From Alphaproteobacteria bacterium (lineage in GTDB: Bacteria; Pseudomonadota; Alphaproteobacteria; Rhodobacterales; Rhodobacteraceae), in the NCBI GenBank assembly GCA_030427145.1, contig JAUHWT010000020.1, positions 1 to 64,000 of the forward strand: 64,000 nt of DNA. Direction: 5' to 3'. Made by a program: the position numbers and the translations under genes. The notes beneath the pieces were generated by a model. It was given only the letters and a program-made list of their open reading frames with translations, did no database searches and was not told the origin of the DNA. Shown one piece after another: positions 1 to 64,000 of this stretch. Positions within the stretch are counted from its first letter, which is position 1, and the number at the start of each line of letters is the position of its first letter.

Positions 1-346
1 TCCATCTGCGGGAGCCGGCCGGGCTTTCCCCCGTTACGTCCTACTCTCGGGCATACGGCCCAGCTCCCCCCGGAAATGGTTAGCAAAGCCACCCCCGGTT
101 TGCGACGCTCCGCGCTGCGAAACGCCTGACCGGAAAGATACAAGTCGGGCATGGCGTGTCGTGCCGACACGCCGGGGATGGTGGCGGGACATTTGCCCAA
201 CACCCGGCCAGGCATCGGAAAACGCACTGTTCTTTTCGGTGGTGTGAACTTTACAGGCCCTCGGGAGGCGCTACCGCGCCACCCGAAGTCCGCGATGCCC
301 TCCGGCATTCACCGGACCGCAGGAAGCCGCTCAAACCGCCGAAAAA
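1..346. other. Intergenic stretch downstream of carB, no gene seen
   Basis: I see no convincing gene in these bases at the left window edge. Open frames on the plus strand here have no ribosome binding site and no recognisable product. The only structure is a perfect 8-bp inverted repeat at 153-160/166-173 with a 5-base loop; it has no T run, so it is not a classic terminator, although it lies where carB transcription (minus strand) would end. Confidence 0.4.
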
Positions 347-3300
347 TCAGAACCCCTGGATCGGAGCCACCTCAAGCGCGCCCTCAAGACGGTTGCGCAT
401 GGCGAGTGCCGCGGCCCGTGACCCGGCTGCGGTGGTGAAATACGGGATCTTCATCGACAGGGCGAGCGACCGGATCTCCCGGCTGTCCGCCACCGACTGC
501 GCCCCCTCGGTCGTGTTGAACACAACCTGAATGCCGCCATCCTTGATCTGGTCCACAATATGCGGACGCCCCTCATAGACCTTGTTCACCTTCTTCGCAT
601 CAATGCCATTGGCCGACAGGTAATCCAGCGTGCCACCGGTCGCCACAATCTCGAAGCCCAACTCACTGACCACCCGCGCCGCCTCAAGCGTCAGGGCGTT
701 CTTGTCGCTGTCCTTGACCGAGAGGAACACACGGCCCTTTTCGGGCAGGGTGGTTCCGGCCCCGATCAGCGCTTTCAAAAACGCCCGGTCAAAGCTGCGG
801 TCCACACCCATGACCTCACCGGTCGAGCGCATTTCCGGCCCAAGAATGGTGTCAACGCCCGGGAACCGGTTGAAGGGCAGAACCGCCTCCTTCACCGCCA
901 CATGCTTCGTCTTCGGGCTCTTCAGCTCAAATCCCGACAGCTTCTCACCAGCCATCACCCGCGAGGCGATCCCGGCTATGGGCGAGCCAACGGCCTTCGC
1001 CACGAACGGCACGGTCCGCGAGGCGCGCGGGTTGACCTCCAGAACGAAGATCTCACCGTCCTTGATCGCAAACTGCACGTTCATCAGACCGACAACATTG
1101 AGCCCAATGGCCAGCGCCTTCGCCTGCGCCATCAGCTCCTCAACCACCGCATCGTCGAGCGAGTAGGGCGGCAGGGCACAGGCACTGTCACCGGAATGCA
1201 CGCCCGCTTCCTCGATATGCTCCATCACGCCCGCGATATGAACGTCCGTGCCGTCGCTGATCGCATCCACATCGACCTCAACCGCGCCGACCAGATAGCT
1301 GTCGAGCAGGATCGGATTGTCGCCAAACAGATCCACGGCCTCGCCCACATATCGGCGCAGACCCGCATCATCGCGCACGATCTCCATACCCCGGCCACCG
1401 AGCACGAAGGACGGACGCACAACCAGCGGAAATCCAATTTCGGAGGCCACGGCCTCGGCTTCCTCAACCGACCGCGCAAGACCGTTCGCGGGCTGCTTCA
1501 GCCCCAGCTTGTGCAAAAGCTGCTGGAACCGCTCCCGGTCCTCGGCCAGATCAATCGCATCGGGCGAGGTGCCCAGAATAGGAATGCCCGCCTCGTCCAG
1601 CGCATTGGCCAGCTTCAGCGGCGTCTGCCCGCCGAACTGCACGATCACGCCCTTCAGCGTTCCCTTCTGCCGCTCCACATCCAGGATGTTCAGCACGTTC
1701 TCAAGCGACAGCGGCTCGAAATACAGCCGGTCCGACGTGTCATAGTCCGTCGACACCGTCTCCGGGTTGCAGTTGACCATAATGGTCTCGTACCCGGCAT
1801 CGGACAGCGCAAAACATGCGTGACAGCAGCAGTAGTCGAACTCGATGCCCTGACCGATCCGGTTCGGACCGCCGCCCAGAATGACAACCTTTTCCCGCTC
1901 CGAGGGCCGGGCCTCACACTCGCTCAGCGCCATCGCGTACTGCTCATATGTCGAGTACATATACGGCGTCTGCGCCTCAAACTCGGCGGCACAGGTGTCA
2001 ATCCGCTTGAACACCGGCGTCACGCCCAGCCTCTGCCGCTCGGCCCGCACGTTCATCTCATTGCGCGCCGTCAGTGTCGCCAGCCGCGCGTCGGAGAAGC
2101 CATACATCTTCAGACGGCGCATCGCCTCGGGATCATCGGGCAGGCCGTTTTTCCGGACGACCTCCTCCATATCCACGATCTCACGAATGCGCGCCAGGAA
2201 CCACGGATCGAACTTCGTCACCGCATGGATCTCGTCATCCGTCAGCCCATGGCGCATCGCCTGGGCCGTCAGCCGCATCCGGTCCGGCGTCTGATGCGAC
2301 AGCGCATTAATGACGGCGGCCTTCACATCGTCGCCATCGGCCCCCTCGATCTCAATCTCGTCAAACCCGGTCAGCCCGGTCTCCAGCGAGCACAGCGCCT
2401 TCTGCACGCTTTCATGGAACGACCGCCCGATCGCCATCGCCTCACCGACCGACTTCATCGCGGTGGTCAGCAGGGGCTCGGAACCAGGGAACTTCTCAAA
2501 CGCAAAACGCGGAATTTTCGTCACGACATAGTCAATCGTCGGCTCAAAGCTCGCGGGCGTCACCTGGGTGATGTCATTGTCCAGCTCATCGAGCGTATAG
2601 CCCACGGCCAGCTTCGCCGCGATCTTGGCAATCGGGAAACCGGTCGCCTTGGACGCCAGCGCGGAGGACCGCGACACGCGCGGGTTCATCTCGATCACGA
2701 TCAGACGGCCCGTCTCGGGATGCACCGCGAACTGCACGTTCGACCCGCCCGTTTCCACACCGATCTCGCGCAGCACCGCAATGGATGCATTGCGCATCAT
2801 CTGGTACTCCTTGTCGGTCAGCGTCAGGGCAGGGGCCACGGTAATACTGTCGCCCGTGTGAACGCCCATCGGGTCCACGTTCTCGATGGAACAGATGATG
2901 ATGCAGTTGTCCGCCCGGTCGCGCACAACCTCCATCTCATACTCTTTCCAGCCCAGCAGGCTCTCGTCGATCAGGATCTGGTTCACCGGCGAGGCATCGA
3001 GCCCCGTGGCACAGATCCGCATGTAATCCTCGCGGTTATAGGCCACACCACCGCCCGTACCGCCGAGCGTAAACGCGGGCCGGATGATCGCGGGCAGACC
3101 CACATGGTCAATCGCCGCAATCGCGTCCTCCATCGATTCCGCAATCGTGGCCCGCGGGTTTTCCAGCCCGATCCGGTCCATCGCCTCCCGGAACAGAGCC
3201 CGGTCCTCGGCCATCTCAATGGCTTCCCGCTTCGCCCCGATCAGCTCGACATTGAATTTCTCCAGCACACCCATGTCCGCCAGCGCCAAAGCGGTGTTCA

Positions 3301-3586
3301 GGCCCGTCTGCCCGCCCATGGTCGGCAGCAGCGCATCAGGCCGCTCCTTCTCAATGACCTTGGCCACCACCTCGGGCGTGATCGGCTCCACATAGGTCGC
3401 GTCCGCCATGCCCGGATCCGTCATGATCGTCGCCGGGTTGGAGTTGACCAGAATCACCCGGTATCCCTCCTCGCGCAGCGCCTTGCAGGCCTGGGCGCCG
3501 GAATAGTCAAACTCGCAGGCCTGTCCGATGACAATGGGCCCGGCTCCGATGATCAGGATCGAGTTGATGTCGGTTCTTTTTGGCAT
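347..3586 (-). CDS. carB: Carbamoyl-phosphate synthase large subunit
   Basis: This 1079-residue protein is the full-length synthetase subunit that makes carbamoyl phosphate from bicarbonate, ATP and glutamine-derived ammonia for pyrimidine and arginine synthesis in the cytoplasm. The sequence starts [22 protein letters not shown] and has the two homologous ATP-grasp halves typical of CarB: the [17 protein letters not shown] nucleotide motif near the N terminus and its counterpart [17 protein letters not shown] about 560 residues later, each followed by GGTGGG or GGRG-type loops and E-NPR ligand motifs. The C-terminal MGS-like allosteric domain is present (ATGGTLDYL). Length matches the family. 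The glutaminase subunit gene carA is not in this window, so the two subunits are not adjacent on this side. The start at 3586 follows a GCGGGG-type site. Confidence 0.98.
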
Positions 3587-3750
3587 GTGGCCCCGCAGTG
3601 ATCTGTCCGCGACCGTGAGATCCGGTCCGGGTTTAGGATGGAGTGCTGGTTAGCAAATTGCCGTGGTTATAGTCAGCGCACGACGCTGCGCAAGGGCTCA
3701 AACAGCCCCCGCGGCCAAACCTCTTTCACCATGTTGCGAAGGGCCGGTTT

Positions 3751-4413
3751 TCAGGCGGCGTGCGCCGCCATGAACATGCGAATGCAGTAGGCCACATGTT
3801 TGCGGATTTCCTGCTCGGACATCGCGGGCATATCGGGCCGGAACAGCCGCGCCCAAAGATGATTGGCCCGGACCGCTCCGATCAGCGCCGCTGCCGCCAT
3901 GTCCGGATCACTGACCTTCAGAACCCCGCGTTTGTCAGCGCCCGCAAGGTATCTGGCGATCCGGGACTGGGACCGGCCGGGACCGTTTTCGAAGAAATCC
4001 ATGCCAAGATTCGGAAAAGACGACTGGGACGAGGCACAAAGCACGTTGAACCTGCTGAATTCCGGCGTCGTCGTCGCCCGCAAAAGCCCTTCCAGAAACT
4101 CCGTCAGCGTCGCCTCCACGGAACCGCTGTCATCATCCATGCAGGTGATGTCCCGCAGGGCCTGCTCATTCTTCTCAAGCGCCAGTTCCGAAAACCGGGT
4201 CACGGCGGCCCGGTACAGGCCCTCCTTGTCCCCGAAGTAACTGTATATGGTGCTTTTCGATCCGCCCACGCGCTCCACAAGGGCGTCGATACTCATGCCC
4301 TGGTAGCCCATCTCGCAAAACAGTTCGATCGCCGCGTCGAGAATATCCCTACGTTTACCCTGTTGCCTCAGGGTCCAGCCGCGTTTGGCCGGTTTGGTCA
4401 TTGGTTCGCTCAT
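3751..4413 (-). CDS. TetR/AcrR family transcriptional regulator
   Basis: This protein of about 220 residues has a TetR-type N-terminal helix-turn-helix: a helix reading RRDILDAAIELFCEMGYQG, then MSIDALVERVGGSKSTIYSYFGDKEGL, the usual DNA-recognition signature. The C-terminal half is a ligand or dimerisation domain with no diagnostic motif, so the inducer is unknown. I chose the ATG at 4413 (MSEPMTK); an in-frame TTG at 4455 would add 14 basic residues. TetR proteins often regulate themselves or a divergent neighbour. The divergent gene here is aspS, 440 bases away, an unlikely target. The intergenic region contains a perfect FNR-type box and a TGTTTA/TAAACA palindrome that could belong to this promoter. 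Confidence 0.9.
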   Translation of the reverse strand: MSEPMTKPAKRGWTLRQQGKRRDILDAAIELFCEMGYQGMSIDALVERVGGSKSTIYSYFGDKEGLYRAAVTRFSELALEKNEQALRDITCMDDDSGSVEATLTEFLEGLLRATTTPEFSRFNVLCASSQSSFPNLGMDFFENGPGRSQSRIARYLAGADKRGVLKVSDPDMAAAALIGAVRANHLWARLFRPDMPAMSEQEIRKHVAYCIRMFMAAHAA

Positions 4414-4589
4414 CAGTTTGTACTTTCTCTTCCTCTGCGGGGAAGGGTCAGCCAAACGGGAAGCGGATCCGTTGCATCTTTTCCATATGCCTCTATCGAA
4501 TCACGATGCGTTTTCCTCCCGTCATCAATGCTTCACATATAGCATACCAAAGTACCGATAGTATTAAATTTCGTATTGTGATCAGTTAT

Positions 4590-4603
4590 TTGATTGAGAT
4601 CAA
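4590..4603. promoter_or_regulatory. FNR/FnrL-type box, perfect match
   Basis: The sequence TTGATTGAGATCAA is a perfect match to the TTGAT-N4-ATCAA consensus bound by FNR/FnrL-family regulators, which act when oxygen is low. It lies 177 bases upstream of the tetR start (minus strand) and 251 bases upstream of aspS. The distance to either start codon is compatible with a promoter further in, but no promoter elements were identified. It could also arise by chance in AT-rich DNA. Confidence 0.5.
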
Positions 4604-4646
4604 TTGCATTAACGCTAATACACATGTCGGATGTAAACCTTTCAAT

Positions 4647-4663
4647 TGTTTACATGATAAACA
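4647..4663. promoter_or_regulatory. Palindrome TGTTTA-N5-TAAACA, possible operator
   Basis: A perfect 6-bp inverted repeat with a 5-base spacer (TGTTTACATGATAAACA) lies in the AT-rich tetR-aspS intergenic region. Its size fits an operator for a dimeric repressor such as the neighbouring TetR protein, but nothing shows which protein binds it. Confidence 0.3.
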
Positions 4664-4853
4664 TTGCGTGAATAGGGCAGACAGTACTAAGAACGTTCCA
4701 ATTTTAGTCCACGCCTGACCATCGTGACAGGTCACCCGTCTAACCTGCCGAAACCCCGATAAAGCGCCTTTCCCCGCCGGTCTTGCGCCATCCCCATGCC
4801 TCGTTATAAGTCCCCACGCTAAAGTTGCGCTTTTTTCCAGGGATGATCCTTTC

Positions 4854-6632
4854 ATGCACGCCTATCGCACGCACACATGCGCCGACCTGACCGCCGCCAA
4901 TGTTGGCGAAAACATCCGCCTGTCCGGCTGGGTAAACCGGGTCCGCGACCATGGTGGCGTGCTCTTCATCGACCTGCGGGACCATTACGGTGTCACCCAG
5001 GTTCTCGCCGACGCCGACAGCCCGGCCTTCTCCGAGATTGAGAAAGTCCGCGCCGAATGGGTCATCCGCATCGACGGCACCGTAAAGGCCCGCGACCCCG
5101 AGCTGGTGAACCCCAAAATCCCCACCGGTGAGATCGAGGTCTTCATCCGCGACATGGAAGTGCTGGGCGCGGCCGAGGAACTGCCCCTGCCGGTCTTTGG
5201 AGACGTGGAATACCCCGAGGAAACCCGCCTGAAATACCGCTTCCTCGACCTGCGCCGCGAGAGCCTGCACGGGAACATCGTTCTGCGCTCAAAGGTGATC
5301 TCGACCCTGCGCGAGGAAATGGTGGGGCAGGGCTTCACCGAATACCAGACCCCGATCCTGACGGCCTCCTCCCCCGAGGGCGCCCGCGACTTCCTCGTGC
5401 CGTCGCGTCTGCACCCCGGCAAGTTCTACGCGCTGCCCCAGGCCCCGCAGCAGTTCAAGCAGCTGATCATGGTCGCCGGTTTCGACCGCTACTTCCAGAT
5501 CGCCCCCTGCTTCCGCGATGAGGACCCCCGCGCCGACCGCTCCCCCGGTGAGTTCTACCAGCTCGACATGGAGATGAGCTTTGCCACCCAGGAGGACGTC
5601 TTCCAGGTGATCGAACCCGTCATGCGCGGCGTCTTTGAGAAATACGGCAAGGGCCGTCCCGTGACGCAGGACTTCCCGCGCATCGCCTACCGCGACAGCA
5701 TGCTCTGGTACGGCTCCGACAAGCCCGACCTGCGCAACCCGATCAAGATGCAGATCGTCTCCGAGCATTTCGCGGGCTCCGGCTTCAAGATCTTCGCCAG
5801 CCTCCTTGAGAAGGAAGGCACCGAAGTCCGCGCCATTCCCGCCCCCGGCGGCGGCTCCCGCAAATTCTGCGACCGCATGAACTCCTTTGCGCAGGGCGAA
5901 GGCCTGCCGGGCATGGGCTACATCTTCTGGCGCGAGGCTGATGGCGGCATGGAAGCCGCAGGCCCGCTCGCCAAGAACATCGGCCCCGAGCGCACCGAAG
6001 CCATCCGTCAGCAGCTTGACCTTGGCGCTGGCGACGCCGCCTTCTTCCTCGCGGGCAAACCCCACGAGTTCGAGGCGGTGGCCGGCAAGGCCCGCGTCCA
6101 TATCGGCCAGGAACTCGGCATCTCCAAAACCGACACCTTCGAGTTCTGCTGGATCGTTGATTTCCCGATGTACGAGATGGACGAGGAAACCGGCGCGCTC
6201 GATTTCAGCCACAACCCGTTCTCCATGCCCCAGGGCGGCATGGAAGCCCTCGAAACCCAGGACCCGCTGGATATCCTGGGCTACCAGTACGACATCGTCT
6301 GCAACGGCATCGAGCTGTCCTCCGGCGCCGTGCGAAACCACAAGCCCGAGATCATGTACAAGGCCTTCGAGGTGGTCGGCCACAGCCGCGAATTCGTCGA
6401 TGAAAACTTCGGCGGCATGCTCTCCGCCTTCAAATTCGGCGCCCCCCCGCACGCAGGCATCGCGCCGGGCGTCGACCGCATGGTCATGCTGCTGGCGGAC
6501 GCCGAAAACATCCGCGAGGTCATCATGTTCCCCATGAACCAGCGCGCCGAGGACCTGATGATGCAGGCCCCCTCCGAAGCCACCAACGAACAGCTCCGCG
6601 ACCTGGGCCTCCGTCTCATTCCAAAAGAGTAG
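4854..6632 (+). CDS. aspS: Aspartate-tRNA ligase
   Basis: This 592-residue class II aminoacyl-tRNA synthetase charges tRNA-Asp (and possibly tRNA-Asn, since many alphaproteobacterial enzymes are non-discriminating). The N-terminal OB-fold anticodon-binding domain begins [35 protein letters not shown]. Class II motifs are visible: motif 2 in the [24 protein letters not shown] stretch (FRDED) and motif 3 near the C terminus ([13 protein letters not shown]). The bacterial-type GAD insertion domain lies between them. The length fits the bacterial family. A strong stem-loop lies 17 bases after the stop. Confidence 0.98.
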
Positions 6633-6649
6633 GGGCCAACCCCCAAACC

Positions 6650-6679
6650 CTCCCGCCCGGCACCACCGCCGGGCGGGAG
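6650..6679 (+). terminator. GC-rich stem-loop after aspS
   Basis: A perfect 12-bp stem (CTCCCGCCCGGC pairing with GCCGGGCGGGAG) with a 6-base loop ACCACC begins 17 bases after the aspS stop. There is no T run, so it may need Rho or serve as a 3'-end stabilising hairpin. Its core is shared with a hairpin at 35946-35965, suggesting a recurrent element in this genome. Confidence 0.55.
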
Positions 6680-6718
6680 ACAAATTACCGCGTGGATCCA
6701 GCCACTCATCTGTCGAGC

Positions 6719-6784
6719 CCCACGCACTTAAATAAACTTGTCCCCATAAAACCCACGCACTTAAATAAACTTGTCCCCATAAAA
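6719..6784. repeat. Two exact tandem copies of a 33-bp unit
   Basis: Two identical 33-bp copies (6719-6751 and 6752-6784) abut each other and are followed by the first 7 bases of a third (6785-6791). The unit is AT-rich and includes ACTTGTCCCCATAAAA. It lies between the aspS terminator hairpin and the GGDEF-EAL gene and codes for nothing obvious. Its origin is unknown; a remnant of a mobile-element end is one possibility. Confidence 0.9.
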
Positions 6785-6854
6785 CCCACGCGCAATTACG
6801 TACCATTAATTCCGATCCGCTAGTCCTCCCCCGGTATTTTTCATCACTGTAGGT

Positions 6855-8834
6855 TTGCGGGCGGGGGGCCTGGGGTCAGTGTTTCTTGGTAGACTTGCAT
6901 CGGTGTTTTCCGTGCCGAAGGACAATCCCAGTCTGGTGATTGCCCAGGCCCGCACGTTCTCGCGCCAGATCCCGGTGATGTACGCCATGGTCATCGTGAA
7001 CTCGCTGGCGCTGGCCTGGCTGCACCAGGGCATCGCCCCCGACCATCTGAGCATATACGTACCCGCGGCGCTCGTTGCCCTGTCCATATACCGCACGATC
7101 AACCACTGGCGCTTCGGCCACCAGGAGATCAGCGGCGAAACCGCCCGCAAACAGCTGCGCACCACAATGGTGTTCGCGGGCGTGCTCGGCGCGGTGTTTG
7201 CCGGCTGGGCCCTGTCCCTGTTCAAATACGGCGACGCCTATACCAAGGGGCAGGCGGTGTTTTTCATCGGTGTGACCTGCATGGGCATTCTGGTCTGTCT
7301 CATGCACCTGCGGGCGGCGGCTCTGCTTCTCACGGTAGCGGTGATCGGCCTGACCGTGCCGTATCTGCTGTTGATGGGACAGACGACCTATACCGTTGTC
7401 GCCGTCAACCTTTTGATCGTCACCGTCGCGGTTCTGTTCGTTCTGTCGCGCTATTCCAACTCCTTTGTGGAGCTGATCGCCAACCAGGACGCGCTGAAGG
7501 CCGCGGCGGAGGCGTCGCGCGAACTCAGCGACCGCAACGAGCGGCTGGCCAATCTCGACGCGCTGACCGGGCTGCCCAACCGCCGCAGCTTCATGGCCGA
7601 ACTCGACCGCCGCATCTCGGAGGGCGAGGCCGAAAACGTGGCCTTTGCCGTCGGAACCATTGACCTCGACGGCTTCAAACCGATTAACGACATCTACGGC
7701 CATGTCGCCGGTGACCGCCTGCTCCGGGCCGTAGGCGAACGCATCGCCCAGGTGGAACGGAGGGTGTTTGTCGCACGCCTCGGTGGTGACGAGTTTGGCC
7801 TTATCATCCCCGGAGATCACGGCAGCGGCGCGCTAAAAGCCCTCGGTGACCGGTACTGCAACACGCTGCGGGCACCATTTGAGCTTGAGGATTTTACCGC
7901 CACGATTGGCGGTTCGATTGGTTTTGCGAAATACCCCGATGCGGCCTCCACGGCTGAACAGCTCTTTGAATACGCAGACTTCGCGCTTTACTCCGCCAAG
8001 GACACCGCCCGCGGCACCACAACCGTCTTCAGCCCGGAACACCGGTCCAGCATCGACCGCTCCAACCGCATCCGGCGCGAGCTTCAGATCGCAGATCTGG
8101 AGGAGGAGCTGGCCGTCCACTTCCAGTTCATCGTCGACGCCTGGAGCGGGGTGCCATGCGGGGCGGAGGCGCTCGCCCGCTGGAACAGCTCGGTGCTCGG
8201 CCGCGTCCCGCCCGGCGAGTTCATCTCCGCAGCCGAGCAGACGGGGCTCATCAACCGCCTGACCCGCATCATGCTCGCCAAAACCCTCGAGGCGGCAAAG
8301 GACTGGCCTGGCGATCTGACCGTGTCCTTCAACCTCTCGGCCAGGGATATCGGCTACCGCAACCACATCGTTCAGCTGATGGATATTGTGAAAGCCTCCG
8401 GTTTCCCGACTGAGCGTTTGATGTTCGAGGTCACGGAATCCGCCGTCGTTCACGATCTGGAGCGCGCCAGCGAAACGCTCCTGCTGCTGAAAAGCCTCGG
8501 AGTTCAGATCGCGCTGGATGATTTCGGCGTCGGCTATTCCAGCCTCAGCTACGTGCAGGCCCTGCCGCTCGACCGTCTGAAAATTGACCGCAGCTTCGTG
8601 ATGCAGATTGAGCAGAGCCGCAAATCCCACGCCGTGGTCCAGACCGTTGTGGACCTGTGCAACAACCTGCGTCTCGACTGCGTGGTGGAGGGCGTGGAAA
8701 CCGAAGGTCAGCGCGACCTGCTGCGCCAGATCGGCTGCACCAAAATCCAGGGCTATCTCTATCACCGCCCGATGGCGTCGGAGGACGCCGTTAAATTCCT
8801 GCGCGACATTCCCGAACTCTCCAGGGTCGCCTGA
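6855..8834 (+). CDS. Membrane-bound GGDEF-EAL cyclic-di-GMP protein
   Basis: This protein of up to 659 residues joins an N-terminal membrane region of several helices (about residues 41-197) to a GGDEF domain (LDALTGLPNRRSF start; intact GGDEF at 310-314) and a C-terminal EAL domain (EAL at 438-440, DDFGVGYSS and EGVET further on). It could therefore make and/or degrade cyclic di-GMP at the inner membrane. No RxxD inhibitory-site motif is seen five residues before GGDEF. Both catalytic signatures look intact, so the net activity cannot be told. The start is uncertain: TTG at 6855, or GTG at 6879, 6903 or 6912. It stands alone, between a tandem repeat and the TetR/EamA pair. Confidence 0.93.
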   Translation: MRAGGLGSVFLGRLASVFSVPKDNPSLVIAQARTFSRQIPVMYAMVIVNSLALAWLHQGIAPDHLSIYVPAALVALSIYRTINHWRFGHQEISGETARKQLRTTMVFAGVLGAVFAGWALSLFKYGDAYTKGQAVFFIGVTCMGILVCLMHLRAAALLLTVAVIGLTVPYLLLMGQTTYTVVAVNLLIVTVAVLFVLSRYSNSFVELIANQDALKAAAEASRELSDRNERLANLDALTGLPNRRSFMAELDRRISEGEAENVAFAVGTIDLDGFKPINDIYGHVAGDRLLRAVGERIAQVERRVFVARLGGDEFGLIIPGDHGSGALKALGDRYCNTLRAPFELEDFTATIGGSIGFAKYPDAASTAEQLFEYADFALYSAKDTARGTTTVFSPEHRSSIDRSNRIRRELQIADLEEELAVHFQFIVDAWSGVPCGAEALARWNSSVLGRVPPGEFISAAEQTGLINRLTRIMLAKTLEAAKDWPGDLTVSFNLSARDIGYRNHIVQLMDIVKASGFPTERLMFEVTESAVVHDLERASETLLLLKSLGVQIALDDFGVGYSSLSYVQALPLDRLKIDRSFVMQIEQSRKSHAVVQTVVDLCNNLRLDCVVEGVETEGQRDLLRQIGCTKIQGYLYHRPMASEDAVKFLRDIPELSRVA

Positions 8835-8940
8835 CCCCGTTTGAACCACGCTGACGGCTCCAGGGCGCAGGCAAGTCACGTGACCCCTTGCGCGCCTCTT
8901 AAAATAGGTATACCGGTCTGGCTACTTGGGGGGAGCCGCC

Positions 8941-9531
8941 ATGCTGACACCGGAAAAACCGCGCCGAAAATCCGCCCATGACCGTCTGATGCAGGCGGCC
9001 ATGTCCCTGTTCTATGACCACGGCATCACCGGCACCGGTATAGACGCCATCGTTGAACGCGCCGGCGTCGCGAAAAAAAGCCTCTACAACAACTTCTCCT
9101 CCAAGGCCGATCTCGTGAACCAGTATCTCGAGGCCCGCCACGCGGAATGGCTCGGGCTCTACGACAAACGTGTCGCCACGGCGAACAACCCCAGGGAGCG
9201 CATCCTCGCGGTGTTCGACGCCTATCAGGATCACGCCGAATTCGCCTACGAGCGCGGCTTTCGCGGCTGCGGGCTTCTAAATGCCGCGGCCGAACTTGAG
9301 GCCGGTGATACCGGTCGCGCCGCCGTCCGCCGTCACAAGGAACAGGTTGAAAGCATTCTCGCGCAGCATCTCGGCGACCTGCTGCCCAATGATCCCGACC
9401 GCGCGAAATCCCTCGCGGAACACATCGCTTTTCTGCTGGAGGGCGCCATGGCCCGGGCCGGTCTGGAGGGCAACAGCAAACGGCTCCTCGCGGCCCGCGC
9501 CGTGGTCCGGAACATGGTGGAAGGTCTCTGA
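8941..9531 (+). CDS. TetR family regulator next to EamA exporter
   Basis: This 196-residue regulator has the TetR-type helix-turn-helix at its N terminus (AMSLFYDHGITGTGIDAIVERAG, then VAKKSLYNNFSSKADLV). The ATG at 8941 was chosen because a GGGGGAG ribosome binding site lies just upstream. The stop is followed after one base by the ATG of an EamA-family transporter, so the two are almost certainly co-transcribed, and the regulator probably controls the exporter in response to its substrate, which is unknown. Confidence 0.93.
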   Translation: MLTPEKPRRKSAHDRLMQAAMSLFYDHGITGTGIDAIVERAGVAKKSLYNNFSSKADLVNQYLEARHAEWLGLYDKRVATANNPRERILAVFDAYQDHAEFAYERGFRGCGLLNAAAELEAGDTGRAAVRRHKEQVESILAQHLGDLLPNDPDRAKSLAEHIAFLLEGAMARAGLEGNSKRLLAARAVVRNMVEGL

Positions 9532-9532
9532 C

Positions 9533-10456
9533 ATGATGCAGGCACATGCGCTGGGCGTCATCGCCATCCTGTTTTCTGCCGTGGTCTGGGGCACCACCGG
9601 CACCGCCGCCACCTTCGCCCCGGATGTCAGCGCCGCCGCAATCGGTGCCGCCGCCATGGGAGTAGGCGGCCTCGCCCAGGCCCTGCTGGCCGCACGGGGC
9701 ATCTACCGCACACGCGTCACCCTCTGGGACCAGCGCCGCCTCCTTGTGACCGGCGGTTTGGCGGTGGCGATTTATCCGCTCGCTTTCTACGGCTCGATGC
9801 GTCTCGCCGGAGTAACCGTCGGCACCGTGATCACCATCGGCTCCGCCCCGCTGCTCTCCGCCCTGATCGAATATCTGCTCGAGGGCCGCCGACTGACCCT
9901 GCGCTGGTCCATCGGCGCTCTTGTCGGCCTGATCGGCATGGCGCTCATCTGCGTGGCCGAGAACTCTTCCCACGCCGCCACCATCGGCGCCCAGTCGGTC
10001 CCGCTCGGCGTGGTCCTCGGCCTCATCGGCGGTCTGACCTATGCACTCTATTCCTGGACCGCGCGCAAAATGATGCTGCAGGGTGCGGCATCCTCCGTCG
10101 CGATGGGTGCGACATTCGGCCTAGGTGGTCTGATGCTGATGCCGGTCCTCTTTCTCACCGGCGGTCCGTTTCTGGCTTCCTGGACCAACGCCGCCGTCGG
10201 CCTCTACATGGCCGCCGTTCCCATGTTCCTGGGCTACATCGCTTTCGGCTATGGGCTCGCCCGCGTCCAGGCGAGCACGGCCACCGTCATTACTTTGTTC
10301 GAGCCGGTGGTGGCCGCGGTCCTCGCCGTCCTGATCGTGGGCGAACGGCTGCCGGCCATGGGCTGGCTCGGCGTTGTCATGGTGGTCGGCTGCCTCGCCA
10401 TCATTACCCTGCCATCCTCAATCCGAAGACGGCCGGGACTGGCTCCTGCGACCTGA
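9533..10456 (+). CDS. EamA/DMT superfamily transporter
   Basis: This 307-residue inner-membrane protein has about ten hydrophobic helices arranged as two EamA repeats, the architecture of drug/metabolite transporters such as RhaT or YdcZ-like exporters. It begins MMQAHALGVIAILFSAVVWG, with the typical WG-T motif in helix 1, and ends with a short basic tail. Two ATG codons in a row (9533, 9536) are possible starts. It is translationally linked to the TetR gene upstream. The substrate cannot be read from the sequence. Confidence 0.92.
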   Translation: MMQAHALGVIAILFSAVVWGTTGTAATFAPDVSAAAIGAAAMGVGGLAQALLAARGIYRTRVTLWDQRRLLVTGGLAVAIYPLAFYGSMRLAGVTVGTVITIGSAPLLSALIEYLLEGRRLTLRWSIGALVGLIGMALICVAENSSHAATIGAQSVPLGVVLGLIGGLTYALYSWTARKMMLQGAASSVAMGATFGLGGLMLMPVLFLTGGPFLASWTNAAVGLYMAAVPMFLGYIAFGYGLARVQASTATVITLFEPVVAAVLAVLIVGERLPAMGWLGVVMVVGCLAIITLPSSIRRRPGLAPAT

Positions 10457-10643
10457 CCCGGAGAACCTCGGGCGCGTGCCCGTGTTGCCTGGTCCCGCTG
10501 CTCCGTGTCCGCAACGATCACGGGATCTCAACCGCGCGTCATGACGCGTGGGCAGGGGGCTGGTTGGTGATTCCCGGTCCCCAAATTCGCTCCCGAAACT
10601 ACAAACCCCGTGCAGAAACTACCACTTTTCAGCAAAACCCCGT

Positions 10644-10711
10644 GCAATCTGTGCCATTTGACTCACAATCTGTGCCACTTTTCTGCAGATCTGTGCCACT
10701 TCAGCACCCAA
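10644..10711. repeat. 21-bp-periodic repeat, shares 35 bp with the HisC-like gene
   Basis: Between the EamA gene and the thiolase gene the sequence CTGTGCCA(C/T)TT recurs at 10649, 10670 and 10691, exactly 21 bases apart. Bases 10644-10678 are the exact reverse complement of 33689-33723 inside the HisC-like gene, 23 kb away. A further partial echo is the repeated AAACCCCGTGCA at about 10604 and 10635. Regularly spaced short repeats like this are known at the ends of IS21-type elements, so a mobile-element end or remnant is possible; no transposase gene is present. Confidence 0.85.
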
Positions 10712-10719
10712 AAGAGCAC

Positions 10720-11889
10720 TCAGCGGACCCGCTCGAGGATCGAAACATAGTTGGCAACCGACAGCCCACCCATGTTGAAAATCCCCGCCATCTCCGCATC
10801 CTTCACCTGCATCGCGCCCGCATCCCCGGCCAGCTGCATCGCGGCCATCACATGCATGGAAACACCCGTCGCCCCAATGGGATGCCCCTTGGATTTCAGC
10901 CCCCCTGACGGGTTGACCGGCAGCCGTCCGTCCATCTCCGTAAGTCCTTCATCCACAACGCGAAATCCCTGGCCTGGCTCCGCCAGACCCATGGCCTCAT
11001 ACTCAATCAGCTCCGCAATCGTGAAGCAGTCATGGGTCTCCACCAGCGACAGGTCATCGAGCGTCACCCCCGCATCCTCCAGCGCCTTTGCCCATGCCAG
11101 AGCCGCCCCGTCAAACGAGATCTTCGACCGCCTGCTGACCGGCAAAAAGTCATTGACCTGGGCGGTGGACCTGAACCCGATCACCGGCCGCCCCGACTCC
11201 TCCGCAATCTCCGGTGTGGTCAGGACGAGAGCTGCTGAACCATCTGAAATCATTGAGCAATCCGTGCGCCTCAGCGGACCCGCCACAATCGGATTTTTGT
11301 CCGACACCGTGTTGCAGAACTCAAACCCGAAGTCTTTTTGCATATGCGCCAGCGGGTTGTTCAACCCGTTTCTGTGGTTCTTCGCCGCAATCCGCGCAAG
11401 GCTCGCGCTCCTGTCGCCCCAGGCCTGAAAATAGGCGTCCGTGACCTGCCCAAACACCCCGGCAAACCCGCCCTCAACATCCGCTTCCTCGCGCACGTAG
11501 CACGCGCCCAGCAGCACCTCACCGGCGGCTTTGGTCGGAATTTCCGTCATCTTTTCAACGCCTACGACCAGAACCCGCTTCGCCTGACCGGCCCGGATCG
11601 CGTTGATTCCCGCATGGATCGCAGCCGATCCCGTAGCACACGCGTTCTCCAGCCGTGTCGCCGGCACATGCCGCAGCGCGGGCTCCGCCAGGGCCACCAG
11701 CGAGGCCTGAAAATCCTGCTTCTGAAACCCGTTGTTGAAGGCGCCCAGATAGATCGCATCGATCTCCTCCGCCCCACAGCCCGCATGGTCCAGAGCCGCC
11801 GGCACCACTTCCGCCACCAGCTCCTCCGCCCCCTCGGCCTCCGACCGCCCAAACCGCGAATGGGCCCAGCCCGCAATGCAAACGTCCAT
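10720..11889 (-). CDS. Thiolase family protein (SCP2-type acetyl-CoA acetyltransferase)
   Basis: This 389-residue thiolase probably cleaves or condenses acyl-CoA thioesters in the cytoplasm. The nucleophilic cysteine lies in NACATGS (Cys84), followed by the SCP2-thiolase HDCF motif (VETHDCFTIAELIEYEAMGL) and the GHPIGATG histidine loop. The usual C-terminal CxG cysteine is replaced (FNMGGLS), as in SCP2-type thiolases. The start at 11889 (MDVCIAGWAHSRFGRSE) follows a clear GGGAGGA site; a longer frame to 11970 lacks one. SCP2 thiolases usually sit next to an OB-fold DUF35 partner gene, which is missing here. Confidence 0.9.
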   Translation of the reverse strand: MDVCIAGWAHSRFGRSEAEGAEELVAEVVPAALDHAGCGAEEIDAIYLGAFNNGFQKQDFQASLVALAEPALRHVPATRLENACATGSAAIHAGINAIRAGQAKRVLVVGVEKMTEIPTKAAGEVLLGACYVREEADVEGGFAGVFGQVTDAYFQAWGDRSASLARIAAKNHRNGLNNPLAHMQKDFGFEFCNTVSDKNPIVAGPLRRTDCSMISDGSAALVLTTPEIAEESGRPVIGFRSTAQVNDFLPVSRRSKISFDGAALAWAKALEDAGVTLDDLSLVETHDCFTIAELIEYEAMGLAEPGQGFRVVDEGLTEMDGRLPVNPSGGLKSKGHPIGATGVSMHVMAAMQLAGDAGAMQVKDAEMAGIFNMGGLSVANYVSILERVR

Positions 11890-12320
11890 GTTGTCCTCCC
11901 GACCCGCGCACGGCTGAACCGCCGCTGCGGCAACGAATTCCCGTCGATTCATCAACAGTATGCACGCCACGCCACGATCACAAAAGCGAATCCGGGCGGG
12001 ATTCGCGCTGCGGACGGGCAGGGGGAGCGTGGGGAACGAAGGAGGAACTGCAAACCGGCCGGTACGGTGCGGCTTAACAAAGAATAATTTTCAGTAAACT
12101 CTAAATATAAACTTTCAGATAAAAGCTGCGGATCAGTCCGAAAAGAAGAGCTTTTTTGCCGTTATTTCAGAAATTTAACCGCTTATAAACGGCTCAGGAG
12201 GTTAAATTGGAAAAATATATACAAAACAAAAGTACTGTTTTGTTGAAAAGTGAAAACGTCTGTGTAGACAGGCAGCGTGTCGAGGCACGCAGTAAATCGG
12301 AAGTATCAGGAGTGTTTCCA
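11890..12320. other. AT-rich promoter region of the tad locus
   Basis: The region between the thiolase and flp holds no supported gene. Bases about 12070-12260 are strongly AT-rich compared with the flanks, as expected for the strong flp promoter. A CtrA-like palindrome lies at 12175-12190. A good AGGAGG site at about 12195 precedes an in-frame TTG at 12207, which would extend Flp by 38 residues; I think the ATG at 12321 is the real start. Confidence 0.55.
12175..12190. promoter_or_regulatory. CtrA-like box upstream of flp, two mismatches
   Basis: TTAACCGCTTATAAAC matches the alphaproteobacterial CtrA full-site consensus TTAAC-N5-GTTAAC with two mismatches in the second half. It lies 131 bases upstream of the flp ATG. 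CtrA control of pilin genes is known in Caulobacter. The match is imperfect and the surrounding DNA is AT-rich, so this is only a candidate. Confidence 0.3.
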
Positions 12321-12533
12321 ATGAGTAAACTGGCAAAATTTTCTTCGCGTTTCCTCCGTGACGAGGAAGGCGCAACAGCAATTGAATACGGTCTTCTGGC
12401 AGCCCTGATCGCTGTCGCAATCATCACGACCGCCGGATTCCTTGGCGACGAAATCGACCAGACCTTCACCAACGTTGAGAAGGAACTGGCAGCCGCTAAC
12501 AAGGACAACGGCGGCGAAGCCGCGAACAAGTAA
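12321..12533 (+). CDS. flp: Flp/Fap type IVb pilin
   Basis: This 70-residue protein is the major subunit of the Flp pilus, a type IVb pilus used for surface adhesion. It has a basic leader ending at Gly17, then the mature start ATAIEYGLLAALIAVAIITT with the conserved Glu at +5 and adjacent Tyr, followed by a hydrophobic helix. The prepilin peptidase CpaA encoded at 21653 would cut between Gly17 and Ala18. The ATG follows AGGAG by 8 bases. A GC-rich hairpin at 12584-12600 between flp and cpaB could limit read-through, which would favour pilin over assembly proteins. Confidence 0.95.
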   Translation: MSKLAKFSSRFLRDEEGATAIEYGLLAALIAVAIITTAGFLGDEIDQTFTNVEKELAAANKDNGGEAANK

Positions 12534-12583
12534 TCGGCTTACCCGTCGGGCAGGCCCTTTTCCAAGGTTCTTTCGATTTTCAT

Positions 12584-12600
12584 GCCGGCCCTGCGCCGGC
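12584..12600 (+). terminator. Stem-loop between flp and cpaB
   Basis: GCCGGC-CCTGC-GCCGGC forms a 6-bp stem 50 bases after the flp stop. It lacks a T run, so termination would be partial at best. In many tad loci flp is transcribed more strongly than the rest, and a hairpin here could contribute. Confidence 0.3.
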
Positions 12601-12726
12601 GGACCGGCCTGATCCGGCACCACGCGTGCCGGGTCGAGCAGGCTGAATTTCCGAAACAAATCGGGGCAGGGAGCCACGACAGCGATCCGCACCGCGGATT
12701 CCGTCACACCAGAAGGTTTGAGGTAT

Positions 12727-13662
12727 ATGAGAGTACTCCTGTTCATTGTTGCGGCACTTATGGCGGCGGGTGGAACCGGGTTTTACCTCTTCCAACAGAT
12801 GACCAGGCCACCCGTTGAGGTGGCCGAGGTGCCGGAGCCGGTTACGACGACATCCGTTTACGTGCCGAGGTTCGACCTTCCGGCCGGTACCCTGATCGGC
12901 GGGGAAATGCTTGCCGAACTTGAGCTTGAAAACGATACCGTCAGCCCGGAAATGATTGTTCCGGACGGCGACGGTGACGCGGAGATCCTTGGCAGTGTGG
13001 CCCGTCAGAGCCTTGCCAAAGGCGTTCCAATTGCCAGGTCCACACTTGTGCAGCCGGGAGAGCGGGGCTTCCTCGCAGCGGTTCTGCCCAAGGGCAAACG
13101 GGCAATTTCCTTCGAGATATCAGAGACTGCGGGGCTTTTTGGCCTGATGCAACCTGGCGACCGGGTCGACATGATCCTGACCTATTCCTTCCAGACCGAG
13201 GGTTCCTCCGGCCGCAGCGTTCACGCCAGCGAAACCGTGATGAAAAACCTCCGCGTTCTGGCGCTGGACCAGAGGCTTCATTCCGGCGGTTCCTACCTTG
13301 ATGAGGAGGGCAACCCGATTGAACGCCCCGTCGCGCGCATCGCCACGCTGGAGGTCACACCGGCCCAGGCTGAAAAGGTGACGCTCGCCGCGTCCCTGGG
13401 AAGCCTGTCGCTGGTGCTGAACTCGGTCCAGGACGGCGGCGAGCCGGAAGTTGCGGAAGTCGACGGCGGTTTCGACGGGCTTCTGGGGCCGATCATGCGC
13501 CAGAATCCGGGCGACGGCGTGACCATGGACGCGCGCCTGTCGCAAAGCCAGCCCGGCCAACCCGAACGCAACGAGGCCGGACTGACCATGGACACGGATG
13601 TAACGACGCTTCTCCCCCGCGGCGGAGCGATCGAGGTCCAGATCGTCCGGGGCGCAAAATAG
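12727..13662 (+). CDS. cpaB: Flp pilus assembly protein CpaB/RcpC
   Basis: This 311-residue protein has an N-terminal signal anchor (MRVLLFIVAALMAAGGTGFYLFQQM) and a SAF-like domain (VPRFDLPAGTLIGGEMLAELEL), followed by the RcpC/CpaB region (PKGKRAISFEISETAGLFGLMQPGDRVDMILTY split across about residues 120-155). In the family it is a periplasmic partner of the CpaC secretin channel. The ATG at 12727 is chosen; a TTG three codons earlier is also open. It is the first gene of the assembly operon after flp. Confidence 0.95.
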   Translation: MRVLLFIVAALMAAGGTGFYLFQQMTRPPVEVAEVPEPVTTTSVYVPRFDLPAGTLIGGEMLAELELENDTVSPEMIVPDGDGDAEILGSVARQSLAKGVPIARSTLVQPGERGFLAAVLPKGKRAISFEISETAGLFGLMQPGDRVDMILTYSFQTEGSSGRSVHASETVMKNLRVLALDQRLHSGGSYLDEEGNPIERPVARIATLEVTPAQAEKVTLAASLGSLSLVLNSVQDGGEPEVAEVDGGFDGLLGPIMRQNPGDGVTMDARLSQSQPGQPERNEAGLTMDTDVTTLLPRGGAIEVQIVRGAK

Positions 13663-13782
13663 CGCCCACCTGGAGTGAATACCGATGGCAGAACTTGCCA
13701 TGACCAAAACCAATGGGTGTCCCAGAACGGGCACCGCCATTGCCGGAAACGAACCAGCACGGATCGTATGAGAGGCCAAGTG

Positions 13783-15138
13783 ATGAAAAAACTTCTGGTT
13801 GGACTGACAGTTCTCGTGTCAGTGCTTGTAATGAACCCCCTCATGTTCCGCGCTCCGGCCACGGCCTTTGAGCTGGTAAAACCGGCCGTCGAGAGGGATG
13901 TCTCCATCGTGGTTGGCACGGGTCAATTGATCCGGGTGGAGGAGGAGTTTTCCAGCCTTTTCGTCGCCAATCCGGAAGTGGCCGATATTGAGGTGAAATC
14001 CCCCCGGCTGCTTTACCTGACCGGTGTTGGCGTGGGCGAAACAACCCTGTTTGCCGTGGACGCGGACGACAATATCCTGATGTCCGCGGTCATTCGCGTG
14101 ACCCACAATGTGGGCGCGCTTCAGCGCGGTATTGCCCGGATCGCGCCCAACCGGAATATTTCGGCCACGACCGTGGATCAGTCCCTCGTGATCTCCGGCA
14201 CTGTGGACTCGCCCGATCAGGCTGCTGATATCATCCAGGTCGCGAAACACTTCGTGGACAGCGACTTCCAGGTGGTCAACCATCTCGCGGTTGACTCGCC
14301 AACCCAGGTGAACCTCCAGGTGCGAATTGCCGAGGTGAACCGCAACGTGGACCGCCAGCTTGGCATCAACTGGAGTGCCGTGCATGTGAGCGCGGGTGGC
14401 TCGACCATTGGTTTCAGCGGTGGAACCGTGCCGCCCAACGGCTATTCCGGCGGTTTCAGCCGCACGACCAACAGCTTCAGCATCGACGTTCTGCTGCGCG
14501 CGCTGTCGGAGGAGGGGCTGGTGTCCATTCTGGCGGAACCCAACCTGACCGCGCGGTCTGGTGAAGCCGCGAGTTTTCTGGCCGGGGGTGAGTATCCCTA
14601 TTCGGTCCGCACGGATGACGGCTATTCGATTGAGTTCAAGGATTACGGTATCGGCCTTGCCTTCACGCCCACGGTGCTGAGTGACAAACGGATCAGCCTG
14701 AAGGTGTCCACGGCGGTCAGCGACCTGAACTACGGTGACAACTCCTCGATCCCGACGCTGGATACGCGCCGCGCCGAGACCTCCGTTGATCTTGCGAGCG
14801 GGCAGAGTTTTGCAATTGCCGGTCTGATCCAGAATGGCACGTCCCAGGACGAGTCCCGCGTGCCGGGTCTGGGCAGCCTGCCGATCCTTGGAGCGCTGTT
14901 CAAATCCTCCGGTTTTCAGCGCGAACAGACGGAACTCGTGATCATCGTAACACCGGTGATCGTCGAGCCAACGGATCCGGATGAGATCAGGACACCGGTC
15001 GACAACTACGTGCCGCCCAACGATTTCGAGCGCATTCTGCTCGGCCGTTTCCAGGGCAATGCGGCGGGGACGACTGCGGTTCGCAACCGGATGAACGACC
15101 GCCGTCTCTACGGATCTTCCGGGTTTGTGTTCGAGTAA
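13783..15138 (+). CDS. cpaC: Type II/IV secretin CpaC/RcpA
   Basis: This 451-residue protein is the outer-membrane secretin through which the Flp pilus passes. It has a signal peptide (about the first 27 residues, ending before FELVKPAVERD), an N-terminal pilus-assembly domain (VVGTGQLIRVEEEFSSLFVANPEVADIEV region) and the C-terminal secretin domain with the conserved VPGLGSLPILGALF stretch and the TELVIIVTPVIV strand. The ATG at 13783 was chosen because AGAGG lies 8-12 bases upstream and a signal peptide follows directly. Confidence 0.96.
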   Translation: MKKLLVGLTVLVSVLVMNPLMFRAPATAFELVKPAVERDVSIVVGTGQLIRVEEEFSSLFVANPEVADIEVKSPRLLYLTGVGVGETTLFAVDADDNILMSAVIRVTHNVGALQRGIARIAPNRNISATTVDQSLVISGTVDSPDQAADIIQVAKHFVDSDFQVVNHLAVDSPTQVNLQVRIAEVNRNVDRQLGINWSAVHVSAGGSTIGFSGGTVPPNGYSGGFSRTTNSFSIDVLLRALSEEGLVSILAEPNLTARSGEAASFLAGGEYPYSVRTDDGYSIEFKDYGIGLAFTPTVLSDKRISLKVSTAVSDLNYGDNSSIPTLDTRRAETSVDLASGQSFAIAGLIQNGTSQDESRVPGLGSLPILGALFKSSGFQREQTELVIIVTPVIVEPTDPDEIRTPVDNYVPPNDFERILLGRFQGNAAGTTAVRNRMNDRRLYGSSGFVFE

Positions 15139-15140
15139 GG

Positions 15141-15827
15141 ATGGAGCCGAAAATGAGTAATGATATGAACGGCTTTCCCTCTTTGAAAAGCATGATCCTG
15201 CCCGCCCTTCTGGTCGCCGCGACGGGACTTTCAGGCTGCGCGGCACCCCTGCGCCCCGGTGGCAACTACAACAGCGCGGAGTACAATATCGGCACCTCGC
15301 GGGCTCAGCAGGGGCTCTACTTTGAGCCGGGCAGTGCCGCACTTGCCAGGGGCGAAAAGGCGCGTCTGGACGCGGTGATGCGCTCGCTCGAACTGCGGGC
15401 GGGGGATGACATCGTGGTTTATGTGCCGGGCTCCGGTTCCGAGGTGCTGGATGAGCGTCGTGTCGAACAGGCCCGCGTGGCGGTTGAGGGACATGGCGCC
15501 CGGATCAGGGTGGTGCGGAACGCGGTGCCAGGTGATCTCGATCCCGGCCCCGACGCGGCGGTGGTGCATGTCTTTCGCTACAACCGTTTCAACGTGGTCT
15601 GCCCGCGGCAGGGTGTGGATTTTGCCGATGACCGCAACGGCACACGCGAGATCCTGATCGGATGCACCAACGCGGCAAACCGTGCCGCAATGGCCCATGA
15701 ACGCGCCGATCTGATCGATCCCGGTGAGCTTGGCGGATCGTCGGTGACGACCGATCTCAAGGCCGTGGATGCCTATCGCGACTGGGCCGAGCGGGTCACA
15801 ACCATCGAAATTGCCGGCGGAGAATAA
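15141..15827 (+). CDS. cpaD: CpaD-family pilus assembly lipoprotein
   Basis: This protein of 224-228 residues has a lipoprotein signal (LLVAATGLSGC, lipobox LSGC), so it is probably anchored in the outer membrane next to the CpaC secretin. The body contains FEPGSAALARGEKARLDAVM, similar to an OmpA-type sequence and common in CpaD proteins, and the conserved RYNRFNVVCPRQGVDF. Starts at 15141 and 15153 are both possible; the second has a better spaced GGAG site. It lies between cpaC and cpaE as in other alphaproteobacterial tad loci. Confidence 0.9.
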   Translation: MEPKMSNDMNGFPSLKSMILPALLVAATGLSGCAAPLRPGGNYNSAEYNIGTSRAQQGLYFEPGSAALARGEKARLDAVMRSLELRAGDDIVVYVPGSGSEVLDERRVEQARVAVEGHGARIRVVRNAVPGDLDPGPDAAVVHVFRYNRFNVVCPRQGVDFADDRNGTREILIGCTNAANRAAMAHERADLIDPGELGGSSVTTDLKAVDAYRDWAERVTTIEIAGGE

Positions 15828-15830
15828 GGC

Positions 15831-17048
15831 ATGGCCAACGTTGCGAGAAAGCCCGGAGCCGGGATGGATTTCTCCGAGGATGACCTCGCGAGAGAGCCGT
15901 TTGGAGCCTATCTGCTCGATGACAGCTGTGTTGAGCCCATCCAGGAAACCATTGAGGTGCGCGGATGGTCGGCCACCCATATCCGCAAGGGTGGTCTTTC
16001 CGGGGCGCTGCGCCTGCTTGGGATCGCTCCGCCGCCCAAATTCATGATCATCGATATCGAGGGCGAGTCCAAAGAGGATATCGAGAGCGGCATTCGTGAA
16101 CTCGCCCGGCTTGGCTCGTCGGTGATTGCGCTCGGAACGGTTAATGACGTCGACTACTTCCGGACCATCATGCGGTCGGGTGCCAAGGATTACCTGATGA
16201 AGCCCGTCACGGCCGATGCGCTTGGTGAGGTGTTCGTACGTCTTGAGCAACCCAGTGACGGTGTTGCGCATTTGGGGCGTGTGATCGGAATTCTGGGTGC
16301 CCGTGGCGGCGTGGGCGTGACCACGCTCGCGATCAATACGGCCTGGACCATGGCGGAGAAGCTCAATCGCCGCACGTCGCTCGTGGATATGGATCTTTAT
16401 GCGGGCAACATTGCGCTGTCTCTCGATATCGACCCGACGCGTGGTCTGCGTGAGGCGTTTGACGACCCGGAGCGTGTGGATGAGGTGTTCCTTCAAAACG
16501 CCATGGCGAAGCTGGGCAAGAGCCTGCACATCCTGGCGACCGAGGAGGCGTTCGACGACACCGTTCGCATGAACGATGCGACGGTTCTGTCGATCGCGGA
16601 CACGATGCGTACGAACTTTGACATGACGGTTCTGGACCTGCCGCGGCACTTCGTCATGCGCGAGCCGCAGCTTTTCACCCGCTGCGACGATCTGGTGATT
16701 GTGGCGGAACTGACGCTGCAGTCGCTGCGCGATACGAACCGTTTGATCAAGCTGCTCAAGACCCGGAACCGCAATGCCAAGATGCATGTGGTTGTGAACC
16801 GGGTGACGTCGAAACCTGACGTGTCGAAAGCTGATTTCGAGGCGGGGATGGAGGGCAAGCTGCGCTGTTCCTTCCCGCTCGACACCAAAGCCACGACGCA
16901 GGCGACGCTGAAAGGCGAGCCGCTCGCGCAGGCGGAGCCGCGGCACAAGATGATTCAGGATCTGCAAAAACTCTGCGTGGAACTGGCCGGTGTGCCGGAG
17001 GAGTCCAAAAAGAAGGGCTTCCTGAGCCGCGCCTTCGGAAGGAAGTAA
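15831..17048 (+). CDS. cpaE: CpaE/TadZ pilus localisation ATPase-like protein
   Basis: This 405-residue cytoplasmic protein has an N-terminal receiver-like domain (GAKDYLMKPVTADAL) joined to a MinD/ParA-like domain. In the family it places the pilus machinery at the cell pole. The P-loop at about 157-166 reads GARGGVGVTT, where the canonical lysines of KGGxGKT are Arg and Val. TadZ proteins commonly have such a deviant Walker A, so ATPase activity may be weak or absent. The C-terminal region after residue 350 includes KGEPLAQAEPRHKM. Confidence 0.94.
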   Translation: MANVARKPGAGMDFSEDDLAREPFGAYLLDDSCVEPIQETIEVRGWSATHIRKGGLSGALRLLGIAPPPKFMIIDIEGESKEDIESGIRELARLGSSVIALGTVNDVDYFRTIMRSGAKDYLMKPVTADALGEVFVRLEQPSDGVAHLGRVIGILGARGGVGVTTLAINTAWTMAEKLNRRTSLVDMDLYAGNIALSLDIDPTRGLREAFDDPERVDEVFLQNAMAKLGKSLHILATEEAFDDTVRMNDATVLSIADTMRTNFDMTVLDLPRHFVMREPQLFTRCDDLVIVAELTLQSLRDTNRLIKLLKTRNRNAKMHVVVNRVTSKPDVSKADFEAGMEGKLRCSFPLDTKATTQATLKGEPLAQAEPRHKMIQDLQKLCVELAGVPEESKKKGFLSRAFGRK

Positions 17049-17054
17049 CAAACC

Positions 17055-18686
17055 ATGGATGACGGAGCCGATTTTCCGCTGGATCAGGGCGCTGGCGCGT
17101 CCGGAGGCATTTCCCTGCTTCAGTCCGCCGCTCTGACCCGTGTGCGTGAGGCTTTTGGCGAGGATGGCCTCAAAACCGTCAATCAGATGCAGATTGCTGA
17201 AAAAGCCAATGAGGTTCTGGAAGCGCTCGTGCTGAACGAGGCGGAGAAACCGGGCCTTGTTGAGCAGCGCACCATCCTCAAACACATCGTTGACGTCCTG
17301 ATGGCCGAGAAGATCGCGATGGAGGTCAAAAGCGACGCCAAAAAGCAGAACGGCTTTGACGACGGTCTCGACCCTCTGGCGGATGTCGCCGTTCAGGCCA
17401 AACCTGAAAACAAGAACGCGCGGTCAATTGAAGTTAAAACCAAGGTCATGCCGCTGCTGATGCAGCGCATTGACGTGTCGGTTGCCTCGGTCCTGACGCC
17501 CGACCAGTTGCGTGCCCAGATTTCCGGCATCGTCGAGGAGGTCATCCAGGAACTGCGTATCCAGCTCAACGCGACCGAGCTTCGGAATATCGTGCACCTG
17601 CTCGTTGATGACATGATTGGTCTTGGCCCGCTCGAGCCACTGCTCGCGGATCCGGCGGTGACGGATATCATGGTCAACGGGCCAAACCAGATCTACGTGG
17701 AGAAGGGCGGCAAGCTGGTCCTGACGGACACGACCTTCCGCGATGATGCCCATGTGATCCAGGTGGCAACACGTATCGTGACCGATGTGGGCCGGCGCGT
17801 GGACGAATCCACGCCGCTGGTGGACGCGCGTCTCAAGGATGGCAGCCGCGTCAACATCATCATTCCGCCCCTCGCGATTGACGGCCCCTCCATGTCCATT
17901 CGTAAGTTTTCGGACAAGGAGATCACGCTCGATACCATGGCCCGGCAGCGCAACATCTCCCACGAAATGGCCACGGTGTTGAAAATCGCGGCGCGGTGCC
18001 GCCTCAACATCCTGATCTCCGGAGGTACGGGTTCGGGTAAAACGACGCTTTTGAACGCCGCCTCGCGGATGATTGACAATGGCGAACGCACCCTGACCAT
18101 TGAGGACGCGGCTGAGCTTCAGCTGCAGCAGCCCCATGTTGTCCGTCTGGAAACCCGCCCCGCGAACGTGGAGGGGGAGGGCGAGATCGGCATGCGCGAC
18201 CTTGTCAAAAACGCCCTGCGTATGCGCCCGGACCGGATCATCCTCGGCGAGATCCGTGGCGAGGAAGCCATCGACATGCTTCAGGCCATGAATACCGGCC
18301 ATGACGGATCCATGTGTACGATCCACTCCAACACGCCCCGCGACGCGCTGACGCGTCTGGAAAACATGGTTGCGATGTCGGGCTTCAAACTGCCCGCAGA
18401 AGCCGTGCGTGAGCAGATCCAGAGCGCCGTGGATCTGATCGTCCAGGTCAGCCGTATGCGCGACGGGATGCGCCGTGTGACGTACGTGACGGAAGTGACG
18501 GGCATGGAGGGCTCGGTGGTCACCACCCAGGACCTGTTCCGGTACGTCTATGACGGAGAGGATTCCGACGGGAACCTGCTGGGTGATTTCGAGTGTTCCA
18601 ACCTGCGGCCGCATTTCATGCCGCGGGCGGATTATTTTGGCCTTGGCCCGAGACTTATGGAGGCGATGGGATGCAAGGCGAACTAG
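17055..18686 (+). CDS. cpaF: CpaF/TadA pilus assembly ATPase
   Basis: This 543-residue secretion ATPase of the VirB11/GspE type powers Flp pilus assembly. After a long, poorly conserved N terminus it has the CpaF core: [16 protein letters not shown], the Walker [13 protein letters not shown] at about 323-334, the Asp box ([11 protein letters not shown]), Walker B ([13 protein letters not shown]) and the His box with [13 protein letters not shown]. All key residues are present. The C terminus overlaps the start of tadB by 16 bases, indicating translational coupling. Confidence 0.97.
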
Positions 18687-19675
18687 ATCTTGCCTTCGTC
18701 GTCGGCATTTTTACCCTCTCCCTGGTGATGTTCATCTGCCTCGGGCTTTTCTTCATTACGGTCGCCATGAAGGCCCGCAAGAAGGAACGCAAACGCATTG
18801 CGCGTGTCAGCGGTCGCGGGTTCTCGGGCAAGCTGGCGTTTGAGGAGGCGCGGCTCAACCTCGCCAAGAAGCGCAGCGAAGACAATGGCGTCATCGATAT
18901 TCTGGCGCGGGCCTTCCCGGTACTCGACAGCGTTCAGCTGCAACAAAACATCGTACGCGCCAACCTGAACCTCAACATGACCCGGTTCATTGCCTGGTGT
19001 CTTGGGGTTGCGGCGGTCCTGATGGTGCTCGGCCTTCTGTCGGGCGGCATCCAGCCGGTAGTTCTCATTCCGGGGTCGCTGGTTCTGGGGATGCTGATTA
19101 CCGATGGCGTGATCAAATACCTCGGCAAACGCATGACCGACCGGTTCATGCGCGAGCTTCCCCTTGCGCTCGATACCATCATTCGCGGCGTGCGCTCCGG
19201 TATCCCGGTTGGGGAGTGTATTGCCACGATTGGCCGGGAGTATGACGAGCCGATTGGCGGTCACTTCCGGGCAATCAGTGAACGCGTTCAGTTGGGCGAG
19301 ACGCTTGATTCCGCTATCTGGGGCGTTGCGTCCATTATCCGTCGCCCGGAGATGGATTTCATGGCGGTCTGCATCTCCATCCAGATGGAAACCGGCGGAA
19401 GCCTGGCGGAGGCGCTAGGCAACCTTGCGGACCTGCTGCGCAAGCGGCAGCAGATGAAGCTGAAGGTCAAGGCGATTTCGTCGGAAGCCAAGGCCAGCGC
19501 CATGATCATCGGGGCTCTGCCCTTTGTCATGCTAACGATGCTGTCGGTCACGGCACCGGATTATGTGGCGCCGCTTTTCAACGACCCACGCGGCAACATG
19601 GCGCTGATGGGCGGTGGTTTCAGTATTGCCGTGGGCGCCTTCGTCATGTGGCGCATGACGCAGTTCGAGATCTGA
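18671..19675 (+). CDS. tadB: Type II secretion F family protein TadB
   Basis: This 334-residue inner-membrane protein is one of the two platform proteins of the Tad apparatus. It has an N-terminal helix (LAFVVGIFTLSLVMFICLGL), two central helices near residues 120-165 and a C-terminal pair, with the T2SSF domain between (FMRELPLALDTIIRGVRSG, IQMETGGSLAEALGNLADLLR). The ATG at 18671 lies inside the end of cpaF and follows GGAGG by 7 bases. Confidence 0.96.
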   Translation: MQGELDLAFVVGIFTLSLVMFICLGLFFITVAMKARKKERKRIARVSGRGFSGKLAFEEARLNLAKKRSEDNGVIDILARAFPVLDSVQLQQNIVRANLNLNMTRFIAWCLGVAAVLMVLGLLSGGIQPVVLIPGSLVLGMLITDGVIKYLGKRMTDRFMRELPLALDTIIRGVRSGIPVGECIATIGREYDEPIGGHFRAISERVQLGETLDSAIWGVASIIRRPEMDFMAVCISIQMETGGSLAEALGNLADLLRKRQQMKLKVKAISSEAKASAMIIGALPFVMLTMLSVTAPDYVAPLFNDPRGNMALMGGGFSIAVGAFVMWRMTQFEI

Positions 19676-19690
19676 CGGAGACGGCCGACC

Positions 19691-20653
19691 ATGGATTCCA
19701 ACCTGTTCGTTGTATTCGCCCTCAGTGCCGGTCTGGCGGTTGTGTTCATCCTGTCCGGCGTTGTGATGTGGTATCTCAACTGGCGGGCGCGTCACCACCG
19801 GGTGATGGTTGCTGCCGGACTGGCCGTTCGTAACAGCGGCTCCGGCGGGAAGGCGGGTATGAGCCGTGACAAACGGATGATTAATGCCGGGCTGCTTGAT
19901 TTTATGCGGCGTACGACCTCGGGCGTGACAATCCTGAAGGACAAGCAGATCAAGGACGTCAAAACGAAACTGGTTTCGGCCGGGTACCGGTCGAGTGACG
20001 CCCTTGTTGTGTACTCCTTCTTCAAGCTGGTCGCGCCGTTTGCACTGACAGTCGGTGCGGCGATCTATGTTTACGGTTTTGACGCGATTGGTCGTGGTCC
20101 CGCCATTGATGCCGGTGCAGTTTTGCTCGCGGCGCTTTTGGGGACCCGACTGCCGGACATGGTGCTCGACAATTCGCGCAAGAAACGCCTGGAGGAGGTC
20201 GAAAAATCCCTTCCCGACGCGCTCGACATGCTGGTGATCTGTGCCGAGGCGGGGCTTGGCTCCGACATGGCGCTCAAGCGTGTTGTCGCGGAAAGCGGGC
20301 GCACGGCCACCGTGCTGGGCGAGGAGCTGGAGCTGACCGCGATGGAACTCGGCTTTTCTCCGGACCGGAAGAGAGCGCTGGACAACCTGGCCGCGCGTGT
20401 GCCTCTGCCGTCCGTGCAGGCGTTTTCCAATTCGATGGTTCAGGCTGAGAAATACGGCACGCCTTTGGCCAAGGCTTTTAAGGTTCTGTCCCAGGAGCAG
20501 CGCAACGAGCGGATGATGCGGGCCGAGGAAAAGGCCAGCAGGCTGCCCGCAACCATGACCGTGCCGATGATGGTGTTCATTCTGCCGGCGCTGATGATCG
20601 TTTTGATCGGTCCGGCCGTCATCAGTGTGATGGATAATTTCGTGGGCCGCTGA
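19691..20653 (+). CDS. tadC: Type II secretion F family protein TadC
   Basis: This 320-residue inner-membrane protein is the second platform component. It has a T2SSF domain (EKSLPDALDMLVICAEAGLG, MVQAEKYGTPLAKAFKVLSQ) and four predicted membrane helices, the last near the C terminus (MMVFILPALMIVLIGPAVI). It begins 15 bases after the tadB stop, and its stop faces that of tadD 28 bases away. Confidence 0.96.
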   Translation: MDSNLFVVFALSAGLAVVFILSGVVMWYLNWRARHHRVMVAAGLAVRNSGSGGKAGMSRDKRMINAGLLDFMRRTTSGVTILKDKQIKDVKTKLVSAGYRSSDALVVYSFFKLVAPFALTVGAAIYVYGFDAIGRGPAIDAGAVLLAALLGTRLPDMVLDNSRKKRLEEVEKSLPDALDMLVICAEAGLGSDMALKRVVAESGRTATVLGEELELTAMELGFSPDRKRALDNLAARVPLPSVQAFSNSMVQAEKYGTPLAKAFKVLSQEQRNERMMRAEEKASRLPATMTVPMMVFILPALMIVLIGPAVISVMDNFVGR

Positions 20654-20680
20654 GCGGGCCGGGGCGCGAAGGCCGCAGGC

Positions 20681-21448
20681 TTATTCCGCGCTTGCGACCT
20701 TTTCGCCTTTTTGCAGCATCGCACGCATTTCGCGGTAATAGGCGATATTGCTGTCGATCTGACCTTCGCTGAGATCTTTCGCGAGGACCTGGCGGGCCTC
20801 CTTTTCGCGACCGGCCATCCCGTAGGCGATTGCCAGGTTGCCCCGCGTGCGCGGTGAGGCCTCGTGGTCATTGACCAGTTCCCGCAGGATTCGGATCGCC
20901 TCATCGGTTTGCCCGGTAAGCGCGAGCGACAGCCCAAGATTGCTCAGGAGGGCGAAATCCGTCGGGTCGCGGTCAAGCCCCTTGCGGTAAAGCGCCTGGG
21001 CCTCGGTGTGCCGGCTGACCCGGTCAAGTGCGATGCCGCGGGCCGTTATAATCCGAAGATCCTTCGGTTTCTTCTTATAGGCCCGGTCCAGGTTGTTCAG
21101 GGCATCGGTGTTTTTGCCCGCCGCAAGCTGCGTGCGTGCCAGTTCCAGCATGATGTCCGTGTCACGCGGTTTGCGTTCCTGGGCCGCGAGCAGGGCGCTT
21201 TCGGCGCGGTTGTACTGGCCGAGGCCGGTATAGCTGCGGCCCAGTCCGACAAGCGCCTCGACGGAGGACGGATTGGCCTCAAACGCCTGGCGGTAAAGGG
21301 CCTCGGACGTCTCGTAGTCGCCCGCATCCGCCGCGGTTTCCGCGAGTTTTTGGGTGGATCCATCCGATCCCCCAAACGAAAGCGGATTGCCGGAGCAGGC
21401 CGAAAGGAGTGTGAGAGCTGTCAGGCAGGAAGCCATCCGGGTCTGCAT
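20681..21448 (-). CDS. tadD: TadD-like TPR lipoprotein
   Basis: This 255-residue protein has a lipoprotein signal (MQTRMASCLTALTLLSAC, lipobox LSAC) followed by tetratricopeptide repeats (YETSEALYRQAFEANPSSVE, ALVGLGRSYTGLGQYNRAES and others). TadD lipoproteins are needed for Tad secretion, probably for secretin assembly. The start at 21448 follows GAGGA; a longer frame to 21517 has no signal peptide. It is on the opposite strand to the rest of the locus and diverges from cpaA, so it has its own promoter in the 204-base region that also holds a CtrA-like box. Confidence 0.9.
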   Translation of the reverse strand: MQTRMASCLTALTLLSACSGNPLSFGGSDGSTQKLAETAADAGDYETSEALYRQAFEANPSSVEALVGLGRSYTGLGQYNRAESALLAAQERKPRDTDIMLELARTQLAAGKNTDALNNLDRAYKKKPKDLRIITARGIALDRVSRHTEAQALYRKGLDRDPTDFALLSNLGLSLALTGQTDEAIRILRELVNDHEASPRTRGNLAIAYGMAGREKEARQVLAKDLSEGQIDSNIAYYREMRAMLQKGEKVASAE

Positions 21449-21522
21449 GTTCCATTCCTCGTGCTGGATCGCATTTCGGCGACCGGGGTATCTGTTGACC
21501 TGCGGAAGCTGAAACAATGTAA

Positions 21523-21537
21523 TTAAATTCCTGTTAA
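21523..21537. promoter_or_regulatory. CtrA-like box in the tadD-cpaA divergent promoter
   Basis: TTAAATTCCTGTTAA is a perfect TTAA-N7-TTAA, the core of the alphaproteobacterial CtrA site; against the longer TTAAC-N5-GTTAAC form it has two mismatches, both A for C. It lies 75 bases upstream of tadD (minus strand) and 116 bases upstream of cpaA, inside the divergent intergenic region of the tad locus. Confidence 0.45.
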
Positions 21538-21652
21538 ATTGCCTGCCAAATGCCGTCCGGTCCCGTCGGACCGGCGGTTACGGTTTGGAAAGGTTCGGTT
21601 GGGAAAATGCCGCCCACAGGTTTCGGGCAGCGACGGATCGGACACTCTACGA

Positions 21653-22129
21653 ATGACAGTATTTCTACCGGTTTTGGCGGCCGCCTGCATGCTGGTTGCG
21701 GCCATCACGGATATACGTTCCCGCCGCATCCCCAATCTCATCTGCCTGGCCATTGCCATATTAGCCTGCGCCCGCATGATCGTGGAGATCACCGGTCCGG
21801 GTGACCTGTCCTTTGCCGTGACGGGCATGGTTCTGGACCTTGCCGTTGGTTGTGGCGTTTTGATCGTCACGGCCGTTTTGTTTGGCCTGGGCGTGATTGG
21901 CGGCGGGGACGCGAAGCTCTTTACCGCGGGCACGCTGTTTGTCGGGGCGGCGCGCTCGGTGGATTTCTTTTTTGCCGTGGCGGTGTTCGGCCTGATCCTC
22001 GCGCTTCTGTTCATGGTCTCGAAAATGACCGTGCGCATGGACGGGGAGGTTGTGGCGGCGTTTGAGAAACTGCCCTACGGCGTCGCGATTGCCGCCGGAT
22101 GCGTCTATGTCCTGGCGGCCGGGGTCTGA
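21653..22129 (+). CDS. cpaA: Prepilin peptidase CpaA/TadV
   Basis: This 158-residue inner-membrane aspartyl protease cleaves the leaders of Flp and the TadE/F pseudopilins. Both catalytic aspartates are visible: Asp20 in ITDIRSRRIPN and Asp86 in the GGGDAK motif. It has about five membrane helices and lacks the methylase domain of classic PilD, as expected for the short TadV type. The ATG at 21653 (MTVFLPVLAA) was chosen because it begins the first helix. Confidence 0.95.
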   Translation: MTVFLPVLAAACMLVAAITDIRSRRIPNLICLAIAILACARMIVEITGPGDLSFAVTGMVLDLAVGCGVLIVTAVLFGLGVIGGGDAKLFTAGTLFVGAARSVDFFFAVAVFGLILALLFMVSKMTVRMDGEVVAAFEKLPYGVAIAAGCVYVLAAGV

Positions 22130-22250
22130 GGCTCCAAACCCCCTGAAAACAACATTTTTTACGATTTGTTGAGACGGATTGCCTATGTCGGAGGCGGCCT
22201 TCGGCGCGTGGGCGGCGGCGGCCACATACCGTTGAGGATTGGAACCGGCC

Positions 22251-23717
22251 ATGTGGCGATCACCGTTGGCACTGCTGAAAAAACGCTTTCCACGTTCGTT
22301 CATTCGGGACGAGCGTGGCGCGATTGCCATCATGTTCGCCCTGATGCTGGTGCCGACCTTCGGGGCGGTTGGCCTGGCCGTGGATCTAACGAACGGCTAT
22401 ATCCTCAAAAGCCGCCTGTCGAAATCGATCGACTCCGCGGCCCTCGCGGCGGGACGGGCCATGGCAAACGGCAATGCCGAAACCGTTGCGCGCCAGTTTT
22501 TTGAGGCCAATTTCGGACAGAGCATCGATTCCCTCGATCTGACGAGTTTTGAGTTCAAGGTCTCCGACGACGACAAACTGATTACCATGGAGGTCTCCGC
22601 CAAGACGGACACGTTCTTCATGCGTGTGTTCAACCGCGATACGATGAATGTCAGCGCGCGGACCGTGGTCGAGCGTGAGGCAACCGGGCTTGAATTGGCC
22701 ATGGTGCTTGATGTTACCGGCTCGATGGCCTCGGGTAAGAAATTCAAGACGATGCAGACTTCGGCCCTGAGCCTGATCGACACGCTTTTTGGTGACGATG
22801 AGGAACTTGAAAACGTCTGGGTCAGCATCGTCCCGTTCGTGGCATCTTTGAACATTGGCACGCACAACAGTGACTGGCTGAACCCGCTCGACCGGGCCAT
22901 CGTCAGCGTCGGAGACTATCTGACCGAAGGGTGGCGCGGTTGTGTGGAGGCCCGGCCAAGCCCCTATGACGAGGATGACGCGCCGCCATCGGTTCAGGAT
23001 TTCACGTCCTATTTCTATCCCTCGACCCGCGATACCCAGGAAGAGCCGTCGAGTGACAAGGACAATCCCTGGCCGCCAATCCGTTCGGAATGGACCTACG
23101 GGTCGACTGGCTATGGTCCCAACCATGCCTGCGGGCCGGAGATCATTCCCCTGACCAAGTCCCGCTCCACGCTGGAAACCGGTCTTAAAAACCTCGTAGC
23201 CTGGCATCGCGGTGGCACAACAGCCAATCTCGGACTGTCCTGGGGTTGGCGCACCCTGTCGCCGCGCTGGAGAGGGGTTTGGAAGGGCGATGAGCGCAAG
23301 GACCTGCCGCTCGATTACGACACGCCGGGCATGGTGAAGTCGGTCATCATCCTGACCGACGGTGAAAACAACCTTCACGATCAGGACAGCAAGGGGAACA
23401 CCCGCGTTTCCGACTATACCGCCTATGGTCGTCTCAATGAGGGACGTCTTTGGGATGCGGGGGCCTACAACCGAAGCCAGGGGCGCGCTTTGCTGGACAA
23501 GAAACTGGCTGCTACCTGCGAGGCGATGAAGGACGAGGGCATCAACATCTACACCATTACCTACGGTAGTGGCGCGAGTTCCGGCACCATCAAGAATCTG
23601 TTCCGCAACTGCGCCTCCGTCCCCGCGATGTACTACCACGCGCCCGCGAACCAGGATCTTGCCGGGATTTTTGACCAGATTGCGGGCGAGCTTGCCAGCC
23701 TGAGAATTGTTGAGTGA
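22251..23717 (+). CDS. tadG: TadG-like pilus protein with von Willebrand A domain
   Basis: This 488-residue protein starts with a pseudopilin-like segment (RDERGAIAIMFALMLVPTFGAVGLAVDLTNGY, split at about residues 19-50) that anchors it in the membrane, followed by a VWA domain with a MIDAS motif DVTGSMAS (Asp154) and the strand SVIILTDGENN. TadG-like proteins are part of tad loci and are thought to be surface or periplasmic. The stop overlaps the next gene (TGATG). Confidence 0.88.
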   Translation: MWRSPLALLKKRFPRSFIRDERGAIAIMFALMLVPTFGAVGLAVDLTNGYILKSRLSKSIDSAALAAGRAMANGNAETVARQFFEANFGQSIDSLDLTSFEFKVSDDDKLITMEVSAKTDTFFMRVFNRDTMNVSARTVVEREATGLELAMVLDVTGSMASGKKFKTMQTSALSLIDTLFGDDEELENVWVSIVPFVASLNIGTHNSDWLNPLDRAIVSVGDYLTEGWRGCVEARPSPYDEDDAPPSVQDFTSYFYPSTRDTQEEPSSDKDNPWPPIRSEWTYGSTGYGPNHACGPEIIPLTKSRSTLETGLKNLVAWHRGGTTANLGLSWGWRTLSPRWRGVWKGDERKDLPLDYDTPGMVKSVIILTDGENNLHDQDSKGNTRVSDYTAYGRLNEGRLWDAGAYNRSQGRALLDKKLAATCEAMKDEGINIYTITYGSGASSGTIKNLFRNCASVPAMYYHAPANQDLAGIFDQIAGELASLRIVE

Positions 23718-24301
23718 TGGGTGCTTTTCTGAAAACGGCGGCGCGTCTGCGGCGTGCCCGTTTGCGGCGGGATGAGGAGGGTGCAACCCTTCTGGAGTTT
23801 GCCATTGTCCTGCCGGTGTTTCTGACCATGCTGTTTGGGCTGTTTGAGTTTGCTTTCATCATTTTCATCAGTTCAAGCGTGGACGCCGCCATCCTCAATG
23901 CATCCCGTCTTGGGGCAACAGGTCTGAAATACGAAGACGAAACCCGGTCCGAGATGGTCCTGAGAATTGTTCAGGAACAGACCTGGGGTCTGATCAAGCC
24001 CACCGCCTCCGATCTCGATATCCTGATCTATGACAGCTTCAGCGACATCGGTAAGCCGGAGCCCTTCGACGATGACAATGGCAATGGTGATTACGACGAG
24101 GGCGAAAGCTTCACGGACATCAACGGCAACGCCCAGTGGGACGATGACATGGGTAAGGCCGGTCTTGGCGGCTCTGATTCCATCGTGCTGTACCGGGTGC
24201 GCTATGCCTGGGGCTACGTGACCCCGTTCATCCGCAACCTGCTGGGCGATGAGTTTCAGTATTCCTCCAGCGTTGCCGTCAGAAACGAGCCGTTTAACTG
24301 A
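23717..24301 (+). CDS. tadE: TadE-like pseudopilin
   Basis: This 194-residue protein has the TadE-like N terminus RRDEEGATLLEFAIVLPVFL with the conserved Glu after the cleavage Gly, followed by a long extracytoplasmic domain rich in Asp and Gly (about residues 115-145: DDDNGNGDYDEGESF). That acidic stretch resembles a calcium-binding loop or dockerin-like sequence, but I cannot assign it firmly. It is coupled to both neighbours by ATG/TGA overlaps. Confidence 0.88.
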   Translation: MGAFLKTAARLRRARLRRDEEGATLLEFAIVLPVFLTMLFGLFEFAFIIFISSSVDAAILNASRLGATGLKYEDETRSEMVLRIVQEQTWGLIKPTASDLDILIYDSFSDIGKPEPFDDDNGNGDYDEGESFTDINGNAQWDDDMGKAGLGGSDSIVLYRVRYAWGYVTPFIRNLLGDEFQYSSSVAVRNEPFN

Positions 24302-24885
24302 TGCGCGTCCGGGTTCCCAAAATTCTCAGGCGCCTGCGTCGCAATACGGATGGTGCCTCAGCGATTGAGTTCGCGCTCATCCTGCCGGTTTTGTCCGGGC
24401 TGCTCTGCGGCTCAATGGATATGGGGCATCTGATGCTGCTGACGCAGCGGGTACAGAACGGGGCGTTCATCCTGGCGGACCTGTCGGGTCGCGATCAGAC
24501 CCTGTGTGAGGACCAGATTACCGACATTTTTCACGCTATGGACGATCTGCTCAAGCCGTTCAGTTTCGATGAGGACGGCATGGCGATCATTACGAGCGTG
24601 AGTGGCATCACGCCGACGGCCGGTGGTGTCGAGTCCCAAATCAACTGGCAACGGACCGGCGGCAAGTCGCTGGCCGCGGAAAGTAATGTGGGCACCAAGG
24701 TTGGCGGGGAGGCGACCCTGCCGGCAAGTTTGCCGCTGGCCCCTGGTGATCCGCTGATGGTCGCGGAGATGTTCTACAGTTATGAGCCGTTGATCGGGAT
24801 GTTCACTTCCCCAACCATCATTCACAAGATCGCCTATATCAAACCACGGCTTGGATCCCTGACAACACTTCCCCCATGCCCCTGA
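24301..24885 (+). CDS. TadE/TadF-like pseudopilin
   Basis: This 194-residue protein has a pseudopilin N terminus (NTDGASAIEFALILPVLSGLL) with Gly before the predicted cleavage and the conserved Glu. The rest is a soluble domain of unknown detail. Its ATG overlaps the stop of the upstream tadE-like gene by one base. It is the last gene of the tad locus; probably TadF or a second TadE. Confidence 0.83.
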   Translation: MRVRVPKILRRLRRNTDGASAIEFALILPVLSGLLCGSMDMGHLMLLTQRVQNGAFILADLSGRDQTLCEDQITDIFHAMDDLLKPFSFDEDGMAIITSVSGITPTAGGVESQINWQRTGGKSLAAESNVGTKVGGEATLPASLPLAPGDPLMVAEMFYSYEPLIGMFTSPTIIHKIAYIKPRLGSLTTLPPCP

Positions 24886-24999
24886 CCAAGGTGGTCTTTT
24901 CACGTAAAAACCATGATGTGAGCGGTTGCAGCGCGTTGCCAGGGCCTGGGATATGTGCGAATAACCGGAGGTTCGCGAAAGCACTGTGAGGTTGCCAAC

Positions 25000-25653
25000 A
25001 TGAATGATTTCGCCTCGGCCCGTGAGGCCATGGTAGACTGTCAGGTGCGTCCGTCCGATGTGACGCGCTATCCGATCATTGATGCAATGCTGCGCGTGCC
25101 GCGTGAGGAATATGTTCCGTCCAACCTGCGATCCGTTGCCTATCTGGGCGATCACGTGCCGCTGGGTGGGAACCGTGTGGTTCTGGACCCGCGCGTGTTC
25201 GGCAAGATGCTCGACGCGATCAATGTGGGCCCCAAAGACCTGGTGCTGGATATCGGCTGTGGCTACGGATATTCCGCCGCGGTCCTCTCGCACATGGTCG
25301 AGGCGGTCATTGCGCTGGAGGAGGATCCCGAGCTGGCCGAGGCCGCCGAGGAAATTCTGGCCGCGCAGGGCGCTGACAACACCGTGGTCGAAAATGGCCC
25401 CCTGGTTGAGGGAAAGGCGCAGCACGGACCGTTCGACGCCATCATCATTGAGGGCGCCATTGAGGAACTCCCCGACGCGATTGCGGATCAGCTCAAGCTC
25501 GGCGGGCGCATCATTGCCATTTTTGTTTCGGGCAATGACGGTAAGGCCATGCTTGGTCTGAAGACGGAAAATGGTATAGCGTGGCGACGTAGCTTCGATG
25601 CCACAGCGCCGCTTCTGCCCGGCTTTGCCGCGACAAAACAGTTTGAGTTCTGA
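25000..25653 (+). CDS. PCMT-family (L-isoaspartate) O-methyltransferase
   Basis: This 217-residue protein has the Rossmann methyltransferase motif I VLDIGCGYGYSAAVL and the PCMT-like N terminus (MVDCQVRPSDVTRYPIIDAMLRVPREEYVP split). In the family it would repair isoaspartyl residues using SAM, but many alphaproteobacterial members upstream of tolC lack proof of this activity. The ATG at 25000 has a GAGG site. It lies 76 bases before tolC, and the order methyltransferase-tolC-popZ-like-valS is also known in Caulobacter. Confidence 0.88.
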   Translation: MNDFASAREAMVDCQVRPSDVTRYPIIDAMLRVPREEYVPSNLRSVAYLGDHVPLGGNRVVLDPRVFGKMLDAINVGPKDLVLDIGCGYGYSAAVLSHMVEAVIALEEDPELAEAAEEILAAQGADNTVVENGPLVEGKAQHGPFDAIIIEGAIEELPDAIADQLKLGGRIIAIFVSGNDGKAMLGLKTENGIAWRRSFDATAPLLPGFAATKQFEF

Positions 25654-25729
25654 GACGTAAGGATCGATAGTGCCGGGCAAAGCCTGAATACAGGCGGCTT
25701 TGGTGTGAGCAGTACCCATAAGGATCGTC

Positions 25730-27130
25730 ATGAAAACGGCACGCATACGAAATTTACTCCTGACGACAGGTGCGGTAGCCCTCCTGTCGCTGCAGCCGGT
25801 CGCGGGTTTTGCGGAATCGCTGACCGACGCGCTGATCAAGGCCTACCAGACCAGCCCGGTGCTCGCCTCCGGACGCGCGGGACTGCGCAGCCTCGATGAG
25901 AGCGTGCCGATTGCCCGCTCGACGAAACGTCCGCAGGTTGATGCCAATATCGGGGCGGGAACGTCCGCCGATTACGGTGATTTTGACGACAGCCGCAGTG
26001 ATTATCTTCAGGCCACGCTCGATGCCAGCCTGATCGTTTTTGACAGCGGTCAGACCCAGGCGGCTATTGAATCGGCCCGGAATGATGTGGCCGCGGGCCG
26101 TGCCGACCTCAAGGGCATTGAACAGACGGTGCTTTATGATGCGGTGCAGGCCTATGTTGACGTGCGCCGCGATGAGGAATTCGTGAAGCTCGCCAGGGCC
26201 GATGTCGACCGGCTCGAGGAGACCCTGCGTGCGACCCGCAACCGCTTCGAGGTGGGTGAGGTGACACGCACGGACGTAAGTCAAAGTGAGGCCCGTCTGG
26301 CGGAATCGCGGGCAACGCTTGCGGTCACGAGCGGTCAGCTTCAGATTTCCCGCGAAGCCTATCGCGCCGCGATCGGCAACGCACCCAACAACCTCGAAAA
26401 TCTGCCGCCCAAGCCCGATCTCCCGGCGACCTTATCAGAGGCCGAGGCCGTGGCGATGCAGAACAACCCGGACCTGATTTCGGCGCAGTTCAGTGAGCGT
26501 GTCGCGGTCTACGACTTCGACCGCGCCCTTGCCGCGAAACGACCGACCGTGCAGGTGGGGGCCTCGACCGGTCTGAGCCGCAGCACGAATTCCCTTGGCA
26601 GCTTCGGGGGTGATCCGTTTGCGGAGCTGTCGGTCTCGGGCAACATGCCGCTTTATACGGGCGGCCGGAATGACAGTCTGATCCGTCAGGCTCAGGCCCT
26701 GATCGACCAGCGCAGGTTCCAGGTTCAGGAAACCGGACGTCTGGTGCGTGAGAACGTGGCGGCCGCCTGGGCGCAGTATGAGGCGGCCGGTGTGACCATC
26801 ATCGCGACCCGGGAACAGGCCGAAGCCAGCCGCATCGCGGCGGAAGGTGTAGCCGAGGAAGCCCGCCTGGGTGCGCGTTCGACCCTTGAGGTTCTCGATG
26901 CCGACCAGGACCGTCTGGAAGCCGAGGCACAGATCGTTGAGGCGATCCGCACCGAATACCTCGCGGCCTATGCGCTGTTGCAGGCGATGGGACTTCTGAC
27001 GGTTGAGCATCTGAACCTTGGCATCGAAACCTACGATCCGGACATAAATTTCGCGCGGGTTCAGGACGGACCAATTGGGGGCTACGACACCTCGGTGGTT
27101 GACCGTATCCGGTCCCGCTGGGAGCAGTAG
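25730..27130 (+). CDS. tolC: TolC family outer membrane channel
   Basis: This 466-residue protein has a signal peptide (to about residue 28, GFAESLTDALIKAYQ) and two TolC-type outer-membrane efflux repeats: long amphipathic helices (ARADVDRLEETLRATRNRFE, EEARLGARSTLEVLDADQD) with the conserved VGEVTRTDVSQSEARLAESR and LNLGIETYDP. It would be the outer-membrane duct for type I secretion and multidrug efflux. No adjacent membrane-fusion or ABC partner is present. Confidence 0.95.
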   Translation: MKTARIRNLLLTTGAVALLSLQPVAGFAESLTDALIKAYQTSPVLASGRAGLRSLDESVPIARSTKRPQVDANIGAGTSADYGDFDDSRSDYLQATLDASLIVFDSGQTQAAIESARNDVAAGRADLKGIEQTVLYDAVQAYVDVRRDEEFVKLARADVDRLEETLRATRNRFEVGEVTRTDVSQSEARLAESRATLAVTSGQLQISREAYRAAIGNAPNNLENLPPKPDLPATLSEAEAVAMQNNPDLISAQFSERVAVYDFDRALAAKRPTVQVGASTGLSRSTNSLGSFGGDPFAELSVSGNMPLYTGGRNDSLIRQAQALIDQRRFQVQETGRLVRENVAAAWAQYEAAGVTIIATREQAEASRIAAEGVAEEARLGARSTLEVLDADQDRLEAEAQIVEAIRTEYLAAYALLQAMGLLTVEHLNLGIETYDPDINFARVQDGPIGGYDTSVVDRIRSRWEQ

Positions 27131-27138
27131 CGGCAGGC

Positions 27139-27600
27139 GTGACAGCGGACAATACCAGTAACGGCACGGAAGACGAACGGAGCGGCAAACACAACCCGAA
27201 CGCTCTGGCTGAAGTGCTGTCCTCCATCCGGGAACTCGTAACTGCGGAAGCCGACGCGCGCATGGAAAGCGGCGGGTCGTCGTCCCGTTACGAGGGCGCC
27301 TCAACTGAAATGCAGGGGGTTTTGATCCTCACGCCGGAAATGCGTGTGGACACGGACCGCGACGATGCCCGCGATGGCGAAGTGCTGTCCGAGGGGATTG
27401 GCACGAACCCGCGGCACTCGACAGGGGCTCCGATCCTCGACGAGGAGGCTTTGCGCGGTGTGGTCAACTCCATCGTGCGGGAGGAACTTCAGGCGGAGCT
27501 TGGCGACCGTATCAGCCGCAACCTGCGCAAGCTGATCCGTCGCGAACTGGCCCAGATGCTCGACGAGCGCGAGGCCGCCAAAAAATCCGAAAACAACTGA
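27139..27600 (+). CDS. PopZ-like / DUF2497-type small acidic protein
   Basis: This 153-residue protein starts at a GTG 8 bases after the tolC stop. An N-terminal helix (NALAEVLSSIRELVTAEAD) is followed by a low-complexity, Asp/Glu/Ser-rich middle and a C-terminal helical segment (LDEEALRGVVNSIVREELQA, then RNLRKLIRRELAQMLDERE). This short helix, acidic linker and helical C-terminus plan, and the position between tolC and valS, match PopZ, the polar organising protein of alphaproteobacteria. The sequence identity I can see is weak, so the call rests on architecture and context. Confidence 0.6.
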   Translation: MTADNTSNGTEDERSGKHNPNALAEVLSSIRELVTAEADARMESGGSSSRYEGASTEMQGVLILTPEMRVDTDRDDARDGEVLSEGIGTNPRHSTGAPILDEEALRGVVNSIVREELQAELGDRISRNLRKLIRRELAQMLDEREAAKKSENN

Positions 27601-27621
27601 GGCTTTTGGGCTGAGCCGCTG

Positions 27622-27652
27622 ACACGCGCAAGGTCTGCGCGTGTTGGCTTTT
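27622..27652 (+). terminator. Rho-independent-like terminator after the PopZ-like gene
   Basis: A perfect 9-bp stem ACACGCGCA/TGCGCGTGT with a 5-base loop is followed by TGGCTTTT. It lies between two convergent genes, so in the reverse direction it could also help end the molybdopterin-subunit transcript. Confidence 0.65.
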
Positions 27653-27673
27653 GCAATGATTGCAGCCGACCGG

Positions 27674-29977
27674 TCAGGCGGACTTTTTCAAAGTGGCGTC
27701 AGCAGAATTGAGGATGTTCCACACACGGCTGGGCGTCAGCGGCATGTCCACGTGCCGGACACCACTGTCCCACAGCGCGTCGAGGACGGCATTGGTCACG
27801 GAAGCCAGGGAACCAACCGTCCCGGCCTCGCCGCAGCCTTTCATGCCAATCTCGTTGGCAGTCGAGAGAACCGGCTGAGCGAAAAAATTGATCATGGGCA
27901 TGTCGGCAGCGCGTGGCATTGCGTAATCCATGAAGGACCCGCTCAGAAGCTGTCCATCCTCGGAATAGACCACTTCCTCAGTCACGGCCTGACCAACGCC
28001 CTGAACCACACCGCCATGCACCTGACCCTCGGCGAGCATCGGGTTCACGAGGTAGCCGAAATCGTCCACCACGGTGTACTTCTGCACGCTGACCTGGCCG
28101 GTGTCCGGATCAACCTCGACCTCCACGAAGTGTGCGCCGTTTGGGTAGGAGCGGGCGGGCAGATCGTATTTGACCCGTGTGCTCAACAGGTCAGTGAGAC
28201 CACGTTCCCGCGCCACGCCAGCCAGGTGCATTAGATCGACGCTGCGGTCGGTTCCGGCGACGCTGAACGAGCCGTCCTCCCAGACGAGATCCGCATCCGC
28301 GATTTCCAGCTCTTCGGCCGCCAGTTCCCGGAATTTGCGGATGGCCTCGTCTGCGGTTTTGTTGATGGAGTTTCCCTGGAGCGTGACCGAGCGCGACCCG
28401 CCCGTGCCGCCGCCCATCGCAATCCTGTCGGAATCGCCCTGGATGAACCGGATTTTGTCGAAGGGTATCCCGGCCCGTTCGGTCAGAAACTGCGCGAATA
28501 CTGTCTCGTGGCCCTGGCCGTTGGACTGGGTGCCGACAAACAGTTCCACGAAACCATCCTCGGCAAAGTCGATCTGGGTGTGTTCAACCGGATCGCCCAG
28601 AATGGATTCAATGTAGTAGCAGAGGCCAAGGCCACGCAGTTTGCCGGCCGCCGCACTTTTGGCCTTGCGGGTTTTGAACCCGGCGACGTCCGCTTCCTTC
28701 AGCGCCCGGTCGAGGACCATGTTAAAATCGCCGACGTCGTAAAGCTCGCCGGAAACCGTGCGGTAGGGGAATTTCTCTTTGGGGATGAAGTTCTTACGTC
28801 GGAATTCGATGGGATCCTTGCCCAGTTCGCGGGCCGAGACGTCCATCAGACGCTCGATCACGTATATCGCCTCCGGACGTCCGGCGCCGCGATAGGCATC
28901 CACTGGCGTTGTGTTGGTGAACACGCCCTTCACATTGAAAAGCGCGGTCTGGAAATCATACACGCCCGGCAGAACCTTCAGCGCCAGTTCCGAGGCGATG
29001 TACTGCGCGAAGAACGAGTTGTAGGCCCCGAGGTTCGAGATGCAGTTGATCCGCACCGCCTTAAGCCGGAAATCCGCATCAAACGCGGCTTCTGCGGTCG
29101 TGACGTGGTCGCGTCCGCCCACATCGGTCAGCATCGCCTCGCCACGGCCACTCATCCAGCGCACGGGTGTGTTCAGTTTCCGTGCGGCAAAGGCCACCGC
29201 GAAATACTCCGGATAGTTGAAACCCTTGGTGCCAAACCCTCCACCAACATCCCCGGTGGTGACCTGAATCGCCTCCGGTTCCAGTCCGAGGTTTTCGGCG
29301 AGTTCGTTCTTGAGGTTCCAGACACCCTGGCCGGTAAATTCCATATGCAGTCTGCTGCCATCCCAGACGGCGTGACATCCGCGACCCTCCATGGCGGAGT
29401 TGTGGATGCGGTTGTCGATCAGATCAAGGCTGGTTGTGTGCGCGGCCGTAGCAAAAGCCCGGTCGGTCGCCTCCGCGTCGCCATAGGACCAGTCATAGGC
29501 GAGGTTGTCCGGAGCTTCCTCGTGGATCGTCGGACCTCCGACAGCGGTTGCGACATGGACGGGAAGATCCTGATAATCAACCATAATCAGGTCCATGGCG
29601 TCGAGCGCGGCTTCTTTGGTGTCCGCGACAATCAGGGCCACGGCCTCGCCCACATATCGCACGGTGCCGTCGGCCAGAACGGGGCGCACAGGGGCGGCGC
29701 CGTCTGATCCGTCGCGGTTTTTCACCGTATGAAAAGCCACCTGATTTTTGAGTTCGCCCCCCAGGTCGGCGGCCGTGTAGATCGCGTGAACGCCCGCCAC
29801 CGCGCGGGCCTCCTCCAGATCGGGTTGTTCGAACGTGGCATGGGCCACCGGACTGCGCAGGAACATGGCGTGGAGCGCACCCTCGGCGGCCGTGTCGTCG
29901 CAGTATTTGCCCTGCCCGGTGAGCAGGCGGAGATCCTCCTTGCGGGTGACGCTTTGGCTGGTTCCAAACTTGTTCAT
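27674..29977 (-). CDS. Xanthine dehydrogenase/CoxL-family molybdopterin-binding subunit
   Basis: This 767-residue protein is the large, Mo-cofactor-binding subunit of a molybdenum hydroxylase. The signatures are GGGFGTKG (about 245-251), the active-site loop [10 protein letters not shown] (361-370), which is the form II or CoxL-like type rather than the AYXCSFR of true CO dehydrogenase, and the catalytic Glu in [10 protein letters not shown] near the C terminus. It starts after AGGAGGAG. The partner FAD and 2Fe-2S subunits expected beside it are absent, so it either pairs with subunits encoded elsewhere or is an orphan. Substrate unknown. Confidence 0.92.
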
Positions 29978-30100
29978 GGGTCTCTCCTCCTGAGGGTGGC
30001 CGGGGGCAGATTAACAACTGCTGCGTCAGCGTCCATAGGGCTTTCCCTCCTGGAGACCGGACGTTATGAAACGGGCCAGACCAGATTGGATTGCAGAACC

Positions 30101-32836
30101 ATGCCGATGGAAAAGAACTTCGACGCCGCCACGGCGGAACCGGAAATCAGTGCAAAATGGGAAGCGGCCAACGCTTTTGCCATGGGTGCCAACGCGAAAG
30201 AGGGGGGTGAGCCGTTCTCCATCCTTTTGCCGCCGCCCAATGTGACCGGCAGCCTGCATATGGGCCACGCGTTCAACCATACGCTGATGGACATTTTGAC
30301 CCGCTGGCACCGGATGAAAGGGGATTACGTTCTCTGGCAGCCGGGTCTCGACCATGCGGGTATTGCGACGCAGATGGTTGTTGAGCGCAAGCTGGCGGCT
30401 GATGGCAGCCCCGGGCGTCGCGAGCTGGGCCGTGAGAAATTCGTTGAGAAGGTCTGGGAGTGGAAGGAGGAGTCCGGCGGGACAATTCTGGAACAGTGCC
30501 GTCGCCTTGGTGACAGCTTCGATCTGGACCGCAACCGGTTCACGATGGATCCGGGCTTCCACGATGCGGTTCTGAAAACCTTCGTTGAGTTCTACAACAA
30601 GGGTCTGATTTTCCGCGGGAAACGCCTCGTGAACTGGGACCCGAAATTCGAGACCGCGATCTCGGATCTTGAGGTCGAGCAGGTCGAGACCAACGGGCAC
30701 CTCTGGCGTTTGCGCTATCCGTTGGAAAATGGCGAGACCTATCAGCATCCAGTTGCATGGGATGACGAGGGCAAGCCGACCGAATTCGAGACGCGCGACT
30801 ACCTGGTCGTTGCGACCACGCGGCCCGAAACCATGCTGGGCGATACGGGCGTCGCGGTACACCCCGATGATGAGCGCTACAAACATCTGGTTGGCAAAAC
30901 CGTGCGTCTGCCGCTGGTTGGGCGGTCAATTCCGATTGTGGCGGATGATTACGCTGATCCGGAAAAAGGCACCGGTGCGGTGAAGATCACCCCGGCCCAT
31001 GACTTCAACGACTGGGAGGTTGGCAAGCGCCAAAACCTGCGCGTTATCAATGTTATGGATCGGCAGGCGAATATTTCGCTGGAGATCGATCCGGGCTTCC
31101 TCAAAGGCGTTGAAGTTTCTGATGCCCTCAAGGCATTCGACGGTCTCGAACGCTATGAGGCCCGCAAAAAACTGATCGCTCTGGCCGAGGCTGAAGGCTG
31201 GCTTGATGGCATCGACAGCGAGGTCCATATGGTGCCCCACGGGGACCGGTCCAAGGTCGCCATTGAGCCCTACCTGACCGACCAGTGGTTTGTTGACGCG
31301 GCCAAACTGGCCGGTCCGGCCATGGACGCCGTCAAAACCGGAAAGACCCGTATCCTGCCGGAAAGTCAGGAGAATACCTATTACCGCTGGATGGAGGAGA
31401 TCGAACCTTGGTGTATTTCCCGCCAGTTGTGGTGGGGTCATCAGATTCCGGTGTGGTATGATGAGGATGGCAATCCCTACTGTGCCATGACCGAGGATGA
31501 GGCCATTGTTCAGGCCGGCGGCAGGACGCTGACCCGCGACCCCGACGTACTCGACACGTGGTTCTCCTCAGGGATTTGGCCCCTTGGAACAATGGGTTGG
31601 CCGGATAAAACGCCAGAGGTGGAAAGGTTCATTCCGACAAGCGTGCTCGTGACCGGGTTCGACATCCTGTTTTTCTGGGTTGCGCGCATGATGATGATGC
31701 AGATCGAACTGTCCGGCGAGGTGCCGTTCCGCGACGTCTATATTCATGCCCTGGTTCGGGACGAGAAGGGCAAGAAGATGTCCAAGTCCCTGGGCAATAT
31801 TCTCGATCCTATTGAGCTTATTGATGAATTTGGCGCGGACGCGGTGCGGTTTACCCTGTCGTCCATGGCGGCGATGGGGCGCGATGTGAAATTGAGCCGG
31901 GACCGGATTGCGGGGTACCGGAATTTCGGGACCAAGCTGTGGAATGCCGCGCGGTTTGCGGAAATGAATGGCTGCAAGCCCGATCCGGACTTTGATCCGA
32001 CCTCCGTGAAGCTGACGGCGAACCGCTGGATCGTTGGTGAGACCGGTAAGGTCCGCGAGGAACTGGACGCCGCGCTGACCGCGTATCGGTTCAATGACGC
32101 CTCCAACGCGCTCTATTCCCATGTCTGGGGGCGGGTGTGTGATTGGTATGTGGAACTCGCCAAGCCGTTGTTCCAGGACGAAAATTCAGCGCCTGAGACC
32201 CGTGCTACGATGGCTTGGGTTCTTGATCAGTGTATTGTCATGATGCATCCGTTCATGCCGTTTATTACCGAAAGCCTGTGGGGTGGTATTGCCGAGCGGG
32301 CGGAAATACTGGCGCACCGGGAATGGCCGGACTACGGCACGGGACTGGTTGACGCGGATGCGGATGACCGGATGAACTGGATCATCGATCTGATCGAACA
32401 GATCCGGTCGCTGCGGGCGGAGATGCGGGTTCCGGCAGGGGCGAAAATCACGCTGCTGAAACTGGATCTCGATGCGGATCGCGCCGAGGTTCTTGCGGAA
32501 AATCAGGCGCTTGTGGCGCGGCTTGCCCGTATTGAGACCTTTGGTGAGGCGGAAGAGGCGCCGGTTGGGTCGATCACTTTCACCTGCCGTGGTGGCACGT
32601 TCTGCCTGCCTTTGGCGGATGTGATTGACATTTCGGCCGAGAAGGCGCGGCTGGAGAAGGCGGTTGGCAAACTTGAGAAGGATGTCAAAGGCTTGCGCGG
32701 TAATCTTGCCAATGAGAAGTTCCTGGCCAATGCCAAACCTGAGGTGATTGCGGACAAGCGCAGTAAGCTCGTGGAGGCGGAGGAGGAACTGGTGGTTCTG
32801 AATGCCGCGCGTGAGCGCCTCGCGACGCTGGGATAA
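30101..32836 (+). CDS. valS: Valine-tRNA ligase
   Basis: This 911-residue class I synthetase charges tRNA-Val. The HIGH-type motif is HMGH at residues 53-56 inside [18 protein letters not shown], the KMSKS motif is intact ([11 protein letters not shown], about residue 560), an editing domain lies between them ([19 protein letters not shown]), and the C-terminal coiled coil of ValRS is present ([19 protein letters not shown]). Starts at 30101 and 30107 are both possible; the upstream open frame is not coding. It probably heads a unit with the HisC-like gene 24 bases after it. Confidence 0.97.
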
Positions 32837-32860
32837 ATCCACACTATCCAGGGGGTGAGG

Positions 32861-33967
32861 ATGCCAAAATATACGGATGTTGTGTCCTCACTTCCCGTGA
32901 CCGTCCCGTTCGTGGGGCCGGAGGCGCAGGAACGGGCGTTGGGGCGGCCGTTTCGGGCGCGGATCGGTGCCAATGAGAACCTGTTTGGACCGTCGCCCAA
33001 AGCGGTTGAGGCGATGGGCAAGGCGGCGGCAGAATGCTGGAAATATGGCGACTCCACCAGCCATGAATTGCGGGAGGTACTTGCCGAACATCACGGTGTC
33101 GCTCCGGAAAATATTCTTGTAGGTGAAGGGGTTGACGGACTTTTAGGATACCTCGCCCGCCTCGTTGTGCAGCCGGGAACGCCGGTTGTGACGTCGCTGG
33201 GCGCGTATCCGACGCTGAATTATCACGTCAATGGATTTGGCGGGATTTTGCATACGGTTCCTTTCCGGAATGATGCTGAGGATCCGGAGGGCCTGGCGGC
33301 GAAGGCGCGGGAGGTTGGTGCCTCGCTCGTTTACCTGAGTAATCCGGATAACCCTATGGGAACATGGGTGAAATCCGAGCGGATTGCCGCAATGACGGCC
33401 TCTATGCCGGAGGGGTGTCTGCTGTGTCTGGATGAGGCCTATGTGGAGTTTGCGCCGGCGGAGGCCGTTCCGGAGATTGACGTGGCGGATGAGCGCGTCA
33501 TCAGAATGCGCACGTTTTCAAAGGCTTATGGGATGGCCGGGGCCCGGATCGGCTACGCCATCGGGCATGTGGATCTGATTGCGATGTTTGACCGGGTGCG
33601 AAACCACTTTGGAGTGAACAAAATTGCCCAGGCCGGGGCGCTCGCGGCGTTACGGGATGGTTCGTATTTGGCACAGATTGTGAGTCAGGTGGCACAGATT
33701 GTGAGTCAAATGGCACAGATTGCTGAGGTTAATGGTCTTTCGTGCCTTCCGAGCGGTACAAATTTCGTCGCAATCGACTGTAAACGCGACGGCGCGTTTG
33801 CGCGTCGGGTTCTGGAGGCGTTGGTGGCCGACGGCGTGTTCGTGCGAATGCCGTTCGTCGCGCCGCAGGACCGCTGCATCCGGGTGACGGCCGGGCCGAA
33901 GACCGAGATGGAGATTTTCGCGGATGCTTTGCCCCGGGCGTTGAAGGTCGCGCACCTGGATCATTGA
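32861..33967 (+). CDS. HisC-like pyridoxal-phosphate aminotransferase with internal heptad repeat
   Basis: This 368-residue fold-type I aminotransferase resembles histidinol-phosphate aminotransferase: ANENLFGPSP near the N terminus, GEGVDGLLGYL, NPDNPMGTW, LDEAYVEF and the PLP lysine in RTFSKAYGMAGARIGYA. No other his genes are near, so it could act on aromatic or other amino acids. A 21-bp unit is repeated in frame at 33670-33690, 33691-33711 and (partly) 33712, giving AQIVSQV-AQIVSQM-AQIAEV. Part of this DNA also occurs, inverted, at 10644-10678. The ATG at 32861 has a strong AGGGGGTGAGG site. Confidence 0.88.
   Translation: MPKYTDVVSSLPVTVPFVGPEAQERALGRPFRARIGANENLFGPSPKAVEAMGKAAAECWKYGDSTSHELREVLAEHHGVAPENILVGEGVDGLLGYLARLVVQPGTPVVTSLGAYPTLNYHVNGFGGILHTVPFRNDAEDPEGLAAKAREVGASLVYLSNPDNPMGTWVKSERIAAMTASMPEGCLLCLDEAYVEFAPAEAVPEIDVADERVIRMRTFSKAYGMAGARIGYAIGHVDLIAMFDRVRNHFGVNKIAQAGALAALRDGSYLAQIVSQVAQIVSQMAQIAEVNGLSCLPSGTNFVAIDCKRDGAFARRVLEALVADGVFVRMPFVAPQDRCIRVTAGPKTEMEIFADALPRALKVAHLDH
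33670..33723 (+). repeat. In-frame 21-bp tandem repeat inside the HisC-like gene
   Basis: Two near-identical 21-bp units (33670-33690 and 33691-33711, differing at two positions) and the start of a third (33712-33723) code for a helical heptad. Bases 33689-33723 are identical to the reverse complement of 10644-10678. Confidence 0.9.
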
Positions 33968-34036
33968 TAGTAACGGTGAGTGTTACCGGACTAGGACTCA
34001 ATCGTAATTAAGGAACTTGGCTTCATTAATTTTTGA

Positions 34037-35797
34037 TCAGTCCAAATTGGTTAGTGGATGGTCTGTGGGGTAGGGGTCTTTCAAGGATCTTGGTGTCCCG
34101 GTACCCAATGGGACTTCGCCGATCGTGCATTGAAAGCTATAGGGAACTTTGTCGCGTCTATAAGGATACTCCGGAATTTCGATCGGCATGACAGTAGAAG
34201 TTTTTACGTAAGCCGGTTTTGGAAATGGCCAGCGATCAGGTATAGACGGGTTCTTCTGGTCGACCAGTCCTTCTGGTAGCAACGTATGCGGATTACCAAT
34301 CATGCGATTGAGTTGGGACTGCTTTAGATTTTGTGCCCCTCGGAAATCTGAACCGTCTGCTTCAAATCCGACTTTTGTGTTTTGCCAATTGCAGTAACGG
34401 AAATCTGTTCGGTTAGCGTTGGCACCTTCCAAATTTGCTCCAGTAAGATCTGCTCCCTCCATGCGCGCAGAACTCAATGCTGCTTCATTCAATTTTGCGC
34501 CTATGAATTTGGACACTTCTAGTCTGGAAAATCCAAACTGTGCTTTGTGCATTTCCGAAAACGAGAAATCCGCTCCCTCCACATGACTGTGAGACAGCTT
34601 GGCCCGGTTTAGTTTTGCTCCGATAAAGTCGGCATTTTCGAAACATGCATGTCGCAAACTGGCTCCGTTCAATTCAGTATGAGCGAACGAAGCACCTTCC
34701 AGTTTTGAACCATCGAATATTGCATTGTTGAAATTCATATCTACCGCATTGGCCAGACGTAGGTTTGAATTTCTTAGATCAATTCTGTAGTGAACCTTGG
34801 TGTATCGAGCTCTGTCGAATTCGGTCCAAAGCTTGTGCCGATTGCCTAACACAGACAGTGCTATTTGAATGTCGTCACGCAATGGTTTCTGGGAAGCGAC
34901 CCATTTGTCGAGTTCTTTTTTTCTTACTTTTAGATCTTCGCAGCGCTGATCCAGTTTTGCGTCAGTCGTTTCGGTGGGAAAATCCGGCCACTTGCCCAGA
35001 TCATGGCGTTTCGCTTTCATGGCTGGGGAGTTTTCCCGTATGTAGGCGCATAGGATATTCATGATCCGAACATGATGTGTCGGGTTATCCCGGGCGATCC
35101 TCTCCAGTGTGTAGATCGCGCCTATACGAACTTCAAGATTGGGTTCTGTTGTCTCAAAAGTCTGCCACTTGTCCGCGTTCGTCGGGCCAACGTTTCGGAA
35201 GTCCTCACCACGCCATTGAATTTCCGTGTGGTCATTGATTTTGACCGGACGACCAATGCGGCTTACGGTTTTCTCAGCGCCCAATCCCTCAACTGCCGTA
35301 TTGATCAGGCTGGTGGTCAAATTTTCTTCGGCGGTCTTCGTTTGCCGTTCGATCGCAAAATTTCTCAGGATTGACAGTGGAACGGCTATTAGTCCGCCCA
35401 GTGCCGTCAGTAGAGCGACGAGGCCGAGTGTGTACCATCGCAGGTCAATCAGGCTGGAAACAGCGTCGGGTGCAGCGTTTTCAGGTGCTGCAAAAAACAC
35501 ATCAGGAAAATTCCAAATTACCCGAAGCAGGATGCCGAATGTGACGAGGAACAGGATCACCCAGAAAGGGGAAAACAGGATCGAGAACCAAGCTACGGTC
35601 TTTTGAGGCTGTCCATCCGGCAACTTGTTCGAAATGGGTCCCGCGAATTTCTTGATTTCTGGCCAGCTATGGATGGCTGCCCAAAGGAAAATCAGCGGGA
35701 GCGAAACAACCGCTGCCCAAGCAACGATTTGAAATGGCACTGCAATGGGAATATTGAGTGTTAGTGTGCCGTTTTGCCAAGTGGCCAAGTCAAACAA
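34037..35797 (-). CDS. Membrane-anchored pentapeptide-repeat protein
   Basis: This 586-residue protein has three predicted membrane helices (about 22-42, 69-93, 120-143), a cytoplasmic linker with the segment LEVRIGAIYTLERIARDNPT (221-240) found in many pentapeptide-repeat proteins, and a right-handed quadrilateral beta-helix of A(D/N)LXX repeats from about 339 to 490 (EGASF, NGASL, ENADF, EGADL, TGANL, EGANA). A basic and aromatic tail follows. The function of this family is unknown; proposals range from stress sensing to phage defence. Its DNA is much poorer in GC than the neighbours, which suggests transfer. It stands alone. Confidence 0.9.
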   Translation of the reverse strand: MFDLATWQNGTLTLNIPIAVPFQIVAWAAVVSLPLIFLWAAIHSWPEIKKFAGPISNKLPDGQPQKTVAWFSILFSPFWVILFLVTFGILLRVIWNFPDVFFAAPENAAPDAVSSLIDLRWYTLGLVALLTALGGLIAVPLSILRNFAIERQTKTAEENLTTSLINTAVEGLGAEKTVSRIGRPVKINDHTEIQWRGEDFRNVGPTNADKWQTFETTEPNLEVRIGAIYTLERIARDNPTHHVRIMNILCAYIRENSPAMKAKRHDLGKWPDFPTETTDAKLDQRCEDLKVRKKELDKWVASQKPLRDDIQIALSVLGNRHKLWTEFDRARYTKVHYRIDLRNSNLRLANAVDMNFNNAIFDGSKLEGASFAHTELNGASLRHACFENADFIGAKLNRAKLSHSHVEGADFSFSEMHKAQFGFSRLEVSKFIGAKLNEAALSSARMEGADLTGANLEGANANRTDFRYCNWQNTKVGFEADGSDFRGAQNLKQSQLNRMIGNPHTLLPEGLVDQKNPSIPDRWPFPKPAYVKTSTVMPIEIPEYPYRRDKVPYSFQCTIGEVPLGTGTPRSLKDPYPTDHPLTNLD

Positions 35798-36068
35798 TGT
35801 GGAAACCTAATTAGTAGTGCTGACTGAAAATAGTTCATTTAAGCAATAAGTCGGACCCAGGTCACTTCATTTCTAAAGGTTATGGCCCTCGAGCAATTCA
35901 GGGATAATTTTAAAGATCGCGGGGCGGGGGTAGTTTAAACGTCCCGCCCGGCGGTGACGCCGGGCAGCGCCGACCGCCCCCAATGGGCGGCGCTTCGCTA
36001 CCGCCCGCGGTCCGCGCTGCCCTCAGAGGAAGGGCGGCGCGGTTGGTGTTGTATTGGTTGTTGCCGGA
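35798..36068. other. Intergenic region with REP-like hairpins
   Basis: The first 130 bases continue the AT-rich composition of the pentapeptide gene. Then 35941-36013 switches abruptly to GC-rich DNA with two adjacent hairpins: GCCCGGCG-GTGA-CGCCGGGC at 35946-35965, and an interrupted AGCGCC...GCCC/GGGC...GGCGCT stem at 35966-35994. Such paired hairpins resemble repetitive extragenic palindromes. No gene is seen. Confidence 0.5.
35946..35994. repeat. REP-like double hairpin
   Basis: The first hairpin is a perfect 8-bp stem with loop GTGA. The second has a 6-bp outer stem AGCGCC/GGCGCT and an inner GCCC/GGGC stem separated by a GACC bulge. The core CCCGCCCGGC is shared with the hairpin after aspS (6650-6679). 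Confidence 0.45.
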
Positions 36069-36287
36069 TCAGTTGCAGGTTTTGCGGCTGCCGTAGACGC
36101 CGCCGGCGGTGGCGCCTGCGGCTGTGGCGATTTTGTTGCCGGAGCCGCCGCCGATCTGGTCTCCGATGATGCCGCCGATGGCCGCGCCGCCCGCGGTGCC
36201 GATGGCGCAGTCGGCGTCCGGGTCGCCGGTGGAGCAGGCGGACAGGCCGATGGAGGCGATGGCCGCAATGCCGAGATACTTGATCAT
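36069..36287 (-). CDS. Small glycine-zipper lipoprotein (copy 1)
   Basis: This 72-residue protein has a lipoprotein signal (MIKYLGIAAIASIGLSAC) and a glycine-rich segment typical of glycine-zipper outer-membrane proteins (GGAAIGGIIGDQIGGGSGNK, then TAAGATAGGVYGS). It ends in Cys-Asn. It is a close paralogue of the protein encoded at 36431-36649. The start at 36287 was chosen for the signal peptide; the longer frame upstream is not coding. Function unknown; such proteins often sit in the cell envelope. Confidence 0.82.
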   Translation of the reverse strand: MIKYLGIAAIASIGLSACSTGDPDADCAIGTAGGAAIGGIIGDQIGGGSGNKIATAAGATAGGVYGSRKTCN

Positions 36288-36430
36288 GTTGGGAGCCTTT
36301 CCCCTTCTGGTTTCATCCGTCCGTCTCCGGACCGTGCCGGGACGGGTGTAGCGGCTCAACTTTGAGGGGGAAAACGGGGCGCGGCAAGTGCCATTTGGGC
36401 TGTGGCGGAATGCCGCGTCCCCGGGGTCTG

Positions 36431-36649
36431 TTAGCGGCAGGCGGCCTGGCTGCCGGCTACGGCACCGGCGCCTGCGCCGATGGCCGTGGTGGCGCGGTTG
36501 CCGTCACCGCCGCCGAACTGGTCACCGATCACGCCGCCGAGTGCGGCCCCGCCAATGGTGCCCGCGGCACAGTCGACATCCGGGTTGCCGGTGGAGCAGG
36601 CGGACAGGCCAATGGAGGCCACTGCCGCGATGCTGAGAATGCGTATCAT
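36431..36649 (-). CDS. Small glycine-zipper lipoprotein (copy 2)
   Basis: This 72-residue paralogue of the downstream protein has the same plan: signal MIRILSIAAVASIGLSAC with lipobox LSAC, the shared STGxPDxDCA segment and a glycine zipper (GGAALGGVIGDQFGGGDGNR), ending in Cys-Arg. It starts after AAGGA. The two copies lie in tandem with 143 bases between them, indicating a local duplication. A second cysteine (DCA) and the terminal one could form a disulphide. Confidence 0.82.
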   Translation of the reverse strand: MIRILSIAAVASIGLSACSTGNPDVDCAAGTIGGAALGGVIGDQFGGGDGNRATTAIGAGAGAVAGSQAACR

Positions 36650-36679
36650 CAGGATTTTCCTTCCCTTACAGAGTGTCTT

Positions 36680-37867
36680 TCAGTCCGCCGCGCTACCGGC
36701 GAGAACGGCTGCCGCCGCGGAGACGCCGCCACTGTGATGTGGAATGTGTAGGGCCGCAAGGCCGGTTTCAATGGTCGCGAGTGCGCCGAGTACCATCGGC
36801 GGATCAAGGTGGCCCATATGTCCGATGCGGAATACGGAGTTCGGATCGCCCTCGGGGCCGACGATGCCGACACCGAGCGAGAGGCCCGCATTGGCCTCGC
36901 ACCATTCGCGCAGGCGCTGTCCGTCGCCCTGGCCGGTGTGGATGGCCGTGACGGCGGTGGAGCGGTCGGCGGGGTCGGTGATGTTCAGTCGCAGACCGCC
37001 GCCCCAGGCGTCTACTGCTGCCCAGATGGCCTCTGCGAAGCGGCGGTGGCGTTCCCAGGTGTTCTCAAGGCCGACCTCGTCCAGAATCATGGTCAGCGCC
37101 TCACGCAGGCCATAAAGGTGATGGGTGGGCGGAGTGCCGCAGAAGCGCTGGTAGAAGATCTCCGGGTCGATGCGGGGTTTCCAGTCCCACCACGAGCTTT
37201 TGCACTCGATGGCCTCCTTCACGGCGCGGGGGCCGGCCCAGGTGAAGGCAAGACCCGGCGGTGTCATCAGGCCCTTCTGGCAGGCGGAGAGCATCACGTC
37301 GACGCCCCAGTCGTCCATCTCGAACGGCTCGCAGGCGAGCGATGCCACGCAGTCGACCATGAAGAGGGCCGGATGGCCGGATTCCTCGATGGCTTTGGCA
37401 ATGTCCGGGATGTTGTTGCGCACGGAGGAGGCCGTGTCGGTCTGGGTGGTCAGAACGGCGCGGATGGTGCCGGTGATGTCGCTGGCCAGACGCTCCTCGA
37501 CCTGATTGGGATCGACGGCGGCGTGGAAGCCGAACTCCATGATCTCCACGTTGATGCCCATCTGCCGGGCCATGGCGGCCCACATGTGGACGAAACGGCC
37601 GGTGGAGAGCATCAGGACGTGGTCGCCGGGGTTGAACATGTTTGCCAAAACGGCCTCCCAGGAGGCGTGGCCGTTGCCGATGTAGATGACGGCGGGCGCG
37701 CTGGTGCGGGCCACTCGGGAGAGGTCTGTATAGACCGTGTCGGTCATGTTGATGAGGTCTTCGCCGTAGATGTTGGGCGCGGGCCGGTGCATCGCGTTCA
37801 GAACACGGTCAGGCATGATGGAGGGGCCGGGGATGGCGGTGAGGTCTTTGCCCTGGGCGAGTATCAT
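36680..37867 (-). CDS. Class V aminotransferase (serine/alanine-glyoxylate type)
   Basis: This 395-residue PLP enzyme begins MILAQGKDLTAIPGPSIMPD and has the class V pattern: GNGHASWEAVLANMFNPGD, MVDCVASLACEPFEMDDWGVD and the PLP lysine in SACQKGLMTPPGL. It probably transaminates serine or alanine with glyoxylate. It stands just upstream of the two lipoprotein genes on the same strand but is not coupled to them. Divergent from the ABC exporter gene, with 136 bases between. Confidence 0.92.
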   Translation of the reverse strand: MILAQGKDLTAIPGPSIMPDRVLNAMHRPAPNIYGEDLINMTDTVYTDLSRVARTSAPAVIYIGNGHASWEAVLANMFNPGDHVLMLSTGRFVHMWAAMARQMGINVEIMEFGFHAAVDPNQVEERLASDITGTIRAVLTTQTDTASSVRNNIPDIAKAIEESGHPALFMVDCVASLACEPFEMDDWGVDVMLSACQKGLMTPPGLAFTWAGPRAVKEAIECKSSWWDWKPRIDPEIFYQRFCGTPPTHHLYGLREALTMILDEVGLENTWERHRRFAEAIWAAVDAWGGGLRLNITDPADRSTAVTAIHTGQGDGQRLREWCEANAGLSLGVGIVGPEGDPNSVFRIGHMGHLDPPMVLGALATIETGLAALHIPHHSGGVSAAAAVLAGSAAD

Positions 37868-38003
37868 GGCGGTCGGGTTCCCGTTCTGGCGGTTGTTTTT
37901 CGCGGCGGAGGAAACGGCAAATTGGCTTTGTTGTCGAGCGCAACAGTGCGTGTTAGTCGGTACTTTGCCGGGAATTTCCGGTGGATGGCGGGATCAGTGC
38001 GCA

Positions 38004-39752
38004 ATGAGCAGAAATAAAGCCCCGGAGACCCCGTTTTTCGGTCCGCTGCGGCGACTCTGGGCTGACTGGCTGCGGCCGCACCGGCGGCTTCTCTATGCGT
38101 CCATTCTGTTTTCGCTGGTCACGGCGCTTGCGACCGGAGCCTATTCGAAATTCATCCAGTTCGTGATGTCGGCGCTGGAGCGGGCCGATGCCTCGGTGGC
38201 GTGGTGGGGGCCGTTGGGTGTGATTGCCCTGACCACCACCAACGGTTTGTCGCAGTATTTCAGCGAGACCCTCTCGAACCGGGCGGTGTTCCGGATGGAG
38301 CGGGACATGCGCAGTGCGATGTTCGGGCAGCTTGTGGATACGGATCTGGCGCGGTTGCAGTCGGAGGCTCCGGCCTCGCTGGCGGCGCGGTTTTTTTCCG
38401 ACATTACGCTCGCGGGCAAGACGGTGCGGTCGGCGCAGAGCGGCCTGACCGGGATAGCGACGCTGCTGGTGACGCTGGGATTTATGCTGACCATCGACTG
38501 GTCGCTGACGCTGGTGATGATTTTGATTTTTGGCCTCGCGCTCGTTCCGATCAACATTATCGGGCGGCGGATGCGCAAGCTGTCGAAATCCACGCAGGCG
38601 GAGATTGCCAACATGTCCTCGGAGATCAATGAGGATCTGGCGGGCATTCGCGTGGCGCGGACCTATCAGCTTGAGGAACCGCTTCGGCGCAGTGCGGACG
38701 GGATTTTCGAGCGGCTGTTCCGGCTTTGGGTGAAGCAGAACCAGTGGCAGGCGCGGGTGACGCCGGTGCTGGAAATCCTGATGGGGCTGGCGATTGCGGT
38801 TCTGCTGCTCGTTGTTGGCTACCGGATCAGTGAGGGTACGATCTCGGTGGCGGATTTCACCGGTATTCTAACGGGTGTGGGTATTCTGGCCGGACCGGCG
38901 CGGAAGCTGGGCGGGACATTTGCCGCGATCATGCAGGGGCGGCCGGCGCTCGACCGGGTGTTCGAGGTGCTGGACGTGGAAAACACCGTGGTGGACGGTA
39001 CGCAAACCATGGAGAAGGCCGAGGGCGCGATTGCGTTTGAGGATGTGACTTTTGCCTATCCCGACGGGCATGTGGCCCTGTCCGGTGTCAGCCTGGATAT
39101 TCCGCCGGGAACGAAGACGGCGTTTGTGGGGCGATCAGGGGCTGGAAAGTCGACCATATTCAACCTGTTGCCGCGTCTTTATGATGTGACGGGTGGGGTG
39201 ATCCGGATTGACGGGCAGGATATCCGGGATCTGACCCTGGCGGATCTGCGGCGGCAGATTGCGGTGGTGAGCCAGGATTCGGTGCTGTTCACCGGAACGG
39301 TTGCGGACAACATCCGCTTCGGGCGGCGCGATGCCACGCAGGAGGAGATTGAGGCGGCGGCGCGGGATGCGGCGGCACACCGGTTTATCGAGGCTCTGCC
39401 CGGTGGTTATGAGACGCGGATCAATCCGGCGGAAAATTCCTTTTCCGGTGGGGAGAAGCAGCGGCTGTCGATTGCGCGGGCGATTTTGCGGAATGCTCCG
39501 ATTTTGATGCTGGATGAGGCGACCTCGGCGCTTGATGCGGAGTCCGAGGCTTTGATCCAGGAGGCGCTGGACCGGCTTTCGGAGGGCAAGACGACGCTGG
39601 TTATTGCGCACCGGCTGTCGACCATTCGCGGGGCGGACCGGATCGTGGTGATGGAAAACGGGGCCGTGGTGGAGCAGGGCAGTCATGCGGATCTGATGGA
39701 GCAGGCCGGGCTCTATGCCGAACTGCACGGATTGCAGTTTGCCGGGAGCTGA
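38004..39752 (+). CDS. ABC exporter, fused permease and ATPase (MsbA-like)
   Basis: This 582-residue half-transporter has a six-helix type 1 exporter domain (about residues 27-300) and a C-terminal ATPase with Walker A GRSGAGKSTIFNLL, signature SGGEKQRLSIARAI, Walker B ILMLDEATSALD and the switch histidine (IAHRLSTIRGADR). It would work as a homodimer exporting a lipid or hydrophobic compound. The ATG at 38004 (MSRNKAPETP) has only a weak ribosome binding site. Confidence 0.94.
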   Translation: MSRNKAPETPFFGPLRRLWADWLRPHRRLLYASILFSLVTALATGAYSKFIQFVMSALERADASVAWWGPLGVIALTTTNGLSQYFSETLSNRAVFRMERDMRSAMFGQLVDTDLARLQSEAPASLAARFFSDITLAGKTVRSAQSGLTGIATLLVTLGFMLTIDWSLTLVMILIFGLALVPINIIGRRMRKLSKSTQAEIANMSSEINEDLAGIRVARTYQLEEPLRRSADGIFERLFRLWVKQNQWQARVTPVLEILMGLAIAVLLLVVGYRISEGTISVADFTGILTGVGILAGPARKLGGTFAAIMQGRPALDRVFEVLDVENTVVDGTQTMEKAEGAIAFEDVTFAYPDGHVALSGVSLDIPPGTKTAFVGRSGAGKSTIFNLLPRLYDVTGGVIRIDGQDIRDLTLADLRRQIAVVSQDSVLFTGTVADNIRFGRRDATQEEIEAAARDAAAHRFIEALPGGYETRINPAENSFSGGEKQRLSIARAILRNAPILMLDEATSALDAESEALIQEALDRLSEGKTTLVIAHRLSTIRGADRIVVMENGAVVEQGSHADLMEQAGLYAELHGLQFAGS

Positions 39753-39805
39753 CGGGTTTTTTCGCGGGCGGTGCCGCATTACATGCGGTCAAAACGGAGT
39801 TTGGG

Positions 39806-40591
39806 ATGACTGAGGCACTACACGCGACCGACCGGACCGTTCTGCTGGTTTCTGGTGAGGATACACGGGATTTCCTTCAGGGGCTCGTGTCGAACGATGT
39901 GCGCCGGCTGGATAAGGAGCCCGCGGTTTATGCGGCTCTGCTCTCGCCGCAGGGGAAGTATCTGTTCGATTTCTTTCTGGTGGCGTCGCCGGAGGGTGTT
40001 CTGGTCGATGTGGCGACGGACCGGGCGCAGGCCCTGGGGCAGCGGCTGAGCATGTATCGGTTGCGCGCGAAGGTGGCTATCGGGTTGGCTGAGCGTCAGG
40101 TGGTTGTGGGTCTGGGCGATGTGCCCGGGGGTGCGTTTGCCGATCCACGGGATGCCGGTCTTGGCTGGCGGGCCGTGGTGGAGGATGCGGGCGTGTTCAT
40201 GGAGGGCATGGAGACGCTGGATCCGGAGGTTATGCTGGCGCGGCGGGTGGAGTTGTGCGTGCCCGAGAGCGGTGCGGAGTTGCAGCCGGACGAGTCGTAT
40301 ATCCTGGAGCAGGGGTTTGAGCGCCTGCACGGCGTGGATTTCCGCAAGGGCTGTTATGTCGGGCAGGAGGTCACCGCCCGGATGAAGCACAAGACCGAGC
40401 TGCGCAAGGGTTTGGCGCGGATCGAGGTGGAGGGCGACGTGGCGCCCGGCACGCCGATCGAGGTGGACGGGAAGCCCGTGGGCACCCTGCATTCGGTTCA
40501 GGGCCGCCAGGGGCTGGCGTATCTGCGGTTTGACCGTGCGGAAAAGGGCGGCATGACGGCTGCCGGGGTTGGTCTCCGGCTCAGGGGATGA
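39806..40591 (+). CDS. ygfZ: YgfZ/GcvT-like folate-binding protein
   Basis: This 261-residue protein belongs to the COG0354 family, which helps maintain certain iron-sulphur enzymes using tetrahydrofolate. The family signature KGCYVGQEVTARMKHK is intact, with the conserved cysteine. N-terminal GcvT-like segments are SGEDTRDFLQGLVSNDV and SPQGKYLFDFFLV. It lies 53 bases after the ABC exporter and may share its transcript. Confidence 0.93.
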   Translation: MTEALHATDRTVLLVSGEDTRDFLQGLVSNDVRRLDKEPAVYAALLSPQGKYLFDFFLVASPEGVLVDVATDRAQALGQRLSMYRLRAKVAIGLAERQVVVGLGDVPGGAFADPRDAGLGWRAVVEDAGVFMEGMETLDPEVMLARRVELCVPESGAELQPDESYILEQGFERLHGVDFRKGCYVGQEVTARMKHKTELRKGLARIEVEGDVAPGTPIEVDGKPVGTLHSVQGRQGLAYLRFDRAEKGGMTAAGVGLRLRG

Positions 40592-40612
40592 GGCCGGATC
40601 CCGTACCTGGTT

Positions 40613-41395
40613 TCAGGGAAGCACGTTTTTGAGCGGCTCAAAGACGTTTGCGTTGGCGGCGATGACCGTGCGGCTCTCGAACACGCTGTCACCGTCGAGG
40701 GGACCTACGAAACCTCCGGCCTCGCGTACGAGCAGAAGGCCCGCGGCGACGTCCCAGGGTTTCAGGCCACGTTCCCAGTACCCGTCATAACGGCCCGCGG
40801 CCACATAGGCGAGGTCGAGCGCGGCGGCACCGAAGCGGCGGATGCCGGCGCAACGGGGAGCCACGGCGGCCATGTCATTGAGGGTGGCGGGCAGTTCGGG
40901 CCGACCGGCAAAGGGAACGCCGGTGGCGAAGATCATGTCGATCATGTCGCGACGGCCTGACACGCGGATGCGGCGGTCGTTCATCCAGGCACCGGCGCCT
41001 TTTTCGGCCACGAACATCTCATCTTTCGCGGGGTCGTAAATTACACCCGCAACGATTTCCTTCCTGTGCTCCAGCGCAATGGAAATGGCCCAGTGCGGCA
41101 GGCCGTGAAGGAAGTTGGTGGTGCCGTCGAGCGGGTCGACGATCCAGCGGCGGGTGGGGTCCTTGCCCGGGACCTCCTCGCTTTCCTCGCCCAGCCAGCC
41201 GTAGTTGGGGCGGCCGGTGGTGAGTTCCTCGCGGATCGTGGCCTCGGCCTTCATGTCGGCGCGGCTGACGAAATCGCCTGGGCCCTTTGAGGACACCTGG
41301 AGGTTTTCCACCTCGTTGAAGTCACGCACGAGCGCGCGGGCCGCTTTGCGCGCGGCCTTGATCATCAGGTTTACGTTGGCGGAAGCTTGCGTCAT
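40613..41395 (-). CDS. suhB: Inositol-1-monophosphatase family protein
   Basis: This 260-residue phosphatase of the SuhB/IMPase family has the metal-binding motifs GEESEE, WIVDPLDGTTNF and GLKPWDVAAGLLLVREAGG, all intact. It hydrolyses inositol phosphates or related sugars; SuhB homologues also take part in antitermination of rRNA. It faces ygfZ with 21 bases between the stops. Confidence 0.93.
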   Translation of the reverse strand: MTQASANVNLMIKAARKAARALVRDFNEVENLQVSSKGPGDFVSRADMKAEATIREELTTGRPNYGWLGEESEEVPGKDPTRRWIVDPLDGTTNFLHGLPHWAISIALEHRKEIVAGVIYDPAKDEMFVAEKGAGAWMNDRRIRVSGRRDMIDMIFATGVPFAGRPELPATLNDMAAVAPRCAGIRRFGAAALDLAYVAAGRYDGYWERGLKPWDVAAGLLLVREAGGFVGPLDGDSVFESRTVIAANANVFEPLKNVLP

Positions 41396-41476
41396 TGGGT
41401 CGTCCGTAATGCAGGGAGCGTCGCCTTATGGAGGCTTTTGCGCCCTGCGGCAAGCCTGTTGGCGCGTGAAATCGGG

Positions 41477-41728
41477 TTAACGGTCGCGATAAATCCGGTC
41501 GTAGATCATGCTGACACAGCCGAATTCGCCTTTGTCGAGCACACCGTTGCGGTCCGCGTCGCATTTGTTGAAATGAACGTCAGACAGACCCTTGAGATTG
41601 GACTTCGCCTCCTGCGGCGTAATTGCGCCGTTTGCGTCCTCATCAACGCGGCTGAAGGAGGAGGCCCCCGCCACGAGCGGAGCCGGGGCGAGCAGGGCCA
41701 GTACGAGGATGGTCGTCTTAAGTTTCAT
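41477..41728 (-). CDS. Small secreted EF-hand protein (copy 1)
   Basis: This 83-residue protein has a signal peptide (MKLKTTILVLALLAPAPLVAGA) and two EF-hand loops: DEDANGAITPQE and DADRNGVLDKGE, both with the acidic, Gly and final Glu positions intact. It should bind calcium in the periplasm. It is a paralogue of the protein encoded just upstream at 41750-42010. Confidence 0.85.
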   Translation of the reverse strand: MKLKTTILVLALLAPAPLVAGASSFSRVDEDANGAITPQEAKSNLKGLSDVHFNKCDADRNGVLDKGEFGCVSMIYDRIYRDR

Positions 41729-41749
41729 CCGTGCGTTCCGAAACAGGTG

Positions 41750-42010
41750 TTACCGGTTATTCCTGTAGAGCATGTCGTACATGTTGTTCAGCAGCGGAAA
41801 TTCGCGCTGGTCAACGACGCCGTCGCCATTGGTGTCGGCCTTGCGGTAATGGACCTCGGACATTCCGTGGAACACGCGCTTGGCTTCCTGGTAGGTGACA
41901 ACGCCATCGCCATTGGCGTCGGCGCGGCTGAAGGAGACCGCTCCGGCGGCTGAGGCGGTGAGGACAAATGCGGTTGTGGCGGCGGCTGTGTAGCGGAAAC
42001 TTCTTTTCAT
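41750..42010 (-). CDS. Small secreted EF-hand protein (copy 2)
   Basis: This 86-residue protein has a signal peptide (MKRSFRYTAAATTAFVLTASAAGA) and two EF-hand loops: DANGDGVVTYQE and DTNGDGVVDQRE. It shares with copy 1 the SFSR(A/V)D lead-in and the G(M/L)S-(E/D)VH linker and the YD-(M/R)-(L/I)YR ending, which indicates tandem duplication. The start at 42010 was chosen for the signal peptide. The 21-base gap suggests co-transcription. Confidence 0.85.
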   Translation of the reverse strand: MKRSFRYTAAATTAFVLTASAAGAVSFSRADANGDGVVTYQEAKRVFHGMSEVHYRKADTNGDGVVDQREFPLLNNMYDMLYRNNR

Positions 42011-42282
42011 GATCTGACCCCCCATGGGTTCACTGGTACTGAAACAAACGGTTTGAGCAAACACCGTGGCCATCCGTATTCGCGGTGGCATGGGGGCGTT
42101 GTAGGCGAGTGCCGCGCGATTTGAAAGGCCGTGCCGGACACTTTTGCGAGTGGATTGGGATGGTGTAGGGCAAAGGTCGGCTTCAGGGGACACGTCGGAG
42201 AGGCCGTTTGTAAAGCTTGCGGTTTCGCTCGTCGCGGACCATACGCGGCGGGCATTCTGAAATCCGGTGATCGGGACCTGTC

Positions 42283-42828
42283 ATGGCGCAAAATGCCACC
42301 ATTCATAAAGTTGAGCTTTCGGTCTCCGACATGGACCGTCACTACTATGAGACCCACAAACTGACCGTCGCCAAACATCCCTCGGAGACGGATGAACGGA
42401 TGATGGTGCGTATCCTCGCCTTTGCCCTGAATGCCCACGAGCATTTGGAAATGACGCGTGGGCTTTCGACGGAGGATGAACCGGACATCTGGCAGAAAAG
42501 CCTGAGCGGCGAACTGGAGGTTTGGGTGGCCCTGGGGCTTCCCGGCTTGAAGGCGGTGCGGCAATCCTGTGGGAAGGCGGGCAGGGTGGTCGTCTATGCT
42601 TATGGTGGCAGGACGGCTGAGCTGTGGTGGGAGAAAATCGAAAACAGCCTGACCCGTTTTGACAATCTCGAGGTGACCGGATTATCCGCGAGGGACACGG
42701 GCGAACTCTTAAAACTGGCGGGCCGCGCGATGAAGCTTCAGGTCAATATTCAGGACGGTGAGGTGATGGTCAGCAGCGGCGACAGCATCGTGTATCTGAC
42801 GCCACTGACATGGAAGAGTGTCACCTGA
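42283..42828 (+). CDS. yaeQ: YaeQ family protein
   Basis: This 181-residue protein matches the YaeQ family (DMDRHYYETHKLTVAKHPSE, MMVRILAFALNAHEHLEMTR, EDEPDIWQKSLSGELEVWV). The family has a PD-(D/E)XK nuclease-like fold with visible acidic and lysine positions but no agreed function. It faces htpX with 31 bases between the stops. Confidence 0.92.
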   Translation: MAQNATIHKVELSVSDMDRHYYETHKLTVAKHPSETDERMMVRILAFALNAHEHLEMTRGLSTEDEPDIWQKSLSGELEVWVALGLPGLKAVRQSCGKAGRVVVYAYGGRTAELWWEKIENSLTRFDNLEVTGLSARDTGELLKLAGRAMKLQVNIQDGEVMVSSGDSIVYLTPLTWKSVT

Positions 42829-42859
42829 AGCCTTATGCGGGCAACCTGAACGCTGGTGC

Positions 42860-43783
42860 TTATCCCCAGGGTCCGGAGCGTCCCTGTTTGCCCGTTTTTG
42901 GAATGCTGCTGGCGGTCTTCCGCGGGTTGGAAACACGCGGGGACCGTCCGCCCCGTGCGGCCATTGCGCGCAGTTCGGCCACCCGGTTTTCGGTGGCGGG
43001 ATGGGTCGCGAAAAGGCTGTCGTGTTTATGCGCGTGCAGTGGGTTAATGATGAACATGTGTGCCGTGGCGGGGTTGCGCTCGGCCGCGTGGTTGTCGATC
43101 CGGGCCGCGTCGGAGGCGATTTTCTCCAGTGCGGAGGCCAGCCAGAGGGGGTGACCACAGATCTCGGCCCCGGCCTTGTCCGCGGCATATTCCCGCGTCC
43201 GGCTGATCGCCATCTGCACGAGGCCCGCGGCCATGGGAGCGAGGAACATCATCAGGAGCGTCCCCACAAGACCCATCCTTTCGCGGCTTCCGCCGAAGAA
43301 GAGCGCGAAGTTGGCCAGCATGGAGATCGCACCGGCGAACGTTGCGGTGACGGTCATGATTGCGGTGTCGTGGTTGCGGATATGCGCCAGTTCGTGCGCG
43401 ATAACTCCGGCCAGTTCCTCGCGCGTCAGGCTTTGCATCAGGCCGGCAGTCACCGCCACGGCGGCGTTTTCAGGATTGCGTCCGGTGGCAAAGGCGTTGG
43501 GCTGCGGTGTTTCGATCAGGTAGACCTTCGGCTCGGGCAGACCCGCGTTGCGTGCAAGTTCGGCGGTCAGCGCGTGAAGGCCCAGCCGGTCGCCGGGGGG
43601 CACAGGGCGGGCGTTGTGCATGCGCAGGACCATACGGTCCGAGTTCCACCAGGTGAAGACGTTCATTGCCGCCGCGACGACAAGTGCGATCACTGCGCCG
43701 CCCGATCCACCGATCAGGTAGCCCACGCCCATGAAGAGTGCGGTCATTGCCGCCATCAGCATCGCAGTCTTTACATAACCCAT
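42860..43783 (-). CDS. htpX: Membrane zinc metalloprotease HtpX
   Basis: This 307-residue M48 peptidase degrades misfolded membrane proteins. It has two N-terminal membrane helices ([20 protein letters not shown] and [17 protein letters not shown]), the zinc motif HELAH ([12 protein letters not shown]), two further helices and the downstream glutamate region ([13 protein letters not shown]). The start at 43783 (MGYVKTAML) is the usual HtpX start. The last 30 residues are a basic, Gly/Ser/Pro-rich tail. Confidence 0.94.
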
Positions 43784-43913
43784 ATCCGTCTTCCGAACTT
43801 CGTGGTGAGTGTTGGAAGAAATATGGGGAGGTTTGAGATGCATGCAAGCCTGGGAGACGAACCGGCCGGGCGACCGTGGTCCTTCGAGGGACGGCGCGGT
43901 CAGGTCAGGGGGG

Positions 43914-43947
43914 CCAAAACAAAAACCCCGCCGGAAGGGGCGGGGTT
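43914..43947 (-). terminator. Rho-independent terminator of rpmB
   Basis: Read on the minus strand, a perfect 9-bp stem AACCCCGCC/GGCGGGGTT with a 6-base loop is followed by TTTTGTTTT, a classic intrinsic terminator 30 bases after the rpmB stop. Confidence 0.9.
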
Positions 43948-43977
43948 CGGAAACCTTGCGGCTATCGGTGTCGCGGA

Positions 43978-44265
43978 TCAGGCGGCGGTGGCGGCCTTTG
44001 CGATGTCGCGCTTTACCTTCAGCGCGTTCGCGGACAGATCGTCGTCGTTGGCTTTTGCGAGGAAGGCGTCGAGGCCGCCCCGGTGGTCAACGGACCGCAG
44101 GGCCGATGCGGAGATTTTGAACTTGAACGAACGGCCGAGGGTCTCGCTCTGGAGCGTGACATCGTTCAGGTTCGGCAGAAAGCGCCGGCGTGTTTTGTTG
44201 TTGGCATGGCTGACATTGTTGCCAACCAGTACGCCCTTGCCTGTCAGTTCGCAGCGACGTGACAT
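43978..44265 (-). CDS. rpmB: 50S ribosomal protein L28
   Basis: This 95-residue protein has the L28 signature ([20 protein letters not shown], then [17 protein letters not shown]). It is a structural part of the large ribosomal subunit. The start at 44265 follows AAGGAA. A strong intrinsic terminator follows, so it forms a single-gene unit. Confidence 0.97.
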
Positions 44266-44398
44266 GGTTCTGTTCCTTGCTCTGGGCCTTGCCTGCGGCC
44301 TTGATTGCTTGTCATGGTGGATTGCCCGGCAACTCCGGGATCCTGAACCTCGAAGCGGCCAGATAGCCGAGCCCAGGTGGTTCGTCAAGTACGCGGGC

Positions 44399-45394
44399 TC
44401 AAGTTCGCGGAACAAACCGGTCCAGGAGCCGATCCGCCGCCGTTTCCGGTGTAATATCGCCGTTTTTAACCTCGGTGACCAGTGAATCCCGCAGGGTTTT
44501 GATGGCCTGATCCGATTCGAGTCGGGCCGTCAGACCCGCGGTGACGCGGTGGTTGAACCAGGCGAGCTGCTGGCTGGCGCGGTTGTGGTCCCAGGCGCCG
44601 CTTTCGCGACGTTTTTCGGCCAGGGTGGTCATGGCAGCCCACGCATCATCCAGGCCGTCGCCGGTCATGGCGGACACGGTTGCGGCCATGGGGTAGCCTT
44701 TGGGGTCGCCGGGGCGGGCGCGCAGGAGGCGCAGGGCGCCGGCATAGTCGGCACAGGTCCGCACGGCCTGGGCTTTCAGGTCGCCATCGGCCTTGTTCAC
44801 CAGCAGGATGTCGGCCATTTCCATGATGCCGCGTTTTACCCCCTGAAGCTCATCACCTCCGGCGGGGGCGAGCAGAAGGACGAATATGTCGGTCATTTCC
44901 GCGACCATTGTCTCGGACTGGCCAACACCGACGGTTTCCACGAGAACCACATCCGCGCCCCACGCCTCGACAAGGGCGATGGTTTCGCGGGTGCGGCGGC
45001 CGACGCCGCCCAGCGAGGACTGGCTCGGGGAGGGGCGGATGAAGGCCCGGGTGTCGCGGGAGAGGTGTTCCATGCGGGTTTTGTCGCCGAGAATCGATCC
45101 GCCGGAGCGGGCCGAGGACGGGTCGACGGCGAGGACGGCGAGTTTGTGGCCCTGTTCCGTTAACCGAAGTCCGAAATTCTCGATAAAGCTGGATTTTCCC
45201 ACGCCGGGCGTGCCGGTCAGGCCGATGCGAATGCCGGGCTTTGCCGGGGCGGGGAGGAGTTCGAGAAGGGCCTGGGCGCGGTTTCTGTCGTCTTTACGGG
45301 AGGATTCGACCAGAGTGATGGCACGGGCCAGGGCGCGGCGGTCGCCCTCCTGGAGCCTTTCAGCCATGGTTTCGAGATCCATCAGTCGGCCCAT
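44399..45394 (-). CDS. meaB: MeaB/ArgK-type GTPase
   Basis: This protein of about 331 residues is a G3E-family P-loop GTPase that protects and loads the B12 cofactor of methylmalonyl-CoA mutase. The Walker A is [15 protein letters not shown], and the switch and NKAD motifs are present ([37 protein letters not shown]). Mutase genes are not nearby. Start options are TTG 45418, ATG 45394 and ATG 45382; none has an ideal ribosome binding site. Confidence 0.93.
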
Positions 45395-45503
45395 CCTCAC
45401 GCATGTTTCACCGGTCAACGGCCCGTTCGATCCTCGACATGAGAGCCGGTTTCGGCATAGATCAACCCGTGTAACCCGATGTCAACCGGCCAGGGGGCCC
45501 AGA

Positions 45504-46211
45504 ATGTTGAATGCGCGAATTTCCGGTACCGTACTGGCCGTGGCCCTGATGGGTGGCGGGCCGGCGCTGGCGGAGAAATATGAGCAGAATTTCGATTTTC
45601 GCATAGCGGGGATCAAGGCGGGCGAGGTCAGCATCAAAGGTGAGACCGTGGCCAATGGTTATGTGGCTGATGCGCGGGTCACCTCCACCGGACTGATCGG
45701 GCGGATTGCGGATTTCTACTATGTTGGCACGTCGCGCGGGGCGATTACCGGCGGTGGTCGGCCGGTGCCGAAACTCTTTGAGGTGACATCGCGCTCGCCG
45801 CGGGCCGAGCGCGAGACAAGGATTGAGTTTGAGGGCGGCACGCCGGTGTCGGTTTCCGTGGAGCCGCCGCGCAGCACCTCGCCCGATCCGGCCTCGCAGG
45901 CCGGGACGCTTGATCCGATCTCAGCCGGATTTGCCGTTCTGAAGGACGGGCCGGTCGAGGGGATCTGCAACAAGCAGGTGGATATTTTCGACGGTTCACG
46001 CCGGTCGCGGATTGCGCTGGCTCCGGCACGGGAATCCGGTGGCGATCTGGTCTGTGACGGGCGTTATACCCGGCTTGAGGGCGAGGAAAACACGTTCTCG
46101 TCGAGCGATTACGGGTTTCAGATCGTCTATTCCGAGGATGGCGGCTACGCGCGTCTGCAACGGATCGAGACCAAAACCAAGTTCGGAGCCGCGACCGTCG
46201 AGCGTCGCTGA
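45504..46211 (+). CDS. DUF3108 exported protein
   Basis: This 235-residue protein has a signal peptide (MLNARISGTVLAVALMGGGPALA) and a DUF3108-type beta-rich body (YEQNFDFRIAGIKAGEVSIK, GLIGRIADFYYVGTSRG). Function unknown; family members are periplasmic. A single pair of cysteines (GICNKQ, LVCDGR) could form a disulphide. The ATG at 45504 was chosen over the longer open frame because the signal peptide begins there. Confidence 0.85.
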   Translation: MLNARISGTVLAVALMGGGPALAEKYEQNFDFRIAGIKAGEVSIKGETVANGYVADARVTSTGLIGRIADFYYVGTSRGAITGGGRPVPKLFEVTSRSPRAERETRIEFEGGTPVSVSVEPPRSTSPDPASQAGTLDPISAGFAVLKDGPVEGICNKQVDIFDGSRRSRIALAPARESGGDLVCDGRYTRLEGEENTFSSSDYGFQIVYSEDGGYARLQRIETKTKFGAATVERR

Positions 46212-46237
46212 TCCATTTGGGCGTGCCGGACTCTGAT

Positions 46238-48724
46238 ATGGCCGGTGCGCCTGATACCCTTCCCATAGATGCGGTTTTGCCGGAGCTTCGTGAGGTTCTG
46301 GCGCGGGAAGGCCGTGCGGTTTTGCAGGCGCCGCCGGGCGCGGGCAAGACGACGCGGGTGCCGCTTGATCTGATGGCGCATGGCGCCGTTGAGGGGCGGA
46401 TTGTCATGCTTGAGCCGCGCCGGGTGGCGGCACGGGCGGCGGCGGACCGTCTGGCGGCGTCGCTGGGCGAGGAGCCGGGCGGCCGGGTTGGCTACCGGAT
46501 GCGTGGCGCGACCGTGAAGGGCAGTCATATTGAGGTTGTGACCCAGGGGGTTCTGACCCGGATGATCCAGAACGATCCCGAGCTTGCCGGGATCGGCTGC
46601 GTTATCTTCGATGAATTTCACGAGCGGGCTTTGACGGCAGATCTGGGGCTGGCGCTGGTTCTGGAACTGCGCGGGGCGTTTCGGCCGGATCTGAAGTTTC
46701 TGGTGATGTCGGCGACGCTGGACGCGGAGCCGGTGGCGGAGTTGATGGATGGGGCGCCGGTGGTGACGTCGCGGGGTCGTGCCTGGCCGGTGGAGACACG
46801 CTGGATGGAGCGGCCGTGGCGACAGGCCGGGCGGGGTCGTGCGGGGCTGGAGCTGGCCGTGCGTGACCAGGTGCTGACAGCGCTGGGCGAGACGGAGGGC
46901 GGTGTTCTGGTCTTTCTGCCGGGCCAGGGGGAGATTGGGCGGGCGGCGCAGGCGCTGTCCGGGGTTTTGCCGAAGGGCGTGGAGTTGCAGCAGCTGCACG
47001 GGAGTATGCCGCTCAAGGCGCAGAGGGCGGCTCTGTCGCCTTTGGCGTCCGGTCGGAAGCTGGTGCTGGCCACGTCGATTGCCGAGACCTCGCTGACCAT
47101 TCCGGATGTGCGGGTGGTGGTGGATGCGGGGTTCGCGCGCCGGTCGCGGTTTGATCCGGGTTCGGGCATGTCGCGGCTGGTTACGGAGCGGGTGACGCGG
47201 GCCGAGGCGGAACAGAGGCGCGGGCGTGCCGGGCGCGTGGCGGAGGGCTGGTGCTACCGGTTGTGGACGAAGGGCGAGGAAGGGGCGCTGGGCGCGTTTC
47301 CGCCGCCGGAGATTGCCTCGGCTGATCTGGGGCCACTGGCGCTTGAACTGGCGGTTTGGGGCGCGGCGCCGGGGGAACTGGCGTTTTTGACGCCGCCACC
47401 TGACGCGGCGTTTGAGGAGGCGGTAGCGCTGTTGCAGCAGCTTGGAGCGCTCGATGCGGAGAGGCGTGTGACGTCCCATGGCGGGCGGCTGGCGAAGATG
47501 CCGGTGCATCCACGGCTGGGGCACATGCTGGTCCGGGCGGCGGAGGCCGGGAATGCGCGTCTCGGCGCGGATCTGGCGGCGCTGCTGGAGGAACGCAATC
47601 CGGTGCTCGATGGCGGGCAGTCCGATCTGATGCCGGGCCTCCAGGCCATTGCGGGACGGAAGGGCTCGGCGCGGGTCGATGCCGGGGCCGTGGCGCGCAT
47701 ACGGCAGGAGGGGAAACGGTTGCGGGCGCTGGTCCCGGATGGCGATGGTCCGGGTGAACTGTCGCCCGGTGGAGCGCTGTCGCTGGCCTATCCGGACCGG
47801 ATTGGGTTGCGGCGCAAAGGGGACAAGCCGCGATACCTGCTCTCGGGGGGCAAGGGTGCGAAGTTTCGGGATGACGACGGGCTGGCGGCACAGACGATGG
47901 TCGTGGCGGCGGACACCGATGGCGACCCGCGGGAGGCCACGATCCGCCGCGCGCTGCCGGTGCGGATGGCGGAAATCCGGGAGATACATGCGGAGCGGAT
48001 TGAGCGGGTTCGGCTTTGCAAGTGGTCGAAGCGGGAACGGGTGGTGCTGGCACTGGAACGCACCATGCTGGGGGCGCTGGTGCTGGATGAAAACGCCTGG
48101 CGGGACGCGCCGGATGACGCGGTGGCGGCGGCGATGGTCGACGGGGTGCGGGAGCTCGGGCTTGCGGCACTGCCATGGAACGGCGCGGCCCGGCGGTTTG
48201 TTGCGCGGGTGAACTGGGTGAATGGGCAGGGCGCGGGGTTGCCGGTTTTTACGGAAGAGGGGCTGGATCGGGACCTGGAGACGTGGCTGGTGCCGTACCT
48301 GCAGGGGGTGCGCCGGGCAAGCGATCTGGAGAAGGTCAAACTGCTCGCGGCGCTTGAGGCGCGGCTCGACTGGAACGCGCGGCAGGACCTGGACCGGTTG
48401 GCGCCGCCGAAGATCACGGCGCCCACGGGGACGGGGCTGCCGGTGGATTACGGCGATACGGCGCCATCGGTCTCGGTTCGGTTGCAGGAGATGTACGGGG
48501 TGACGCGGCATCCGGTGGTGGGGCCGGATGCGATTCCGCTGCTGGTGCATCTTCTGTCGCCGGGGCACAGGCCGGTTCAGACGACGAATGACCTGCCTGG
48601 ATTTTGGCAAAACACCTATCTGGACGTGCGGCGGGATTTGCGGGGGAGATACCCGAAACACTTCTGGCCTGACGATCCCGCGACGGCGCAGCCCATGCGT
48701 GGGACAAAAAAACAAAATTCCTGA
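46238..48724 (+). CDS. hrpB: ATP-dependent helicase HrpB
   Basis: This 828-residue DEAH-type helicase has motif I (PPGAGKTTRVP), motif II DEFHER, motif III (MSATLDAEPV), motif VI (RRGRAGRVAEG) and the HrpB C-terminal domain ending in YPKHFWPDDPATAQPMRGTK. It is presumed to act on RNA; the precise role is unclear in most bacteria. The DNA is very G-rich on the coding strand. The ATG at 46238 is preferred over a TTG at 46217. Confidence 0.95.
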   Translation: MAGAPDTLPIDAVLPELREVLAREGRAVLQAPPGAGKTTRVPLDLMAHGAVEGRIVMLEPRRVAARAAADRLAASLGEEPGGRVGYRMRGATVKGSHIEVVTQGVLTRMIQNDPELAGIGCVIFDEFHERALTADLGLALVLELRGAFRPDLKFLVMSATLDAEPVAELMDGAPVVTSRGRAWPVETRWMERPWRQAGRGRAGLELAVRDQVLTALGETEGGVLVFLPGQGEIGRAAQALSGVLPKGVELQQLHGSMPLKAQRAALSPLASGRKLVLATSIAETSLTIPDVRVVVDAGFARRSRFDPGSGMSRLVTERVTRAEAEQRRGRAGRVAEGWCYRLWTKGEEGALGAFPPPEIASADLGPLALELAVWGAAPGELAFLTPPPDAAFEEAVALLQQLGALDAERRVTSHGGRLAKMPVHPRLGHMLVRAAEAGNARLGADLAALLEERNPVLDGGQSDLMPGLQAIAGRKGSARVDAGAVARIRQEGKRLRALVPDGDGPGELSPGGALSLAYPDRIGLRRKGDKPRYLLSGGKGAKFRDDDGLAAQTMVVAADTDGDPREATIRRALPVRMAEIREIHAERIERVRLCKWSKRERVVLALERTMLGALVLDENAWRDAPDDAVAAAMVDGVRELGLAALPWNGAARRFVARVNWVNGQGAGLPVFTEEGLDRDLETWLVPYLQGVRRASDLEKVKLLAALEARLDWNARQDLDRLAPPKITAPTGTGLPVDYGDTAPSVSVRLQEMYGVTRHPVVGPDAIPLLVHLLSPGHRPVQTTNDLPGFWQNTYLDVRRDLRGRYPKHFWPDDPATAQPMRGTKKQNS

Positions 48725-48818
48725 AAAAACGCTGTTTGGCTTGAGTAGTTGCTTAACGAGTGTTCTACAATCTCTGCCAGGTGATGAAATTACAGTCACG
48801 TGACCAGGGAGAAGTTGC

Positions 48819-50252
48819 ATGAACGCCCCACTGAGAGAGCCGAGTTTTCGCGAATCCGTCGACCTTATGTTCAACCGCGCCATTGCGCTCACGAACATCC
48901 CCGAAGGTCTGAAGGAAAAGATCAGGGTCTGTAACTCCACCTACACCGTCCGGTTTGGCGTGCGGCTGCGGAACCACATTTACACGTTCACCGGGTATCG
49001 CTCTGTGCATTCGGAGCATATGGAGCCGGTCAAGGGCGGCATTCGCTTTGCCATGAGCGTGAACCAGAACGAGGTTGAGGCGCTTGCGGCACTGATGACC
49101 TTCAAATGTGCGCTGGTGGAGGTGCCGTTTGGTGGCTCGAAAGGCGGGCTCTGCATCAATCCCCGCGACTGGGAGGAGCATGAGCTGGAACTGATCACGC
49201 GGCGGTTTGCCTATGAGCTGGCCAAGCGCGACATGATCAACCCGGCGCAGAACGTGCCGGCCCCGGACATGGGCACGGGCGAGCGTGAGATGGCCTGGAT
49301 TGTGGACCAGTACCGTCGCATGAACACCACCGACATCAATGCGGCCGCTTGTGTGACCGGCAAACCTTTGAATGCGGGTGGTATTGCGGGACGTGTCGAG
49401 GCGACGGGCCGTGGCGTACAGTATGCGTTGCAGGAGATGTTCCGCCATCCGGAAGACATCGCCAAGGCGGGGCTCTCCGGCGGGCTCGAAGGCAAGCGTA
49501 TTGTCATGCAGGGTCTTGGTAACGTGGGCTATCACGCGGCGAAGTTCCTGTCGGAGGAGGACGGGGCGCTGATCACCGGTGTTGCCGAGTTCGACGGCGG
49601 TATCGTCAACCCGGATGGTATTTCGATCGAGGATCTCAAGCAGCACATCGTTGAGACCGGCAGCGTCAAGGGCTTCGCCGGTGGAACCTATGTGGAGAAC
49701 AGCGCCAGTGTACTCGAGGAGGAGTGTGACATCCTGATCCCGGCCGCGATGGAAGGCTCCATCAATATGGGCAACGTGGACCGGATCAGGGCGCCGCTGA
49801 TCGTGGAGGCCGCGAACGGCCCGGTTACGGCCGGGGCGGATGAGGCGCTGCGTGGGCGTGGCGTGGTGATCATGCCGGACCTCTATGTAAACGCGGGCGG
49901 TGTGACCGTGAGTTACTTCGAGTGGGTCAAGAACCTCAGCCATATTCGCTTTGGCCGGATGCAGCGCCGGCAGGAGGAGGCCCAGAATGCGATGCTGGTC
50001 ACTGAGATCGACGGGCTGTTGAAAAAGGCCGGGATGTCCGAGGGGCTGTCCGAAAAGTTCAAGCAGGACTATGTGCGCGGTGCCGGGGAGCTGGAGCTTG
50101 TGCGGTCGGGTCTGGATGACACGATGCGGACGGCCTATCAGTCCATGAGGGAGATCTGGAACAGCCGCGAGGATGTGCCGGACCTGCGCGTTGCGGCGTA
50201 TCTGGTGTCCATCGACCGTATTGCGGCAGGGTACAAATCCAAGGGGCTTTAA
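48819..50252 (+). CDS. gdhA: Glu/Leu/Phe/Val dehydrogenase (glutamate dehydrogenase type)
   Basis: This 477-residue enzyme interconverts glutamate and 2-oxoglutarate. The motifs are PVKGGIRFAMSVNQNEVEAL with the substrate lysine, PFGGSKGG with the catalytic lysine, NVPAPDMGTGEREMAWI and the Rossmann GLGNVGYHAA. A second lysine and Asp follow the family pattern. The cofactor is not certain. An intrinsic terminator follows 35 bases after the stop. Confidence 0.94.
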   Translation: MNAPLREPSFRESVDLMFNRAIALTNIPEGLKEKIRVCNSTYTVRFGVRLRNHIYTFTGYRSVHSEHMEPVKGGIRFAMSVNQNEVEALAALMTFKCALVEVPFGGSKGGLCINPRDWEEHELELITRRFAYELAKRDMINPAQNVPAPDMGTGEREMAWIVDQYRRMNTTDINAAACVTGKPLNAGGIAGRVEATGRGVQYALQEMFRHPEDIAKAGLSGGLEGKRIVMQGLGNVGYHAAKFLSEEDGALITGVAEFDGGIVNPDGISIEDLKQHIVETGSVKGFAGGTYVENSASVLEEECDILIPAAMEGSINMGNVDRIRAPLIVEAANGPVTAGADEALRGRGVVIMPDLYVNAGGVTVSYFEWVKNLSHIRFGRMQRRQEEAQNAMLVTEIDGLLKKAGMSEGLSEKFKQDYVRGAGELELVRSGLDDTMRTAYQSMREIWNSREDVPDLRVAAYLVSIDRIAAGYKSKGL

Positions 50253-50287
50253 GCCGGGTTTCGACCGACAGAGCGTTGCGGTTTTTT

Positions 50288-50323
50288 AACCACCCGTGGG
50301 GCGCCCGCGGGTGGTTTTGTTTG
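50288..50323 (+). terminator. Rho-independent terminator of gdhA
   Basis: A 9-bp stem AACCACCCG/CGGGTGGTT, with an inner self-complementary GGGCGCCC, is followed by TTGTTT 35 bases after the gdhA stop. Confidence 0.85.
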
Positions 50324-50336
50324 GGTGAGCGTCGCG

Positions 50337-50352
50337 TTAACGGTTGGTTAAC
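50337..50352. promoter_or_regulatory. CtrA-type site, perfect palindrome
   Basis: TTAACGGTTGGTTAAC is a perfect match to the Rhodobacterales/Caulobacter CtrA full-site TTAAC-N5-GTTAAC. It begins just after the gdhA terminator and lies about 36 bases before the earliest possible start of the LOV kinase gene, a typical position for an activator or repressor site. Confidence 0.7.
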
Positions 50353-50387
50353 GAGAGATATTGACGGATTGGTAACAGCCAGGTTTA

Positions 50388-51473
50388 TTGGAGTACTGTT
50401 CCGGTAGCGTGTCCGCATTGGCGATCGTGCGAGAGCGGAATGCGGGTTTGAACGACACGACGCCGGAGACTCCGTTGGATGTAACTGCCAATCATGTGCG
50501 ATGGAACCTTCGCAACGACAGGGCCATGGGCGAGGCCGTGCGCCATGCGCGCATCCCGTTGTGCATTTCGGATCCCAATGCGGCCGACAATCCGATAGTC
50601 TTCGTCAATGACGCGTTTCTCGATCTGACCGGATATGAGGAGGCGGAGGTAATTGGCCGCAACTGCCGCTTTTTGCAGGGGCCGGAGACGACGTCGCAAA
50701 GTGTCGAGGCCGTGCGTCAGGCGATCAGTGAGCGGCGGGTTGATACGGTTGAGATCAACAATTACCGCAAGGACGGGTCCTGCTTTGTCAATGCGCTCCA
50801 GATCGGGCCGATCCTGGACGATGACGGGACGCTTGTGTATTTCTTTGGCTCGCAACTCGATGTGACGGAGCGGCGGGAGGAACAGCGTCGGGTGCGCAGG
50901 CTGGCCGAACAGGAACTGGTCCATCGGCTGCGCAACATCGTGAATGTCATGAGTGTCGTCATCCGGATGACCGCGCGCGAGGAGGAGGATACCGGGGCCT
51001 ATGCCACGTTGATCTCCGAGCGGCTGAAGGCCTTGAGCGAGGCGCATTTCCAGACCATCAGCCTGCCGGAGGATGGAAACCTGACCCTTGAGGAACTGTC
51101 AGATTCGATCCTGAGAGCCTATGCGCCGAGGGGCGAGCGGCAGTTTGGGCTGAACGGGTTTCATCTGGTTCTGCCGACGCAGCTTTTGTCCTGCATGGCG
51201 CTGACGCTCCATGAACTGGCGACCAACTCGGTGAAATACGGGGCGCTGGGCGCGGAGACGGGGCGGGTCGCGGTTGACTGGGTCGCGGTGCCTGGTGAGG
51301 GTGACGGGCGGTTTCGGGTGCGCTGGACGGAGAGCGGCGGGCCTCCGGTGAAGGCGCCGGAGCGGCATGGCGGCTCACGGCTGATCAGCGATCTGATTAT
51401 GGCAACCGGTGGCTCGATGGATCTGCGCTGGGAGCAGTCGGGTCTGATCGCGGAGATGGAGTTTCCGCTTTAG
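50388..51473 (+). CDS. LOV-domain HWE/HisKA_2 sensor histidine kinase
   Basis: This protein of up to 361 residues is a probable blue-light sensor. The LOV domain has the flavin-binding motif GRNCRFLQ with the adduct cysteine (Cys93) and YFFGSQLDVT near the end of the domain. The kinase follows directly: the phosphoacceptor His179 in EQELVHRLRNIVNVM, and the ATP-binding HELATNSVKYGAL, typical of the HWE/HisKA_2 family. There is no membrane segment. The start is uncertain: TTG 50388, GTG 50409 or ATG 50526, which would begin just before the LOV core. No response regulator gene is adjacent. A perfect CtrA site precedes it. Confidence 0.9.
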   Translation: MEYCSGSVSALAIVRERNAGLNDTTPETPLDVTANHVRWNLRNDRAMGEAVRHARIPLCISDPNAADNPIVFVNDAFLDLTGYEEAEVIGRNCRFLQGPETTSQSVEAVRQAISERRVDTVEINNYRKDGSCFVNALQIGPILDDDGTLVYFFGSQLDVTERREEQRRVRRLAEQELVHRLRNIVNVMSVVIRMTAREEEDTGAYATLISERLKALSEAHFQTISLPEDGNLTLEELSDSILRAYAPRGERQFGLNGFHLVLPTQLLSCMALTLHELATNSVKYGALGAETGRVAVDWVAVPGEGDGRFRVRWTESGGPPVKAPERHGGSRLISDLIMATGGSMDLRWEQSGLIAEMEFPL

Positions 51474-51497
51474 CCGGGTAGCTGTCCGGCGACGGGT

Positions 51498-51728
51498 CTA
51501 TTTCCGGCGGATCAGGTATTCGTAGCGAGGATGGCCGAGGTCGGTTTGACTGACAAGCTCGTGGCCCTGTTCGTTGCAGAAATGCGGGAAGTCGATCAGC
51601 GCGGCCGGGTCGTCGGCTATCACGCGCAGAACCTCGCCGGATTTCAGGGCCAGCAGGCGTTTACGGGCCTTGAGTACGGGCAGGGGGCAGAGCAGCCCTT
51701 GGGCGTCGAGTTCGTCATTCCAGGTCAT
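51498..51728 (-). CDS. tusA: TusA-family sulphurtransferase
   Basis: This 76-residue protein has the TusA fold signature DAQGLLCPLPVLKARKRL with the catalytic cysteine in CPLP. It carries persulphide sulphur for thiolation or trafficking in the cytoplasm. It diverges from ccdA, with 119 bases between. Confidence 0.93.
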   Translation of the reverse strand: MTWNDELDAQGLLCPLPVLKARKRLLALKSGEVLRVIADDPAALIDFPHFCNEQGHELVSQTDLGHPRYEYLIRRK

Positions 51729-51847
51729 GGGGCTGGAATATCCAGACGTTTGGCTTCTGTAAATCGGTCAATGACATTCTGTTGACGTGACGCGGGGGCT
51801 TCCCGCAGATAGGTTGCGCGAAACTTTATCCGGGGCGTGTTGGCGGT

Positions 51848-52600
51848 ATGTTTGGAATTGATATTTGGGATGCGTCCCTTCTCCCTGCGCTGTTTGTTGC
51901 TTTGACGGCAGGGGTTTTGAGTTTTCTCTCACCCTGCGTTTTGCCAATCGTGCCGCCGTATCTGGCCTTTGTGGCCGGGTCGAGCATGGAGGACATGACC
52001 TCAAAGAAACGCGCGGGCGGACGTGTTATAATGACGGCCGGGTTTTTCGTGCTGGGGCTGTCGACGGTGTTTTTGCTGCTGGGGCTGGCGGCGTCGGCGT
52101 TTGGGCGGCTTCTGCTCGCTTATCAGCGGGAAATGGCGATGGTGGCCGGGGTGGTGATCCTGGTGTTTGGCCTGCATTTCCTGGGCGTCTTTCGCATTGG
52201 ACTGCTGGCGCGGGAGGCGCGGATTGAGTCCGGGGCGAAGGGGGGCACCGTTCTGGGCGCGTATGTGCTGGGCCTCGCGTTTGCCTTTGGCTGGACACCG
52301 TGCATTGGCCCCGTACTTGGCGCGATCCTGTCGCTGGCGGCGCAGGAGGGTTCGGTTGAGCGTGGCATGCTGCTGATGGGGTTTTACGCGATTGGGCTGG
52401 GAGTTCCGTTCCTGCTGACCGCGCTGTTTCTGGGCCAGGCGGTGGGGCTGATGAACGGTCTCAAGAAGCATATGGGCCGGATCGAGAAGGTCATGGGTGT
52501 GTTACTGGTCATTGTTGGCATCATGATGCTGACCGGGGCGTTCAGCAGCCTGTCATTCTGGCTTTTGGAGACATTTCCGGCACTTGGACTGATTGGCTGA
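51848..52600 (+). CDS. ccdA: Cytochrome c biogenesis protein CcdA
   Basis: This 250-residue inner-membrane protein with six helices carries electrons from thioredoxin to periplasmic thiols needed for haem attachment to cytochromes c. The two redox cysteines are in LSPCVLPIVPPYL and GWTPCIGPVLG. It supports maturation of the CcoO and CcoP cytochromes encoded at the right end and perhaps the haem-motif protein at 53150. It is followed by folA after one base. Confidence 0.94.
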   Translation: MFGIDIWDASLLPALFVALTAGVLSFLSPCVLPIVPPYLAFVAGSSMEDMTSKKRAGGRVIMTAGFFVLGLSTVFLLLGLAASAFGRLLLAYQREMAMVAGVVILVFGLHFLGVFRIGLLAREARIESGAKGGTVLGAYVLGLAFAFGWTPCIGPVLGAILSLAAQEGSVERGMLLMGFYAIGLGVPFLLTALFLGQAVGLMNGLKKHMGRIEKVMGVLLVIVGIMMLTGAFSSLSFWLLETFPALGLIG

Positions 52601-52601
52601 G

Positions 52602-53087
52602 ATGATTTCTCTTGTTGTTGCCCGTGCCCGTGGTGGCGCGATTGGACGCGACGGTGAGATGCCCTGGCATCTGCCGGAAGATCTGCGGCTGTTTCAGCGC
52701 GAGACCCGGGGCGGTGCGGTGATTATGGGGCGCCGGACCTGGGAGAGCCTGCCGGAGCCGCCACTGCCGGAGCGGTTCAACTGTGTTGTGACGCGCAGTG
52801 ACGTGTCCGGCGCGGATGCGGTTGTAAGCGGTTTGGAAGACGCGGTCGCGGCGTGCAGGGAGGCGGGGCATTCCCGGATCTATGGTATCGGCGGCGCGCG
52901 GCTCTATGCGGGGCTGATGCCGATGGCCCATCGGCTGCTTATTACGGAAGTGGATCTGGACGTGCCCGATGCGGATACGTTTTTCCCGGAGTTTGACGCT
53001 CGCGACTGGCGTGAACTGGACAGCCTGGTGCTGAGGGAAGAGGCGCCGCGCTGTGTGCTGCGGGAGTTTTTGCGGCGGGCGGCCTGA
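52602..53087 (+). CDS. folA: Dihydrofolate reductase
   Basis: This 161-residue enzyme reduces dihydrofolate with NADPH. The sequence begins MISLVVARARGGAIGRDGEMPWHLPEDL with the catalytic Asp-containing loop and continues MGRRTWESLP and IYGIGGARLYAGLM. Full length and intact. The ATG is one base after the ccdA stop, so translation is coupled, although thyA is not here. Confidence 0.95.
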   Translation: MISLVVARARGGAIGRDGEMPWHLPEDLRLFQRETRGGAVIMGRRTWESLPEPPLPERFNCVVTRSDVSGADAVVSGLEDAVAACREAGHSRIYGIGGARLYAGLMPMAHRLLITEVDLDVPDADTFFPEFDARDWRELDSLVLREEAPRCVLREFLRRAA

Positions 53088-53149
53088 CGAGGGAAACCCT
53101 GCGACCGGAGCGTGTCCAGTCACAGGGTTGATACGGTGACAGCCCAGCT

Positions 53150-54622
53150 TTAGCTGCAGCCGGCGCCGGCCCAGTCGCGGATCAGCTGTTTAAAACCGTC
53201 AAGCGGGTGGTTGCGGTTCAGGGCGGGCGCGCCGACCGGGGTCAGGTAGTGTTTGCCCTGCTGGCAGAGGTCGGCTTTTGTCCAGGTGTGGCAGTCCTTG
53301 CACTGGCGGGTTTTCCAGACCTCCTCCGGCAGGCCCTCTATTGGGGCGTATTGCGGGGTCGAGGTGGTAATGATCTCCGCAATGGATTTGCCGTTGAGGT
53401 GCGGGTATTCGCTCACAACCGGCTCGTCAAAGCCAATGATCCGGGCGGCGACGGTGATGTTGCCATTATCGGCCGGAGCGGTCGAGGGCTGCTCGGTCAT
53501 GGATTTGAGGGCTGCCGCAACAATATCGGGGTCTGCCGCGTTGCCGGTCGCAAGCGGGACGAGGCGGGTGTCATCTGAACCGGTGGAGTCGGAAAGGCCG
53601 GCAAGCTTCTGATCTTGTGCGGTTTCTTCCGATGCCGATTTCAGTGCCACCTCGGTTGCGGTGATCAGGTCGCGCCACTCGTTGTTTGGTCGTGCGAGGG
53701 TCGTGACAAGAACGGGTTTAAGCGGGCGCAGGGTGCCGTCATTGTTCGGACCCGGGACACGGATGGCGGGACCGGCATCTGGAGCGGCGGCGGTCTGCAC
53801 GGTTTGGACTGGTGCGACAGGTTCAAAGACGGGGTCAGCCCCGGCCGATTTGGTCGCGAAAGGCGAGACGGTCGTTGTGTCAGACAGTTCCCTGGTGAAG
53901 GTGAGCTTCGTCTGGAAGGGCGAAACCGTGGTGGTGTCCGAAAGTTCTTTCGTGAAGGCCAGTCTGGTCTGGAACGGGGTGACGGTCGTGGTGTCGGACA
54001 GGTCCTTCGTGAAGGTCAGGACGGTGGCGTCGGCGGTATTCCCACCGGAGGGCATGAAATCGTCGATTGAGATCATGCCACCGCTCAGGGCCACGAGACC
54101 GCCCGCAACGATGGCCGCGGCGGCGGCAACCCCGATCAGACCGGCGGCGCGGTTGGACCGGGGTGCGGGCGCCATTGCGGCCGGAGGGGCGTGAGGTTCC
54201 GGGTGGGGTGGCGGTGCGCTGAGGCGCGATGCCTCGGTGCGGGCTTTCTCGTACCAGGCGTCATCGTCGGACGCGGGAGCGTTTCCGGAAGCCGGGCTCT
54301 GGCGTTCGGCCATGCGGTCAGCACGGGCCTGGCGGGCGGCTGCGAGTTTCTCGGGCGACATGCGGGATGCGAGATCGGACGGGTCGCCCACCCTGTGGGG
54401 CTTCGGTACGCCGGTCTCTTCGGCGTCGGACTGGGCGCGGGCGGCGGGGCCACCCTGTTTGCGGCCTGGCACGCCGAGTGCGCGGCGGATGGATTCCAGT
54501 TCCTGTTTGTCCATTGTCCTCGGATCCTTCAGGAACAGCTCGCGGCGCAGGTCGTCGACTGAGGCGTCATCCGTTTTTTTGTACCGGGTGGAAGATCCGG
54601 TTGGGGCGCGATCATCTTCCAT
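53150..54622 (-). CDS. Membrane protein with 19-residue tandem repeats and a haem-c motif, unrecognised
   Basis: I do not recognise this 490-residue protein. Residues 1-158 are charged and low-complexity, predicted cytoplasmic. One membrane helix (about 159-181) leads to a periplasmic part with three exact-length 19-residue repeats (202-258: core (D/E)LSDTTTV(T/S)PF), a Ser/Thr/Pro-rich linker, and a C-terminal domain with one CxxCH haem-c motif (CKDCH, 441-445). No Met follows the motif, so a second haem ligand could only be His458 or His472, if any. Two more cysteines (453, 489) lie after it. The start at 54622 has a GAGGA site. It is close to ccdA but on the other strand. Confidence 0.8.
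   Translation of the reverse strand: MEDDRAPTGSSTRYKKTDDASVDDLRRELFLKDPRTMDKQELESIRRALGVPGRKQGGPAARAQSDAEETGVPKPHRVGDPSDLASRMSPEKLAAARQARADRMAERQSPASGNAPASDDDAWYEKARTEASRLSAPPPHPEPHAPPAAMAPAPRSNRAAGLIGVAAAAAIVAGGLVALSGGMISIDDFMPSGGNTADATVLTFTKDLSDTTTVTPFQTRLAFTKELSDTTTVSPFQTKLTFTRELSDTTTVSPFATKSAGADPVFEPVAPVQTVQTAAAPDAGPAIRVPGPNNDGTLRPLKPVLVTTLARPNNEWRDLITATEVALKSASEETAQDQKLAGLSDSTGSDDTRLVPLATGNAADPDIVAAALKSMTEQPSTAPADNGNITVAARIIGFDEPVVSEYPHLNGKSIAEIITTSTPQYAPIEGLPEEVWKTRQCKDCHTWTKADLCQQGKHYLTPVGAPALNRNHPLDGFKQLIRDWAGAGCS
53849..54019 (-). repeat. Three tandem 57-bp units
   Basis: Three adjacent 57-base units code for the 19-residue repeats LTFTKDLSDTTTVTPFQTR, LAFTKELSDTTTVSPFQTK and LTFTRELSDTTTVSPFATK. 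Codon differences between the copies show they are not a very recent duplication. Confidence 0.95.
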
Positions 54623-55033
54623 TGTGTTCTTCCTCGATCTGTTGAAACGCCCTTTTTTCGACCATTCTGGCAACCTGGTGGCGTACCGCCATGTCCCAAT
54701 TCAAAAAAACTGCGTTTCCCGTGTCAATTCGTTTATGCTTTTCCCTGCCGGTTTGTTGGTCCGGTCTTTAGTGTCTGGTTTGAGATTAGGGGGGAGGGTC
54801 ATAGGGCTCAGTGACGTTTGTCACAGACGTTCGTTACAAATTGAACTTTCCTGGACGCATCTTTCGCCGGGCACCGCAAACCCGGTTTGGACCCGGCTTT
54901 CAGGCCGGGCACGGACGCGGGCGGTGAGCCAGGACCGGCGGGGGAAGTGCCGTGAGCGGGCGATGGACCCGCCTGTGGATATGGCGGTGGGTGACCACCG
55001 TGGGAGCCGGATCAACGGCGGAGAAGGACGCTG
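54623..55033. other. Intergenic region before the YceI-OmpA gene
   Basis: No gene can be supported. Open frames here lack good starts. The stretch contains a GTGAC-GTTT-GTCAC palindrome (54811-54824), a weak CCCGGC/GCCGGG hairpin (54892-54909) and, directly before the next gene, an AGAAGGA ribosome binding site. Confidence 0.5.
54811..54824. promoter_or_regulatory. Palindrome GTGAC-N4-GTCAC, possible operator
   Basis: A perfect 5-bp inverted repeat with a 4-base spacer lies 210 bases upstream of the YceI-OmpA gene and 189 bases upstream of the haem-motif gene, in their divergent promoter region. No regulator is identified. Confidence 0.25.
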
Positions 55034-56161
55034 ATGTTCAGTATGGAGGTAAAATTGGAAACCGAGAAATTTCGTGGGTGCCGCTGGACCGCTCTGATGG
55101 CGGCGGTGCTGGGCCTGGTGCTTTTGTGTTCCATGAACACGGCGCAGGCGCAGGGTGATCCCTTCGCGCCGGGCTGGGATCTGAACCTGGAGAGATCGAG
55201 CCTGGCCTATCAGTCGATTAAAAAGACCTCGGACGGACAGCTGAAGGTGGAGTCCAATTCCTTCGCCTCGTTTGACGCCGGTATCGAGCCTGGCGGCGAG
55301 GTGAACATGACGGTGCAGCTGGACTCGGTGGACACCAAGGTGGACCTCCGGAACGTGCGGATGCGCTTTCTGTTCTTTGAGACCTTCCGCTTCCCCGAAG
55401 CGACCATTTCGATGCGGCTGACGCCGGCCATGGTGGCGGATTTACCGGAAAAACGACGTAAAGTCATGACGTTACCGTTTGTTTTTGATTTTCATGGTGT
55501 GCAGGCCGACATGGTGGCCGAGGTTGCGGTAACGCTGCTGGACGAGGAGCGGGTTTCGGTGGCGTCGATCACGCCGGTGTCCATCGGGGTCGCGGATTTC
55601 GGTATGCTGGAGAACCTCACCAAACTGGAGCAGGCCGTAGGGGGTGTCGAGATCGTGCCGTCCGGCACAGTCACGTTTGATCTGCATTTCACGCGTCGCG
55701 AGATGGCGGTGGAGCCGGAGGCGCCGGAACCCGTGGAGGAGGCGCCGGTGGCGACCTCGTTCGCGCTGGAGCCGGAGGGGGATTTCTCGGCCGAGGCCTG
55801 TGCCGGCCGGTTTGAGGTTCTGTCGCGCACCGGCAACATCTACTTCCGCCGGGCCAGTTCGCGTCTGCAGGAGGACAGCTTCCCTCTGCTGCGGTCCGTG
55901 GTGGACATTGTGGCGCGTTGCCCCGAGCTGCGGGTGGTGATCGCGGGGCACACGGACTCGGATGGATCGGATGATGCCAACATGTGGCTGTCCCAGGCGC
56001 GGGCGCAGTCCGTCGTGGACTACCTGGTGCAGAACGGCATCCAGCGGGATCAGCTTCGGGCCGTTGGATATGGTGAGACCGCGCCGGTGGTTCCGAACAC
56101 CAGCGAGTACAACAAAAGCCTGAACCGCAGGATCGAGTTTTACGGGGTGTCTTCGACCTGA
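55034..56161 (+). CDS. YceI-like/OmpA fusion outer-envelope protein
   Basis: This 375-residue exported protein has a signal peptide (ending at about residue 39, NTAQA-QGDP), a YceI-like lipocalin domain (about 46-215: WDLNLERSSLAYQSIKKTSD, NVRMRFLFFETFRFPEATIS), an acidic Pro/Glu linker (about 225-245) and an OmpA-type peptidoglycan-binding domain (GNIYFRRASSRLQEDSFPLL, VIAGHTDSDGSDDANMWLSQ, NKSLNRRIEF). The YceI part should bind a hydrophobic ligand such as a quinone, while the OmpA part ties it to the wall. ATG at 55034 has AGAAGGA upstream; a second ATG is at 55043. Confidence 0.85.
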   Translation: MFSMEVKLETEKFRGCRWTALMAAVLGLVLLCSMNTAQAQGDPFAPGWDLNLERSSLAYQSIKKTSDGQLKVESNSFASFDAGIEPGGEVNMTVQLDSVDTKVDLRNVRMRFLFFETFRFPEATISMRLTPAMVADLPEKRRKVMTLPFVFDFHGVQADMVAEVAVTLLDEERVSVASITPVSIGVADFGMLENLTKLEQAVGGVEIVPSGTVTFDLHFTRREMAVEPEAPEPVEEAPVATSFALEPEGDFSAEACAGRFEVLSRTGNIYFRRASSRLQEDSFPLLRSVVDIVARCPELRVVIAGHTDSDGSDDANMWLSQARAQSVVDYLVQNGIQRDQLRAVGYGETAPVVPNTSEYNKSLNRRIEFYGVSST

Positions 56162-56291
56162 GCGGGTAGTCTTGCCCGCCAACTCTCCGTACGGCTGCGA
56201 ATCAATTCTGGCCAGACCTGGGCGCCCGGCGGTTTCGTCGGGCGTTCCTGACTGAAATGGCGAGTGTCAGCCCGCGGGTACAGGCGTGCCG

Positions 56292-56450
56292 TCAGCGTTT
56301 TGGGTGGTCGTCGAAACGGTCGGAGAGGATACGGTTGGCGTCGCCCTCCGGGTCCTCGTACTGGTTGTTGCGCAGGCTCCAGAGGAAGGCGCAGAGGCCG
56401 GCTCCCCCGAGGATCAGGGTCACCGGTACGAGAATGGCGAGAACATTCAT
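56292..56450 (-). CDS. ccoS: cbb3 oxidase maturation protein CcoS
   Basis: This 52-residue membrane protein reads MNVLAILVPVTLILGGAGLC, then FLWSLRNNQYEDPEGDANRI and LSDRFDDHPKR, the CcoS signature: one helix followed by a FLWSLRNGQYED-like motif. It is needed with CcoI for copper loading of the oxidase. Its ATG overlaps the ccoI stop (ATGA), so it is translationally coupled, and it ends the ccoGHIS unit. Confidence 0.93.
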   Translation of the reverse strand: MNVLAILVPVTLILGGAGLCAFLWSLRNNQYEDPEGDANRILSDRFDDHPKR

Positions 56451-58657
56451 TTGGTATCTCCCAGACGCATGGCGTTGAGCGAGACTGCAATGGAGCTGGC
56501 CGACATGGCAAGGGCCGCGATCAGAGGCGTGACGAAGCCCATGAACGCGATGGGTACGGTGATGATGTTGTAGCCGAATGCCAGGGCAAAGTTTTCCACG
56601 ATGCGTCGGCGAGAGGCGCGGGCGAGTTCAATGACCTCGACGATGTGATCGAGGTTTCCGCCGAGCAGGATCATGTCCGAGGCTGACCGGCTGGCCGTTA
56701 CGGCGGTGGCCGGTGAGATCGAGACATGGGCGGAGGCGAGCGCGGCGGCGTCGTTGAGGCCGTCGCCGACCATCAGCGTTTTTTGGCCTTTGTCCTCAAG
56801 CCCGTTCAGAATGTCGACTTTTTCAGGCGGTGTTGCTCCGGAGGTCCAGGTGTCGATGCCGAGTTCGCGGGCGACGGCGGCAACCGGTGCCTCGGTGTCT
56901 CCGGAAACAAGCATGACGGTGAGGCCAAGGTTTTTCAGGTCGCGGACCGCCTGCGCCGCTTCGGGGCGGGGGACGTCGCGAAAGATCAGTGGCACGGGGG
57001 CATCGTCGCCGATGCGCAGCCAGGTGGCGGTGCGGTCGCTGTGGTGGTCCGCCCCAACCCAGTCGGCCCGGCCGAGGCGAATGCGGCGGCCGTCGTGGGT
57101 TCCCTCAAGGCCGAAGCCCGGGCGCTCTTCGATGGCGTCCACCTGGGCTGGAGAGATACCGGTGCGGGCGGTGGCGTCGAGGATGGAGACGCAGAGCGGA
57201 TGGCTGCTGCCGCCTGCGATACCGGCTGCGAGGGCGAGAGTGCCGGGATCAATCTCTTCAGGGTCGATGAGCTGCGGACGGCCATTTGTGAGTGTGCCGG
57301 TTTTATCGAAAACCACCGTGTCGACGCCCGCGAGGCGTTCGAGCGCATCACCGTCGGTGAGCAGGACGCCCTTCCGGAACAGTTTCCCGGAGGCGGAGGC
57401 AAGCACGGCGGGCACCGCGAGGCCAAGGGCGCAGGGGCAGGTGATGATCAGAACGGCCGCGGCAATTGTGACGGCGAGGTACCAGTCCTGGCCAAGGATA
57501 CCCCAGCCGAGGAAAGCGGCGGCGGCGAGGATGTTGACCGTGTGGCCGTAAAAGCCGGAGGCGCGTTCGGCGATGGTGGAGTAGCGGCTGCGGCTCTGCT
57601 CGGCGCTGGCGACGAGTTCGGAGATTTCGTGCAGCAGGGTGTCCTCACCGAGCGCGTTCACGGTGATCCGTAAGGTGCCTGAAAGATTGAGCATTCCGGC
57701 GCTGACGCGTGCGCCGGGGGCGGCCTGCTCGGGCAGGGTTTCGCCGGTGAGCATGGAGCAGTCGATTTCGGAACTGCCCGATAGCACGGTGCCGTCAACG
57801 GGGATGCGTGCGTTGGCGGCGACCTCAACCACATCGCCCGGGTTCAGCGTGTCCACGGTGACGGCCTGGACGGTTCCGTCGTGGCTCACGCGCCAGGCGC
57901 GCTGGACCTCGAGCGCGGCCAGCTCGGCGGCGGCGGAGCGGGCGGATCGGCGGGTCAGGTGGGCGAGGTAGCGGCCCACGAGCAGAAAAAAGGTGAGCAT
58001 CAGGGCGGCGTCGAAGAAGGCGTGCTCGCCGGAATTTGCAGTTTCCCAGAGGCTGACGCCAACAGCCAGCAGGATGGCGGTTGAGATGGGCAGGTCCATG
58101 TCCATACGGCCGCCGCGCAGGCCGAGGATGGCGTTGCGGAAAAAGGGCTGGGCGGAGAAGGCGACAGCGGGAATGCTTATCAAGGCTGACATCCAGTGCA
58201 TGATGTCGCGGGTGGAGCCGTCCGCGCCGAACCACACGGAAAACGAAAACAGCATCACCGCCATGAGTGCGAACCCCGCAACACCGATCCGGGCGAGCAG
58301 GGCGCGTCCCACATCGTCGCGGCGGGTGGCGTCGAGAGCAGTGGAATCGAGGCGGTTGGCGGTGAACCCGGCGGATTTTAGGCTGTCGAGCAGATGGTCC
58401 TCGACATCCGGCCGGTCGGCTGCGGTGACGGTCACGCGTTTGAGGCCCAGGTTAACGCGGCAGGTCTCGACCTCGGGCAGGGCGGCGAGGCAGTCCTCCA
58501 CCCCGTTGATGCAGTTGACGCAGTGAATTTCGGGCAGGGAAAGTTCAACGCGTCGCAATGGGACGCCGTCCAGTGACCGGAACGGACCGGTGCCGCGGCT
58601 GGCGGGCATTGCGGCACAGCCTGGGCAGGCCGCTCCGGTAAAGGTGGCGTCGGTCAT
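56447..58657 (-). CDS. ccoI: Copper-translocating P-type ATPase CcoI/FixI
   Basis: This 736-residue P1B-type ATPase exports copper into the periplasm for the cbb3 oxidase. It has a Cys-rich N terminus (ACPGC), a heavy-metal-binding domain with CxxC at 46-49 (HCVNC), the transport CPC motif at 407-409, the phosphorylation motif DKTGTLTNG at 451 and the hinge MVGDGLNDAAAL. The length and N-terminal cysteines fit the FixI subgroup. It overlaps ccoS and fixH by 4 bases at each end. Confidence 0.97.
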   Translation of the reverse strand: MTDATFTGAACPGCAAMPASRGTGPFRSLDGVPLRRVELSLPEIHCVNCINGVEDCLAALPEVETCRVNLGLKRVTVTAADRPDVEDHLLDSLKSAGFTANRLDSTALDATRRDDVGRALLARIGVAGFALMAVMLFSFSVWFGADGSTRDIMHWMSALISIPAVAFSAQPFFRNAILGLRGGRMDMDLPISTAILLAVGVSLWETANSGEHAFFDAALMLTFFLLVGRYLAHLTRRSARSAAAELAALEVQRAWRVSHDGTVQAVTVDTLNPGDVVEVAANARIPVDGTVLSGSSEIDCSMLTGETLPEQAAPGARVSAGMLNLSGTLRITVNALGEDTLLHEISELVASAEQSRSRYSTIAERASGFYGHTVNILAAAAFLGWGILGQDWYLAVTIAAAVLIITCPCALGLAVPAVLASASGKLFRKGVLLTDGDALERLAGVDTVVFDKTGTLTNGRPQLIDPEEIDPGTLALAAGIAGGSSHPLCVSILDATARTGISPAQVDAIEERPGFGLEGTHDGRRIRLGRADWVGADHHSDRTATWLRIGDDAPVPLIFRDVPRPEAAQAVRDLKNLGLTVMLVSGDTEAPVAAVARELGIDTWTSGATPPEKVDILNGLEDKGQKTLMVGDGLNDAAALASAHVSISPATAVTASRSASDMILLGGNLDHIVEVIELARASRRRIVENFALAFGYNIITVPIAFMGFVTPLIAALAMSASSIAVSLNAMRLGDTK

Positions 58658-59124
58658 TTTGGTGCGGGGACGTAGAGGTTCAGCCGCTGCCGGAAGGTTT
58701 CGCCCTCAAAATCCGTAGCCTCAATCTCGGCCCGCCAGATGCCGGGGGCAAGGTCGGCGGTCGCGGTGTACCCGTCCGGTCCGGCGATGAGCGCAGGCTG
58801 AATGTCGTCGCGCTCGGTGGTGGGTCGGCCAATGGTCAGGTCGAGCGATGCGGGGCGCACGATACGCCCCTCACTGTCACGCATGGCGAGCGTCACGGTG
58901 CCGTCCGCGTAGTCGAGGTTCAGGCTCCAGCCGAGGGCCTCCTGGGCCTCGCGGTTGCGGTCGAAGGACTGGCTTGCGACGTAGCTGTTGGGAACCACGA
59001 GGCCTGAGAACGTGCTGACGGCATTGAAGAGCAGCGTGAGGTTGGCCGCGAGGATCACGCCGAAAAACAGCGCGAAGATCAGGGCCACGTCCCGTCCGGT
59101 GAGAGGTCTTCCGCGGCTGTTCAT
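58654..59124 (-). CDS. ccoH: FixH/CcoH cbb3 oxidase assembly protein
   Basis: This 156-residue membrane protein has an N-terminal helix (DVALIFALFFGVILAANLTL) and the FixH-type periplasmic domain (VVPNSYVASQSFDRNREAQE, LGWSLNLDYADGTVTLAMRD). It is required for cbb3 oxidase assembly. Four-base overlaps with ccoG and ccoI show tight coupling. Confidence 0.94.
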   Translation of the reverse strand: MNSRGRPLTGRDVALIFALFFGVILAANLTLLFNAVSTFSGLVVPNSYVASQSFDRNREAQEALGWSLNLDYADGTVTLAMRDSEGRIVRPASLDLTIGRPTTERDDIQPALIAGPDGYTATADLAPGIWRAEIEATDFEGETFRQRLNLYVPAPK

Positions 59125-60554
59125 CGTCCCGTTCCCTGGAATATTGTCGGCTCGCTGGCCGTGGTTTCCGAGTTTTCGTCGCTTACCGTCATTACGATTT
59201 CCGTTGCCCCGGCGGTTGCCGCGCCGCTGTTGGCGGGTGCGGTCAGGTACACCCTCTGACGCAGGGTTTCATCGGCCGGTACGGTGACGGAGCGCGTGTC
59301 CTGTCCCTGGAGTTCGAGGACCATGTTGCGGCTGCCCTCCAGCGAGATTTCAAGGTCGCGGTCGAAACCCGTCATGTTGCGAAGCCTCAGTTCATATGCG
59401 TTGCGAACGGAGCCGTCCGACAGGACCACGTTCACCGGATTACGGACCGGTTCGATGGAAAAGGCAAGATCGGTGCGCATCACAAGAGCGGCAATGAGAC
59501 CAAGGCCGATTGCCCCCCACAGGGCCGTGTAGACGATGATGCGCGGACGCAGGATGCGCCGGATAATGGAGACGGAGGTGCCGCCCCTGGTCTCGGTTTC
59601 CTGGTCCTCAACGGTCACGTAGTCGATCAGACCACGGGGTTTGCCGATTTTGTCCATGACATCGTCGCAGGCGTCGATGCAGAGGGCGCAGGTGATGCAG
59701 GCCAACTGCTGGCCGTCGCGGATGTCGATGCCGGTGGGGCAGACATTCACACAGGCGGAACAGTCGATGCAGTCGCCAAGATCGGCGGCTTCCGCGGATT
59801 TGCGGTGTTTGCCGCGTGGTTCGCCGCGCCAGGCCCGGTAGCCGACGGTGATGGTCTGCTCGTCCATCATGGCGCCCTGAATGCGGGGCCAGGGGCACAT
59901 GTAGATGCAGACCTGCTCCCGCATGAACCCGCCGAAGATGAAGGTCGTCGCTGTCAGGATGAAAACGGACGCATAGGCGGTCAGGGGGGCCTGAAGGGTG
60001 AAAAGATCAACGAGCAGGGTAGGCGCGTCTGCAAAGTAGAACACCCATGCTCCGCCGGTCGCGACGGCGATCAGAAGCCATACCGTCCATTTGAACAGGC
60101 GCAGGCGGATTTTGCGGGCGTCCCATTTGGCGTTGAAGAGACGCACGCGGGCGTTTCGGTCGCCCTCGATCCAGCGTTCCACAAGGATAAAGAGGTCAGT
60201 CCAGACGGTCTGGGGGCAGGTGTAGCCGCACCAGACGCGGCCGAGCGCGGCGGTAAACAGGAAGAGCCCGAGGCCGGCCATAATGAGCAGGCCCGCCACG
60301 AAATAGAATTCCTGCGGCCAGATCTCGATGAAGAAGAAATAGAAGCGCCGGTTGGCCATATCGACCAGAACCGCCTGGTCGGGCAGGGCCGGTCCACGGT
60401 CCCAGCGCAGCCAGGGCGTGATGTAGTAGATTGCGAGGGTGATCCCCATGATCCACCACTTGAGTGTTCGGAATTTACCCGAGACGCGGCGCGGAAACAC
60501 CGGTTCGCGGGCCGCGTAGAGGCTGGGTGGTTTGGATTGCGAAACGTCCGTCAC
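59121..60554 (-). CDS. ccoG: Cytochrome c oxidase accessory protein CcoG
   Basis: This 477-residue inner-membrane protein (FixG/RdxA family) has about five helices and two 4Fe-4S cluster motifs (CIDCSACVNVCP at about 262-273 and CITCALCIDAC at 286-296). In the family it reduces copper for insertion into the cbb3 oxidase. A C-terminal periplasmic immunoglobulin-like domain follows. It starts the ccoGHIS unit; 85 bases separate it from ccoP, with a hairpin between them. Confidence 0.96.
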   Translation of the reverse strand: MTDVSQSKPPSLYAAREPVFPRRVSGKFRTLKWWIMGITLAIYYITPWLRWDRGPALPDQAVLVDMANRRFYFFFIEIWPQEFYFVAGLLIMAGLGLFLFTAALGRVWCGYTCPQTVWTDLFILVERWIEGDRNARVRLFNAKWDARKIRLRLFKWTVWLLIAVATGGAWVFYFADAPTLLVDLFTLQAPLTAYASVFILTATTFIFGGFMREQVCIYMCPWPRIQGAMMDEQTITVGYRAWRGEPRGKHRKSAEAADLGDCIDCSACVNVCPTGIDIRDGQQLACITCALCIDACDDVMDKIGKPRGLIDYVTVEDQETETRGGTSVSIIRRILRPRIIVYTALWGAIGLGLIAALVMRTDLAFSIEPVRNPVNVVLSDGSVRNAYELRLRNMTGFDRDLEISLEGSRNMVLELQGQDTRSVTVPADETLRQRVYLTAPANSGAATAGATEIVMTVSDENSETTASEPTIFQGTGR

Positions 60555-60574
60555 GGAACTGTCCTTACCCGGTT

Positions 60575-60601
60575 ACACCCGAACCCATAAGGTTCGGGTG
60601 T
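60575..60601 (-). terminator. Stem-loop between ccoP and ccoG
   Basis: A perfect 11-bp stem ACACCCGAACC/GGTTCGGGTGT with a 5-base loop lies between the oxidase genes and the assembly genes. It has no T run, so it may be a processing or partial-termination site that lowers expression of ccoGHIS relative to ccoNOQP. Confidence 0.5.
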
Positions 60602-60639
60602 GTTTGTCGATCCGGGCGGTGGCTCCCTCCAGGGAGGGA

Positions 60640-61512
60640 TTACTGGCCGCCGCCCAGTGTATGTACGTAGATCGCGGCTTTGCGGATGTCCTCATCCGAC
60701 AGACGGCCACCAAACGCGGGCATGATGCCGAAACGCGAGTCATGGATGGTGTTCGCGATGGATTCCGGGTCGCCGCCATAGAGCCAGATGCTGTCCGTGA
60801 GGTTCGGCGCACCCTGGTCCTGCATTCCCCTGCCGTCCTCGCCGTGACAGACGCTGCAGTTGTCCATGAACAGTTCGGTTCCGGCGGTGGCCGCTTCGGC
60901 GTCATGCTCCTGGTTGGAGAGGGACAGGACGTACTGGACGAGGCTGTTGATCTCCTCCTCCTCCAGAATGTCGCCAAAGGCGGGCATCTGGCTGTAGCGG
61001 GTGTCCGGGTCCTCCTCATAGCGGATGCCATGGGTCAGGGTCTGCTGGATGTCGGTAAGCGTACCGCCCCAGAGCCAGTCATCGTCCAAAAGGTTGGGAT
61101 AACCGCCAACCGCACCCGCCGCACCGGCGCCGTGACACTGGGAGCAGTAGTTGCGGAAGATCGCGCCACCACCGGCGGTGGCAAAGCGCAGAAGCTCGGG
61201 GTCCTCAACCACTGATGCGATTTCCATGTTCGCAAGGCGTTCGTCGAGCGGGGCGTTGACCTCGTTCGCGGCGGCCAGTTCCTGGGCGACCTCCTCGCGG
61301 CTGGAATAGCCGAGAATGCCGGGAGTGGCGCTGTTTATCATGGGCCAGGCCGGCATAAAGATGGTGTAGATGATCGCCCAGACGATGGTGATGTAGAAGG
61401 TGATCAGCCACCAGCGCGGCATCGGCGTGTCGAGTTCGCGGATGCCGTCCCACTCATGCCCGGTGGTTTCGGTGTTTGTTGCGGTATCGATTTCTCTTTT
61501 GTTATCGGCCAT
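60640..61512 (-). CDS. ccoP: cbb3 oxidase dihaem subunit CcoP
   Basis: This 290-residue membrane-anchored cytochrome c has one N-terminal helix (WWLITFYITIVWAIIYTIFM) and two haem-c motifs, CSQCH at 123-127 and CSVCH at 219-223, each followed by the PAFG-Met ligand. It passes electrons to CcoO and CcoN. The ATG at 61512 is chosen; it overlaps the end of ccoQ by 11 bases. The N-terminal 27 residues are hydrophilic and Thr/Glu-rich. Confidence 0.97.
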   Translation of the reverse strand: MADNKREIDTATNTETTGHEWDGIRELDTPMPRWWLITFYITIVWAIIYTIFMPAWPMINSATPGILGYSSREEVAQELAAANEVNAPLDERLANMEIASVVEDPELLRFATAGGGAIFRNYCSQCHGAGAAGAVGGYPNLLDDDWLWGGTLTDIQQTLTHGIRYEEDPDTRYSQMPAFGDILEEEEINSLVQYVLSLSNQEHDAEAATAGTELFMDNCSVCHGEDGRGMQDQGAPNLTDSIWLYGGDPESIANTIHDSRFGIMPAFGGRLSDEDIRKAAIYVHTLGGGQ

Positions 61513-61705
61513 TACCGTCACCCCCTGGCATGTCCTCGTCACCCTTTGGCATGTCCTCGTTCCGGAAAATCATGTTTGCACTGTCGTCGTGGACCTTTTT
61601 GGACCCAGGTCGGAACACCCAGAGGACAACGGCCAGAAAGAACAGGAACAGTCCGGCCATTGCCCAGCTGTCGGCGAAAGCCCGAAGGCTTGTGTAGGTT
61701 TCCAT
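61502..61705 (-). CDS. ccoQ: cbb3 oxidase subunit CcoQ
   Basis: This 67-residue protein has one helix (AMAGLFLFFLAVVLWVFRPG), the standard CcoQ feature, and a longer than usual hydrophilic tail ending in a 7-residue direct repeat (EDMPKGD-EDMPGGD). The DNA for this tail has a 21-bp period. Its stop lies inside the start of ccoP. The protein stabilises the oxidase. Confidence 0.92.
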   Translation of the reverse strand: METYTSLRAFADSWAMAGLFLFFLAVVLWVFRPGSKKVHDDSANMIFRNEDMPKGDEDMPGGDGNGR

Positions 61706-61714
61706 ATCAGCCCC

Positions 61715-62446
61715 CTAACGTGACTGGTCCGGCTCGAAGGTCGAGAAATCGACCAGCGTGCCAAGCATCTGGAGGTAGGCGATGACCGCGTCGAGCTCGG
61801 TAATGCGGCCTGTATCGCCATCGAAGTAGCGGGCCTGTGCACCGGGATACCGCTCAAGCAGGCCGTCGACGTCACCGTTGTCCGGGTCGGCCTGGGCGCG
61901 GAAGTCGGCTTTGGCCGCCTCGATCATTTCATCCGTATAGGGAACGCCCGTGAACTGGTGCGTTTCCATGACCTGACCGATGTACTCGCTGCTGACGGTT
62001 GTCCGCTCGAGATGCGGGTAGGCGGGCATGATCGATTCCGGGACAAGGTCGCGGGGATTGTACATGTGACCCACGTGCCATTCGTCGGAATAGCGGCCAC
62101 CCACGCGCGCAAGGTCCGGACCGGTGCGTTTCGATCCCCACTGGAAGGGCCGGTCGTACTGGGATTCGGCCGCGAGCGAGTAGTGGCCGTAGCGCTCGAC
62201 CTCCGCTCGCATCGGGCGGATCATCTGGCTGTGGCAAACGTAGCAGCCCTCACGGACGTAGATGTCGCGACCCGCAAGTTCCAGCGGCGCGTAGGGGCGC
62301 ACCCCTTCCACATCTTCGATCGTGTTCTCGAGGTAGAAGAGAGGCACGATCTGAACGATGCCGCCGATGGTGACCACAAGGAAGCTGAGCACGAGAAGCA
62401 GAAACGCGTTGCGCTCAATGATGCCGTGTTTTGAAAGTAGTGACAT
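61715..62446 (-). CDS. ccoO: cbb3 oxidase monohaem subunit CcoO
   Basis: This 243-residue membrane-anchored cytochrome c has an N-terminal helix ([20 protein letters not shown]) and a single haem motif CYVCH at 68-72, followed by QMIRP. It takes electrons from the CcoP haems to the haem-copper core. It begins 13 bases after ccoN. Confidence 0.97.
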
Positions 62447-62459
62447 GTTCCGGGCCTCC

Positions 62460-64000
62460 CTATTCCGCCGGAACCGCTTGCGCGGGTCTGGATGTGGATG
62501 TGGCCCCGGTGGCCGTCTTCCAAAGGTTGTAACACATGATCACTCCTCCAGCGAGGTAGAGCACCCCACCGAGGCCGCGGACCACATACATCGGGAATTT
62601 CGCCGCGACGGTGTCCGCAAAGCTGTTGATCAGGAAGCCCTGGTCGTCGACCTCACGCCACATCAGACCTTCCATAATGCCGGTGACCCACATGGAGGCG
62701 GCGTAGAGGACGATGCCGATGGTGGCGAGCCAGAAGTGCCAGCTGACGAGTGACAGGCTGTAGAGACCGTCACGTTTCCACAGACGCGGCACAAGGAAAT
62801 AGAGCGCGCCGAAGGTGATCATTCCGTTCCAGCCAAGAGCGCCGGAATGCACGTGACCAATGGTCCAGTCGGTGTAGTGGCTGAGGCTGTTGACCGCCTT
62901 GATGGACATCATCGGACCTTCAAAGGTGGACATGCCGTAGAAGCCCACGGATATCACCAGGATACGCAGAACCGGGTCGGTGCGCAGTTTGTCCCATGCG
63001 CCCTGAAGGGTCATCAGGCCGTTGATCATGCCACCCCAGGACGGCATCCAGAGCACGACGGACATCACCATGCCCAGTGTCTGTGCCCAGTCGGGCAGGG
63101 CGGTGTAGTGCAGGTGGTGCGGTCCGGCCCAGATGTAGAGAAAGATCAGGGCCCAGAAGTGGATGATCGAGAGTTTGTAGCTGTAGACCGGGCGGTTCGC
63201 CTGTTTCGGGATGAAGTAGTACATCATCCCCAGGAAGCCCGCGGTCAGGAAGAAGCCCACGGCGTTGTGGCCGTACCACCACTGAACCATCGCGCCCTGT
63301 ACGCCCGGGAAGAGTGTCACGGACTGTGAGGACCAGATCGACACGGGAACCGCGAGGTTGTTCACGACGTGCAGCATGGCCACGGTCACGATGAAGCTGA
63401 GGAAGAACCAGTTGGCCACGTAGATGTGGGGTTCCTTGCGCTTCACGATGGTGCCGAGGAACACGGCCAGATAGGCCACCCAGACAATGGTCAGCCACAG
63501 GTCAACATACCATTCGGGTTCGGCATATTCCTTGCTCTGCGTGCCGCCGAGGATGTAGCCGGTGGCCGCCAGAACGATGAAGAGCTGGTAACCCCAGAAC
63601 ACGAACCAGGCGAGATTGCCGCCCCAAAGACGGGCGGCGGTAGTGCGCTGAACCACGTAAAAAGACGTACAGATCAGGGCGTTACCGCCGAATGCGAAGA
63701 TGACCGCGCTGGTGTGAAGCGGACGGAGACGGCCGAAGGTGGTCCAGGGAAGATCGAAGTTGAGGCTCGGGAAGGCGAGCTGGAAGGCGATGAACGTGCC
63801 GGCGGCAAATCCAACCACACCCCAGAAGGCGGTTGCGATCACGCCATACCGGATGACGTCGTCCATGTACTCGTGTTCGAGGGCCGCTTTGGGTGCTGCC
63901 GGGGCATCCGCGGTGCGGATGGCATGGAGAAACGCCCATGCCGATACCGCCATCAACAGAAATGCATGGAAGCGGTAGACTTCCTCATGCCCCCAGTTTG
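62460..64000 (-). CDS. ccoN: cbb3 oxidase catalytic subunit CcoN (5' end cut by window edge)
   Basis: This is the haem-copper core subunit of the cbb3 terminal oxidase, reducing oxygen to water under low oxygen. The frame stays open to base 64000, reading [23 protein letters not shown] at the edge, so the true start lies beyond it and no start codon can be assigned. Haem and copper histidines are visible: [39 protein letters not shown] and [16 protein letters not shown]. The remaining length and order of helices match CcoN. Its promoter, where FnrL control would be expected, is outside the window. Confidence 0.95.

What the first reader, a model, noticed from the sequence alone, without database searches (positions are those of the whole stretch)
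10644..10678. 35-bp exact inverted match between an intergenic repeat and the inside of an aminotransferase gene
Bases 10644-10678 are the reverse complement of 33689-33723. The first copy sits in a non-coding stretch where CTGTGCCA(C/T)TT recurs every 21 bases; the second is inside the HisC-like gene, also with a 21-bp period. A 35-base identity 23 kb apart is far beyond chance, so one source sequence has reached both places. Regular short repeats of this kind are known from the ends of IS21-type elements, but that assignment is inference. The pair could also recombine to invert the 23 kb between them.
Basis: partly seen in the sequence, partly recalled or inferred. Interest (0 to 1): 0.72.

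Follow-up and report, generated by a model that had tools for sequence, protein, structure and literature searches.

The report
One-way launch sites across bacterial genome
About 31 short repeat clusters scattered over one bacterium's genome each mark the start of a long one-way stretch of lopsided DNA composition, as if DNA copying often started at each of them and not only at one usual origin.

Summary
The 35-bp inverted identity is real but is only the visible tip. Both window copies belong to 30 strong arrays plus one weak one in this 4.54-Mb genome, apparently a Rhodobacteraceae: 21-bp-period units around a nearly invariant 34-bp core holding a GANTC site in 29 of 30. No other of 394 family genomes searched scored near them. 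The IS21 reading fails: the genome's IS21 element lacks the unit.

The arrays mark something striking. Where fetched, GC skew changes abruptly at most arrays, in one fixed sense relative to array orientation. Over 1.57 Mb on eight array-bearing contigs, array position and orientation alone explain 62% of GC-skew variance; the effect is one-sided, with a decay length near 35 kb. It shows at fourfold-degenerate sites in genes of both strands, so it is mainly strand-specific mutation, not gene direction. One relative lacks the sawtooth.

Best reading: the arrays are iteron-like launch sites of one-way DNA synthesis (confidence 0.55). The skew is measured; that it is replication, and which protein starts it, are inferred.

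The parts
10614..10723 (+). Array A: 21-bp-period repeat array; core 10644-10677, units to about 10698 and degenerate beyond. Intergenic between convergent genes.
   Evidence: model match 10621-10719, 88.8 bits. GC skew changes about 1.3 kb to its right (L123).
33644..33753 (-). Array B: same family, opposite orientation, in frame inside the aminotransferase gene; core 33669-33723.
   Evidence: model match 33652-33744, 71.9 bits. 88 of 88 relatives ungapped here and none with the AQIVSQ heptad.
32855..33967 (+). PLP-dependent aminotransferase gene (NCBIfam PRK08153) that carries array B in its codons.
1..12000 (.). Left (affected) side of array A: plus-strand GC skew about -0.05 to -0.19, switching to positive near 12 kb.
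   Evidence: change point 1,330 bp right of the core.
31500..60000 (.). Affected side of array B: plus-strand GC skew mostly +0.08 to +0.24 (dip to +0.04 over the low-GC gene at 34-36 kb), fading after about 60 kb.
   Evidence: up-jump at 31.5 kb.

Best explanation
The arrays are protein-binding sites that launch DNA synthesis in one fixed direction, leftward when the core reads on the plus strand. A protein not identified here would bind the 21-bp (two helical turns) repeats along one face of the DNA, much as plasmid Rep proteins bind iterons. Synthesis would start within about 0-3.5 kb to the right of the array, pass over it, and run left for tens of kilobases, stopping at a roughly constant rate per length. 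Because this happens often, its strand asymmetry has been written into the DNA as a sawtooth of GC skew. Shown: the arrays, their orientation, the one-sided skew, its decay, its presence in genes of both strands, and the near-invariance of the core. Inferred: that the process is DNA synthesis (origin firing, or recombination-primed synthesis), that an initiator binds the array, and that the GANTC site ties it to CcrM methylation.
For: One-sided decaying model from array positions alone: R2 0.62 over 782 bins, opposite-side amplitude -0.003, nulls at most 0.28 and 0.41; held-out contigs r 0.54-0.86. Mean jump at arrays 0.144 (n 18) against a rotation null of 0.007, sd 0.017, maximum 0.076. The weak array on C28 also sits at a jump. 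Fourfold sites carry the skew in genes of both strands. Sign: the strongest array-free jump in the fetched 1.57 Mb lies beside a Rep_3-type replication gene with 22-bp-spaced repeats and is also upward. 21-bp direct-repeat build with a nearly invariant core. DNA-level constraint overrides codons and a residue that is R or K in 87 of 88 relatives.
Against: No initiator found; the neighbours I could read are ordinary genes. DnaA boxes are not enriched, the arrays are not detectably similar to the Rep_3 iterons on the same strand, and a second Rep_3 locus (C13) shows no jump. The C27 jump is 4-5 kb from the Rep locus at the scale. Genes are not co-oriented with the inferred movement (44%). Far from arrays skew is near zero, so ordinary forks leave little trace, which would fit a special kind of synthesis or transfer better. 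5 of 19 arrays have no jump of 0.09 and 5 of 30 lack the expected change point. The relative G005 has 2 upward jumps of at least 0.09 in 378 kb without arrays. No replication data exist here.
Confidence: 0.55

Rival explanations
1. The arrays are nick or cut sites for one-way DNA transfer or packaging (oriT-like or pac-like); the strand moved or displaced leftward is replaced by rolling-circle or break-induced synthesis, which leaves the skew.
For: Strict one-sidedness and decay with distance resemble gradients of transfer. A start 0-3.5 kb to the right in 25 of 30 would fit an end trimmed before priming. Skew far from arrays is near zero, so the process seems more asymmetric than ordinary forks.
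Against: No relaxase, terminase or transfer gene was looked for or found; it would have to happen very often to shape third-position composition of a large part of the genome.
Confidence: 0.22
2. Very long leftward transcription launched or made processive at the arrays causes transcription-associated strand asymmetry.
For: The sign is also that expected for a leftward transcript (recalled: non-template strand exposed); start to the right of the array.
Against: Neighbouring gene contexts are mixed (convergent 8, divergent 8, ++ 4, -- 5, inside 4, undetermined 1); it would run antisense to about half the genes for tens of kilobases; no fold in the two arrays tested.
Confidence: 0.07
3. Polar fork barriers, inversions between arrays, or gene direction create the jumps and the arrays are incidental.
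For: Arrays in both orientations could in principle recombine; barriers are polar.
Against: Gene direction: fourfold sites mostly agree in sign between strands on the skewed side (the C23 30-40 kb bin is an exception). Inversions: would give sign flips both ways and flat segments, while the jumps at arrays are upward and one-sided with decay. Barriers: wrong sign if leading strands are G-rich, and no reason for decay away from the array.
Confidence: 0.08
4. The repeats are ends of an IS21-type element.
For: Regular 20-odd-bp repeats occur at ends of IS21 elements (recalled).
Against: The genome's IS21 element lacks the unit; no rve match within 45 kb of an array on the same contig; no opposite end; the core does not decay although flanks do.
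Confidence: 0.03

Closest known systems
Iteron-type plasmid replication origins (Rep_3 initiators)
   Same: Direct repeats of about two helical turns in phase; one-way replication is known for some (recalled); a Rep_3 locus in the same genome has 22-bp-spaced repeats and a skew switch nearby.
   Different: About 31 copies dispersed in one genome, no rep gene beside them among the neighbours read, no DnaA boxes enriched, no detectable sequence kinship with the two Rep_3 loci on the same strand.
Replication skew domains (N-domains) of the human genome
   Same: Upward skew jumps with slow decline between them; known to me from recall and from the listing only.
   Different: Here in a bacterium, much shorter, tied to a defined oriented sequence, and strictly one-sided.
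Unidirectionally replicating chromids of Pseudoalteromonas (PMC7858055, section 9 read)
   Same: One-way replication seen in skew and read depth.
   Different: One origin per replicon there; about 31 sites in one genome here.
Rickettsia palindromic elements and CcrM-associated intergenic repeats of Caulobacter (both recalled)
   Same: Dispersed short repeats in alphaproteobacteria; some in frame inside genes, or holding GANTC.
   Different: Built of 21-bp direct repeats rather than palindromes; I know of no skew jumps reported at those elements.

Membership tests
IS21-type element ends | Repeats at both ends, in opposite orientation, of an element with istA and istB | tested here: not met
   The istA/istB element on C30 has no exact unit in 4,048 bases; nearest rve match on an array contig about 48 kb away.
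Iteron-type replication origin | Direct repeats of about 17-22 bp in helical phase | tested here: met
   21-bp period.
Iteron-type replication origin | Cognate rep gene next to the repeats | tested here: not met
   Nearest neighbours called at 30 arrays and read by eye, output partly cut; none recognised as rep. The only two Rep_3 matches lie on C27, about 17 kb from an array, and on C13, where no array was found.
Iteron-type replication origin | DnaA boxes and an AT-rich opening region nearby | tested here: inconclusive
   DnaA boxes 7 against 6.7 expected; lowest 60-bp GC 0.371 against 0.404 at random places, the array itself included.
Iteron-type replication origin | Strand-composition switch at the site | tested here: met
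   14 of 19 arrays at the 0.09 threshold.
Iteron-type replication origin | Supports autonomous replication | not testable with these tools
   Needs an experiment.
Rickettsia palindromic elements | Palindromic, folding repeat | tested here: not met
   No fold better than shuffles in two arrays, both strands (z between -0.99 and +0.70).
Rickettsia palindromic elements | In-frame presence inside genes | tested here: met
   Flavin reductase: 35 residues absent from 12 of 12 homologues aligned; aminotransferase: in frame, no length change against 88 of 88.

The most novel reading that the evidence does not exclude
The genome of this bacterium is copied in large part from about 31 dispersed, strictly one-way origins, each marked by a 21-bp-period array: a multi-origin bacterial chromosome with an initiation system unlike DnaA/oriC, not seen in the ten other genomes of its genus searched.
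Probability: 0.4. Interest if true: 0.97.

Novelty: categorically new. Interest (0 to 1): 0.9.

Why it matters
Two reviews, read in passages, state that bacteria studied so far use a single origin per chromosome (PMC10331603; PMC7174701). A genome in which about 31 defined, oriented sequences each launch a one-way, strand-asymmetric process would break that rule, or reveal another chromosome-wide process of similar reach. It makes the question why bacteria keep to one origin testable in a natural case, and it gives a sequence with which to fish for the protein responsible.

Tried and rejected
IS21 ends: rejected. The array elsewhere: exact core 0 in named genomes and viral contigs (records of this genome may be left out there); plasmids 2 records at E 0.3 and phages 1 record at E 4, chance-sized. 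Structured RNA: no fold in two arrays, no Rfam match in the window. Promoter or terminator element: mixed neighbour contexts (of the four called inside an ORF I take only the aminotransferase and the flavin reductase as clear). Gene direction as cause of skew: rejected by fourfold sites. Inversions, fork barriers and simple resection from a break: wrong sign or shape (argument, not a separate test). Sequence kinship with the Rep_3 iterons: score not above shuffles on the same strand; one 12-base match on the opposite strand of L192 (3 per 1000, 300 shuffles). A shared 8-mer on the right flank: none stood out. 16S rRNA orientation as a test of fork direction: no 16S match in the assembly. dnaA (C8:77452): no upward jump there. 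A first alignment of aminotransferases kept 12 of 88 by a too strict filter and was redone with all 88.

Limits: gene calls came from my own codon-score script. The skew map covers 1.57 of 4.54 Mb, on contigs chosen because they hold arrays; the 30 flanking regions cover up to 10 kb each side. The first look scored 150 of 843 candidates; one search scored 9 per genome with stricter filters, and 20 of the 393 other genomes had a match at E 0.01 or better, best 20.6 bits. The control for skew is one relative (G005, 378 kb). Absence of earlier reports rests on the searches in an open-licence library; one search failed.

Full report
What was given. It is exact and ends abruptly on both sides. The first copy is intergenic; the second is in frame in a PLP-dependent aminotransferase.

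A family, not a pair. A search of the window's own assembly (4,540,297 bases, 40 contigs) with 121 bases around the first copy gave 32 matches on many contigs. Two CTGTGCCA units 12-14 bases apart occur 47 times, against 0 for the reversed control, and in none of 60 relatives. The 121-base query finds nothing in the 10 other genomes of the genus. A profile of 30 aligned arrays finds those 30 at 59-99 bits, one further array at 33 bits (C28:5447), and five weaker fragments that lie beside known arrays (150 of 843 first-look candidates scored). Among 394 genomes of the family, own included, no other scores above 20.6 bits, though 20 have a match at E 0.01 or better (stricter filters). The exact core is absent from named bacterial genomes and viral contigs. 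Named relatives of the aminotransferase are mostly Rhodobacteraceae/Roseobacter-group records, at 55-66% identity in the 80 kept; I infer the family from that.

Anatomy. The core GCAATCTG(T/C)GCCATTTGA(C/T)TC(A/T)CAATCTG(T/C)GCCA is present in 29 of 30 arrays, the exact C/A form in 16 of 30. Conservation falls off on both sides with a 21-bp rhythm: degenerate units such as TTGCGCCACTT on the right, a conserved AAAACCCCGT on the left. The most variable core column (20 C, 10 T) is the N of GANTC; 29 of 30 arrays hold GANTC, against 0.135 expected per 110 bases. GANTC is the CcrM methylation motif of alphaproteobacteria (abstract starts in the listing). The arrays form a sharp set: on 1.57 Mb a weight matrix gives 18 arrays above 86, one at 22.4 and none other above 12. 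Two arrays tested show no RNA fold better than shuffles.

Inside genes. In the aminotransferase, 88 of 88 relatives align without a gap over the array region, none has the AQIVSQ heptad, and a residue that is R or K in 87 of 88 is V here. The array has thus replaced codons without a change of length, with rare codons (AGT 0.06, GCA 0.10, CAA 0.10 of their amino acid). In a flavin-reductase-like gene on C27 (named by my reading of the sequence) it is instead an in-frame insertion of 35 residues, five 21-bp units, absent from 12 of 12 homologues aligned. DNA-level constraint seems to outweigh protein constraint.

The skew. In core orientation, the 10 kb left of the 30 arrays has mean GC skew of -0.11 to -0.16 in every 500-bp bin (26-30 arrays per bin), and 30 of 30 are negative in the bin next to the array; from about 3.5 kb to the right the mean lies between 0.00 and +0.05. 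Contig plots show a sawtooth: at most arrays a sharp upward jump, then a slow decline over tens of kilobases on one side. The weak array on C28 also sits at a jump (-0.08 to +0.14). Over 1,568,747 bases on eight contigs with 19 arrays, 14 of 16 upward jumps of at least 0.09 lie within 4 kb of an array. Of the other two, one is 4.1 kb from an array (C36) and one is at C27:28000, 4-5 kb from a Rep_3 locus; with a threshold of 0.08 it is 15 of 18. Fourteen of 19 arrays have a jump of 0.09. The mean jump at arrays is 0.144 (n 18) against a rotation null of 0.007, sd 0.017, maximum 0.076 in 2000. A model with one amplitude (0.20), one decay length (35 kb) and one offset (1 kb) explains 62% of the variance of 782 2-kb bins; the fitted amplitude on the opposite side is -0.003. 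Nulls of 200 reach at most 0.28 (arrays rotated) and 0.41 (orientation shuffled); held-out contigs give r of 0.54 to 0.86.

It is mutational. On C25, C23 and C18 (698 genes by my caller), fourfold-degenerate sites reach -0.58 and +0.57, and on the skewed side plus- and minus-strand genes mostly agree in sign; the C23 30-40 kb bin does not (-0.10 and +0.32). Relative to the nearest array, C is 0.58-0.61 and G 0.24-0.27 within 30 kb on the left, against 0.39-0.42 and 0.37-0.40 on the right. Genes are not co-oriented with the inferred movement (44% of coding bases). The relative G005 shows weak, irregular skew over 378 kb, though with 2 upward jumps of 0.09 or more.

Where it starts. The best change point lies 60-3480 bp to the right of the array in 25 of 30 cases. 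The exceptions are L112, L115, L117, L119 and L120 (log-likelihood gains 8.6, 5.7, 3.0, 26.8, 12.7); L112 and L117 lie within reach of another array. The process seems to start somewhat to the right and run left across the array.

Interpretation. The jumps have the sign of a replication origin if leading strands are G-rich, as is usual (recalled). The one strong array-free jump, on C27, is upward too and lies near a Rep_3 gene (70.2 bits, cut-off 22.4) with 22-bp-spaced repeats; the finer profile changes at about 24 kb, next to those repeats, and rises again at 28-31 kb. The NCBIfam RepM model matches it below its cut-off. A second Rep_3 locus, on C13, shows no jump. I therefore take the arrays as launch sites of one-way DNA synthesis, most simply iteron-like unidirectional origins. 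Recombination-primed or transfer-linked synthesis is the main alternative, since skew far from arrays is near zero. The initiator is unknown: neighbours of the arrays that I could read look like ordinary genes, the genome has one clear DnaA gene with no jump of its own (the second, weak match overlaps IstB), and DnaA boxes are not enriched.

Against the literature. Two reviews, read in passages, state a single origin per chromosome for bacteria (PMC10331603; PMC7174701). Gao 2015 lists four putative double origins (PMC4403523, section 4). Unidirectional replication is shown for Pseudoalteromonas chromids (PMC7858055, section 9). I found no report of dozens of oriented sites with one-sided skew in a bacterium in the searches, which list papers of one open-licence library.

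Noticed in passing
window 34037-35797 (-): A gene with pentapeptide repeats (NCBIfam HetL and Alr5209 matches below cut-off) lies in a low-GC patch (GC 0.49-0.52) directly beside the aminotransferase that holds array B.
   Followed up: no
L075 / C27:40087-40611: Flavin-reductase-like gene with an in-frame insertion of five 21-bp units (35 residues) relative to 12 homologues.
   Followed up: partly
L192 (C27) and L193 (C13): Two Rep_3-type replication genes, each with its own repeats in front; ParA-like reading frames nearby by my reading. One lies near a skew switch, the other does not.
   Followed up: partly
L020, L025, L035 (right ends of arrays): In several arrays the degenerate units run right up to the stop codon of the neighbouring minus-strand gene.
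   Followed up: no
C28:5447-5558: A weak array (33 bits) whose printed sequence has no GANTC still sits at a clear skew jump, as does the GANTC-free strong array at C25:316630.
   Followed up: partly
G000 (whole assembly): No 16S rRNA match in the assembly although completeness is given as 97.7%; no tRNA gene in the window.
   Followed up: no
L074 (C30:45500-49547): An IS21 element with istA and istB at the end of contig C30, with ends unlike the arrays.
   Followed up: partly
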